Shown in pieces: positions 1 to 64,000 of a stretch of DNA of 64,000 nucleotides. The notes under the pieces were generated by a model. That model worked only from the letters and a program-made list of their open reading frames with translations, was not told the origin of the DNA and searched no databases. The stretch lies in the NCBI RefSeq assembly GCF_002127325.2, contig NC_035433.2, forward strand, positions 127,459,695 through 127,523,694, written 5' to 3'. Origin of the DNA: Helianthus annuus (Eukaryota; Streptophyta; Magnoliopsida; Asterales; Asteraceae). Each line of letters starts with the position of its first letter. Within the stretch, counting starts at the first letter, position 1. A program made the position numbers and the translations under genes.

Positions 1-912
1 TATAGTGCAAGAATGCTCCTAAGATCATCACACATTGGCCTATAACTGATCATGGATGATGGGCAGGTGTCCCATGGTGCTATGGGTCGAGTAGGGGGCG
101 CCCATGACTCTGGAAGACCCATCATTTATTGTTTTGCCGCTTACAACAGCCAACAGCCAATTTTCTGTCGCTGGGCATCGCTTACGGACCGTATGGCTTC
201 GGCCTTGCGGTCCGTAAGCCATAGGCGGATCATCAGCAATCATTCCCCCTCCTTAAGGTCCGTAAGGCATACCCTTTACGGTCCGTAAGGGGTTAAAAAT
301 AAATCTTTTTAAATCTTTTAGTAATGATTTAGAAAATCTCGGTAATTAATTACCTGACCTTTCGGGTTTGAAGGGGTAACTTTGCGATATGGCCCTCGAT
401 TAATTACAATTAAGGACCTCACGCTATTTACCCGTATCGTTAAGCCCCCGGTTAATTTATTTATTATCCGGAAAGCCTTAAATTTTATTATTGACGCTTT
501 TAACCCTTCTCGTACGAATCTGATCATAACTTTCTCGTTTTAAAATGGAACTTCGCGGAATTTATACAGTATATTCTAGTGAGCGTATAATACTGTTACA
601 AAGCCTTGGGAACGTTAAAGGGTCACTCAGAGGTATAATTAAACATGTTGACACGGTTAACCCCTGTAGCTTGTAATCTCTCACTTTCTTCCGCGTTTTG
701 CTTCCGTACGATCCATGACTTATTCGTTTGAAGGTACGAGCATCATTTAGGGTTACTATACAGTATATTTACCCTTGATTGACATTTATAACCCTCGAAT
801 TTATATACTTTCAAGGTTTGTCAATATTTGTCCTTTATTTAATATCAATGCCACGTGTAATCAAATGACACGTGTTAACACATTATTGGACACAAAAATT
901 CGAGGTGTTACA
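1..912 (-). repeat. Tekay-1 3' LTR (partial)
   Basis: The sequence matches 10469-11380 at a constant offset of 10468. It ends at TGTTACA (906-912), which on the minus strand is the LTR start TGTAACA. The rest of the LTR lies beyond the left edge. It is non-coding; short ORFs here are duplicated in the other LTR and have no recognisable product. Confidence 0.93.
181..218. repeat. Inverted repeat around CGGTCCGTAAG in LTR
   Basis: CTTACGGACCG (181-191) is the exact reverse complement of CGGTCCGTAAG (208-218), giving an 11-bp stem with a 16-base loop. Two further CGGTCCGTAAGG-like copies follow by 295. The 5' LTR carries the same cluster. Its function is unknown. Confidence 0.8.
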
Positions 913-930
913 TCCTCACCCCCTTAAAAT
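913..930 (-). other. Polypurine tract of Tekay-1
   Basis: On the minus strand a purine run containing AAGGGGGTGAGGA lies directly before the 3' LTR start TGTAACA. This is the normal position and composition of the plus-strand priming site of an LTR retrotransposon. Confidence 0.8.
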
Positions 931-947
931 AAATCTCGACCCGAGAT

Positions 948-2156
948 TTACTCAAATAAATAGGGGTACTTTTCTTTCATTGTGGCTTCGACTTTCCACG
1001 TATATTCGGGACCTCTACGAGCATCCCATTTGACTTTTACAATCGGTACGTGCTTTCTGCGAAGCTTTTTCACCTGTCGATCTTCAATCGACAACGGTTT
1101 CTCTACGAATTTTAAGCTCTCATCTATATGCACATCTGTGTGTGGAATCACCAATGATTCATCGGCGAAGCACTTCTTGAGATTGCAGATGTGGAAGACA
1201 TTGTGAATTCCATTGAGCTCTTCAGGCAAATTCAATTTATAGGCAACTGACCCGACACGTTCAATGACCTCAAAAGGTCCTATGTATCTCGGACTCAGCT
1301 TGCCCTTCTTGCCGAAACGCATCACCCCCTTCCAGGGCGACACTTTAAGCAACACCTTTTCACCTACATCAAAGTGAAGGTCCTTACGCTTCGGATCAGC
1401 GTAGCTTTTCTGCCTATCACGGGCAGCCTTGAGACGTTCCCGAATCTGGACAATCTTGTCCGTTGTCTGGAAAACTATCTCTGGTCCTGATAATTGGACC
1501 TCTCCTACTTCCGCCCAACAAACAGGCGATCTACGTTTCCTACCGTATAATGCCTCGAAAGGCGCAGCCTTTATGCTGGTATGGTAGCTATTATTGTAGG
1601 AGGATTCGATTAGGGGTAGGTTCTTATCCCAGTTACCACCTAAATCGATTGCACACGCGCGTAGCATGTCCTCTAACGTTTGAATGGTACGCTCACTCTG
1701 ACCATCCGTCTGTGGATGGTAAGCCGTACTGAAGTTCAAACGCGTGCCCAAAGATTGCTGGAAACTCTTCCAGAAATGAGACGTGTACCTGGTATCCCTG
1801 TCGGAGATAATAGTCACAGGTATGCCGTGTAAAGCTACAATCTTATCAACATAAAGTTGGGCTAACATATCGGAGCTATACGTCTCCTTGATGGGTAGAA
1901 AATGAGCTGATTTAGTCAGCCTATCGACTATAACCCATATTGTATCGTTTCCTTTCCTGGTTTTAGGTAACTTGGTTATGAAGTCCATAGTTACGCATTC
2001 CCACTTCCACTCGGGAAGTTCAGGCTGTTGTAGCAAGCCAGACGGCTTTTGGTGCTCGGCTTTGACTTGAGCACAAGTCAAGCACTTTGCTACATGGGCG
2101 GCTACAGACTTTTTCAAGCCTATCCACCAATAGTTTGCCTTTAAGTCTTGATACAT
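948..2156 (-). pseudogene. Tekay-1 integrase with chromodomain (3' part of pol)
   Basis: This 402-codon stretch encodes the integrase, which joins element cDNA to host DNA in the nucleus. It begins within the zinc-binding region (CLTC near residue 25). The catalytic core follows, with the first Asp in TMDF, the second in ISDRDTR and Glu in GQSER. A GPF/Y-type module (IGPFEV) comes next, and a chromodomain ending near [14 protein letters not shown] is at the C-terminus. Chromodomains of this lineage are thought to guide integration to heterochromatin. It is in the same frame as the RT/RNase H segment upstream but is cut off from it by a UAG at 2202-2204; the Met at 2156 is simply the first Met after that stop. 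No other break is seen to the final stop, 35 bp before the LTR. Confidence 0.9.
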
Positions 2157-2201
2157 TTTATCCGCTCTCGGATGGACCGAATATTTGGAACTATGGGCTT
2201 T

Positions 2202-3350
2202 CTAGAGGATAACATCTCGTAGTCCTCCATAAATCGGAACCCATATTCGTCCGTTTAATCTAAGGATTCCATCCTTGCTAAGAGTCAACTGTTCTTCAGT
2301 TACTCCTAACTTTTCCTTAGGATAATTAGCTTCCAACACAGCCTCTCGCTGTGCAGCTAATATCCTCTCAATCAAATTGTTCTTGACTTCAATGCTCTTG
2401 GCATTGATTCGAATAGGTTTTACCCTTTCTTTCCTGCTCAAGGCATCAGCGACTACATTCGCTTTGCCGGGATGGTACCTGATCTCACAATCATAATCAT
2501 TCAATGTTTCCATCCAACGGCGTTGCCTCATGTTCAACTCTTTCTGGTTGAACAGATGTTGAAGACTTTTGTGATCAGAATAAATCACAAATTTAATACC
2601 ATAGAGGTAATGCCTCCACAATTTCAGTGCAAATACAACGGCACCCAACTCCAAGTCATGGGTGGTGTAATTCTTTTCGTGCACCTTTAATTGTCGTGAA
2701 GCGTAGGCAATAACCTTGCCCTTCTGCATAAGCACACACCCCATGCCTGTGTGTGATGCATCGCAGTAAACTACGAATTCTTCTGTACCCTCAGGTAAGG
2801 TCAACACAGGTGCGTTGCTCAGCTTTTGCTTCAGGATTTCGAAGGATTCTTGCTGCTTTGGGCCCCAAATGAACTTTTCTTTCTTCTTGGTTAGGGAAGT
2901 CAAGGGCGCAGCAATCCTCGAAAAATTCTCAATAAACCTCCTGTAGTATCCTGCTAACCCCAGGAAACTACGAATTTCGGTAGGCGTCCTTGGCTCTTGC
3001 CAGTTCATGACTGCCTCTACCTTAGCGGGATCCACCTGGATACCACGCTCACTTACAACGTGACCCAAAAACTGAACCTCTCGTAGCCAAAATTTGCATT
3101 TAGAGAATTTGGCGTAGAGTTTCTCACGTTGTAGCAACTCAAGAATACAACGGAGGTGTTTCTCGTGGTCAGCTTGGTTCTTGGAATATATAAGGATGTC
3201 GTCGATGAAGACGATGACAAATTTGTCCAAGTACGGCTTGCAGACGCGATTCATGAGATCCATGAACGCAGCCGGTGCATTTGTGAGCCCAAAAGGCATC
3301 ACTAGGAACTCATAATGACCGTAGCGAGTCCTAAATGCTGTCTTATGCAC
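2202..3350 (-). pseudogene. Tekay-1 reverse transcriptase (C-terminal part) and RNase H
   Basis: This is the middle of pol. The RT palm motif FIDD lies near residue 50, in [13 protein letters not shown]. The thumb and connection follow, then a Ty3-type RNase H with VVYCDAS, the ELG active-site helix, and YSDHKSL and VADALSR motifs near the end. RT copies element RNA to DNA and RNase H removes the RNA. The segment ends at an in-frame TAG (2202-2204) where the family should read on into the integrase zinc-binding region. The sequence across the stop is otherwise in frame, so a single nonsense change is likely. Upstream it is out of frame with gag-protease because of a deletion near 3400. Confidence 0.9.
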
Positions 3351-3354
3351 ATCT

Positions 3355-5472
3355 TCATCTCTGACCTTTAGCTGATGATAGCCCGACCTTAAGTCGATCT
3401 TTGAGAAGGAACAGATCGTCGATCCTTGGCAAAGGATATCTATTCTTTATGGTAACTTTGTTCAGCTCAAGGTAATCGATGCACAACCGCATCGATCCGT
3501 CCTTCTTCTTTACAAATAGGACAGGTGCTCCCCAGGGAGACGAACTAGGTCTGATAAAACCTTTTGCCAACAGTTCATCCAACTGGGTCCTTAGTTCCTT
3601 CATTTCAGTAGGAGCTAGCCTGTAAGGTGCTCTAGCTATAGGAGCTGCTCCTGGTATGATATCTATTCTGAATTCCACTTGTCTATCTGTCGGTAAACCA
3701 GGTAGTTCTTCGGGGAAGACCTCGGGATATTCAGAAATGACAGGAAGATCCTCTATCTTCGGCTTGGGTTCTTCAATTATCACCTGAGCCATGTAAATGA
3801 CACAGCCTCTGTTCAAACATCTAGAAGCTTTGAGCATAGATACGTCCTTGGGTAATCCATACTGCGTGTCTCCTCGAATGGTGAGCGATTCACCACTCGG
3901 AGTCTTTAGCACTATAAGCCTTTTGTTGCAAACGATTTGAGCCTGATTACGGGATAACCAGTCCATGCCTAGAACAATGTCGAAACCCGCTAGTTTGAAA
4001 GGAAGTAGAGATAGAGGAAAAGAATGGTTCTTAATGGACATTTCACATCCCGCTAGAACAGTGGAGACGGTTTCTATCGTGCCGTCTGCTAACTCTACCT
4101 CGTATTTTACGTCTAGGGTCTTGATAGGCATATTCAATAGTTCGCAAAAATTTTGGTCTACAAAGGACTTATCAGCGCCTGAATCGAAAAGTACTCTTGC
4201 AAATATATTATTTACGAGAAAAGTACCTGTAAGTACGTTGTCGTTCAGCACAGCCTCCTTTGCATCCATGCGGAAGACTCTCGCATTCGTCTTCTTGTTC
4301 TCCTCTGGTTTCCTGGCATTCTTAGGGCAGTTACTCTTGATATGCCCTTTTTCATTGCAAACATAGCACGTTGCATCCTTGATCTTTTTACAGTCCACTG
4401 TCTTATGGTCCTTGGACTTGCATAGTCCACAGGCAAAAGACTTTGGCTGGGACTGTGAATTTGACCCAAACCTACATTTTCCAGAATGGGGTTTCTGGCA
4501 GACTTTGCATTTGGGCCTTTCTCCAGCTTGGCCATCTTTCTTTGCTTCCGCCCCTCTTTTGCCATCACCGTTTCCACGGTGTTTCTTTCCTGACCTTCGT
4601 GAGGTATCATCCTCACGTTTTCTCTTTTCCGCCTCCTTGCTCCTTAGCGTCCTCAGACGGACAGCATCTAAAGTGAGAGACAAGGAGAGGTCAGTTACTG
4701 ACCTGAAGGTCGTCGGCCGAGAGGCCTTTACACTCGCCTTTATCGCAGGCTCTAAGCCCCCAATGAAACGGTCGATTCGTCTGGACTCTGGTGTCACAAG
4801 GTACGGGACCAGGCGAGACATCGTATTGAAGCTCGTCAAATAGGCCTGGCAATCCAGGTTTGTCATTACCAGTGACACAAAGTCAGACTCGATCTTCTCT
4901 ACCTCATGCTGAGGACAGTAGTTTTCCTTAATGAGAGCAATAAATTCCTCCCATGTCATCTTGTATAGAGCAGACTTACCGGATGCCTGTACCAACGCTC
5001 TCCACCATGCTAGGGCCTCGCCCTTAAATGATTGTGACACAAATTTCACCACATCCTTCTCCGCGCACCCACTGATGTCCACAATAGTGTCCATCTCATC
5101 CAGCCAGGTGATACAATCAACAGCACCCTTCTCCCCTGTGAATTCCCGGGGCTTACAAGACACGAAGTACTTGTAGGTGCAACACTTGGCACCGGACGCA
5201 TCAGTGTATTCTCGTTCACGACGAATACTATTCTCAGCGGATGAGTGATTATCGTCATCTTTCTTGGGTTTGGAGAGTGGTTTGGATTGCGACTTTGGTT
5301 TGGAGGGTGGTTTTGATACGGTTCTGCCTTGGGACTCAGTATATTGACGATCCAGAGCTGCCTGAACAGCGTTGTCAATCAGAGCCTTTAACTGTGCGCC
5401 TGTCAAATGTACTGGCGCATTGTCGTAGTCATCTTCATTTGTATGGCTATTCTCTCCATTGGGATCCGCCAT
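3355..5472 (-). pseudogene. Tekay-1 gag, protease and start of RT
   Basis: This 705-codon polyprotein begins with MADPNGEN. The capsid-like region covers about residues 100-275 and includes GEALAWW. It is followed by a basic stretch and CCHC zinc knuckles near 348-361 and 369-382 that would bind element RNA. The aspartic protease motif DSGA is at 430-433, and RT begins near 590 (the [17 protein letters not shown] region). After the PRIDDLF motif about 30 bases are missing compared with the family. This removes roughly ten residues just before the first catalytic Asp and shifts the frame, so translation ends out of frame at 3355. The start is the first Met, and the leader immediately upstream is non-coding. 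The polyprotein could still supply Gag and protease. Confidence 0.9.
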
Positions 5473-5799
5473 TGTAACTTGAATCTGTTACAGAAGATAA
5501 CAAAATTTTATTCAGGAGATTATTATATAATTGTCTTTTATGACAATTTGTCAACCATGGTAACAGAGACCATATTTGGTTAACTTATTACTCATTTAAT
5601 CTTAGGATTTGAAATTATCCTATTTTAGCTATATCAATAATATTGGCGGCATAAAGCCTAATTACGAGGATGTTTTATAATATTAGCCGAGATTTCAGAG
5701 AATCAAAGGCATAGAGATTTGAACCGTAGTTCTTTTATCTCTTTCTGACAGGGAGTCATAGACCACCGCTGTCCTTTGTTGTTGTAAGACAATTATTAC

Positions 5800-6098
5800 G
5801 GCCCATAGGCGCTACACCTCTAATGGATGTTTTAATAAGGTTGGCCCGTAGGCATTACATCTCTAATGGATGTTTTAATAAAATAGGCCCGTAGGCACTA
5901 CATCGCTAGTGGATGTTTTAACAAGATAGGCCCGTAGGCACTACATCTCAAATGGATGTTTTAAATAAGGTTGGCCCGTAGGCACTACATCTCTAATGGA
6001 TGTTTTAATATGATAGGCCCGTAGGCACTACATCTCAAATGGATGTTTTAATAAGATTGGCCCGTAGGCGCTACATCTCTAATGGATGTTTTAATAAT
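5800..6098. repeat. 43-bp tandem repeat, seven copies
   Basis: A unit beginning GGCCCGTAGGC and containing ACATCTC and GGATGTTTTAATA recurs at 5800, 5843, 5886, 5929, 5973, 6016 and 6059. The spacing is 43 bp, once 44. Copies differ by a few substitutions. It lies inside the element, just upstream of gag on the minus strand. Confidence 0.92.
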
Positions 6099-6489
6099 TT
6101 GATCACCTTTATTGATGATCTTTGCCCATGACTTATAGATCATTTAGTTGGGTCTTTGTAATCCCTTAAAGGATTATTGTATAAGAATGACGTGTGTGAT
6201 TTTAACGAATCGCATCTGCCATGAATGTCAACATGCTTGCAGAGGTTAACAGGGAATCTGAATCTTTTAATTCGGTCTTACCATCGTGGCCGGATCTTAA
6301 AAGACGCCAGGCTAGGTTTCACTCGTAAGATTCTTTATTTAGGTAGATCAATTTAAAAGGAATGGTTTTGATTTATTTCATACATATTAAAACAAAACTT
6401 ATAACATACATTCCATAATCTCAAATACAATCACACATTGCCCTAAATGGGTCTTTCAAATAGTACATACCTCCATAGAGGTTTAAAAT

Positions 6490-6596
6490 AAGTGACAAGT
6501 CCACGCAGGGACTAACATAAAATAAGTGTCCATGCAAGGACTAAAAGATAAGTCCACGTAGGGACTGAAATACGATAAGTGTCCACGCAGGGACTT
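6490..6596. repeat. Short tandem repeat of GTCCACGCAGGGACT type, four copies
   Basis: AAGTCCACGCAGGGAC-like units occur four times with A-rich spacers of about 10-15 bp (starting near 6497, 6525, 6551 and 6578). Each unit contains a short inverted repeat (GTCC..GGAC), so each can form a small hairpin. No coding sense is seen. Confidence 0.75.
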
Positions 6597-6635
6597 ATTT
6601 CAAAGTAGAAATTAGATTAGTACAACTATTAAGGG

Positions 6636-7850
6636 CTAGTGATCACGTTTCTTCTTTTTGCCCTTTAGTAGGTTCGCCAAGCCTTTGAGAAATCCTCGGT
6701 GGCTCTTTTTCTCTTCCTCGAACTCTCTCTCCACACGATCTAGTCGATAGAGTATCTCTTCCTGTTCAGGAGGAGAGAAACGTGGTTGTGGCGCTTGTTG
6801 CGGAACTGGAGGTCTGGGAGGTATTGGATACCCATGAGCTGAGTAGTCCGGTGCTCCCATGTTCCCATGAGCTCCGTCAGGATAGCGCGCATTATATCTA
6901 GCTGACACCACATATGGGTCGCGCTCATAATTGTAGTTGTAATGTGCTTGTGATGGTTCGAACGGGTTGTAAGCCGTTGGACCCGTGTAAGCAGGTATGG
7001 GTTGGTCGTACCCAAATGGTGGCGAATTTGGTGCAGCTGGTGCGGAGTTCGCCTCCTGTATAGGACTTGAAGGTCCTTCTTCTTGTAGTGGCGGATAGTG
7101 GCTACTACTAGAGTGTCAAGGGGTGCTGAAGTGGATACCCCCTCCTCCTCGTGTGGACATACGAGCATTTGTCCTCCTACGCCTTGGCGGATCAGGCATT
7201 ACTGGTTGCGCCGGTGGCGGAGGTGGTGGCGTAACTGCCACAAAGCGTGAATCCTCGGAGGGATCTTGCGGATGTCGCGGTTGTTGTGATGTTTGCTGAG
7301 GTGGTGTGTAGTACCACTCATGTCGGTCAAACAACGCTTGAAAGCTATCAGGTCCCTGATAGGGTGTGCCATGGAAGGATGACCCATCAGAGACTTCTAT
7401 CGGATGCGTAGGCGTACCACGAGAAGGTTCTGTTGGATCAGTATCTTCATCCATATGGTCTTCGGAGAAGTGATCTTGTGGCCCTAATGGAACAAAGCCT
7501 GAAGGTTCCTGTATGTAGTCAGCTGGATTAAACTGACCTATGAAGTATGGAGTAGGGTCGTCATAATTCCGGTGCGATACCGAATGTTGTAGAGGTATGA
7601 AGGAAGGTTGCGGGTTGTTGGGATCATTTTCTGAATTTGGCCCAAATGAGTGCCGGTATGATGGCGTCGAGCTGTGCGAGGTGGAATGCCTCACAGGTTC
7701 GTAAAGGTCTCTTCGCCTCTGTGGTTCTTCACTCCTTGTAGTCGAAGGAGCTCGCGTACCAGAAGGTCCGGCTTCGTGATCGTGATGAGTAACGATCTCT
7801 CCTCTGCCTCTTCTTCCCCTTCCTCTTCCTCGGAATATCACTGGCGGCAT
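6636..7850 (-). pseudogene. Extra ORF upstream of gag in Tekay-1 (unknown function)
   Basis: An open frame of about 404 codons runs from the Met at 7850 to 6636. It is interrupted by one in-frame TGA at 7116-7118, and the reading continues in the same frame on both sides. I do not recognise the protein. The N-terminus is Arg/Gly-rich (RGRGRGRRGRG), which suggests RNA or DNA binding. The middle is long, Pro/Ser/Gln-rich and probably disordered. The end has a charged, likely helical segment (EEILYRLDRVEREFEEEKK) and a basic tail (LKGKKKKRDH). It lies between the primer site and gag, in the same sense as gag. Tekay elements usually have no gene here. It might be an element accessory gene or a captured sequence. 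Confidence 0.6.
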
Positions 7851-8010
7851 GTTTCCTGCTTTATAAAACTTTAAATACAAATAATAAAAGAAAAAGACAA
7901 AATTGGAATAACAATTCGAATTTGTCCTAAGTTCTTGTCTAGACTCAAGTATGTGCAATTGTGTCACTGAGATTAAACACGTTAGGATAGTGTTTAATTC
8001 ACTCAGTGTT

Positions 8011-8023
8011 GGCTCTGATACCA
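8011..8023 (-). other. Primer binding site, tRNA-Met(i) type (Tekay-1)
   Basis: On the minus strand TGGTATCAGAGCC follows the end of the 5' LTR by a few bases. It is complementary to the 3' end of plant initiator tRNA-Met and fixes the element's orientation. Confidence 0.93.
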
Positions 8024-10464
8024 ACCCGTCACACCCCGATTTCCACGTGTATCACCGGTGGGCCCGGTGGGGGATTACCGTGACGTAGTTGGCAACAATA
8101 TAGTCAAACCACACAATTATATGAATGCACAGCGGAAGCTTAAAGATAAATATATACTTCAACCTCTGGATTGTAATATCAAATATATTACAGAAGTCGA
8201 ATGTATCCACAGCGGATCAAAATAATGATAAAATATTGTTCATTCAGATACAGCATCGAGTTTGCGAGACTATTCGTGATGCTTAGGAAGCTATTACCAG
8301 CCAATTTCGTATAGTACCTGCACTTAATCTTTTGGGGAAAAATACGTCAGTTTACACTGGTAAATACGTTCAACTGACACATTTGAAAATGTTTATTTAA
8401 AATTGATTTGAATGCACAAGGCACAAATTCTTTTATAACTTGGGAAAATTATTAAAATCTTGTGAACGTATTACATGTCCTTTTATGCGTTCAGTAGCCC
8501 GGATCCTGTCCGGGTTAACGATTAATAGACACACCACATTGCGTAAAACCGTAGTATAAAAACCAACGGCTACGTCTTTTAAATAATAATGTCGACATAA
8601 TATACCGGGTGTACGCCTACACCGGGATGTCGAGGTCATGGCCATTTCGTAAAATGATGCCAAGGATATCCGGGACAACGGTCATTAACCCCCCAAAGGC
8701 TTTTAAGAAACAAAACTGTTTAAATGAGCCGATCATATTATTCAATTAACCACCTAAGCGATGGAAGATATGATGCTCAATCAAGCGGTAAATATTGTAC
8801 CGTATCCCAAGCCCGTATAGGGGAAAATAAGTTAAAGTATTTACCTTTGCAAGTATATTCCTTAATTTGATTAAATCACCGATAGCTTTTACTGGGGCTC
8901 CTATTCTGGAACGAAGGTTTTAATTAACCTATTAGAATCCTAACGAGTCTTTATATTGGCTGTAGCCTAGACCGGTTGGTTCCGAAATGTGAATACGGTT
9001 TAATCGCGCGAAAAGGCGGAAACCGGGAACGGAGTGTGATTCTGACCCAACAAGTTCGGAGACTTGTTTTATATAGGTTGGAGGTTCACACTCTGGATTT
9101 TGGGGTCCAAATAATATAATTTGACCCGTATCGGCTATTTTATGAAAACTAGTTCCATAAGCCGAACCGTGCGCGCAATAGGCGAAACGGTTAACCATGA
9201 GAGTCTTACGTTTATTTCCTAAGTCAATATGCCTTAAAGAGGTTGTGGTATCAGTAGGATACCTTCCGTGATGCCCGTAACGAGTTTAAGTTAATATTAC
9301 GCCCCGTAGGGGTTTTTCGGTCATTTTAAAGACTTTTAAAGAGCTTTTCGAGTTCTACAGGAAATCTGAGTTTCCCGAACAGTTTATAAAGTTTAAAATA
9401 CTTTATTTATTATTTAAAATTAGTAGCAACTGGAATCGGGTCAAAAGACCTTGTAGAACTCATGTTTTGGCCGAAAAGGGCATATTCGGTATTTACCGAA
9501 CCGTAGCCATAACCGCAGGTTATGAGCAAGGTAAAAATTATTAAAAATCTTTAAAATTCCAGAAATATTATTTTACAACAGTGGGTAAAAGTTTTGGTGA
9601 CGTAATCTTGGTTTAGATATGCATTATGCTAATTGCGCCGTTTATTACAAAAGTTTACTTTAATTGCGCTTTTTAGCATAACTCTCATTCTAGACCTCGG
9701 ATTGACGTGAAACTTTAAGGACATGCTTATAATTTAGTAAGCAAGGTTATGGTCCGTTCACGTGTCCGAAATACTCGTTTTATTTTTAAAAAGGCCGTTA
9801 CGGTCAACTTTTAGGCGATTAACGGAAATGCGTAAAAGACTCGGACAAATCATGAACCGGTCACAGAGGGTTAAACCATCATGTAATCTGGCCCTAAGAG
9901 AGTCCTAAGGCATATCTATACCTCACTAAAACGGGTCAGAACTGAAGTCAAAGCAAAAGTCAAACTTTTGCGACATTCGGCTCCGAACCGGGTCAATATA
10001 GCAAATGGTCGATTCAAACGAGCGTAAACAAGTTTATATACTTAATATCATGTTTTATGAGTGTCTAAACAGGTTCCATAGCATATACATTATAGATTAT
10101 GCACAATTCGCAAAAATAACTTCCTGTTGACTTTTTAAGCATTCGTTTGACTCGACATTTGAGCTAGTTAGAGTGGTGATCAGAGGGAACCCTTTTAGAG
10201 GTTTATTACCCACATAAATACCAACTCATAACTACTTTTGATCCGTCATAAGCCTGAGCCATTACGGATTTATTTTGAAGTCAAACCGTATTTACGACGG
10301 TTTGGTTTTTAGCTATTTACTAAGTATAAATCAAACTACAACAGATGTAAACGACTTACAGAAGCTTAGGCTTGCTTAGAGAACACAGAAGGATGCTTGA
10401 AAGCTCTTAGAATGATCAGAGAAGGTGTGTTTGAGTTATGTTTAAGTTGTGAACAAAGAAGGCC

Positions 10465-10472
10465 TATTTATA
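10465..10472 (-). promoter_or_regulatory. LTR TATA box (Tekay-1)
   Basis: TATAAATA on the minus strand, followed by GGCC, is the best core-promoter candidate for the element's genomic RNA. The CGGTCCGTAAG palindrome cluster lies about 180-300 bp upstream of it in the transcription sense. Confidence 0.6.
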
Positions 10473-10648
10473 GTGCAAGAATGCTCCTAAGATCATCACA
10501 CATTGGCCTATAACTGATCATGGATGATGGGCAGGTGTCCCATGGTGCTATGGGTCGAGTAGGGGGCGCCCATGACTCTGGAAGACCCATCATTTATTGT
10601 TTTGCCGCTTACAACAGCCAACAGCCAATTTTCTGTCGCTGGGCATCG

Positions 10649-10760
10649 CTTACGGACCGTATGGCTTCGGCCTTGCGGTCCGTAAGCCATAGGCGGATCA
10701 TCAGCAATCATTCCCCCTCCTTACGGTCCGTAAGGCATACCCTTTACGGTCCGTAAGGGG
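10649..10760. repeat. CGGTCCGTAAG palindrome cluster in 5' LTR
   Basis: This is the same cluster as at 181-295: an 11-bp stem (10649-10659 with 10676-10686) followed by two more TTACGGTCCGTAAGG copies, each itself palindromic. The short motif is repeated with CpG kept intact in an LTR that is otherwise AT-rich. Confidence 0.8.
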
Positions 10761-11380
10761 TTAAAAATAAATCTTTTTAAATCTTTTAGTAATGATTTAG
10801 AAAATCTCGGTAATTAATTACCTGACCTTTCGGGTTTGAAGGGGTAACTTTGCGATATGGCCCTCGATTAATTACAATTAAGGACCTCGCGCTATTTACC
10901 CGTATCGTTAAGCCCCCGGTTAATTTATTTATTATCCGGAAAGCCTTAAATTTTATTATTGACGCTTTTAACCCTTCTCGTACGAATCTGATCATAACTT
11001 TCTCGTTTTAAAATGGAACTTCGCGGAATTTATACAGTATATTCTAGTGAGCGTATAATACTGTTACAAAGCCTTGGGAACGTTAAAGGGTCACTCAGAG
11101 GTATAATTAAACATGTTGACACGGTTAACCCCTGTAGCTTGTAATCTCTCACTTTCTTCCGCGTTTTGCTTCCGTACGATCCATGACTTATTCGTTTGAA
11201 GGTACGAGCATCATTTAGGGTTACTATACAGTATATTTACCCTTGATTGACATTTATAACCCTCGAATTTATATACTTTCAAGGTTTGTCAATATTAGTC
11301 CTTTATTTAATATCAATGCCACGTGTAATCAAATGACACGTGTTAACACATTATTGGACACAAAAATTCGAGGTGTTACA

Positions 11381-11454
11381 TCTGGTTCAGCTGGGGACAG
11401 TCTCTCTTGAAGTGGCCTTCAGCACCACACTGAAAGCATCCTTTGTTGTTACCC

Positions 11455-11486
<32 letters not shown>

Positions 11487-12588
11487 ACGCTGATTCGGTG
11501 GGGTCTGCTGCTGCTGCTGTCGTCGCTGATTCGCAGGATAGAGACTCCTGCAATCCTTGGCCGCATGGCCAGGTTTGTTACACCTCTGACAGTTGCCCTT
11601 TGTGCACGGCCCGCTGTGGTGATAGCCACAACGATTGCACTTGGGGTGATTTCCCTTGTACCCACTTTGACCTTGATTCTGACTGCTTGAGATTGCTGAC
11701 CAGGAATCTTGAAGTCGTCAGTCTTTCGCTGCTGAGACTGAGACTGAACAGAAGTAGAACCTTTGCTCGAGCTTCCATCCCATTTTCGCTTGTTGTCACT
11801 AGGAGCATCCGAAATAGCTATAGCACTAATACGTTTGGGCAGCCTGTTTTGCTGCACCGCCTGGTCAGTGAGACGATGAGCTAGTCGTATAACTTGCTGA
11901 ATGGTACCAAGGTTAGCTGAAGTCACGTGGCTCTGAATTTCTGTCACTAAACCCTTGAGGTACAACTCGATACGTTTGATGGGAGGGTCCACCATAGTAG
12001 GACACAAGATAGCCAGCTCGTTTGATCTCTTCGTGTATGCTTCGATTTCAGACCTCGACATCTTCAAATTGAAAAACTCCACCTCTAGCTTGTGGATGTC
12101 GTCACGATTGCAGTACTCCTCTTTAATCAGCTCCTTGAAGTCGTTCCATGGGGTGGCATTAGCAGCTGCCAACCCTAGCATTTGAACTTGCGCTTTCTAC
12201 CAAGTCAGTGCGATGCCTTCAAGTGTTCCCGTAGCAAATTTCACCCTTCGAGCTTCAGGGCATTCACACATTTCGAAGACCAATTTGAGCTTCTCGAACC
12301 AGTGAAGAAGGCCTATCGCTCCTTCTTTGCCGTTGAAGGTACTGGGTCGACAATCCATGAATGTTTTGAACGTGCATACAGGAGGCTGAGCATGTTGACC
12401 TGTCATGCGAGAAAGAAAAGACAGGATTAAGCACAAGAGTTGGTTCGCGAGTGTAGGATCCAAACATCCTAGGATAGGTCAAAATGGCAGGTTATACCCC
12501 CTACAGGGGCTGCTGCGAGTGCCTCGGCAACACGTTCATTGATAAGAGCCGTCAGCTGGGCTTGAGTCAAGTTCAAACGTCCACTCAT
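11381..12588 (-). pseudogene. Tekay-2 gag (broken)
   Basis: Gag starts at the Met of MSGRLNLTQAQL (12588). The capsid region is recognisable from TFMDCRPSTFNGKEGA through GIALTW, PWNDFKELIKEEYC and RIELYLKGL. A frameshift lies near 12480. A TAG at 12197-12199 replaces the second Trp of the usual TWW. Another frame change follows the basic linker. Two zinc-knuckle segments survive in other frames, CQRCNKPGHAAKDC near 11550-11590 and CFQCGAEGHFKRDC near 11395-11440. Between them is a Gln-rich stretch of CAG/CAA repeats. The reading is then cut by the end of Tekay-1 at 11380. Confidence 0.88.
11455..11520. repeat. CTG/TTG trinucleotide-rich tract inside gag
   Basis: A run of CTG and TTG triplets on the plus strand, CAG and CAA on the coding strand, codes a Gln-rich segment between the two zinc knuckles. 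This is a slippage-prone tract and may explain the nearby frame change. Confidence 0.75.
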
Positions 12589-12907
12589 GATCTTCACATC
12601 AAGGAAAGCATAAGTGAGAAAGGTGTCGCGAAAGTGCGCAAGTGTGGAGTGACAGAAGAGAGTAAGCACACATGGTTCAAACAACAGTTGTTACGCCAGT
12701 TAAGCATACTATAAACAATATACTATGTGAGCTAACAAGCAGGCAATATAATCATAAACCATATCACCTATAGTGTTGAGTCTTGCACGTGGAGCGAAGC
12801 GTCATTGCGGATCGATGAGTACTTTTCAGGTTATAGTATGGTTTTACCAAAAAGCTTTTCCCTTTTTAAAACCAAGTTCACTATAACCAATGGCTCTGAT
12901 ACCAATC
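12589..12907 (-). other. Tekay-2 leader and tRNA-Met primer site
   Basis: This is a non-coding leader of about 300 bases before gag. On the minus strand TGGTATCAGAGCC (12892-12904) lies next to the LTR end TGTGACA and is complementary to initiator tRNA-Met. Confidence 0.88.
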
Positions 12908-13611
12908 TGTCACACCCCCAAAATCCACACGCGGAGTATCACCGCAGGGAGCATGACATGACCAGGATCAAGCCACCAATCATATTGAACAATGTAGTTA
13001 AATAAACAAAACCAACCACAATATAATTGGTGTCCAAAAGAAATCAAACAAGTTTAAGTAATCAACGGAAGCATAGTAAGGTTTAAATAACCAAACAGAG
13101 TTTAAAGTTCATAAAGTTTAACATGGCACACAACGGTCCATGCCCTACAACGACTCCTCCTGCTCGTGCAAGCTCCAGCCAAACCTCTAACGACCTGCAA
13201 GGCATGTAACGACGAGTCAACAACAAAGTTGAGCGAGTTCACAGTTGGTGTTTGTTTTAAAGTTGTTTCAAAACCATGAGTTCATTTGCAAACCAAGTGT
13301 TAACCAATTTTTCCTTGTTCCCAAACCATATCCATAACCAAGTGGGGGCTTCCCCATGTGAACCACTAGACCCGTTTACCATATCAACCACTGACTAAAG
13401 TAAGTTGGTGCCCTGACGTCAATGTCTATCATCATTGACTAGTGCCCAGATCCATTAGTTCACGCCCGTCCTCTACGGCACGGTGTGAGGCTTGTCAAAC
13501 CTAAATAGCGCTATCTAACTAATGACCCACTCACCATTGGCCCGGCGATTAAGTCGATATAAAAGTGAGGGACTTCATGATAGAGTTTTTGGTCTAGTAT
13601 CCGTGTTGTCA

Positions 13612-13760
13612 CCCTTCAATAAAGAGGATGTGTACGTAAACCCCAAACCAGGAGATTACGCAGTTTCCAATTATACCATTATCATGTGTTGTCACCCTTC
13701 AATGAAGAGGGTGTGTACATGTTCCAAACCAGGAGATCACGCAGTTTCAGTTTCAATCCT
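13612..13760. repeat. 72-bp imperfect direct repeat in LTR
   Basis: Two adjacent units both contain TGTTGTCACCCTTCAAT, AAGAGG.TGTGTAC, CCAAACCAGGAGAT and ACGCAGTTTC, with a few differences. They start near 13614 and 13686. Confidence 0.8.
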
Positions 13761-14009
13761 TTACCTATTCCCAACCCCTGGGAATCCCATGCCTTGTGGA
13801 AAGTGTGAACTCACCTTGGTTTGCTCGGCAGATACACGAAAAGGTCACTTGAGCTATAAGTGGTCAACCACGTCCTAACATGGTTACCATACAAGTCAGG
13901 TTTAGGTTCAAGTAGTGCACGTAAGTTTACACAGCACTAACAAGTCAAGAACACATAATGATCATGGCATACACATTGAACATGTTAAGCAACTCAGTTA
14001 AACAAACCC

Positions 14010-14480
14010 AAAGTTCAACTTGTGCGATCCAATAGTTTGGGCCGAACCATTTGTGCGATTCACTAATGTAGCCCAACTAAACACCCTGGCCCAACATGTT
14101 GTGCGGTCAGCACACCCTTGTGCGACCCACATCATGTTGTGCGATCCAATTTTCACCCGGCCCAGTTTATGAATAAGCCCAATAAATTGTGCGGCCCAAA
14201 ACAGTTTGTTTTAGTCTTGTGCGGTCCAGTTCAGCTTGTGCGACTGGACAAACTTGTGCGACTGAGTTTGGGCTTTGAGGCCCGACAGTATAATAAAGTC
14301 CAAGTAGTTGGTGTGTAGCCCAAGACTTTTGCGATCGGCAGTGCCTTGTGCGATCCACAAGGTCTTGTGCGATCATGCAATGCTGTGTTGTACACTGTGT
14401 TCTAACCAGTTGTACCTCAACTTGTGCGACTGTCTTGTGCGATCCATCTCTTGCACGATCAAGAGTGGATCTTGCGCGAT
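14010..14480. repeat. Dispersed TTGTGCGAT(C/T) motif array
   Basis: TTGTGCGATCC, TTGTGCGACT, TTGTGCGGTC and close variants occur about 16 times in 470 bp at irregular spacing. A few more lie at 15325-15375 in the same LTR. The spacers are unrelated, so this is not a simple tandem repeat. Confidence 0.8.
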
Positions 14481-15498
14481 TAGTTGAGGTTCCTAAAATC
14501 ATGTGATCTGTTATTCCTTCCTTATTTACCCTATTACAACAACTAATTTCTAACAGTTTTCCTATTTTGCATCCTTCAATCAAATCAACCAATTACCAAG
14601 TAAATCCTCATGAACCCTAATTGATACTTAGACAATTCATCATCAATATAATCAAGCTAAACTGTTTAACCTTCTTGAATTCATACAATAACTCATAACA
14701 TAAAATAATCAGATTCAAGTTCCACATTTTCATCACACAAAGCTTTTCACCAAATCATGCAATTAAACCGAATATGATACTCAACAGCCGATTATATTCA
14801 TCCGGTTCAAGATTATCATTAACATCATATGATCGCCAACCCTATGTTGATTTAATCACTCTACACATATGAGCCGATTGCATGAACACTACTTCTATTT
14901 GGTCTTACTCATCTAAATCAACATTAAGCATTTATCAAACCCTATGATGATCGAACAGTTTGTTCATCATAAAACTTTTAAGCATCAAATCTCGAATAAC
15001 ATATATTCAATCATACAACAAGCATCAACCATAACAAAATCAAACAATGACATGACACTAACCGGTTAAGAGAGTAAAACGAGGATGATCCGAACAAGAA
15101 GGTCTTCGATGGAAAAGGGGGTGTTTGCCGTCGGTTTCGAGAGAGAAGGAAGAGAGAGTAGGGTTTGTGTGTTTAGAGTGTTTAGCAAACAATGGGGAGT
15201 ATACCCCCTCCTCATGAGGTTATGCGCATCAATGGAATGGGCCGAACCCTAGCATGGGCTGCCCATAGGTTTCGAGTTCGAGTATAGTGGGCCGAGAGAG
15301 GTGTGGAACAAAAGCCCAAAGGCTTGTACGATCGGCCAAGTGTTGTGCGGTTGGGTTGTGTTGTGCGACAACATTATATATATACATTACACACATAATC
15401 ATCTAACATAACTAACATTCCATTAAAACCACATATACATATAGTCCAAACAAGTTACATCAAAGTACACGAAAGGTTCTGAAATACGAGTTGTCACA

Positions 15499-16050
15499 TT
15501 AATTGGAGCATTAATAGTTGGTATATGTGACATAGTCACCTTTTTAAGGTCAGTGAATGCTTCTGGTAATAGATTCACCAATCTTTGTTATTGAGTTATC
15601 CTTTGAACTTCTGGTTCACACTTTTAGTTTTGAGGATCAATGATAATTCATACCAATTCATTTCTTTTCCCACTGCATTTTATCTCCCCCAGATGCTGGG
15701 AATGTAAATCTATTGATATGGATATCAATTAATTGAGCCGTAAATAAATATCTCGTAAAAGACTCTATTCGTTATCATATATTCCCAACTACCTTTTAAG
15801 GTCCTATCTTTGTGCGTAGTGGTGGATCAATTTCAATATATACCGCACAACCAAAATCTTAGAAGGGACATCTTTGGTTCCTGACCAAAACCAACTATAA
15901 TGGGGAGAAACTATTACAACATGTTGGCTTGATATGAATTAATGTTATTGCATGTAAAATTAGATGTACTCATATATAAACATGAACTTGCCCTCCTGAT
16001 TATTTGCTTTGCTGTCAATCGTAGACGTACAGTGATCGTCTTAACAAAAG
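15499..16050 (-). pseudogene. Ty1/copia pol relic (integrase to RT linker)
   Basis: In shifting frames on the minus strand one can read pieces typical of plant copia polyproteins: GQEPKMSLLRFWLCGIY, then IEIDPPLRTKIGP, then LGIY, a TARF-like TAQL, FPASGGDK, and finally PEAFTDLKKVTMSHIP followed by INAPIN. In intact families the order is integrase end, then the linker toward RT, which fits. Many stops and indels show great age. The relic is cut at 15498 by Tekay-2. Its upstream limit is unclear; weak similarity may extend to about 16400. Confidence 0.65.
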
Positions 16051-18274
16051 CACTTATACAAATGTTTTTTTAATAACTTAGGAAATAAATTCACCATTAT
16101 TACCAAAATAAATACGTAATCTAGAATATTGTGCTTGTTATCTCATTAGCTAAGCCACATATCACACAAACTTCATGTTGTGAATTTGATAACCATTTAG
16201 ACGATGCATCGATTTAAAACATTAAATGGTATCATGTTTGGATATGTGTATCCTTTAGTCACTTCCAGAATATTTAGGGATACACACCCTCCTTTATTTG
16301 CAAAATATAAATCTCCGTTGATAGCAAACATTACATACAAATTATCAGCTTGAAGAATCTTCTACTTCTTCATTATGTTTTACATCATCGTTGACTTGGT
16401 GTGGTCTAACCAGTCATGCCAATTAAGTAAATAATCATGATACATAAACTTCTAGTTTACGATCGTATGTGTAGTAGTTGCATTATGCGAGAGAACAACG
16501 TGTTATCATTGCAAACTATTGTGTTATATAACTTTTATCCTTTTTCACATTTTGTTCTTGTATAATCACTAACATAATTTGCCACTTATAGTGGTCAATC
16601 TCATTATGACCATTATTACAATTCTGAATTTGGCTATCATATCATTCTGATATGGTCAATCTTATTATCAACTTGGCTATCATAACACTTCTGATGACCG
16701 ATCTCATTATTATTATGATCGTCATTACAAATTTCTCAATTATGTCCATGATCACGATATTTTCAATGATCGTTATATAATCACATTCAATTCAGGGAAT
16801 GAAGTAGAACAAGAACAAGTCTTGTAGCTTTTCATTCTTCATCGGAGGTTTTATGGATCATACATGTTTTAGTTGCACTCGTGTTTGTTTAATACACGAC
16901 ATAAAATATGAGAGAACCGTATCTTATTATTTCAAACATTCATGTTATACATGTTTCATATATTATATTCTCGTATAATTACTTCCTTAGTGAGTCACTT
17001 CTTGTGGTCGATTTCAATATTAACATGGCTGATCTCACTATCAATATAGGATCATTACAGTTTTCTCATTTACCATGATCACGACCTTTATAACGATCAT
17101 TGTATAATCACCACATAATTAACATGGTTGATGTCATTATTAACATGAGCATAATAACAAACTTTCATGGTGGCATCATTACAATTTCTTTTGGTCATGG
17201 TCGTGACCTTTACACTGATCATCATCATATTCACTTTAAGCAATGGGATAGAATCCGAAAACATTCATGGATTCTCATTCTTTGTTCAGTCAGATGGGTA
17301 TGAAATCATTTTAAACTCATATTTTGTTAATGGTATTGCTAGTTCATGAGCACATCTTAGGTGTGACAAATGAACATCTTTTATCCAGTTTTTCATTAAA
17401 GAGAATCTTCTTTTCATATATTATAAATTGAGAAATCGTTACATGACCGAGTCATGTAGTATTATCGGTCTATAAATCTTATGACCTTTTATAAATTAAT
17501 AATCAGATTCAGAGAGTATGACACTTCTGATGTCATATTTAAGCATATTTATACTTTTTTATGATAACATATAAACCACAAATTTGGTTTTGTTGTTTTA
17601 TTCAACAATATTTACATGATGCATAATGACATATAAAATCATGGTATAATGTAGAGTCAATTTACATAATACACTACGTTATCACATATCGCAGTAGAAA
17701 ATAAGTTATAGAAAAACTTTATAAAATAAGATATATATCTTTTCATCACTTGCAAGAAAATGTATGTAATTTATGCATAAATGTAACATGATATAGCCAA
17801 CCACAAGTATATCATATATACACATATTTGTCACTATAGTTTAAAACATAAACAAATGTCACTATCAACTTTCTCGATCATATAATGACATATGAATCTT
17901 TATTACCTGTAAATGAGCTTTCTTATACTAATAAGTTTTGTTGCTCAAGAAAATATAACATGCATCTTGAGAATTTTAGTGTCATATTAATTTGCAACTA
18001 ATGCCTTTTACCACATAAATATTTCATAGAATCAAATCACATATTTAAATATCTAATAGTAACTAAATTGCTTATACAATTGCAATAACAATGATATACA
18101 ACAAAGTTAACTAAGTAGCGGTCATATTATAACATATTATCATATAAACATGTGCATTATTGTAAATTCATTAACATAATTGCACTAATGATTATCTTCA
18201 AATAGAACTATTAGACATCACCTTTTAATACAAATTTTATTTTGGTAGTTTATCATAAATTGTATAAATACTAA
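16051..18274. other. AT-rich DNA without recognisable genes
   Basis: No ORF of interest and no TE protein remnant that I can defend. Between about 16580 and 17240 there are loose, diverged repeats of phrases such as TCTCATTAT, CATGATCACGA and ATAATCAC. They suggest an old repeat-containing sequence. The rest is low-complexity AT-rich DNA. Confidence 0.6.
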
Positions 18275-18283
18275 TAAAACATA

Positions 18284-18812
18284 GGGGAATTGGTCTGTAA
18301 TAATTGCACCTAGACCTTATTGGCCATTAATAATCCCACCTCAGAATATTCCCCCCACTAGTCCCACCTTTCATCTATTTTTCCTACAATGGTCCCCCGT
18401 TAAAAAAACTTAACGGAGTTAAGTTTTTTTCCAAATTGCAAACAGATTTTTTAGGGCTTTTGATCAGAAGAATGATACGAGTCCATTGATGTAAAACTTA
18501 CTTCGAAGGGTGCTCCAAGTGACTTGATTTTGGTTAATTGGAAATTTAAACACCCGAATCGAAGCGCCGTTTTCATCGTTTGGAGCACCGTTTCGAGGCA
18601 AGTTTTACATCAATGGACTTGTATCGTCGTTCTAATCAAAAGCCCTAAAATTGTTTGTAATTTGGAAAAAAGCTTAACTCCGTTAAGTTTTTTTAACGTG
18701 GGACCATTGTAGGAAAAATAGGTGAAAGGTGGGACTGGTGGGGGGAATATTCTGAGGTAGGATTATTAATGGCCAATAAGGTCTAGGTGAGATTATTACA
18801 GGTCAATTTCCC
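18284..18812. mobile_element. Mutator-type MITE, 529 bp, almost entirely one hairpin
   Basis: The left end GGGGAATTGGTC and the right end GGTCAATTTCCC are inverted repeats, and the match continues inward for about 240 bp per arm. It includes the CTTAACGGAGTTAAG blocks and the paired segments around GTCCATTGATGTAAAACTT. Only about 60 bp in the centre is unpaired. The identical 9-bp sequence TAAAACATA flanks it at 18275-18283 and 18813-18821. Long terminal inverted repeats with a 9-bp duplication are the hallmark of Mutator-like elements. It has no coding capacity, so it is non-autonomous. Confidence 0.88.
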
Positions 18813-18821
18813 TAAAACATA

Positions 18822-19229
18822 ACATCTATTCAGTTGCATATAAAGTCAACAGAGAGCTTGAAAACATATATGATGCACATATAGTATTAAGCCCAAACTA
18901 TTAAAGAAGAATCACAAACTATTAGTCTATCACTCTTTAGAAAACAGTTATCATAGAACAACAGAAAATAAATTGGATCAAACCCAACTATATGTCATCC
19001 ACGGATTATCATGCACATTACATATGAATATATAAAAAAACGATTTTTATATAATTAATATTAGATTATTTAACAATATTTACAATGTAAATTAGCGTGC
19101 CAACAAAACAGTATTACTACTAAACACCATAAAAATATATTCATATAATAATAGAAAACGTGATTGAAGTTTATAATATATAAATGCATTTTAATATTAC
19201 TGAAATATTAGAAAATATATGTTGCTAAC
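18822..19229. other. AT-rich flank, nothing recognised
   Basis: AT-rich, non-coding sequence between the MITE and the LTR of Tat-1. I see no repeat or gene remnant in it. Confidence 0.6.
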
Positions 19230-19971
19230 TGTTATGGGTCATTTTCTGAACATATATCCTGACTAATATTCTGCTTCTGATTGTTTACTTGTGATCAGGA
19301 TACCGGATCAGGATATTGGTAACATCCTGGTACGATATCCTGGTATTAATTGAATTGATCACGTGCAGATTAGAAGGTACAAGTCTCCAACGTTCAAGAA
19401 GACTTCTTCCCCCCAAGACTCAGGCTGATTGGTTAGATTAAAGACGTTGAACCTGAAAGACCAGGACTGCAACGTTAACTTGAGGAATATTCGAAGCATC
19501 CCGGTTTAATACGATAGTTAGTTGATTTCGTTTAACTATAAATAGCATGATCGGATCAGATTAAGGCACTCACTTTTTCATTCGCACACTTTACTCTCTA
19601 GTTACTAGCAATCACTACACACCAACACTTGTAATCAAATCACATTGTAACACCTAGTTGATCCGCATCATATCCTGCACTGTATCCTGACATTTGAAGT
19701 AATAGAAGAACAAGGCAGCTGCGATTGTCAGCTCCCGAGGTTTTATGCCGGCGATCTAGATTGATCAAGGGCTTTCCCCGTACACCTCGTGTCACCCTTT
19801 CCTTTTTTGTTCATTGTTTGATCTTGGATACAACTTTATATCCTGAGCTGTATCCTCAAACTGTTTTTTTCAAATAATTTTACCTGAACATTTTTGACAC
19901 ACCTTTCAAGCACACTACCTCACTTAACTAATTTGATCACTAAATTGCTTAGGTAATTTTTGACCAAAACA
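19230..19971 (+). repeat. Tat-1 5' LTR (742 bp)
   Basis: It starts TGTTATGGG and ends ACCAAAACA next to the primer site. A TATAAATA box is at 19537-19544. The end of the LTR resembles that of the other Tat families (CCCGAGGTTTTATGCCGG region and GACCAAAACA). Confidence 0.85.
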
Positions 19972-19974
19972 ATT

Positions 19975-19992
19975 TGGCGCCCACCGTGGGGC
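19975..19992 (+). other. Primer binding site, tRNA-Lys type (Tat-1)
   Basis: TGGCGCCCACCGTGGGGC is complementary to the 3' end of plant tRNA-Lys(CUU) including CCA. The same site occurs in Tat-C, E1, E2 and E3. Confidence 0.88.
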
Positions 19993-20075
19993 AATTGGTG
20001 CTTTTTTTAATCAATACTTTGTTAAAATCATTACTTGGTTTTCTGTTTTCGAAATTCTTTTCAAAACTATTTTCA

Positions 20076-21695
20076 ATGGCCTCAAGATCAAACATGAACT
20101 TTTCCACCATATCTGCTACAACCTCTACAACAATTGGTTCGGTGCTTCCACCACCTCCTCCGAGATCTTAAGCCTCTTCCCAAGGAACTGAAATTCATGT
20201 GGCTCGGGATGTTATTCCCACCCGCAATGTCCAGGGATCTGATCCTGTTTTAGCTTCTAATGAGGAAATTCTAAATTTGTTTGGTAGTGTACAGGTACAG
20301 ATGAGGCAGCAGCAGGAAACTAATCAGATGCTGATGAGAGAGATACAACTCTTGAAGTCAAGCTCGAGCAGGCCTGTTGAAGATACTATCACTCCCTTGC
20401 AGCCCAGGGCTTTGAACTTCAGTTCTGCAGTTTACACTGAGGATAACCGGGGAAGTATCGTGCCTAGCCATCCCCAGAATCCTACTCCTGAGATACCCTC
20501 TTCGGTTAGAGTGTCAACTGTGAGGGGCTCAGGATATGCTTCAGGATATGGCCAAATTCCTCAGATTGGTAATGTGTCTAATAATAATAATACTCTTGCC
20601 ACTAACGGTGTTGGATCTTTGCAGGATACATGTGTGACATCAGCATTATCCAGGGAGCTTCAGAAGCTAAAGGACATGATATCCAGTGTGCCTGGGGTGG
20701 TACAACCAATCCCAGAAGTATCCCAGGACAGTCACAGGATATCCCGGTTTGCGCATCCTATCCATGATGCTGAAATCCCAAAAAGATTTCAGACCCCCAA
20801 CATGAAGCTCTACGACGGAAGCACTGATCCTGAGGAGCATATTGCCCAGTATAGGGAAAGGATGGAAATCAATCCTATCCCTCCGGATCTTAAGGAAGCA
20901 TGCCTGTGCAAGGGTTTTGGTTCTACCTTAACAGGATTAGCCTTAAAATGGCTCTTAAACGTTCCTCCTCACTCAATTACTTCATTTGCTCACTTGGTTA
21001 ATTTATTTAATAGTCAGTTTTCTTGCAGCCGAAGTTTCGAGAAACTAACCAGTTACCTTTACAGGATAACTCAAGGACCTCAGGAATCCTTGAGGGATTA
21101 CGTGAATAAGTTTAGCCGGGAATCCTTAGATATCCCGCATCTTGATGCTGCAACAGCTGTGCAGGCCTTCAAGATGGGGTTGCAGAAAGATTCTCAATTT
21201 TACCAGGACCTTGTAATGAACCCATGCAGGAATCTGGATGAAGCTCATAACAGAGCATTGAGATACATTCTCCTGGAGGATGATAAAAAGATGCAAGAGT
21301 GAATGAATTCGTCCACAACCTGCGAGTCAACCAACAGGAAATCAGAATCCTCATATAAAGCATATCGCTCAAAGCCATATGGCAGAAATGATAGCAAAAA
21401 AGTCAATGCCGTTGAAGATGAGGATCCTGAAGAGTATCCTAAGTTATCTGAATATTGTTTTTCTGTTAATATACCTGAATTGATGTATGCTATGCATGGT
21501 TTGGGAGACAAAGTCAGGTGGCCTCGGAAGAATCAACAAAAGACTGATTGGAAGGAAAAGTCCAAAAGGTGTGCCTTCCATGAGGATTTCGGACACGTCA
21601 CCGAGGATTGCATTGCTCTAAGGAAAGAAATAAGCTACCTGCTGAGCAAGGGATATCTAAAGGATCTGCTGGGAAGAAAGAAGAATAAAGGGTAG
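20076..21695 (+). pseudogene. Tat-1 gag
   Basis: One long frame starts at Met 20076 (MASRSNMNFST). It is broken by TAA at 20169-20171 and TGA at 21300-21302, and ends at TAG 21693-21695. The N-terminal part is Pro/Ser-rich with a coiled-coil-like QVQMRQQQETNQML. The capsid region runs from SRFAHPIHDAEIPKRF through GLALKWLLNVPPHSI to NKFSRESLDIPHL. The nucleocapsid has CAFHEDFGHVTEDC, the CCHC-like motif usual in Tat Gag. The TGA falls where relatives have an Arg codon. Gag would package the element RNA. The TAG at 21693 separates Gag from protease in the same frame and may be either a mutation or natural. Confidence 0.85.
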
Positions 21696-22370
21696 GATCC
21701 TGAGAAGGATCCCGAACGAGCAGCATCACCCCCAGAAGATGCCAAGATAATTAACTTTATTTCAGGAGGATCCGATATTTGTGGGACTTCATATTCCGCA
21801 GCCAAGAGGCATGCAAAGGAAGCTAAGGCAGAAAGAGGAGAAAAGCCGACTAGGATGACGACGCTCATAACTAACAAAGTGATCACTTTTGATAGTGATC
21901 ACAGGAATACTGTTCAGGATCCTCACCATGATGCTTTAGTAATTACTTTGTATGTCGCTAACCATTTTGTGCGCAGGATACTGGTAGATAACGGCAGTTC
22001 CGTCAACATAATTCAGCTGGAGACGTTAAAAAGAATGAATGTATCCCCGATGGATATTACTTCGAAGTCCACCGTGCTCGTTGGGTTCAGTGGAGAAGCC
22101 ATGAATACCGTGGGGGAGATAAAATTACCAGTATATGTTGAAGGAGTCAATTCAATACAACGCTTTTGTGTGATGGATTCATTATCCTGCTATAAAATTA
22201 TATTGGGTAGGCCTTGGATCCATGATATGAAAGCTGTGCCGTCGACTTATCATCAGTGTATCAAGATCCCAACGCCTTGGGGAGTTGTCAAAGTGGATAG
22301 TGACCAGCAAGAAGCAAAGGAATGTTACTCATCCTCGATGAAATCCTCGACCAAGCCTAATGCAGCATAG
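21696..22370 (+). pseudogene. Tat-1 aspartic protease region
   Basis: In the same frame as gag, this part reads through INFISGGSDICG and the active-site motif LVDNGSSVNIIQL (Asp near 21990). It continues to LGRPWIHDMKAVPSTYHQC and ends at a TAG at 22368-22370. D-N-G-S in place of D-T/S-G is usual in Tat proteases. It is nearly colinear with the Tat-C protease at 49677-50372. The terminal UAG is followed by CAA UUA, as in Tat-C. Confidence 0.85.
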
Positions 22371-22376
22371 CAATTA
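22368..22376 (+). promoter_or_regulatory. Putative leaky stop TAG-CAA-TTA between protease and RT (Tat-1)
   Basis: The protease frame ends TAG CAA TTA, and codons after it continue homology to Tat-C in the same frame (LEASEQDV versus LEAREQDV). The hexamer CAA TTA after UAG fits the CARYYA consensus of tobamovirus-type readthrough. Confidence 0.6.
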
Positions 22377-22558
22377 AAGATGCGGGCCCAGGATATTCTG
22401 GAGGCTTCTGAGCAGGATGTAAAGAAAATTATCTTGGATCAGGATAACCCGGATATCTCAGTGCTCCTAGGAACCAATATCCCTCAGGATATTGAAAAAA
22501 ATTGACTAACTTTTTGAAATGCAGGATGTCGACATTCGCATGGAAACATGAGGATATG
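22377..22558 (+). pseudogene. Tat-1 RT N-terminal fragment
   Basis: After the UAG the frame continues for about 45 codons, then meets a TGA near 22503. In another frame STFAWKHEDM matches the start of RT in Tat-C (residues 45-54 there). The Athila insertion cuts it at 22559. Confidence 0.7.
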
Positions 22559-24294
22559 TGATGTGTGTAAAATGCAACATATAAATTACATCAAATGAGG
22601 CATAAAACTAACCCTTTTTTAAGTACTAATGTCGGAAAAAGTGTGCTTTTGTCTTCCTTTTGTATTTTCAGGGTTAAAAGAGCTTAAACGAACAAAAGAA
22701 GCAAAAATGCAGCCAAATCCAACATAAATACAAAGAAAAGGAATAAACGTGGCATGCTCGACTCCTCGACAGCATCTCCCAAAGCAAAAACAAGAAGAAA
22801 GCTGAGCATGGGGCTGTGCCCAGCTGAGCACGGGGCTGTGCCCAGTCAACACGGGGCGTGTCCAGCTCAAAACGGGGCGTGCCCAGCGAACACGGAGTCA
22901 TGGTCAGCCTTGGCACAAAAGATAAACCTGTAGAAGCTTCTATTGCCCACCACGGGGCCGTGCCCAGCGGACATGGGGCCGTGGTCAGCTTCCTGCAGGA
23001 GCATTTATTGTAATTGCGAATTACAATTAATGAAGAGAGAGAGTGTTAGATGGACACGGGGCCGTGCCCAGGCTTCTGTTCAGCCTATAAATAGGAGTGC
23101 TTGGAGCCATTTCAACTCATCCCTTGGCACACCACCTCTCTCACACTTCACCCACCACCCACCACCACCATAACACCATCATCCACCACCATCATCCATT
23201 GTCCATCATAGAGTGTGTGAGTCGTCTCGGGATCCAAGATTGATCGTAAGAGTTCTTGACAATCAAAGGCCATGTTTGCCTAAGTCTCTTACATCACTTG
23301 GTGAAGACAAGTGTCTAGTGTAATACTTTTTATTTTTAATCTTTTGCACTTTTTATTTGGTTTTGTATTAATGACTTTAATAACTAGTTTCTTATGTTGA
23401 AGGTGATTCTTCCTTATCGTTTGTCCGTGGTGTCTTGACATTATTTTACTGTCTATATAAAATAAAAGATTTTCACCATTCATATCTCCACGGTCTATAT
23501 GGAGGTATGTTGGCTACCTGGTCGGGGGTTAAGGGAACGGTTTGGTAAGAGTCTTGCCCTTGTTCAGCGTTTAGAGGTCCTGCAAGGGACCTGGGTCAAA
23601 TTTAGTAGGATCTCCTTCTATACCCAAAGGTATTGGATGGCGGGGATCCAAACTCTTTGACCCCCTCATAAGTAAACTACTATTAATACTATAACCCGGC
23701 TATTTAGGACTATATCCCTGCTGACTCAGACTACTTAGTCGAGGGTAACATCACATTCAAAAGAGGGGCCTACCATAATTTTCATTAATAACTTAATTAA
23801 TTATCTTTCAATAATCCGACCCTTTAGGATTGTATCCTTGCTGACTCAAACTACAGGATTGAGGGTAACGTCACCTTCAAAAGAGGGGCCTACTACAATA
23901 ACTAAGATAATCTCTTAAACAAGTGCAAAAGTGCGAAAATAATCAAAGGGTACACTATACATGAGTCGGATCCAAGTGATTCATCTTGTCTATCTGTTTT
24001 TATTTTTATTTTTATTTTTCAGCAATTAGTTAGTTTTATTTTCTTAGTTTTAAAAATCTTTTCTAACATTTTGATTTGATTAGACGTTGAGGATAAACCG
24101 GTACTAAAAGCTCTTGTGTCCTTGGACGACCTCGGTATCTTACCAACACTATACTACGTCCATGATGGGTGCACTTGCCCATATGTGTGTGTAGTGTTAG
24201 TAAATATCGTGTTTTATAAATTTAAAACTTGGCTAAAAAGTGTAAAAAGGGCTTAAAATATACACCTAAAACATATACACACTTGCACGCATCA
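22559..24294 (+). repeat. Athila-like 5' LTR (1736 bp)
   Basis: It runs from TGATGTGTG to GCATCA, three bases or so before the primer site. A TATA box TATAAATA is at 23086-23093. The upstream part (22800-23075) carries the CACGGGGCCGTG motif array. It is otherwise non-coding. Confidence 0.85.
22800..23075. repeat. CACGGGGCCGTGCCCAG motif array in LTR
   Basis: Eight variants of (A)CACGGGGCCGTGCCCAGC lie in 275 bp directly upstream of the TATA box (23086). The core CACGG..CCGTG is palindromic. Spacing is irregular. Confidence 0.82.
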
Positions 24295-24300
24295 AGTTTT

Positions 24301-24318
24301 TGGCGCCGTTGCCGGGGA
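24301..24318 (+). other. Primer binding site, tRNA-Asp type (Athila)
   Basis: TGGCGCCGTTGCCGGGGA follows the LTR end by a few bases and is complementary to the 3' end of plant tRNA-Asp(GUC). Confidence 0.92.
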
Positions 24319-24429
24319 CACAAGGATTTTAAGAAAGCTTAAAATCGACGGCCTAATCAGTTTTTCAAAACCTTTTTAAAACGCGCACACATTTTTCTGC
24401 ATTTTAGTTTACTTTGCATTTACAGTAGC

Positions 24430-24630
24430 CTGAACACGGGGCCGTGCTCACTCAACACGCCCCCGTGCTGCATATTTTTAGTTAGATACCCAGATACAGA
24501 GTTTGAACACGGAGCCGTGCTCACTGAACACGCCCCCGTGCTCAATGAGACCAGTAACTTTAATTAAAACGCCCAGATACAGACCCTGAACACGGGGCCG
24601 TGTTCACCAGACACGGGGCCGTGTCCAGCC
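24430..24630. repeat. CACGGGGCCGTG motif array in Athila leader
   Basis: Six more copies of the LTR motif lie downstream of the primer site, in both forms: CACGGGGCCGTG and CACGCCCCCGTG. The motif therefore spans the LTR and the transcribed leader. Confidence 0.8.
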
Positions 24631-24696
24631 TCTGTTTCCGTCTTTGTTTCTGTTTTCTGGTCCCGAGACTCAGTTGTGGTCTGCTGAGTGATTCTT

Positions 24697-25305
24697 ATGG
24701 ATCAATACTCAGGAGGGTACAACCACGCCTATGAGGAGGATGATTACATGAGAGAATATTACACTAATTGTGGTAACCCGCACTCGGTACAATGCTGTAA
24801 CTTATTTCAACCATCCACTTCATACAACTATTATGAGGAGCCCAGGTACGAGCCATCGACTTCATACACATCTTATGAAGGCCAAAGGTATGAACCTTAT
24901 CCCTCATACTCATATTTTGACGAACCAAGGTATGAGCCTTCATACTCATACCTTGAGGAATCAAGATATGAGCCACCACCTTCATACACTTATTATGAGG
25001 AACCATGGCATGAACAACCCACCTCATATGAGTACTATGAAGAACAAAATTACGACCCTTATCCATCATAAGCTTACGATGAAGGACAATGGTGTGAACC
25101 ATCTACTTCATATGGGTACTATGAGGAACCAAGGATCGAACAACCGGATTCAAGCTTTGAGGATCCCGATCCTTACTCTATCACCGACATAGCCGATAGG
25201 ATAATAGAAAAACTTAAATTTATCGAAAGATGCATAAAAGAATCTCGCGCAAGGGAAGAGGAGTCCCGCGTGAGAAAAGAATTAAAAAAAGGAAACGATA
25301 ATTGA
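24697..25305 (+). pseudogene. Tyr/Glu/Pro-rich repeat ORF in Athila-like element (unknown function)
   Basis: A frame of about 202 codons runs from the Met at 24697, with one internal TAA at 25069-25071. After MDQYSGGYNHAYEEDDY it consists of about eight imperfect repeats of a 12-17 residue unit of the form SYxYYEEPRYEP. It ends with a charged helical segment (ADRIIEKLKFIERCIKESRAREEESRVRKE). I do not recognise a domain. The position, straight after the leader, is where gag or a pre-gag ORF would be expected. A homopolymer A run near 25284 puts the next ORF in another frame. In that other frame the reading into the next segment is smooth, so a one-base slip is likely. Confidence 0.55.
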
Positions 25306-25315
25306 AGAGTTAAAA

Positions 25316-25636
25316 ATGGAAGGACAAATAAGTGAAAAACCGACACATGAGTTAAACAACGAAAGAGCTGAGGCCGATAACGATAAAATTCAAGAAGAGT
25401 CTAATTTGGAAGAAATTAATCTCTTGTCACCTTCTTTTGAAAATCATTGTTTAGTATCAACTCATGCTAAGTTTTTAAAAGAGTTAAACACTAACGCAAA
25501 AATTGAGGAAATGGTAAGTGTTAAGTTAACTAATGATCAAACTTCGCTAATAAAAGAAGACCCTTTTGAAATTAACATTACACCGGTTCCATGTTTCTTT
25601 CAAAATTCATTTATTAGTAACGTCACCATTGATAAG
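25316..25636 (+). pseudogene. Continuation of Athila-like leader ORF, truncated
   Basis: The open frame starts MEGQISEKPTHE and is rich in Glu, Asn and Lys. It reads NHCLVSTHAKFLKELNTNAKIEEMVSVKLTND and is cut at 25636 by the LTR of Tat-A. No known motif is seen. The phrase THAKFLKEL recalls the region before protease in some Athila-type proteins, but I cannot confirm this. Confidence 0.45.
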
Positions 25637-26357
25637 TGTTTTGGTCAAAAATCACACAAGGATAATGCAACCAAATTCTTATGTAAACGGGGAATGATGC
25701 TTGGTATGTTGAACAAAGTAAAGGATCACTTTGATGTAAAATACGCAAATGACACAAGGATTTATACGAGGAAAAAGCCCTTGATCAATGAATGATCTCC
25801 GGCATAAAAAACCTCGGGTGATGGAAACTACCGATCACCAAACTTCAATATAACAAACAATATTTTTACAACTTTGGATGGCAACGAGCTAAGTACAAGG
25901 ATCACTATAGTATCGTGTGTCAAAGCGTGTGAGAAATGTGTTGTGTCTTCCGAATGTGGAAGAGTGCTACTTATACAAGTGTGTGTGGTCGTATTTTAGG
26001 TAAATAACCTAACTATTAGCTCGTTACCCCTTCAAGAATAGAAGTAAATTTAGCCTAAATTATTGCCCTTAAATTGTGTTGAGTTTCCATATTGTCCATA
26101 ACGTCCATCTTTGATTATGCATATGCCAAAGTAGCGTGATAGGTTCCTTGTTTACGTTGATAAGAGCGGATCCTACTCGAAATTCCTGCAAGATAACATT
26201 AAATCCAAAGAGAACAATCGTTAGTATGAGGATCCCTAGGATGGTCCGTGATCCTGTCCCTGGAACTCTGCTGAGGATCACTATCTGTCAAAGAAACAAG
26301 GATCACTGATTAGGATCACATGTAAGGATCACAAGTCATAAAAATCCAGCCCTAACA
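25637..26357 (-). repeat. Tat-A 3' LTR (721 bp)
   Basis: On the minus strand it runs from TGTTAGGGCTGG (26357) to ACCAAAACA (25637). On the plus strand it opens TGTTTTGGTCAAAAATCAC, a signature shared by Tat-B and Tat-C. Confidence 0.9.
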
Positions 26358-26372
26358 ATTGCCCCCAAAATA
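26358..26372 (-). other. Polypurine tract of Tat-A
   Basis: The minus-strand run TTTTGGGGGCAAT directly precedes the 3' LTR. It is identical in Tat-B and Tat-C. Confidence 0.8.
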
Positions 26373-26475
26373 TAAGGAGTATTTATCTAATATAAACGAG
26401 TTATATTTTGCCGGTCTTATCTCTAACTGACTTAACGGATATATAGCCGTTACAATGGAACTATCCGTTGCGATC

Positions 26476-26521
26476 TGACGTCACGGAAGTGACAACCCTG
26501 CACGAATCATCATTATAAATA
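26476..26521 (+). promoter_or_regulatory. Putative promoter of the antisense gene in Tat-A
   Basis: TGACGTCA (26476-26483), a palindromic bZIP-type box, and TATAAATA (26514-26521) lie 140-186 bp upstream of the ATG of the plus-strand aORF. The same pair, with ACGTCA, occurs at the same place in Tat-B and Tat-C. CCGTTG (MYB-like) repeats precede it. Confidence 0.6.
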
Positions 26522-26661
26522 GAATTAGGGATAGGATCGAATGCATTTAAATTCAAAGCGACTCCCTTTATAATCGTATTCGGAAGATCAACCAGGTATT
26601 CTCCTTCTCATCTTCTTCTCTTTTGCTCTGTTTTTCTTCTTCTTTCCATTCTCCTATAAAG

Positions 26662-28256
26662 ATGTTGCTCCAGAACTCTCCGCACAGGGATCCTAAGAAG
26701 AACAGTCCCTTGAAGGGCCAAGGGATCATCAAGGATTCTCCCACTGAGAGGTGATGTTTTACCGATCCTCAGATCGACAGAATTCGTCAATGTTTTCCGG
26801 CAGACACTCTCTTCAAGTCTTTTACCCCCACTGCTTTGAGTGATTTTATTTCTGATACTTGGGTAGCTTTCCCGGTTACTCCGTTCTTGATAGGATATTC
26901 GTATCCTTTCCCACAGTTCACTCAATCCTTTTTCTCTCTTACCGGCATCTGCTATATCCAGGCTATGCCCATGATCTGGAGGGTGTTATACACCCTTGAG
27001 AGGATCATTGAACAAGAGGGGATAGACCTTGGTATGGCGGAGCTGGCTGAGATGTATGATCTTACCACTTTCAGATCCCATCGCTATTTGTTTAAGCGAA
27101 AAGCTGGGGAGGATCACCCTGTCTTCAAAGTTACCAAGAACGACACGAACTGGAAGCGACGGTTCTTTTTTGTTAGGAGAGATACCATCCCTGGTGGGAA
27201 GGATCTGCCCAAAGAGTGGGCTACTCATGGTAGGATAGAGTATCCTGGAAGGATCATCATAAGACCTGTTCCTTAGGATGAGGATCACTGATATTTTCTT
27301 GTTTATTGTGCAGCTATCTCCATCTCTCGTCTGAAGTTGACACCTGCTGCAAAAGAGAGACTTTTAGCCTTCAAGAAGCTTGATCCGGAGACAAGAACTT
27401 TCCAGGTTGCTACCCAGGATTCCCAAGAAGTATCCTCTGCCTCTGTCACAATGTCAAGTAAGTATCCTCATTTAGAAAGTAATTCTATGTAGGATTTTCA
27501 AGTTTAATTAGAATACTTATCTTATTTTGGTTGTGTAGGTGCTGGAAAATCCTCTAAGTCTGCTTCCAAGTTCGGTATTGCTGATCTTACTAATGTCAAA
27601 TCCTCAAGGAAGAAGACTCCTGCTAGCCCAAGTGCGTCGGCCCCTAAAGCACCTATCAGGGGAAAAGGAAAGAAGAGAAAGGCCTCTGAAGCCGAGGATC
27701 TCCAAGGTCTGCCCCTGCTCCGCCAACAGTTTCTGGATTACTTCAATGAGGTAAGGATCACTGCCCCTGTTTGTGTATCCTGACAGTTTTGAGGATCACT
27801 CGTTTCTGAGGTTATGCCTTGTCTTCCTTGCAGAAATTTGCTGAAATAGAGACTTATGTTGGCCACGTTGAGGATCAAGACCGCCAAATCGCTGACCTCC
27901 AACAAATGGGTGTGCTGAAGGATCTCAAGATTGCTGATCTTGAGAAGGAGCTCCGGGCTACCAAGGATGATGCTGCCAAAATGCTGATCAACTTTGATTA
28001 TGAGAAGCATGATATCACCCAGGAAGCCAAGGTCTCTGCTGCAATAACCATGTATAAGATCCAGTTGCAGATGGCTGCGGAAGCTCAGGATCCCGCCTTC
28101 GACAAAAGCACATGGGACGTGGAGGGCTGGAAGGCGAGGCTGGCAGAGTTGGAGGACGATGAGGAGGCTGAGGAGATACCGATGCTTGAAGGTGCTGGCA
28201 AGGATCAGGGTGGAGAGGCAAGTGGAGCTGGTGGTGATGGTGCAGCGAAGGCTTGA
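26662..28256 (+). pseudogene. aORF copy in Tat-A: spliced antisense gene with one nonsense codon
   Basis: Four exons are inferred: 26662-27229, 27314-27457, 27539-27750 and 27834-28256 (1347 nt, 449 codons). The introns are 81-84 bp with GT..AG ends and phases 1, 1, 0. Splicing restores one frame. The N-terminal domain resembles the plant Transposase_28 (putative gypsy-type transposon) family, ending near NWKRRFFFVRRD. A Ser/Lys linker with RGKGKKRK follows, then a coiled coil (IADLQQMGVLKDLKIADLEKEL) and an acidic, Gly-rich tail. Codon 31 is TGA (26752-26754), where the Tat-C copy has Cys. Everything else is open. It is transcribed against gag-pol, between pol and the 3' LTR. Confidence 0.75.
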
Positions 28257-28510
28257 GCTGCAGGATTGGGCGATGAAGGAAACTTCTAGACATAGCCGGA
28301 GCCCAATTTTTTTTGTGTTTGTTGATGTTTTTAAACAATTATGGTCTGTAACTTCGAACAATAGGTTTAGGGTTGAGGATCCAGGATCCTTCAGACAATA
28401 GGTAGGATTACACATGGTGGAGGGATCCTCTGTTTGGGGGATGAAGCCATTGTGATCCTGCCGCCTTTTAATTTCCTGCATGCTATGACCGCACAAACAA
28501 TGGACACCCT

Positions 28511-28564
28511 TTGCCAACCCATGTGGACGGGCCACGTTTTGCTGGTAGAAACGTGGGTTGGCAA
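28511..28564 (+). other. Conserved stem-loop downstream of aORF (Tat-A)
   Basis: TTGCCAACCCA (28511-28521) pairs perfectly with TGGGTTGGCAA (28554-28564) around a 32-base loop. The same stem is found at 45258-45311 (Tat-C) and 59268-59321 (Tat-B). The surrounding 150 bp are also unusually conserved. Confidence 0.75.
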
Positions 28565-29016
28565 TTTTGACAACTTTGAAGGGTTTCAAACCTTTGTTAA
28601 TAAAATAACTCTAATCTTTTTGGCTTATCTCGTGTTGTTATCCTTTTAATTTCCAGTTGTTTTAGTACATATTTGTATGAGTAAGAAAAGTTAGGCAAAT
28701 TATGTTTAAGAAACGTAGGATATGATCTTGGATCAAATATCCTATAATCGAAAATTTTCAAAGTAGTTTATTTTAAGGATCATAGGTTCAGTTGTCAAAG
28801 TCTAAGGGTTATTCAAACAATTTAATGAATGAAATTGAAAATAGTTGAGGATCATACCTGAGGATCCAAGTTAGGATCCCAACCTTTAGTCAGGATAACC
28901 ATAAGTGAAACTTTAATGGATAATTAGGACTAAGGATCCTTAATTGTTTAACTTTGAAAACCTGAAAAGTAGAACATAACTTGGGACTAAGCCAATATAA
29001 AAGATAAGTTAGTAAC

Positions 29017-29085
29017 TGGGGACAAGCCCAAAGGATAACTGGGGACAAGCCCAAAGGATAACTGGGGACAAGCCCAAAGATCGTA
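29017..29085. repeat. 22-bp tandem repeat AACTGGGGACAAGCCCAAAGGAT
   Basis: Three adjacent copies are followed by two similar ones at 29318-29360. Related copies are at 45770-45865 in Tat-C. Confidence 0.8.
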
Positions 29086-29592
29086 TGTAAACTGGAGTAT
29101 GGCCCTCACTGGCGACTATCCAAACTTAGTGACATGAAAATGCCAAAACCTTAGCTAACGTGAAAACGTTAGAAACCTTAAGAACGGATGTATGGTACGT
29201 CTACCATTATACGTAGGATCCTAGGTATAGCCAGTACGATGAGGTTATCAGCCCCTAAAGCGAGTACTGGTCCCAAAGACGTGAACTATACCAGGATCAT
29301 CGTGCGCTACAGGCGAAAACTGGGGACAAGCCCAAGGATAACCGGGGACAAGCCCAAGGATCTGAGTTGCTTCTGAAGATTGTTGACATTATGCTAAGGA
29401 TACCTGGACTTATCAGAACTCAAAATCTCGTGAGAGAAGGATGAAGGATACATGATCCTTATCCTTAAATAAGAAGATATGTAAATAAGAGTTCGAGCTT
29501 AGGACATTACCAGAGTAAGGATCATTGATGCTTCAGGGATCCTTGAAGGATACTTCCAATGTAAGGATCACTCATGCCAGAAGGATCCTGCT

Positions 29593-30309
29593 TCACATGA
29601 AATATTTCTTTAAGTGAACAGCATTCCAGGCTCTTGGTAACAAATTTCCTTCCATGGTTAGCAATCTATATGCCCCCTTTCCTGCTTCGGCTTCAATCAA
29701 GTAAGGGCCTTCCCACTTTGGTGCCAATTTCCCATCAGCAGGATTGATGGTATTTTGGAATGCTTTTCTCAATACCATATCCCCAACTTGGAATTTCCTT
29801 ATCCTGACATTTTTGTTGTAAGCACCAGCCATTCTTTGTTGGTAGCTAGCCATCCTTATCCTAGCCAGATCCCTGATTTCTTCAATAGTATCCAAGTCTT
29901 GAGCCAGGTTTGCATCATTCTCCTCAGGATCACGGGTACTTGTTCTAGCAGTTGGAACCACCATTTCTGTTGGGATCACTGCTTCTGCCCCAAACACCAA
30001 AGAGAAGGGTGTTTGACCAGTAGCATTCTTGGGGGTTGTCCTATCAGCCCAGAGCACATAAGGCAATTCCTCTGCCCATTTCCCCTTCTTGGATCCAAGT
30101 TTCTTCTTCAGATTGTTGATGATGATCTTGTTGGATGATTCTGCTTGGCCATTGGCTTGTGGGTGGACTGGTGTTGATGTTATCATCTTAATCCCCCAAC
30201 TGTCACAAAAGTTAGTAGTCCTGCTCCCAATAAATTGGGAACCATTATCACATACAATTTCAGAAGGAATGCCAAATCTAGTTATAATGTTTCTTTTAAT
30301 AAAGGATAT
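29593..30309 (-). pseudogene. Tat-A integrase, C-terminal part
   Basis: The minus-strand frame begins inside integrase at ISFIKRN, right at the Tat-E1 insertion. It contains the second catalytic Asp (VCDNGSQF) and Glu (NGQAESSNK, 35 residues later), then the C-terminal domain with VGDMVLRK and WEGPYLIEA, and it ends at YFM. It is nearly identical to residues 855-1092 of the Tat-C pol. The first catalytic Asp, RNase H and RT are lost to the other side of the insertion. The open frame continues upstream into the LTR of Tat-E1 by chance. Confidence 0.9.
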
Positions 30310-31029
30310 TGTTAGGGCTGGATTTTTATGACCTATGATCCTTACATGTGATCCTAACAAGTGATCCTTACTTCTTTGGCAGATAGTGATCCTCAGAGGA
30401 GCTCCAGGATCAGGATCACGGATCATCCTAAGGATCCTCACACTAACGATTGTTCTCTTTGGATTAAATGTTGTTTTGCAGGAATTACTAATTGGACTTG
30501 GTCTTAGCAACGTAAACAAGGAATCTACCACGTTAATTTTGCACATGCATAATCAAAGATGGACGTTATGAAGAATATGGAAACTCAGCACAATTCAAGG
30601 GCGATTATTTAGGCTAAATTTACTTCTATTTCTAAAGGGGTAACGAGCTAGTAGTTAGGTGATTTGCCTAAAATAGAACCACACACACTTGTATAAAAGG
30701 CACTCTTGAACATTCGGAAGACACAACACATTTCTCACACGCTTTGACACACGACACTATAGTGATCCTTGTACTTAGCTCGTTACCATCCGAAGTTGTA
30801 AAAATATTGTTTGTTATATTGAAGCTTGGTGATCAGTAGTTGCCATCACCCGAGGTTTTTTATGCCGGAGATCATTCATTGATCAAGGGCTTTTTCCTCG
30901 TATAAATCCTTGTGTCACTTGCGTATTTTACATTTAAGTGATCCTTCACTTTGTTCATCATACCAAGCATCATTCCCCGTTTACATAAAGTTTGGTTGCA
31001 TTATCCTTGTGTGATTTTTGACCAAAACA
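30310..31029 (+). repeat. Tat-E1 5' LTR (720 bp) with primer site
   Basis: It runs from TGTTAGGGCTGG to ACCAAAACA. The tRNA-Lys primer site TGGCGCCCACCGTGGGGC is at 31033-31050. Confidence 0.9.
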
Positions 31030-31108
31030 GTTTGGCGCCCACCGTGGGGCAATTGGTGCTTCATTCATAAGAAAGTTTTTCTGTTGGTGATCATTCCGGA
31101 AGTGTTGC

Positions 31109-32696
31109 ATGGCTTCATCATTGAAGAATACTTCCACAGCGATGTCTGCAGTCAATTCATCTAATGGCATTCCACCTTTGCCTCCACCACCAGCTGGATC
31201 TCAGAAAAATGCTGAGAAGAGACCAACTCCTATCTCCTCTAAACCATCATCTTCTGCTCTAACTTCTTCTATTCCCAGTACTAGTGATATATTTACTTTG
31301 ATTTTGCAGATGAGGGATCGTATGCAGCAGCAGGATGAAACTAATGACAGGATCCTCAAGGAAATCGGAGATCTCAAAAGACAAAAGAAAACGGCAGAGG
31401 ATCATTCCCCACTGATGCCCAAATCTTTGAATTTTGATACTCCGACGATTACTTCTCAGCCATCAGAGGTCCCAGACGTTCAACACATGTGTGGATCAAG
31501 AGGAGTGCATTTCGGCCCAGTAGTAGTGACTCAGGCATCAGGATCATATTTCCAACCGGCAGGATCCTATACTCAGCATATGGGATCCTTCATGAACTCA
31601 GGATCCTCCTTCGTTCCAGGATTATCCCAGGTTCAAGGATCCTCCTTCGTTCCAGGATTATCCCAGGTTCAAGGATCCTCCTTCGTTCCAGGATCATCCC
31701 AGGTTCAAGGACCCTCCTTCGTTCCAGGATCATCCCATATTCAGGGATCCCTTCAGATGCCAGGATCCTTGAAGAATTTGCAAACAGGAAGTCCAGATGT
31801 CCATCAAGGAGATTTTATTCCGATGCAGTCCATTGCTTCCACTGGTCCATCAATCATCCCAGAATCCCAGCAATATGGATTCACATCCAATGTTCCTAAC
31901 TTGAACCCGATGGGAGGTAACACTTTTAATAATTCTCTTACCACTAACCATGGATTCATGCAGGATACAAGTATCAATCATGCTATGGCCAGAGAACTAC
32001 AAAAACTGAAGGATATGATATCAAGTGTCCCAGGGGTAGTCAAACCTATTCCGGAGATTGCAGATGGAAGCCATAAGGGAAAGGATGGAGATCAATCCGA
32101 TTCCAGAAAAGCTAAAGGAAGCATGCCTATGCAAAGGATTTGGATCCACTCTTACTGGATCAGCTCTTAAATGGCTGCTAAGTCTTCCCCCTTACTCTAT
32201 TACCTCATTTGCTAATCTAGTTAATTTATTCAATAATCAATTCTCTTGTAGTAGAAAATTTGAAAGATTGACTAGTGATTTATATAGGGTAACTCAGGGT
32301 CATAATGAATCATTAAGGGATTATATAACCAAATTCAGTAAAGAATCCTTAGATATTCCCAACCTGGATATGGCCACAGCTGTTGAAGCCTTCAAAATGG
32401 GATTGCTTAGGGATTCATTGTTCTATGATGATCTTGTTATGACACCATGCAGGAACCTAGATGAAGTAAGAACTCGTGCACTCAGGTTCATCCGGCTAGA
32501 GGATGACAAAAGGATCCAGGAAAGATAAGTAGGATCCTCAAAACAAGAAAAGCAAGGATCCTCTTTCAAAAGCAACAGATTCAAATCCTACAATAGGAAT
32601 GACAACCAGAACGTGCATGCCGTTGACCAAGAAGAGGATGATGAGGATTATCCTCCGATTTCTGAATATTGTTTTTCCGTTGATAATCATCAACTA
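31109..32696 (+). pseudogene. Tat-E1 gag (broken)
   Basis: Gag starts at Met 31109 (MASSLKNTSTAMSA). It has a Pro/Ser-rich start, a coiled-coil-like LQMRDRMQQQDETNDRI and a series of 12-residue repeats of the type QGSSFVPGSSQV (31598-31770). The capsid region follows. About 120 bases, including the start of the capsid core (SRFAPP.. to AQYR), are missing near 32077. The frame shifts there, so the first frame ends at 32170 and the capsid continues in another frame from 32058. A TAA at 32526 replaces a Gln codon. The gene is then cut by the Tat-B LTR at 32697. The protein would be the structural Gag. Confidence 0.85.
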
Positions 32697-32883
32697 TGTT
32701 TTGGTCAAAAATCACACAAGGATAATGCAACCAAACTCTAGGTAAACGGGGAATGATGCTTAGTTTGTTGAAAAAGTAAAGGATCACTTTAGTGAGAAAT
32801 ATGCAAGTGACACAAGGATTTATACGAGGAAAAAGCCCTTGATCAATGAATGATCTCCGGCATAAAAAACCTCGGGTGATGGC
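32697..32883 (-). repeat. Tat-B 3' LTR, first segment
   Basis: This is the 187-bp terminal part of the LTR starting TGTTTTGGTCAAAAATCAC. It is interrupted after ATGGC by Tat-C and resumes at 52887. Confidence 0.88.
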
Positions 32884-33260
32884 TGTTTTGGTCAAAAATC
32901 ACACAAGGATAATGTAACCAAACTTTATGTAAACGGGGTATGATGCTTGGCTAATTATGAAAGTAAAGGATCACTTCTGTGATAAAGATGCAAAGACACA
33001 ATGATTTATACGAGGAAAAAGCCCTTGATCAATGTATGATCTCCGGCATAAAAAACCTCGGGTGATGGCAACTACCGATCACCAACTTCAATATAAGAAA
33101 AATATGATTACAACTTCGGATAGTAATGAGCTGAGTACAAGGATCACTATTGTTTTGAGCGTCTAAATGTGTGAGAGTTGTGTTGTATGTCGTGTGTGTT
33201 CTTCCGAATGAGGAAGAGTGGTATTTATATGTGTGTAGGTGACCTATTTTAGGTAGTTAA
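32884..33260 (-). repeat. Tat-C 3' LTR, first segment
   Basis: 377 bp from TGTTTTGG to GTTAA, where Tekay-3 is inserted. It continues at 42703. Confidence 0.92.
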
Positions 33261-36030
33261 TGTAACATCCGTCAAAATCGAACCTCTGAAATCCGACCCG
33301 GATTTGCAAAACCGGACCCTTGTCAATTAAATAAAAAAATAGGAAGTTTCATTATTTTGATCGTCAAGATTTGTGTTGGATTAAAAACGAAATAGAAGTG
33401 GAGGTTTATAAGCGAAACTCGTTGAACTCGGTTAATGGTTATAAATAAAATAATTAACTACGTTGAAGATGGTAGTTAAAACAAAAAGAGAGTTTTAAAC
33501 GTAAAAAAAAAAAGAGTTAAGTGGTCTAAACTTCAAAGTTAAAGGTTTAGGGTTGTTTTTGTAATTATTAGAAACTATATATTGCAAAACAAGTTAACTA
33601 ACTAGGTTATTAAACCTAGTTAAGTTAGTCTTTATTTTATAATGATAATCAACTAGGTTAAGTTAGTTAGTTAGCATTATAAGAGAAATTAGTCAACTAA
33701 GTTAGTTATATTGAGTTAACTCAGTTAGTAAGAGAAGGGGGTAAAGTGGCTGTGAAACTTGTTAAATCAAATAAAATAAAAAGAAAGGGTGACCACAGGT
33801 ATCGAACCCGGGTACCCTCACTGAACAAGTAGAGCACGCACCAACTGGACTACACCAGTTCATGTGACAAAACCCAAGTCGTTAATATAAAACCAGATCC
33901 GAAACCCGACTGTCTCTTTCTCCTTCTTGACTGTACGCGATCCGGACCGGAATTTCGAAGATACGAAGCGTTTTTCCTAAACTGTTGGACTCCAAATTAA
34001 TACCAATTAACTCGCAATTATGGAGGGTTATGTTTATCATCTTTCAATCGTTCAAAACCTCTAGATAGTCGATTCATTTGAACCTAGTAACTACACCATT
34101 AAAGCCTTGTATGAACACTTGTGGGTTTTTAGCAAATCCATAAAATTCGATCACAAAAACTATATCATCAGATTCGTAGCTTTAAACCACGCAAATACCC
34201 ACTGAAAGTTCATCATATCATCAACCATACATCACGAATTTAATCGAAGAACATTCTAGGGCTTGTAACTTGTGTGGACGATATCTCCTTCAATTCTCAA
34301 CGTTTTCAGGTGATTCCAAAGCCCAACTTGCTTAATTTTTCGGTCTCTACAATAGCCCTCTATCAATTTTAGTGATATAAGGTTAATTTATTCGAATTTA
34401 ATTTTAGTTGAAATTAGGGTTCTTCATGCGTAGAATTTGGGGCTTTTAGCTTTAAACTTGTGTTTTGATGAAATTGAAACTATAGTATTGTTATACATCA
34501 TACTAGTGTATTCTGCATAAATTTTGGGAATTTCTAAATATCAATGGAATTTTGGTGAATTATTTATATTTTAAACACTAGTTAAATCAAATGAAAATAC
34601 AAGATAGTCTTAAATAAATTCAATAAATATTTTTGTTGATTATTTCAGATTATTTAAAAACTAGATAATTTTTATAGAACTTTCCTTAATTTTTGGGAAT
34701 ATATAAATTTAAATTGGATTTATTATGGTTTATATATATTCTAATAACTTAATAATACCATATTATCACAAATAGATTTTATAAACACTTTTATTAACTC
34801 TCACTGATTATATAATTGTTATAGAACTTTTATAGATTATTTCTATAGTTTTTAGTAACTATTATGCAACTAAAGAATTTGTGAAATTCTTATACAAATA
34901 ATTCACACTACAAAATTATTATTTTTAGATTAAAATATGTAATGATCACTAAATCTATTATATGTGATAAATAGATGAGTTTTATGCACTTATTAAATTA
35001 TTGGCTATATCACATATTTGAAAAACCATTAAAATGGTGATTTTACGATTTTGTCATTTTAATATATCCTAGAATAATATAATTATTGATTTGGTTATTT
35101 TGGTTGAATAAATATAATTCTAAGTCCCCAAATAGGAGAACTCAATTTTCTAAAATCAATAGGTTATCCTTACGTTTAGTATTTCGTTTATTTACATTGC
35201 GGTTATTATTTAGATATAAACCGTTCCTTTTCGTGCGATGCATTCTCGTGGACTAACACTTCGCAACCTGTGAGTAATTTCTTCCATTTCCCCTTTTTAA
35301 TCTTTTACAAATTTTGGGGTGCATCACGTTACACTTTTCGATTTACTTAACATGCTATAATCAAGTGTTATTATGTGAACGTCTTATGTGTATTCTATAA
35401 TTCTATATGTTATCTGATGTCAAGTCTATTGCATGCTATTATTCTAGTGGATCCACACGGCTGACTAGGTTCCCCACGGCCATGGGTTGTAGCCTAGTAT
35501 CGCCAACAGTATTAGACTCGCTCCTCGGGGCTTGAGCCTAATGCACGCTATTATCAGGAGTCTATTTATTTTGGTTGTTTGTGTTGTTATTGGTGGTGTA
35601 TTCTTGTTTGGTAAATTTGGATTTATGGATATGTTTACTATGTTGATGATATGAGACCATTTACACACTAACCTTGAGGTGCATGTTAAAAATATTTTTT
35701 TTTAAAAAGAAATAAATATAAAACTGTTTTCTATAAAACGGAGGAAATTATTCACCAACTTATTTGTTGACCCAAAAATATATTTTTCTAACGTGGTGCA
35801 GGTTTTCAAAGTTGATGATCAAGTGATGTGGACACGTAGCATGGGCCTTAGGAAAATAAATTGAAATCTTGATATGTTTGTTTTGAACAATGTATGAACA
35901 ATTTTGATTATTATATGTGATGTGATTATTTAAATGGATATGCTTTAAATATTGAAACAATAATTAGTTGTCATGAGCTATGGGCAATCATCATGCCCCG
36001 TACCTTTCCGCTGCGGGTCGGGGTGTGACA
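33261..36030 (+). repeat. Tekay-3 5' LTR (2770 bp)
   Basis: It is AT-rich and non-coding. It contains a tRNA-like stretch on its minus strand (33783-33862) and short inverted-repeat phrases such as TAACTAGGTTA (33595-33700). Confidence 0.92.
33783..33862 (-). other. tRNA-like sequence inside LTR
   Basis: On the minus strand a B-box-like GGTTCGATACC (33798-33808) lies about 40 bases downstream of an A-box-like TGGTGTAGTCCAGTTGG (33841-33857), the spacing of a tRNA. Stems are only partly complementary and there is no clear anticodon arm or CCA, so this is not a functional tRNA gene. It could be a tRNA- or SINE-derived insertion. It is repeated exactly at 40448-40527 in the other LTR. Confidence 0.5.
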
Positions 36031-37250
36031 GATTGGTATCAGAGCCAATGACTATAGGGAATTAAGATAAGTTATTAGACCCTTAGACTTAGTCTATAGT
36101 CGATTAGGTACCTTAGGTACCTTATGTGCTTAATTGTTTGATTGTCTTAGCTAAAAAAAAATTTATTTAAAGTGCCCATGATTTAAATTTTCTATTGTCA
36201 CACACATATGCATGTGAGCACATCAAATTTTTATATGCTAAGTATTATATGCCATGAATGACATGTACCTTATTATTAAACTATAATTTATTATTTCTTT
36301 TTCCATGTCACGTCGCACACACCTTAAACAATATGCGAATATTCAACATTCTAATTCTTATTTCGATATATCTAAAGTCTTGAATCAATTCATTTTCTTT
36401 GATACATTTCAATTACTCATGAGTTTGATTTCATTTCATTTTTGAGTTTCAAATTTCAATTGATATTTCATTCTCGTCAAAGTGAGTTCTTGTGACGGAC
36501 ATGTAGTAACTGGAAGGGTTACGTACCGGTAGTCGGGACGTCCTGTCTAGGCTGGCATTCGTATAAATCCACTTAATGGACCAGTTTGCCTACCTGGGGA
36601 CTATCGACGAGAGTACCAATACCTATTAGGCCAAAGCATGTCACACCAAACGTCACGTGAACTAACAACACTTTGATATGTCAAACGTGTTTGTGTTAAT
36701 TTATGGATACTATCCTAAACATTGTTTTACAGCACCCCAAAACTCGAGTCATTTATTGATTCACGATTTTATTCGGGTTAAGTTGTACGTTAATGGGTAG
36801 ACATATGAGGACCATGCGAAAGCTCGGTAATTGCGGGTGCACACGTAATTACGAAAGTGACGCACGGAAGTCATACTAAACCTTATGATGTGCCAAACCT
36901 ATGATTTTCAATATTTTATGATGAAATATTATTTTGTCATAAGTTTTAATATCTTGTCTTATTCCACGTGGTTATTATATTGTTTCATATATAAACCACC
37001 AGAGTAAATCCTTAAATATTCCACGAGATTCTAATGAACTTTCTTTACACAAGTCACCCTAATCTTGTTGTAATTTGTCAAAGGGTTAGACTTTTGTTAC
37101 CCTTTGATACTCCATAATATTTTTCATGAGATTTGTATTCTTGAATCATGGGATTTTCCCTAAGTTCCATAATTTCACAAATCTATGAATCCTAACCATC
37201 TGACCATGAATCCTCGTTAAGGGGCTATACATCCTACTTAATTTGTCCCT
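36031..37250 (+). other. Tekay-3 primer site and leader
   Basis: TGGTATCAGAGCC (36034-36046) directly follows the LTR and is complementary to initiator tRNA-Met. The following 1.2 kb is a non-coding leader without recognisable features. Confidence 0.85.
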
Positions 37251-37680
37251 CGCAGATGCCACTTATCGTCGTCGTCGTCAACCGAGGATTTCTAACTGAC
37301 GAATGACAGGTTTGATAGCTGAACAAATGGCCGCAATTATTTCTACTATAGTCGTTCAAGTCCAACAGGCGCTTAACGCTCACGTTTCGACGAATCAAAT
37401 CGAATAGGTTAAATCTGAACCGTCTCCACCCGATAACAACCATCAAAGGAGTGAGACCAACCACGATTACGCCATACCGGCTGTTCCGCTAAACCAGGTT
37501 GCCCCTAATCCAGTACCTGACAGAAAACCTTATCGTGGACATTTTCCATAACGCCCCACTTGCCAAAAACATCACCCAGCCAACACTTTGTGCCACCTTT
37601 GCACTTATTGTGGACTTTATGGTCACTTAATCGACACCTGTCGACACTATAACCCTCAAACAGAACCCACCTATGGCACC
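37251..37680 (+). pseudogene. Tekay-3 gag relic with zinc knuckle
   Basis: Short frames with stops read DATYRRRRQPRIS, then MTGLIAEQMAAIISTIVVQVQQALNAH, and then CTYCGLYGHLIDTC, a perfect C-x2-C-x4-H-x4-C zinc knuckle. The order, N-terminal arginine cluster, helical part and knuckle, is that of a Tekay Gag, but the whole capsid core is missing between the helix and the knuckle. Only about 140 codons remain. Confidence 0.7.
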
Positions 37681-38198
37681 ATTTAATGTACAACACGTGA
37701 CAACTCCATTTGACCAACCAAACACCCACCTTATGATCCAACCGTATGTCCACCCCGACGCTCCACTAATGGATCAACCGACCGTACTTTATGGCACCCA
37801 ACTCGTTCCTTACGATCGAGCCGATCAAACTGAACTAGAGAACCAGAGTAACTAGAAGGCACGCGGACGAACACACATCTAGATCCAAGACGCGGTCAGC
37901 AGCACGACCAAATTTTATGCGATGAGTTATTGCGAATAAAATGTTTTAAGTTAAATTTTGTATGAACTAAATGGAAATACATAAGGATTGTTCCAAATCC
38001 CCGAGCACAAATATAACAATTTGAATTTTGGTTATATGTTTTAAACCTTAACGAGTATAACAATTTGAAGTTTGGTTATGTTTTAAACCTTAACGAGTCG
38101 CCTAATATGAGTTGAACGTCACAATCCTAACCAATATCGTAAGTTCGTAACCTATGCCCAGAGTTTGGAAAATTCAAGTCGAGGGCACATGGTGACGA

Positions 38199-38201
38199 TA
38201 A

Positions 38202-38269
<68 letters not shown>

Positions 38270-38270
38270 C
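38199..38270. repeat. TTA/ATT trinucleotide microsatellite
   Basis: About 23 perfect ATT units in a row. Frames through it (poly-Tyr or poly-Ile) are artefacts. Confidence 0.97.
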
Positions 38271-39067
38271 TTAAAATTTGGTTTTATAAAATAATAATAA
38301 ATATAATAAATATATATGGGAAGTGTTCTACTAAACATGTATTTCCTAAAGTTTAACGAAAATATTTTCCTAGATAAACTATGTTGCTTTTTGAACAATT
38401 TAAAATATCAATGTGCTACACATGGTAAAGTGTAAGTATAGTTAACAAAACGAAATGAATGTGAGTTAAGTTAACAAAGTTATGGTTTTCTTAATTTATT
38501 TTAGGACCCCTCCACTTTTGTCCGAATCGTAATTATCGTCCGACTGGTGGAAGTGTAAATCAATGCTGCTACTTCATCTCCTTCGCCATTCGACTTCACG
38601 TTTAGTTTTCCCTCATTAACAACTTCACCTGCTACTCTCACTTCGTATCCTTGACGTTCACACAAACGCCAATCGATACAATTACCAACTCTAAATCAGT
38701 ACCGTTGATAGCCTGTGTCGTTGTCACACTTTCGACGTTACTATTTGTCGTCGTTTTCATCCTTTACCCAGACGTTTTGTTTGTATCGCTATGCTATGCA
38801 TCTATGATTTGTTTTATTGCTAGTTCATGTTGTTGCAGTTTCACATCATCACTCATCACGGCTTACCTTTTCCCATAACTTGTGTGATATGGGTATCGTC
38901 TCACTTATTAATAGACTGACCCTTTTTCCCCATAACTATGGATGTAGGTACTGCCACCATTTAGTCACACCCTTTTTGGGTTCGAGACTCACACATTAGT
39001 TGGTTGTGGTTATTTAATTAGTAAGTTGCGTTGTCGCATAGAACCAATCAAAACTGCTAACGAAGCC

Positions 39068-39307
39068 GATGAAACTTGATAAGGATATGGTGGATACGAC
39101 GCTGGTACTTCCTATATATAAGTGTTCTTATCAAACTATCAAAAGCCTCGTTAGATTGGTTGACAGTAGTTCTATGCAAGATGTGTTGTCAATCATGATT
39201 CGAATAACGATGTGGATGAAAATTTGATAGAGACATGGTGGATACGCCGCTGGTACTTCCTATATATAAGTGTGTCTGTTAAATTTTCAAAAGCAGCGTT
39301 AGACTAA
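39068..39307. repeat. Diverged direct repeat, unit about 92 bp
   Basis: Two units share ATGGTGGATACG.CGCTGGTACTTCC, TATATATAAGTGT and a CAAAAGC..CGTTAGA end. They are separated by about 54 bp. Their origin is unknown. Confidence 0.78.
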
Positions 39308-39925
39308 TCATGAGTGTGTTAGTTAGTTTGTTTTGGTTTTGTGATTGGAGAATTCAAATTCTATGATTTCGCTAATCTAACTCAAATTGTTGCATTTTGT
39401 GAGAAATACACCAAGATCCCAAGTCTTGACACAGATTGCAGTTTAGCATCACGAGTATACATCATGACTCAGTTGCGAATTCTCAAGTGTTACTAATAAT
39501 CTTTGGGACATGATTTTCTCTTAAGCCGCAATTAATCCTCGATTGGTCATTTATGGGCTTCACGGTTGTAATGATCGTATGACCTATGACTGGCTACCTT
39601 ATACATGACAGTTAACGCTTTTTAATACTGCACCTTTGGCATTTAAAAGCGATTCCTCAGTTGGGTATGTAACCCTTGTCAGGAACGCTACCGCCTCAAT
39701 AAGTCTACACCTCTTGATATATCCTAGTTTGAGCACATTCTTAGCAACGTCAGGACTTGTGGTTAACACTTGTCACCAGACATTCCTAAGGAACAATCTG
39801 ATCTTAAGATTCGAGTTCCGGACGCTATTACTAAATCTACCGATATCGTTTATGTCTATGGAATTCATCCTATACAATCAGTTTCCTCCTAATTTCGGGA
39901 CGAAATTCCCAAAAGTTGGGGAGAC

Positions 39926-42697
39926 TGTAACATCCGTCAAAATCGAACCTCTGAAATCCGACCCGGATTTGCAAAACCGGACCCTTGTCAATTAAATAAA
40001 AAAATAGGAAGTTTCATTATTTTGATCGTCAAGATTTGTGTTGGATTAAAAACGAAATAGAAGTGGAGGTTTATAAGCGAAACTCGTTGAACTCGGTTAA
40101 TGGTTATAAATAAAATAATTAACTACGTTGAAGATGGTAGTTAAAACAAAAAGAGAGTTTTAAACGTAAAAAAAAAAAGAGTTAAGTGGTCTAAACTTCA
40201 AAGTTAAAGGTTTAGGGTTGTTTTTGTAATTATTAGAAACTATATATTGCAAAACAAGTTAACTAACTAGGTTATTAAACCTAGTTAAGTTAGTCTTTAT
40301 TTTATAATGATAATCAACTAGGTTAAGTTAGTTAGTTAGCATTATAAGAGAAATTAGTCAACTAAGTTAGTTATATTGAGTTAACTCAGTTAGTAAGAGA
40401 AGGGGGTAAAGTGGCTGTGAAACTTGTTAAATCAAATAAAATAAAAAGAAAGGGTGACCACAGGTATCGAACCCGGGTACCCTCACTGAACAAGTAGAGC
40501 ACGCACCAACTGGACTACACCAGTTCATGTGACAAAACCCAAGTCGTTAATATAAAACCAGATCCGAAACCCGACTGTCTCTTTCTCCTTCTTGACTGTA
40601 CGCGATCCGGACCGGAATTTCGAAGATACGAAGCGTTTTTCCTAAACTGTTGGACTCCAAATTAATACCAATTAACTCGCAATTATGGAGGGTTATGTTT
40701 ATCATCTTTCAATCGTTCAAAACCTCTAGATAGTCGATTCATTTGAACCTAGTAACTACACCATTAAAGCCTTGTATGAACACTTGTGGGTTTTTAGCAA
40801 ATCCATAAAATTCGATCACAAAAACTATATCATCAGATTCGTAGCTTTAAACCACGCAAATACCCACTGAAAGTTCATCATATCATCAACCATACATCAC
40901 GAATTTAATCGAAGAACATTCTAGGGCTTGTAACTTGTGTGGACGATATCTCCTTCAATTCTCAACGTTTTCAGGTGATTCCAAAGCCCAACTTGCTTAA
41001 TTTTTCGGTCTCTACAATAGCCCTCTATCAATTTTAGTGATATAAGGTTAATTTATTCGAATTTAATTTTAGTTGAAATTAGGGTTCTTCATGCGTAGAA
41101 TTTGGGGCTTTTAGCTTTAAACTTGTGTTTTGATGAAATTGAAACTATAGTATTGTTATACATCATACTAGTGTATTCTGCATAAATTTTGGGAATTTCT
41201 AAATATCAATGGAATTTTGGTGAATTATTTATATTTTAAACACTAGTTAAATCAAATGAAAATACAAGATAGTCTTAAATAAATTCAATAAATATTTTTG
41301 TTGATTATTTCAGATTATTTAAAAACTAGATAATTTTTATAGAACTTTCCTTAATTTTTGGGAATATATAAATTTAAATTGGATTTATTATGGTTTATAT
41401 ATATTCTAATAACTTAATAATACCATATTATCACAAATAGATTTTATAAACACTTTTATTAACTCTCACTGATTATATAATTGTTATAGAACTTTTATAG
41501 ATTATTTCTATAGTTTTTAGTAACTATTATGCAACTAAAGAATTTGTGAAATTCTTATACAAATAATTCACACTACAAAATTATTATTTTTAGATTAAAA
41601 TATGTAATGATCACTAAATCTATTATATGTGATAAATAGATGAGTTTTATGCACTTATTAAATTATTGGCTATATCACATATTTGAAAAACCATTAAAAT
41701 GGTGATTTTACGATTTTGTCATTTTAATATATCCTAGAATAATATAATTATTGATTTGGTTATTTTGGTTGAATAAATATAATTCTAAGTCCCCAAATAG
41801 GAGAACTCAATTTTCTAAAATCAATAGGTTATCCTTACGTTTAGTATTTCGTTTATTTACATTGCGGTTATTATTTAGATATAAACCGTTCCTTTTCGTG
41901 CGATGCATTCTCGTGGACTAACACTTCGCAACCTGTGAGTAATTTCTTCCATTTCCCCTTTTTAATCTTTTACAAATTTTGGGGTGCATCACGTTACACT
42001 TTTCGATTTACTTAACATGCTATAATCAAGTGTTATTATGTGAACGTCTTATGTGTATTCTATAATTCTATATGTTATCTGATGTCAAGTCTATTGCATG
42101 CTATTATTCTAGTGGATCCACACGGCTGACTAGGTTCCCCACGGCCATGGGTTGTAGCCTAGTATCGCCAACAGTATTAGACTCGCTCCTCGGGGCTTGA
42201 GCCTAATGCACGCTATTATCAGGAGTCTATTTATTTTGGTTGTTTGTGTTGTTATTGGTGGTGTATTCTTGTTTGGTAAATTTGGATTTATGGATATGTT
42301 TACTATGTTGATGATATGAGACCATTTACACACTAACCTTGAGGTGCATGTTAAAAATATTTTTTTTTTTAAAAAGAAATAAATATAAAACTGTTTTCTA
42401 TAAAACGGAGGAAATTATTCACCAACTTATTTGTTGACCCAAAAATATATTTTTCTAACGTGGTGCAGGTTTTCAAAGTTGATGATCAAGTGATGTGGAC
42501 ACGTAGCATGGGCCTTAGGAAAATAAATTGAAATCTTGATATGTTTGTTTTGAACAATGTATGAACAATTTTGATTATTATATGTGATGTGATTATTTAA
42601 ATGGATATGCTTTAAATATTGAAACAATAATTAGTTGTCATGAGCTATGGGCAATCATCATGCCCCGTACCTTTCCGCTGCGGGTCGGGGTGTGACA
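39926..42697 (+). repeat. Tekay-3 3' LTR (2772 bp)
   Basis: It is the partner of 33261-36030 at a constant offset of 6665 until a T run near 42360, where it is two bases longer. Confidence 0.93.
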
Positions 42698-42702
42698 GTT
42701 AA

Positions 42703-43052
42703 ACTAATATTCAGCTCATTACCCCTTTAGAAATGAGATACAATCTAGCCTAAATAGCCGCCCATAAATCAAGCCTTGTTTCCATATCCTGTGCAACGTC
42801 TATCTTTAATTAAGCTCTTACCATAATTGTGATGACGCGTCCCTTGATCATGATGCTTAGAGCGTATTCTGCTAGATATTCCTGCAAAATAACATTGCAT
42901 TAAGCGAAGATGATCGTTAGTATGAGGATCCTATAATGTCCCATGATCCTGATCCTGAAGTCCTGCTGAGGATCACTGTCTGCCAAAGAAATAAGGATCA
43001 CTGGTTAGGATCACGTGTAAGGATCACCTATAATAAAAATCCAGCCCTAACA
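42703..43052 (-). repeat. Tat-C 3' LTR, second segment
   Basis: It continues the LTR after Tekay-3 and ends CCTAACA (TGTTAGG on the minus strand). The polypurine tract TTTTGGGGGCAAT follows at 43053-43067. Confidence 0.92.
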
Positions 43053-43174
43053 ATTGCCCCCAAAATATAAGGAGTTAATTGTAAATAGACGAGTTATATT
43101 TTGTTTTGATCTTATCTCCAACGGACAACTCCGAATAACTAGCCGTTAATATTGAACTAGCCGTTGCGATCATT

Positions 43175-43217
43175 ACGTCATGGATGTGACAATCCCTGCA
43201 AATCATGATTATAAATA
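43175..43217 (+). promoter_or_regulatory. Putative promoter of the antisense gene in Tat-C
   Basis: ACGTCA (43175-43180) and TATAAATA (43210-43217) lie 153-195 bp upstream of the aORF ATG. The spacing is the same as in Tat-A and Tat-B. This lies outside the LTR, so the gene appears to have its own promoter. Confidence 0.62.
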
Positions 43218-43369
43218 GGAGATAGGGTTAGGATCATTTTGCATTTAAATTCAAGATACACTCCCTTTATATTCTGCACCGAAGATTGATCAGGTATTCT
43301 TCTCTTTCTCTCTTTCTTATCTCTTTGCTCTGTTTTCTGCTTCTACTCTGTTTCCGTCTCGTCACAAAC

Positions 43370-44981
43370 ATGTTGCTCCGGAATTCTCCACACAAGGATT
43401 CCAAGAAGGATAGTCCCTTAAAAAGCCAGGGGATTATCAAGGATTCTCCTACGGAGAGGTGTTGCTTCACTGATGTTCACATAGACAGAATTCGTCATTG
43501 CTTTCCGGCGAATGCTGTTTTCAAGTCCTTCACACCTACCGCTCTGAGTGACTCTGTTTCGGATACCTGGGTGGCTTTTCCTGCTACTCCATTTACCATA
43601 GGGTATTCATATCCTTTTCCATTGTTCACCCAATCTTTCTTTTCTTTAACCGGCATCTCATATATCCAAGCTATGCCGATGATCTGGAGGGTTCTGTATA
43701 CCTTCGAGAGGATCATCGAGCAGGAAGGGATTGATCTGGGGATGGCGGAGTTAGCTGAGTTTTACGATCTCACCACCTTTGGTTCTCACCGGTATTTGTT
43801 GAAACGGAAAGCCGGGGAGGATCACCCTGTCTTCAAGGTTACTAAGAACGATACAAACTGGAAGCGTCGCTTTTTCTTTGTTAGGAGGGATTCCATCCCA
43901 GATGGGAAGGATCTGCCCAAGGAATGGGCCACTCATGGTAGGATAGAGGATCCTCGAAGGATCACTATCAGCCCTGTCTCATATAATGAGGATCACTAAT
44001 ATCTCTTTTTATCTTTTGTGCAGCTATATCCATTGCTCATCTGAAATTAAGCCCTGCTGCAAAAGAGAGAGTCCTAGCTTTTAAAAAGCTTAATCCTGAA
44101 ATCAGAAGTTTCCAAGTCACCGTCCAAGATTCTCAAGAAGTATCCTCTGCATCTTCCACTATGTCAAGTAAGTATCCTTATAGAAAATAAATTAAATGTA
44201 GGATTGTTTGATTAATAAAGCAACTTATCTTGTTTTTTGATTGTGTAGGTGCTGGAAAGTCTGCCATGTCTGTCAAATCTGCCTCCAAATTTGGGATAAG
44301 TGATCTTGCCAATGTCATATCTTCAAAGAAGAAGGCTCCTGCTGCCAGTCCTTCGGCTTCAGCCCCCAAGGCACCTATCCGGGGCAAGGGAAAAAAGAGG
44401 AAAACCTCTGAAGATCTCCAAGGATTTCCCCTCCTCCGTCAGCAATTCCTTGACTACGTGAATGAGGTAAGGATCACTGCCCCTGTTGGTTATCCGTTTC
44501 GAATATCCTGTTTCTTTGAGGATCATCCGGTTCTGGACTTACCTTACTTCCCTCTTTGCAGAAACTTGCCGAGATCGAGACCTATCTTGGCCATGTTGAG
44601 GATCAAGAGAGCCAGATTGCCGACCTTCAACAAATGGGCGTGCTTAAGGATCTCAAGATAGCAGATCTTGAGAAGGAACTCCGGGCCATGAAGGATGAAG
44701 CTGCTCAGAGGTTGATCGATATGGATAACGAGAAGCCGGAGATCACCCAAGACGCCAAGGTCTCCGCGGCAATTGCTATGTACAAGATACAACTTCAGAT
44801 GGCTGAGGAGGCTCAGGATCCTACCTTTGACAAAAGCTCGTGGGACGTTGAAGGTTGGAAGGCAAGGCTGGCGGACCTGGAGGACGAGGATGAGGCTGAG
44901 GAGATCCCCATGCTGGAAGGTGGTGATGCTGAGAAGGATCAAGGTGGAGATGCTGGTGGTGATGAAGCAGCGAAGGTGTAG
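43370..44981 (+). CDS. aORF of Tat-C: intact four-exon antisense gene (449 aa)
   Basis: Exons 43370-43937, 44024-44167, 44249-44466 and 44562-44981 join into 1350 nt without a stop. The introns are 81-95 bp with GT..AG ends, polypyrimidine before AG, and phases 1, 1, 0. Residues 1-189 resemble the Transposase_28 family of plant gypsy-type proteins (FTIGYSYPFPLF, MIWRVLYTFERI, NWKRRFFFVRR). Residues 238-310 form a Ser/Lys-rich linker with a likely nuclear signal, RGKGKKRK, at 282-289. Residues 311-375 form a coiled coil, and the end is acidic. ATG 43370 is chosen by comparison with Tat-A. Antisense extra ORFs between pol and the 3' LTR are known in Tat elements. Their role is unknown; a nuclear or regulatory role is inference. 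Confidence 0.75.
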
Positions 44982-46370
44982 GCTGCATGATTGGGCGATG
45001 ATGGATATTTCGAGACTAGGCCGGAGCCCAATTTTTTAGGATTGGTAGTGGTTTTTTGTGGTAGTGGTGTTTGTGAACAATTATGGTCTGTAATCTCTGA
45101 ACAATAGTTTCTTAGGGTTAAGGATCCCAGATCCTTTAAACAATAGGTAGGATTACAAAAGGTGGAGGGATCCTCTGTTTGGGGGATGAAGCCTTTGTGA
45201 TCCTGCCGCTTTTAATTTCCTGCACAATGCTAAGACCGCATAGACAATGGACACCCTTTGCCAACCCATGTGGACGGGCCACGTTTTGCTGGTAGAAATG
45301 TGGGTTGGCAATTTTGACAACTTTCTTGAAAGGGTTAATGATCCTTTTGTTTAATAATATAACTTAACTTTTCTGGCTTATCTCGTGTTGTTATCCTTAT
45401 CTTCTTGTTTCTTAGTTGTTTTTGTAGTATATTTGTTTAAAGTGGCAAGAGTTGAAAATGTGTTATCCAAACTTAGAGTATGATCCCAGACCAAATATCC
45501 TGATATTGAAAATTTTCAAAGTACTTTAGTTCAAGGATCATAGGTTTGGTTGTCAAAGTATAAGGGTCGGTTAGGATAATGAATATAATCAAAATAGTCA
45601 AGGATCATACCTGAGGATCCAAGTTAGGATCCTAACCTTCAATCGAGACAATCGTAGGTAAGATTTTGATGGATAATAAGGATTAAGGATCCTTATGTGT
45701 TTTACCTTTGACAATCCTGAAAAACGAAGCACAACTTGGGACTAAACCAATGTAAGAAATAAATTAGTAACTGGGGACATGCCCAAAGGATAACTGAGAA
45801 TGATCCCGGAGGATCACTGGGGACAAGCCCAAAGGATAACTGGGGACAAGCCCGAAGGATCGTATGTAAACTGGAGTATGGCCCTTTCTGGCGATTATCC
45901 AAACTTAGTGACATGAAAATGTCAAAACCTTAGCTAACGTGAAAACGTTAGAAACCTTAGGAACGGATGTATGGTACGTCTACCATTATACGTAGGATCC
46001 TGGGTATAGCCAGTACGATGAGGTTGTCAGCCCCGGAAGTGGGTACTGGTCCCAAAGACGTGAACTATATCAGGATCATCGAGCGCTGCTGGCGGAAACT
46101 GGGGATAATCCCAAGGATAACTGGGGTTGGACCCAAGGATCTGTGGTGCTTTTGAAGATCTTTGACGATATGCTGAAGATACCTGAACTATCATAACTCA
46201 AATGTTTCGTGAGTAGAGGATGAAGGATACAGGATCCTTATCCTTTGGTAAAAAGTAAGGAAATGTAAATGTTTCAAGACAAGGACATTACCAGAGTAAG
46301 GATCACTGACATCATCGGGATCCTTCGAGGATACTTCAGTGTGAGGATCACATGCTTGAGGGATCATGTT
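44982..46370. other. Tat-C spacer between aORF and pol; convergent 3' ends
   Basis: This is non-coding. It holds the conserved stem-loop (45258-45311) and diverged copies of the AACTGGGGACAAGCCC repeat (45770-45865), and is saturated with AGGATC. The aORF (plus) and pol (minus) converge on it, so overlapping transcripts are possible. Confidence 0.7.
45258..45311 (+). other. Conserved stem-loop downstream of aORF (Tat-C)
   Basis: TTGCCAACCCA (45258-45268) pairs with TGGGTTGGCAA (45301-45311). The loop differs at a few positions from the Tat-A copy while the stem is unchanged. Confidence 0.75.
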
Positions 46371-49649
<3,279 letters not shown>

Positions 49650-49667
49650 GACATTCCTTGGAGGATA

Positions 49668-49682
49668 CTGTAATTGCTATTG
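49668..49682 (-). promoter_or_regulatory. Putative stop-codon readthrough signal between protease and RT (Tat-C)
   Basis: On the minus strand the frame reads CAA TAG CAA TTA CAG. Protease ends at this TAG (49677-49679) and the pol frame continues without a shift to the Met at 49649. UAG followed by CAA UUA is the classic tobamovirus leaky-stop context, and here the flanking CAA and CAG match too. Tat-1 has TAG CAA TTA at the same place. Confidence 0.7.
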
Positions 49683-50372
49683 CTCCCTTGGCTTCGAGGT
49701 TGGCTTCATAGATGAGGTATAACAATCCTTAGCCTCCTGCTGATCACTGTCGATCTTGATTATCCCCCATGGGCTAGGGAGCTTCACACATTGATGGTAG
49801 GTGGATGGGACTGCTTTCATATCATGTATCCAGGGCCTGCCAAGGATAACGTTGCAACAGGATAAACAGTCAATAACACAAAATTTCTGATAATTATGTA
49901 ATCCTTCCACGTAGATTGGGAGTTTGATGTCCCCCAGAGTTTTCTTCGTTTCTCCACTGAATCCTACAAGCACGGAGGATCTCGGTGTGATGTCTGATTC
50001 TGGGATACCCATTTTCTTCAGAACATCAAGCTGGATAATGTTCACTGAGCTCCCTCCATCAATAAGGATCCTGCGGACAAAATGGTTAGAGATAAAGAGA
50101 GTGATGACTAAACTATCATGGTGAGGATCCTGAATGTTAATGCGATCATCCTCATCAAATGTTATCATCTTCCCTTCTGAGACACTTGATGTTCTAATAG
50201 GCCTTTCACCATTATCCATTTTTGATTCTTTTGCATGTCTTTTGGCCGCCGAGAAGGATGTACCACAGATGTCTGATCCTCCGGATATAAAGTTGATCAC
50301 TTGTGCATTTGCCGGAGGTGCTGGAGCTTTTTCGGGGATCCTTTCAGGATCCTGGGTCCTTTGCTTTTTCAC
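49677..50372 (-). CDS. Tat-C aspartic protease
   Basis: This 231-codon frame has the active site ILIDGGSSVNIIQL near residue 100. D-G-G-S is a Tat-type variant of D-T/S-G. Conserved flaps follow (VGFSGETKKTLGDIKLPIYVEG), then VILGRPWIHDMKAVPSTYHQC. It would cut Gag-Pol. In Tat-1 the protease is in the same frame as gag. Here gag and protease are in different frames because the nucleocapsid segment between them has been deleted, so the first Met is only a nominal start. It ends at the putative leaky UAG. Confidence 0.85.
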   Translation of the reverse strand: MKKQRTQDPERIPEKAPAPPANAQVINFISGGSDICGTSFSAAKRHAKESKMDNGERPIRTSSVSEGKMITFDEDDRINIQDPHHDSLVITLFISNHFVRRILIDGGSSVNIIQLDVLKKMGIPESDITPRSSVLVGFSGETKKTLGDIKLPIYVEGLHNYQKFCVIDCLSCCNVILGRPWIHDMKAVPSTYHQCVKLPSPWGIIKIDSDQQEAKDCYTSSMKPTSKPREQ

Positions 50373-52077
50373 CTAGATTCTGCATTGCAAGGATTAGTTC
50401 ATGATTATCAACGGAAAAACAATATTCTGAGATTGGAGGATATTCTTCATCATCCTCTTCTTGGTCAACAGCATGCACATTCTTGTTCTCATTTCTATGG
50501 TAGGATTTGAATTTGTTGTTCTTGAAGGAGGATCCTTGCTTCTCCTGTTTTGAGGATCCTACTTGTCTCTCCTGGATCCTCTTGTCATCCTCTAGCCGGA
50601 TGAACCTGAGTGCTCGAGTTCTTACTTCATCTAGATTCCTGCATGGTGTCATAACAAGATCATCATAGAATAATGAATCCTTAAGCAGTCCCATTTTGAA
50701 GGCTTCAACAGCCGTAGCCATATCCAAGTTGGGAATGTCTAAGGATTCTTTACTAAATTTGGTTATATAATCCCTTAATGATTCATTATGATTTTGAGTT
50801 ATCCTGTACAAATCACTAGTTAATTTTTCAAATTTTCTGCTACAAGAGAATTGGTTGTTGAATAAATTAACTAAATTAGCAAATGAAGTAATAGAATAAG
50901 GGGGAAGACTTAGCAGCCATTTAAGAGCTGATCCCGTAAGAGTGGATCCAAATCCTTTACATAGGCATGCTTCCTTCAACTTTTCTGGGATAGGATTGAT
51001 CTCCATCCTCTCCCTGTATTGTGCTATATGCTCCTCTGGATCCGTTGTGCCATCATATAGCTTCATGGTAGGGATATGGAACCTTTTGGGTACCTCTGCA
51101 TCACAAATTGGTGGTGCAAAGCGAGATACCTTGTGGCTTCCATCTGCAATCTCTGGGATAGGCTTGACTACCCCTGGAACACTTGAGATCATATCTCTTA
51201 GCTTCTGCAACTCCCTGGCCATAGCATGATTGGTACCTGTATCCTGCATGAATCCATGGTTAGTGGTAGGATAATTATTTAAAGTGTTACCTCCCATTGG
51301 GTTCAAGTTAGGGAACCCATATCGCTGGGATTCTGGAACAACGGAGGGACCAGTGGAAGCAATGGTCTGCATTGGAATGAAGTCCCCTTGATGGACATCT
51401 AGACTTCCTGTTTGCAAACTTTTTAGGGATCCTGGTATCTGGAAGGATCCTGGTGTCTGGGATGATCCTGGAACGAAGGAGGATCCTTGAACCTGGGATG
51501 ATCCTGGAACAAAGGAGGATCCTTGGCCCTGGAATTATCCTGGAAGAAGGTAGGATCCTTGAAACTGCTGTGCCCCCGGATAGGCTCCTGAATTCATGAA
51601 GGATCCCATGTACTGAGGGTAGGATCCTACTGGCTGAAAATGTGAGCCTGATGTCCGAGTTATTGCTGCCGACTTGAGATGTGATCCTCTTGACTCCCCT
51701 ATGATTTGCACGTCCGGGATCCCTGATGGCTGGGAAGTGATCATTGGAGTATCGAAGCTCAAGGATTTGGGCATCAGTGGGGAATGATCCTCTGCCGCTT
51801 TCTTTTGTCTTTTGAGGTCTCCAATTTCCCTGAGGATCCTGTCATTAGTCTCATCCTGCCGCTGCATACGATCCTTCATCTGCAAAATTAAAGCAAATAC
51901 ATCACTAGTACTGGGAATAGAAGAATTCATAGCAGAAGAAGATAGAGGTTTAGAGAAAGTGGGAGTTGATCTCTTCTCAGTATTTTTCTGAGATCCTGCC
52001 GGTGGAGGAGGCAAAGTGGTCTGTGATGAGGTGACTGCAGACATCGCCGTGGACGTGTTCTTCAATGATGAAGCCAT
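50344..52077 (-). pseudogene. Tat-C gag (one stop, nucleocapsid missing)
   Basis: Gag starts at Met 52077 (MASSLKNTSTAMSAV). It has a Pro-rich start, the coiled-coil-like LQMKDRMQRQDETNDRI, the 12-residue QGSSFVPGSSQ repeats (about 51420-51570), and a complete capsid region (SRFAPPICDAEVPKRF to YDDLVMTPCRNLDEV). A TAA at 51535-51537 falls in the repeat region, where Tat-E2 has a Ser codon. After NVHAVDQEED the frame ends at 50344. The zinc-knuckle block seen in Tat-1 (CAFHEDFGHVTEDC) is absent, and the reading joins protease out of frame. The segment from about 51417 to 50344 is otherwise open. Confidence 0.87.
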
Positions 52078-52133
52078 GTAACTCTTTGAAATGATTTCGA
52101 ACAAAATATTTTCTTATGAATGAAGCACCAATT

Positions 52134-52151
52134 GCCCCACGGTGGGCGCCA
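52134..52151 (-). other. Primer binding site, tRNA-Lys type (Tat-C)
   Basis: The minus-strand sequence TGGCGCCCACCGTGGGGC lies three bases after the LTR end. It is complementary to the 3' end of tRNA-Lys(CUU). Confidence 0.9.
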
Positions 52152-52154
52152 AAC

Positions 52155-52881
52155 TGTTTTGGTCAAAAATCACACAAGGATAATGTAACCAAACTTTATG
52201 TAAACGGGGTATGATGCTTGGCTAATTATGAAAGTAAAGGATCACTTCTGTGATAAAGATGCAAAGACACAATGATTTATACGAGGAAAAAGCCCTTGAT
52301 CAATGTATGATCTCCGGCATAAAAAACCTCGGGTGATGGCAACTACCGATCACCAACTTCAATATAAGAAAAATATGATTACAACTTCGGATAGTAATGA
52401 GCTGAGTACAAGGATCACTATTGTTTTGAGCGTCTAAATGTGTGAGAGTTGTGTTGTATGTCGTGTGTGTTCTTCCGAATGAGGAAGAGTGGTATTTATA
52501 TGTGTGTAGGTGACCTATTTTAGGTAGTTAAACTAATATTCAGCTCATTACCCCTTTAGAAATGAGATACAATCTAGCCTAAATAGCCGCCCAAAAATCA
52601 AGCCTTGTTTCCATATCCTGTGCAACGTCTATCTTTAATTAAGCTCTTGCCATAATTGTGATGACGCGTCCCTTGATCATGATGCTTAGAGCGTATTCTG
52701 CTAGATATTCCTGCAAAATAACATTGCATTAAGCGAAGATGATCGTTAGTATGAGGATCCTATAATGTCCCATGATCCTGATCCTGAAGTCCTGCTGAGG
52801 ATCACTGTCTGCCAAAGAAATAAGGATCACTGGTTAGGATCACGTGTAAGGATCACCTATAATAAAAATCCAGCCCTAACA
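52155..52881 (-). repeat. Tat-C 5' LTR (727 bp)
   Basis: On the minus strand it runs from TGTTAGGG (52881) to ACCAAAACA (52155). A TATAAATA box (minus) is at 52493-52500. The intact GTTAA near 52527 marks where Tekay-3 inserted in the other LTR. Confidence 0.93.
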
Positions 52882-52886
52882 ATGGC

Positions 52887-53417
52887 AACTACCGATCACC
52901 AAACTCCAATATAACAAAAAATGGTTACAACTTCGGATGATAATGAGCTGAGTACAAGGATCACTATAGTATCGAGTGTCTAAGCGTGTGAGAAATGTGT
53001 TGTGTGTCTTCCGAATGGGGAAGAGTGTTATATATACAAGTGTGAGTGGCCTATTTTAGGTAAACAAACTAATAATCAGCTCATTACCCCTTTAGAAATA
53101 AAAGTAAATCTAGCCTAAATTATCGCCCTTAAATCATGCCAAGTTTCCATATCCTTCACAACGTTCATCTCTGATTAAGCATATGCCAAAGTTGTAAAGA
53201 CGCGTCCCTTGATTGTGATGCTAAGAACGGATCCTGCTAGACATTCTTGCAAAATGACATTAAGTTCAATGAAAGCAACTGTTAGCATGAGGATCCTATG
53301 ATGGTCCGTGATCCTGATCCTGGAACTCTGCTGAGGATCACTATCTGCCAAAGAAACAAGGATCACTGGTTAGGATCACATGTAAGGATCATGTATTATA
53401 AAAATCCATCCCTAACA
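52887..53417 (-). repeat. Tat-B 3' LTR, second segment
   Basis: It resumes the LTR with CAACTACCGATCACC... after Tat-C and ends CCTAACA. The polypurine tract TTTTGGGGGCAAT follows at 53418-53432. Confidence 0.88.
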
Positions 53418-53535
53418 ATTGCCCCCAAAATATAAGGAGTTCATTGTAAATTAACGAGTTATATTTTGTTCTGATCTTATCTTCAACGGACAACTCGGGT
53501 AACTAGCCGTTATAACCGGACTAGCCGTTGCGATC

Positions 53536-53580
53536 ATTACGTCACTGAAGTGACATCCCTGCAAATCATGATTATAAATA
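53536..53580 (+). promoter_or_regulatory. Putative promoter of the antisense gene in Tat-B
   Basis: TTACGTCA (about 53537-53544) and TATAAATA (53573-53580) are at the same distance from the gene as in Tat-A and Tat-C. Confidence 0.6.
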
Positions 53581-53733
53581 GGAGATAGGGTAAGGATCGA
53601 TTTGCATTTAAATTCAGGATATACTCCCTTTATAATCTCCACCGAAGATTGATCAGGTATTCTCTTTCTTTCTTCCTTTTCTTGCTCTGTTTTTTTTTTT
53701 CTGCTCTTGCTCTGTTTTTGTTTCGCCACAAGT

Positions 53734-55405
53734 ATTTTGCTCCGAAATTCTCCCCATAAGGATCACGAGAAGAGTAGTCCCTTGAAAAGCCAAGGGATCA
53801 TTAAGGACTCTCCTACGGAGAGATGCTGCTTTACCGATGCTCATGTAGATAGGATTCGTCATTGCTTTCCGGCGAATGCTGTTTTCAAATCCTTCACATC
53901 CACTGCTTTGAGTGACTTTGTTTCAGACGCCTGGGTGGTCTTTCCTGCAACTCCGTTTACCATAGGATATTCGTATCCTTTTCCGGCCTTCACCCAATCT
54001 TTCTTTTCTTTGACCGGCATATCTTATATCCAAGCTATGCCGATGATCTGGAGGGTCTTGTATACCTTCGAGAGGATCATCGAGCATGAGGGGATTGATT
54101 TAGGGATGGCAGAGCTGGCCGAGCTTTATGATCTTACCACGTTTGGTTCTCATCGATACTTGCTGAAACGGAAGGCCGGGGAGGATCACCCTGTTCTAAA
54201 GGTTACCAAAAATGATACAAACTGGAAGCGTCATTTCTTCTTTGTGAGGAGGGATACCCTCCCTAATGGGAAGGATCTGCCCAAGGAGTGGGCCACCCAT
54301 GGTAGGATATAGGATCCTGGAAGGATCACCATCAGACTTGTCTCTTATGATGAGGATCACTAATGTCTTTCTTTGTTTTTTGTTTATTGTGCAGCTATCT
54401 CCATTGCTTATCTCAAGTTAACCCCTGCTGCCAGAGAGAGGGTCTTAGCTTTCAAGAAGCTTGATCCTGAAATCAGAAGTTTTCAAGTCACCGTCCAAGA
54501 TTCACAAGAAGTATCCTCCGCATCTGCCACTATGTCAAGTAAGTATCCTTATTAAAAAGTAAGTTATATGTAAGACTGTTTAGTTAGTAAGGGAACTTAT
54601 CTTGTTTTGGTTGTGTAGGCGCTGGGAAATCTGCTAAGTCTGCCAAGTCTGCCTCCAAGTTCGGGATTGATGAACTTGCCAATGTCAAGTCTTCAAGAAA
54701 GAAGACTTCTGTTGCCAGTCCCTCTGCTTCGGCCCCTAAAGCACCTGTTAGGGGTAAGGGAAAGAAGAGAAAGACTTCTGAGGATCTCCAAGGATTTCCC
54801 CTGATCCGCCAACAGTTTCTCGACTATGTCAATGAGGTAAGGATCATTGCCCCTGTCGGTTATCCTTCACGAGTATCCTGCTTGTGTATTCTGCTTGTAT
54901 ATCCTGCTTCTTTGAGGATCACCTGATCCTGAACTTACCCTTTTTTTTTCTTTTGCAGAAACTTGCTGAGATTGAGACCTACCTTGGCCATGTCGAGGAT
55001 CAGGAAAGCCAAATCGCCGACCTCCAACAAATGGGCGTGTTAAAGGATCTCAAGATAGCCGATCTTGAGAAGGAACTCCGGGCTACAAAGGATGAGGCTG
55101 CTCAAAGGCTAATTGACATGGATGGCGAGAAGCAGGAGATCATCCAGGATGCCAAGGTCTCTGCCGCAACCGCTATGTACAAGATACAACTACAAATGGC
55201 TGCGGAGGCTCAGGATCCTGCCTTTGACAAGAGCTCATGGGACGTGGAGGGTTGGAAGGCAAGATTGGCAGAGCTGGAGGATGAGGACGAAGCAGAGGAG
55301 ATCCCAATGCTGGAGGGCGGTGATGCTGACAAGGATCAGGGTGGAGAAGCTGGTGGTGATGGAGCAGCAAAGGTGTTTGCTGCTGGATTGGGCGATGATG
55401 GATAA
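53734..55405 (+). pseudogene. aORF of Tat-B, first complete copy (start codon lost)
   Basis: Exons are inferred at 53734-54301, 54395-54538, 54619-54836 and 54959-55405, with the same splice sites and phases as in Tat-C. The ATG is ATT here, with no nearby in-frame ATG upstream, so translation would need another start. The domain order is unchanged. The usual TGA after AAKV is altered to TTT, adding about nine residues to a TAA created exactly at the junction of a tandem duplication (55403-55405). The rest of the reading is open. Units 2-4 downstream repeat everything from late exon 1 onward. Confidence 0.72.
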
Positions 55406-58400
55406 AGGTTACCAAAAATGATACAAACTGGAAGCGTCATTTCTTCTTTGTGAGGAGGGATACCCTCCCTAATGGGAAGGATCTGCCCAAGGAGTGGGCC
55501 ACCCATGGTAGGATATAGGATCCTGGAAGGATCACCATCAGACTTGTCTCTTATGATGAGGATCACTAATGTCTTTCTTTGTTTTTTGTTTATTGTGCAG
55601 CTATCTCCATTGCTTATCTCAAGTTAACCCCTGCTGCCAGAGAGAGGGTCTTAGCTTTCAAGAAGCTTGATCCTGAAATCAGAAGTTTTCAAGTCACCGT
55701 CCAAGATTCACAAGAAGTATCCTCCGCATCTGCCACTATGTCAAGTAAGTATCCTTATTAAAAAGTAAGTTATATGTAAGACTGTTTAGTTAGTAAGGGA
55801 ACTTATCTTGTTTTGGTTGTGTAGGCGCTGGGAAATCTGCTAAGTCTGCCAAGTCTGCCTCCAAGTTCGGGATTGATGAACTTGCCAATGTCAAGTCTTC
55901 AAGAAAGAAGACTTCTGTTGCCAGTCCCTCTGCTTCGGCCCCTAAAGCACCTGTTAGGGGTAAGGGAAAGAAGAGAAAGACTTCTGAGGATCTCCAAGGA
56001 TTTCCCCTGATCCGCCAACAGTTTCTCGACTATGTCAATGAGGTAAGGATCATTGCCCCTGTCGGTTATCCTTCACGAGTATCCTGCTTGTGTATTCTGC
56101 TTGTATATCCTGCTTCTTTGAGGATCACCTGATCCTGAACTTACCCTTTTTTTTTCTTTTGCAGAAACTTGCTGAGATTGAGACCTACCTTGGCCATGTC
56201 GAGGATCAGGAAAGCCAAATCGCCGACCTCCAACAAATGGGCGTGTTAAAGGATCTCAAGATAGCCGATCTTGAGAAGGAACTCCGGGCTACAAAGGATG
56301 AGGCTGCTCAAAGGCTAATTGACATGGATGGCGAGAAGCAGGAGATCATCCAGGATGCCAAGGTCTCTGCCGCAACCGCTATGTACAAGATACAACTACA
56401 AATGGCTGCGGAGGCTCAGGATCCTGCCTTTGACAAGAGCTCATGGGACGTGGAGGGTTGGAAGGCAAGATTGGCAGAGCTGGAGGATGAGGACGAAGCA
56501 GAGGAGATCCCAATGCTGGAGGGCGGTGATGCTGACAAGGATCAGGGTGGAGAAGCTGGTGGTGATGGAGCAGCAAAGGTGTTTGCTGCTGGATTGGGCG
56601 ATGATGGATAAAGGTTACCAAAAATGATACAAACTGGAAGCGTCATTTCTTCTTTGTGAGGAGGGATACCCTCCCTAATGGGAAGGATCTGCCCAAGGAG
56701 TGGGCCACCCATGGTAGGATATAGGATCCTGGAAGGATCACCATCAGACTTGTCTCTTATGATGAGGATCACTAATGTCTTTCTTTGTTTTTTGTTTATT
56801 GTGCAGCTATCTCCATTGCTTATCTCAAGTTAACCCCTGCTGCCAGAGAGAGGGTCTTAGCTTTCAAGAAGCTTGATCCTGAAATCAGAAGTTTTCAAGT
56901 CACCGTCCAAGATTCACAAGAAGTATCCTCCGCATCTGCCACTATGTCAAGTAAGTATCCTTATTAAAAAGTAAGTTATATGTAAGACTGTTTAGTTAGT
57001 AAGGGAACTTATCTTGTTTTGGTTGTGTAGGCGCTGGGAAGTCTGCTAAGTCTGCCAAGTCTGCCTCCAAGTTCGGGATTGATGAACTTGCCAATGTCAA
57101 GTCTTCAAGAAAGAAGACTTCTGTTGCCAGTCCCTCTGCTTCGGCCCCTAAAGCACCTGTTAGGGGTAAGGGAAAGAAGAGAAAGACTTCTGAGGATCTC
57201 CAAGGATTTCCCCTGATCCGCCAACAGTTTCTCGACTATGTCAATGAGGTAAGGATCATTGCCCCTGTCGGTTATCCTTCACGAGTATCCTGCTTGTGTA
57301 TTCTGCTTGTATATCCTGCTTCTTTGAGGATCACCTGATCCTGAACTTACCCTTTTTTTTCTTTTGCAGAAACTTGCTGAGATTGAGACCTACCTTGGCC
57401 ATGTCGAGGATCAGGAAAGCCAAATCGCCGACCTCCAACAAATGGGCGTGTTAAAGGATCTCAAGATAGCCGATCTTGAGAAGGAACTCCGGGCTACAAA
57501 GGATGAGGCTGCTCAAAGGCTAATTGACATGGATGGCGAGAAGCAGGAGATCATCCAGGATGCCAAGGTCTCTGCCGCAACCGCTATGTACAAGATACAA
57601 CTACAAATGGCTGCGGAGGCTCAGGATCCTGCCTTTTACAAGAGCTCATGGGACGTGGAGGGTTGGAAGGCAAGATTGGCAGAGCTGGAGGATGAGGACG
57701 AAGCAGAGGAGATCCCAATGCTGGAGGGCGGTGATGCTGACAAGGATCAGGGTGGAGAAGCTGGTGGTGATGGAGCAGCAAAGGTGTGAGCTGCTGGATT
57801 GGGCGATGATGGATAAAGGTTACCAAAAATGATACAAACTGGAAGCGTCGTTTCTTCTTTGTGAGGAGGGATACCTTCCCTAATGGGAAGGATCTGCCCA
57901 AGGAGTGGGCCACCCATGGTAGGATATAGGATCCTGGAAGGATCACCATCAGACTTGTCTCTTATGATGAGGATCACTAATGTCTTTCTTTGTTTTTTGT
58001 TTATTGTGCAGCTATCTCCATTGCTTATCTCAAGTTAACCCCTGCTGCCAGAGAGAGGGACTTAGCTTTCAAGAAGCTTGATCCTGAAATCAGAAGTTTT
58101 CAAGTCACCGTCCAAGATTAACAAGAAGTATCCTCCGCATCTGCCACTATGTCAAGTAAGTATCCTTATTAAAAAGTAAGTTATATGTAAGACTGTTTAG
58201 TTAGTAAGGGAACTTATCTTGTTTTGGTTGTGTAGGCGCTGGGAAATCTGCTAAGTCTGCCAAGTCTGCCTCCAAGTTCGGGATTGATGAACTTGCCAAT
58301 GTCAAGTCTTCAAGAAAGAAGACTTCTGTTGCCAGTCCCTCTGCTTCGGCCCCTAAAGCACCTGTTAGGGGTAAGGGAAAGAAGAGAAAGACTTCTGAGG

Positions 58401-59016
58401 ATCTCCAAGGATTTCCCCTGATCCGCCAACAGTTTCTCGACTATGTCAATGAGGTAAGGATCATTGCCCCTGTCGGTTATCCTTCACGAGTATCCTGCTT
58501 GTGTATTCTGCTTGTATATCCTGCTTCTTTGAGGATCACCTGATCCTGAACTTACCCTTTTTTTCTTTTGCAGAAACTTGCTGAGATTGAGACCTACCTT
58601 GGCCATGTCGAGGATCAGGAAAGCCAAATCGCCGACCTCCAACAAATGGGCGTGTTAAAGGATCTCAAGATAGCCGATCTTGAGAAGGAACTCCGGGCTA
58701 CAAAGGATGAGGCTGCTCAAAGGCTAATTGACATGGATGGCGAGAAGCAGGAGATCATCCAGGATGCCAAGGTCTCTGCCGCAACCGCTATGTACAAGAT
58801 ACAACTACAAATGGCTGCGGAGGCTCAGGATCCTGCCTTTGACAAGAGCTCATGGGACGTGGAGGGTTGGAAGGCAAGATTGGCAGAGCTGGAGGATGAG
58901 GACGAAGCAGAGGAGATCCCAATGCTAGGGCGATGATGCTGACAAGGATCAGGGTGGAGAAGCTGGTGGTGATGGAGCAGCAAAGGTGTGAGCTGCTGGA
59001 TTGGGCGATGATGGAT
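54197..59016. repeat. Four tandem copies of a 1.2-kb aORF segment
   Basis: A unit from late exon 1 (AAAGGTTACCAAAAATG) to just past the aORF stop (GGCGATGATGGATA) is repeated at about 54197, 55403, 56609 and 57814. The spacing is 1206, 1206 and 1205 bp. Junctions share the microhomology TA. Copies are nearly identical. Unit 3 has a D-to-Y change and one T fewer in the polypyrimidine tract. Unit 4 has a TAA in exon 2 and a small deletion in exon 4. Each unit keeps all three introns, and exons lie at 55601-55744, 55825-56042, 56165-56611; 56807-56950, 57031-57248, 57370-57789; 58012-58155, 58236-58453, 58574-58936. The duplication is therefore at the DNA level. Confidence 0.92.
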
Positions 59017-59763
59017 ATTTCGAGACTAGGCCGGAGCCCAATTTTTTTTTGAGTTTGGTAGTGGTTTGTTTGTGGTTGTTGGTGTTTGAAACAATTATGG
59101 TTTGTAACTTGAACAATAGTTTTTAGGGTTAAGGATCATGGATCCTTTGGACAATAGGTAGGATTACAAAAGGTGGAGGGATCCTCTGTTTGGGGGATGA
59201 AGCCTTTGTGATCCTGCTGCTTTTAATTTCCTGCACCTGCTAAGACCGCATAGACAATGGACACCCTTTGCCAACCCATGTGGACGGGCCACGTTTTGAT
59301 GGTAGAAATGTGGGTTGGCAATTTTGACAACTTTTTGAAAGGGTTTAAGATCCTTTTGTTAATAATATAACTCTAATCTTTCTGGCTTATCTCGTGTTGT
59401 TATCCTTTATTTATCTTCTTATCTCCCAGTTTTTAGAAACATATTTGTTAGAGTAACAAGAGTTGAGCAAACCATGTTTGATAAATTTAGGATATGATCC
59501 TAGATCAAATATCCTATCATTGAAAATTTTCAAGGATCATAGTTTTAGTTGTCAAAGTGTAGGGGTTGGTTAGTATAATCAAAATAGTCAAGGATCATAC
59601 CTGAGGATCCAAGTTAGGATCCTAACCTTTAATCAGGATAACCATAAGTGAAATTTTAATGGATGATAAGGATCAAGGATCCTTATTTGTTAATCTTCGA
59701 GAACCTGAAAAATGGAACATATCTTGGGACTAAGCCAATGTAAAAGATAAATTAGTAGCTGGG
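59017..59763. other. Tat-B spacer after aORF, with conserved stem-loop
   Basis: It is homologous to the Tat-A and Tat-C spacers. The stem TTGCCAACCCA/TGGGTTGGCAA is at 59268-59278 and 59311-59321. It is non-coding and AGGATC-rich. It is interrupted by Tat-E2 after CTGGG. Confidence 0.75.
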
Positions 59764-60491
59764 TGTTAGGGCTGGATTTTTATTATAGGTGATCCTTACA
59801 CGTGATCCTAACCAGTGATCCTTATTTCTTTGGCAGACAGTGATCCTCAGCAGGACTTCAGGATCAGGATCATGGGACATTATAGGATCCTCATACTAAC
59901 GATCATCTTCGCTTAATGCAATGTTATATTGCAGGAATATCTAGCAGGATACGCTCTAAGCATCATGATCAAGGGACGCGTCATCACAATTATGGCAAGA
60001 GCTTAATTAAAGATAGACGTTGCACAGGATATGGAAACAAGGCTTGATTTATGGGCGGCTATTTAGGCTAGATTGTATCTCATTTCTAAAGGGGTAATGA
60101 GCTGAATATTAGTTTAACTACCTAAAATAGGTCACCTACACACATATAAATACCACTCTTCCTCATTCGGAAGAACACACACAACATACAACGCAACTCT
60201 CACACACTTAGACACCAAAAGCAATAGTGATCCTTGTACTCAGCTCATTATCATCCAAAGTTGTAACCATTTTATTCTTATATTGAAGTTTGGTGATCGG
60301 TAGTTGCCATCACCCGAGGTTTTTTATGCCGGAGATCATATACTGATCAAGGGCTTTTTCCTCATATAAATCATTGTGTCTTTGCATCTTTATCACGAAA
60401 GTGATCCTTTACTTTTATAATTAACCAAGCATCATACCCCGTTTACATAAAGTTTGGTTACATTATCCTTGTGTGATTTTTGACCAAAACA
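59764..60491 (+). repeat. Tat-E2 5' LTR (728 bp)
   Basis: It runs from TGTTAGGGCTGG to ACCAAAACA, with TATAAATA at 60145-60152. Confidence 0.92.
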
Positions 60492-60568
60492 GTTTGGCGC
60501 CCACCGTGGGGCAATTGGTGCTTCATTCATAAGAAAATCTTTTGTTCGAAATCATTTCAAAGAGTTAC

Positions 60569-61733
60569 ATGGCTTCATCATTGAAGAACACGTCCACGGC
60601 GATGTCTGCAGTCACCTCATCACAGACCACTTTGCCTCCTCCACCGGCAGGATCTCAGAAAAATACTGAGAAGAGACCAACTCCCACTTTCTCTAAACCT
60701 CCATCTTCTTCTGCTATAAATTCTTCTATTCCCAATACTAGTGATGTATTTGCTTTAATTTTGCAGATGAAGGATCGTATGCAGCGGCAGGATGAGACTA
60801 ATGACAGGATCCTCAGGGAAATTGGAGACCTCAAAAGACAAAAGAAAGCGGCAGAGGATCATTCCCCACTGATGCCCAAATCCTTGAGCTTCGATACTCC
60901 AATGATCACTTCCCAGCCATCAGGGATCCCGGACGTGCAAATCATAGGGGAGTCAAGAGGATCACATCTCAAGTCGGCAGCAATGACTCAGACATCAGGC
61001 TCACATTTTCAGCCAGTAGGATCCTATCCTCAGTACATGGGATCCTTCATGAATTCAGGAGCCCATCCGGGGGCACAGCAGTTTCAAGGATCCTACCTTG
61101 TTCCAGGATCATTCCAGGGCCAAGGATCCTCCTTTGTTCCAGGATCATACCAGGTTCAAGGATCCTCCTTCGTTCCAGGATCATCCCAGACACCAGGATC
61201 CTTCCAGATACCAGGATCCCTAAAAAGTTTGCAAACAGGAAGTCTAGATGTCCATCAAGGGGACTTCATTCCAATGCAGACCATTGCTTCCACTGGTCCC
61301 TCCGTTGTTCCAGAATCCCAGCAATATGGGTTCCCTAACTTGAACCCAATGGGAGGTAACACTTTAAATAATTATCCTACCACTAACCATGGATTCATGC
61401 AGGATACAGGTACCAATCATGCTATGGCCAGGGAGTTGCAGAAGCTAAGAGATATGATCTCAAGTGTTCCAGGGGTAGTCAAGCCTATCCCAGAGATTGC
61501 AGATGGAAGCCACAAGGTATCTCGCTTTGCACCACCAATTTGTGATGCAGAGGTACCCAAAAGGTTCCATATCCCTACCATGAAGCTATATGATGGCACA
61601 ACGGATCCAGAGGAGCATATAGCACAATACAAGGAGAGGATGGAGATCAATCCTATCCCAGAAAAGTTGAAGGAAGCATGCCTATGTAAAGGATTTGGAT
61701 CCACTCTTACGGGATCAGCTCTTAAATGGCTGC
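60569..61733 (+). pseudogene. Tat-E2 gag, truncated by Tat-E3
   Basis: Open from Met 60569 (MASSLKNTSTAMSAV) without internal stops. It has the Pro-rich start, the helical LQMKDRMQRQDETNDRI, QGSSFVPGS repeats (61081-61205), and the capsid start SRFAPPICDAEVPKRF through STLTGSALKWLL. There it runs into the LTR of Tat-E3 at 61734 and ends a few codons later. It is the best-preserved N-terminal Gag of this subfamily in the window and shows the Ser codon where Tat-C has a stop. Confidence 0.88.
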
Positions 61734-62459
61734 TGTTAGGGCTGGATTTTTATCATAGGTGATCCTTACATATGATCCTAACCAGTGATCCTTGTTTCTT
61801 TGGCAGACAGTGATCCTCAGCGGAACTTCAGGATCAGGATCACGGGACATTACGGTGATCCTTATACTAACGGTCACCTTCGCTTACTACAATATTGTTT
61901 TGCAGGAACATCTAGCAGGATATGCTCTAAAGACCATGATCCAGGGACGCGTCTTCACAAATATGGCAAGAGCTAAATCGAAGAAAGACGTTGCACAGGA
62001 TATGGAAACTAGGCTTGATTTATGGGCAGCAATTTAGGCTAGATTATCTTTATTTCTAAAGGGGTAATGAGCTGATATTTAGTCATTTTACCTAAAATAG
62101 GTCACCTACACATGTATAAGTACCACTCTTCCTCATTCGGAAGAACACACGAACATACAAGGCAACTCTCACACACTTAGACACCAAAAGCAATAGTGAT
62201 CCTTGTACTCAGCTCATTATCATCCAAAGTTGTAATCATATTTTTGTTATATTGAAGTTGGTGATCGGTAGTTGCCATCACCCGAGGTTTTTTATGCCGG
62301 AGATCATTCATTGATCAAGGGCTTTTTCCTCGTATAAATCATTGTGTCTTTGCATCTTCATCACAGAAGTGATCCTTTACTTTCATAGTTAACCAAGCAT
62401 CATACCCCGTTTTCATAAAGTTTGGTTACATTATCCTTGTGTGATTTTTGACCAAAACA
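61734..62459 (+). repeat. Tat-E3 5' LTR (726 bp)
   Basis: It runs from TGTTAGGGCTGG to ACCAAAACA and is very similar to the LTR of Tat-E2. Confidence 0.92.
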
Positions 62460-62536
62460 GTTTGGCGCCCACCGTGGGGCAATTGGTGCTTCATTCATAA
62501 GAAAATATTTTGTTCGAAATCATTTCAAAGAGTTAC

Positions 62537-63529
62537 ATGGCTTCATCATTGAAGAACACGTCCACGGCGATGTCTGCGGTCACTTCATCACAGATCACCT
62601 TGCCTCCTCCACCGGCAGGATCTCAGAAAAATACTGAGAAGAGATCAACTCCCACTTTCTCTAAACCTCTATCTTCTTCTGCTATGAATTCTTCTATTCC
62701 CAGTACTAGTGATGTATTTGCTTTGATTTTGCAGATGAAGGATCGTATGCAGAGGCAAGATGAAACTAACGAAAGGATCCTCAGGGAAATTGGAGATCTC
62801 AAAAGACAAAAGAAAGCGGCAGAGGATCATTCTCCACTGGTGCCCAAATCCTTGAGCTTTGATACTCCAATGATCACTTCCCAACCATCAGGGATCCCGG
62901 ACGTGCAAATCACAGGGGAGTCAAGAGGATCACGTCTCAACTCGGCAGCAATGACTCAGACATCAGACTCACATTTTCAGCCAATAGGATCCTATCCTCA
63001 GTACATGGGATCCTTCATGAATCCGGGAGCCTATCCGGGGGCACAGCAGTTTCAAGGATCCTACTTTATTCCAGGATCATTCCAGGGCCAAGGATCCTCC
63101 TTTGTTCCAGGATCATCCCAGGTTCAAGGATCCTCCTTTGTTCCAGGATCATCCCAGGTTCAAGGATCCTCCTTCGTTCCAGGATCATCCCAGATACCAG
63201 GATCCTTACAGATGCCAGGATCCCTAAAAAGTTTGCAAACAGGGAGTCTAGATGTCCATCAAGGGGACTTCATTCCAATGCAGACCATTGCTTCCACTGG
63301 TCCCTCCGTTGTCCCAGAATCCCAGCAATATGGATTCCCTAACTTGAACCCAATGGGAGGTAACACTTTAAACAATTATCCTACCACTAACCATGGATTC
63401 ATGCAGGATACAGGTACCAATCATGCTATGGCCAGGGAGTTGCAGAAGCCAAAAGACATGCAAAAGAATCAAAAATGGATAATGGAGAAAGGCCTGTTAG
63501 AACCTCAAGCGTCTCAGAAGGGAAGATGA
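62537..63529 (+). pseudogene. Tat-E3 gag with internal deletion
   Basis: Open from Met 62537 through the repeat region (five units of about 12 residues at 63055-63200) to MARELQK. At about 63448 it jumps directly to the sequence that in Tat-C lies near the start of protease (KRHAKESKMDNGERP), but out of frame, so it ends at 63529. The capsid core and nucleocapsid are missing. The deleted stretch is more than 900 bp compared with Tat-C. Confidence 0.87.
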
Positions 63530-64000
63530 TAACATTTGATGAGGATGATCGCGTTAATGTTCAGGATCCTCACCATGATAGCTTAGTTATCACTCTCTTT
63601 ATCTCTAACCATTTTGTCCGCAGGATCCTTATTGACGGAGGGAGCTCAGTGAACATTATCCAGCTTGATGTCTTGAAGAAGATGGGAATCCCAGAATCAG
63701 ACGTCACACCAAGATCCTCCGTGCTTGTAGGATTCAGTGGAGAAACGAAGAAAACTCTGGGGGACATCAAACTCCCAATCTACGTGGAAGGATTACATAA
63801 TTACCAAAAATTTTGTGTTATTGACTGTTTATCTTGTTGCAACGTTATCCTTGGCAGGCCTTGGATACATGACATGAAAGCAGTTCCATCTACCTACCAT
63901 CAATGTGTGAAGCTCCCTAGCCCATGGGGGATAATCAAGATCGACAGTGATCAGCAAGAGGCTAAGGATTGCTATACCTCATCCATGAAGCCAACCTCGA
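63448..64000 (+). pseudogene. Tat-E3 protease, partial
   Basis: From the deletion junction the protease frame is open to the window end and contains ILIDGGSSVNIIQL and VILGRPWIHDMKAV. It is nearly identical to Tat-C. The window stops about five codons before the position of the leaky UAG. Confidence 0.85.

Follow-up and report, generated by a model that had tools for sequence, protein, structure and literature searches.

The window analyzed here is a stretch of 64,000 nucleotides of the Helianthus annuus genome (contig NC_035433.2, positions 127,459,695 to 127,523,694), and its minus strand carries an LTR retrotransposon, hereafter the focal element. Its 5' LTR spans 727 bases (52155-52881, boundaries drawn by eye), and its 3' LTR is found in two parts, the first at 42697-43052 and the remainder at 32884-33268, beyond a later insertion. 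Over 747 aligned positions the two LTRs show 6 differences, and the sequence GCCAT is present at both outer ends of the element (52882-52886 and 32879-32883). The insertion splitting the 3' LTR (33261-42698) has terminal repeats of about 2773 bases (33261-36031 and 39926-42698) that are 99.93% identical, which indicates a very young element.

Reading from the 5' LTR, the focal element encodes a gag start (51535-52104) closed by an in-frame TAA at 51537, a gag piece with a Retrotrans_gag domain in Pfam (50344-51417), a protease frame (49680-50372) ending at a UAG, and a pol frame (46371-49676) with RT, RNase H, a second RNase H-like domain and integrase. The protease frame has no Pfam match and is assigned to the aspartic proteases by its relatives. 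The focal copy lacks about 170 bases near 50353-50381, where relatives carry the zinc-knuckle region, and because of this the gag piece ends in a frame other than that of the protease. None of the 29 other near copies has this gap (30 loci compared, the focal one included). With the in-frame stop at 51537 and the missing bases, gag of the focal copy is defective, and the case made below therefore rests on its relatives and concerns a trait of the family, not the working of this particular copy.

The focal element is most likely a Retand retrotransposon of the Tat lineage. A second RNase H domain serves as a criterion for Retand, common to Ogre too (PMC6317226), and in the focal pol RVT_3 (residues 517-634) lies between RT_RNaseH (372-466) and Integrase_H2C2 (735-790). 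Also characteristic of Retand is the long region between pol and the 3' LTR, which takes up about 3318 of the 9102 bases of the internal part (boundaries by eye) and contains an antisense ORF of 237 codons (43286-43999). This ORF has no match to any Pfam domain, TRP28 included; in a survey from 2025, TRP28 is missing in two clusters, H. annuus 4 and 5, the only exceptions (PMC11963269), so it is not required for Retand. These two clusters have LTRs of 719-720 bases, internal regions of 9310-9313 and pol-to-LTR regions of 3327-3343 (PMC11963269). The focal element fits these sizes, and very likely belongs to the same group.

The junction of protease and RT lies on the minus strand at 49682-49668 and has the sequence CAATAGCAATTACAG, read CAA TAG CAA TTA CAG, just as given in the initial annotation. 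The UAG (49677-49679) closes the protease frame, and the hexamer directly after it, CAAUUA (49671-49676), fits CARYYA. From the protease ORF (50372-49677) the reading frame continues in phase into pol (49676-46371); the two abut at one codon, with no spacer between them. The frame had been described as running unbroken into a pol of 1092 codons; it is indeed unbroken, and it has 1101 sense codons followed by a stop, the lower figure being a count from the TTG at 49649. The similarity said to continue across the stop (LEAREQDV versus LEASEQDV) is correct. With the type I readthrough signal known from plant viruses (PMC3542737, PMC5382211) the junction shares a UAG stop, CARYYA immediately downstream and an in-frame coding sequence, here the 1101 codons of RT, RNase H and integrase.

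The 9-mer TAGCARYYA occurs in the window at chance level (5 found versus 4.17 expected), and two of the five sites are the window's two protease/RT junctions, at 49679 on the minus and 22368 on the plus strand; the evidential weight therefore rests on where the sites are located. The 12-mer CAATAGCARYYA is found once against an expectation of 0.09, and at least once in 9 of 100 shuffles. Under the codon usage of the element itself, a hexamer following a stop is expected to match CARYYA in about 0.3% of cases. The exact 15-mer has at least 120 matches in viral contigs, so that a match over 15 bases carries little weight by itself when the collection searched is large; the tobamovirus core given in a review table is the ten bases A-UAG-CAA-UUA (PMC3542737).

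A hairpin is predicted by folding at 49643-49664 on the minus strand, starting 12 bases 3' of the UAG. Over 47 bases its z value is -2.34 in the focal element and +0.51 in an element of a second family described below, where the hairpin is absent, and for this reason it was set aside as a part of the signal. Two stem changes among other copies of the focal family keep the pairing as G-U, as judged by eye. In gammaretroviruses the readthrough stop lies before the protease, whereas in the sunflower element it lies after it. The two are alike in having an in-frame UAG between gag products and pol, which in gammaretroviruses sets the amount of Pol, and they differ in that the gammaretroviral (type III) signal needs a pseudoknot and a following G (PMC3542737); here C follows the UAG, in place of the G or purine-rich stretch of a type III signal, and as to a 3' structure, the predicted hairpin is not common to the second family. 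Type I signals need no hairpin, and a compact stem-loop is listed for the benyviruses (PMC3542737).

The second family is represented on the plus strand by a diverged and degenerate element (20199-22450) that extends from gag to the start of pol and is cut off shortly past the junction. Its junction reads GCA UAG CAA UUA AAG, with UAG CAAUUA at 22368-22376. The two elements agree in all nine bases of UAG CAAUUA, with flanks in a gap-free alignment at 66% identity over the 120 bases before and 52% over the 96 bases after; among the other nearby codons for the same residue, only 19 of 48 are identical. The protease of a third copy (63430-63999, plus strand) is cut by the end of the window, and its own CAATAGCAATTACAG lies just beyond.

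The sunflower genome was searched twice, once per family, and the best 40 of 1935 and the best 40 of 3357 candidate places were scored. In the focal family, CAA UAG CAAUUA was kept in all 39 places other than the query, so that both UAG and hexamer are retained and a sense codon at the stop is found in none of them; 0 of 351 motif cells were changed, compared with 14 of 2106 beside the motif. The full 15-base core was identical in 30 of 30 loci (L121-L150), and among the 30 focal-family loci read with their flanks, 14 have no stop except the UAG in 1166 codons. The copies of this family are too alike, however, for their conservation to be a test by itself. In the second family, among its 39 other copies in the best 40, the stop is UAG in 35, UAA in two, UAU in one and UUG in one, and the hexamer is CAAUUA in 37, CUAUUA in one and CAGUUA, which still fits CARYYA, in one. 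Changes affected 6 of 351 motif cells versus 137 of 2106 beside the motif. Copies of one family share descent, and neither counts nor cells are independent. Conservation of UAG and hexamer amid varying neighbours, which had been proposed as a check, was thus found as predicted in two diverged sunflower families.

Relatives outside sunflower were compared as annotated proteins, the DNA comparison covering sunflower only. Among the protease relatives listed (120 of 352 matches), 88 reach the last conserved Tyr and 79 of these 88 end 9-17 residues later; the length limit of this search favours proteins stopping there, and the counts therefore establish a shared position of the stop, not its frequency. 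The proteins ending at the junction come from Asteraceae, Caryophyllales, Rosales and Lamiales, among others, and many eudicot relatives share this position of the stop. A bias of the last residue before the stop towards residues with NNA codons (77 of 79) was dropped as an argument because the penultimate residue is equally biased (78 of 79). Among pol relatives of metagenome type, 12 of the 15 listed start at the junction or up to 32 residues after it, and three run across; gap-free extrapolation places one of the 12 starts about 5 residues before the junction. ORFs in these data were presumably called without introns. Searches of viral contigs, one prokaryote genome collection, plasmids and phages found no plant relative, and the plasmid search returned three records with distant RT matches (25-33% identity).

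Some relatives cross the junction in one ORF. Gln-Leu is the product of CARYYA when its second codon is UUA or CUA, and five of the 266 collected proteins have a sense codon at the stop position with Gln-Leu after it. The residue at the stop position is Tyr in Smallanthus (P0048), Microthlaspi (P0167), Arctium (P0179) and Brassica oleracea (P0242), and Lys in Centaurea (P0164). Those that cross without Gln-Leu include proteins from Daucus (P0154, P0155, P0162, P0163, P0169), P0109, P0113, and proteins from Tasmannia, Platanthera and Perilla together with several from Brassica. In the 2025 survey a single gag-pol ORF is given for 37 Retand clusters (59%), and for 83% in eudicots (PMC11963269), a figure which either limits the generality of the signal or reflects how ORFs were drawn there.

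In our assessment it is very probable, by analogy with plant viruses, that UAG CAA UUA acts as a type I (tobamovirus-style) readthrough signal of the sunflower Retand element, yielding Gag-Protease and a little Gag-Protease-Pol. Most ribosomes would stop at the UAG and release Gag-Protease, and a few would insert an amino acid (probably tyrosine) at the UAG and continue to Gag-Protease-Pol. Such an arrangement may serve to set the ratio of Gag to Pol, keeping the copying enzymes scarce relative to the coat protein. In plants, UAG in the context of TMV is read as Tyr, and readthrough is about 10% in the virus (PMC2754532). The Tyr found in four of the five sense-codon relatives with Gln-Leu fits the insertion of tyrosine by readthrough, with the caveats that Tyr accounts for two of the eight sense codons reachable from UAG by a single substitution, that two of the four cases are from Brassicaceae and that the number is small. 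Ribosome profiling in Arabidopsis found no enrichment of CARYYA among genes with readthrough (PMC11062462); the hexamer is therefore not the sole context of readthrough, and the result is no test of the sunflower site. The initial proposal of readthrough is supported by sequence comparison as a trait of the family, and, gag being broken, it does not mean that the focal copy itself works.

The type I signal of tobamoviruses, pomoviruses and benyviruses has the same UAG and CAAUUA, an in-frame extension and an A before the UAG (PMC3542737). The viral signal is situated in a replicase or coat protein gene, whereas the sunflower candidate is situated between protease and RT of an LTR retrotransposon. 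Within plant retrotransposons a precedent is RIRE2, a gypsy element of rice (Ohtsubo 1999) which is cited as a readthrough candidate (PMC2754532) and placed in Retand (PMC6317226), and which is known here from that citation and a table alone. It is of the same lineage; the sunflower case differs in coming from a eudicot and in a hexamer whose conservation is demonstrated in the genome. SIRE1 of soybean is likewise a plant LTR element with a suppressed in-frame stop, which allows an envelope-like protein to be made (PMC2829016, PMC2194720), but it is of the copia type and its stop lies between pol and the envelope-like gene.

The main and serious rival to readthrough is alternative splicing, in which the stop would be removed from some transcripts and Pol made from the spliced message. 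As the initial annotation stated, some Tat elements do splice out the stop: Ogre, from a related Tat clade, also has Gag-Pro and RT-RH-INT as two ORFs and splices at the same domain boundary, some of its transcripts losing the spacer as an intron (PMC6317226). Some gene models of relatives, in Tagetes, Centaurea and Mikania, appear to skip the stop by an intron as well, and GT and AG dinucleotides are shared on either side of the junction. The Ogre ORFs are, however, 274 bp apart on average (PMC6317226), whereas in the focal element a non-coding spacer of this type is absent, the ORFs abut and both sides are coding. The apparent donors vary between gene models, as would be expected of forced predictions, and in a gap-free alignment the focal element lacks a GT at the position implied by Tagetes, which is known from gene models. 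The 14 of 30 loci in which the UAG is the sole stop also speak against an intron, and splicing would not need Gln-Leu next to the stop, yet Gln-Leu is kept. We consider splicing as the source of Pol unlikely.

A history in which the UAG was inherited as a functionless defect, Pol being supplied by rare sense-codon copies, appears very unlikely: the sense codons (UAU, UUG) in two and the UAA in two of 39 second-family copies, and the sense-codon relatives in other plants, would fit such a history, but the focal family has no sense codon in 39 copies, the stop occupies one place across several plant orders, and a random stop would only rarely be followed by a fit to CARYYA. A separate downstream start of Pol, by reinitiation or internal entry, is extremely unlikely, since residues conserved in relatives (LEAxEQDVxE) precede the first in-frame AUG of the focal pol (codon 41) and such a start would leave the conservation of the hexamer and Gln-Leu unexplained, even though pol has a long frame of its own and the second family has an in-frame AUG four codons past the UAG.

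The initial annotation treated readthrough as not known to be described for plant Tat elements; given the earlier candidacy of RIRE2, the idea as such has a precedent in the lineage, and together with the stop suppression in SIRE1 this argues against wide novelty. No description of CARYYA at a Tat or Retand junction was found in the literature consulted, RIRE2 being known from citation only, and a literature search joining retrotransposon readthrough and CARYYA found no paper. The excerpts of two sunflower papers (PMC11728184, PMC9784723) contain nothing on the protease/RT junction, and those of a 2025 review give the plant strategies as frameshifting or two transcripts and do not name readthrough among them (PMC12786077). 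If readthrough is indeed used, an abundant lineage of plant retrotransposons would rely for the control of Pol on the six-base signal of plant RNA viruses instead of on frameshifting or splicing. Its copies would then provide a large natural set of variant readthrough sites for studies of termination in plants, and the splitting or mis-splicing of these elements at one fixed place in gene models would be accounted for. More tentatively, and with somewhat less than even confidence, we suggest that a type I stop may have been the ancestral gag-pro/pol switch of eudicot Retand, kept across plant families and setting the amount of Pol, and that single-ORF lineages may sometimes have fixed it as a Tyr codon, the residue that readthrough would insert.

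Other repeats share the window with these elements. A pair of LTR-gag units, arranged head to tail and 98% and 92% similar to 50912-52881, lies between 59764 and 63460 with no pol in between, the protease of the last one leaving the window. A further head-to-tail array at 54197-59017, with a unit of about 1206 bases and copies about 99% alike, apparently lies in the pol-to-LTR region of a related element. Another retroelement occupies 1-11382, bounded by direct repeats of 914 bases (1-914 and 10469-11382) that are 99.7% identical; on the minus strand it carries long ORFs between 948 and 8024, and its RT is about 28% identical to that of the focal element.
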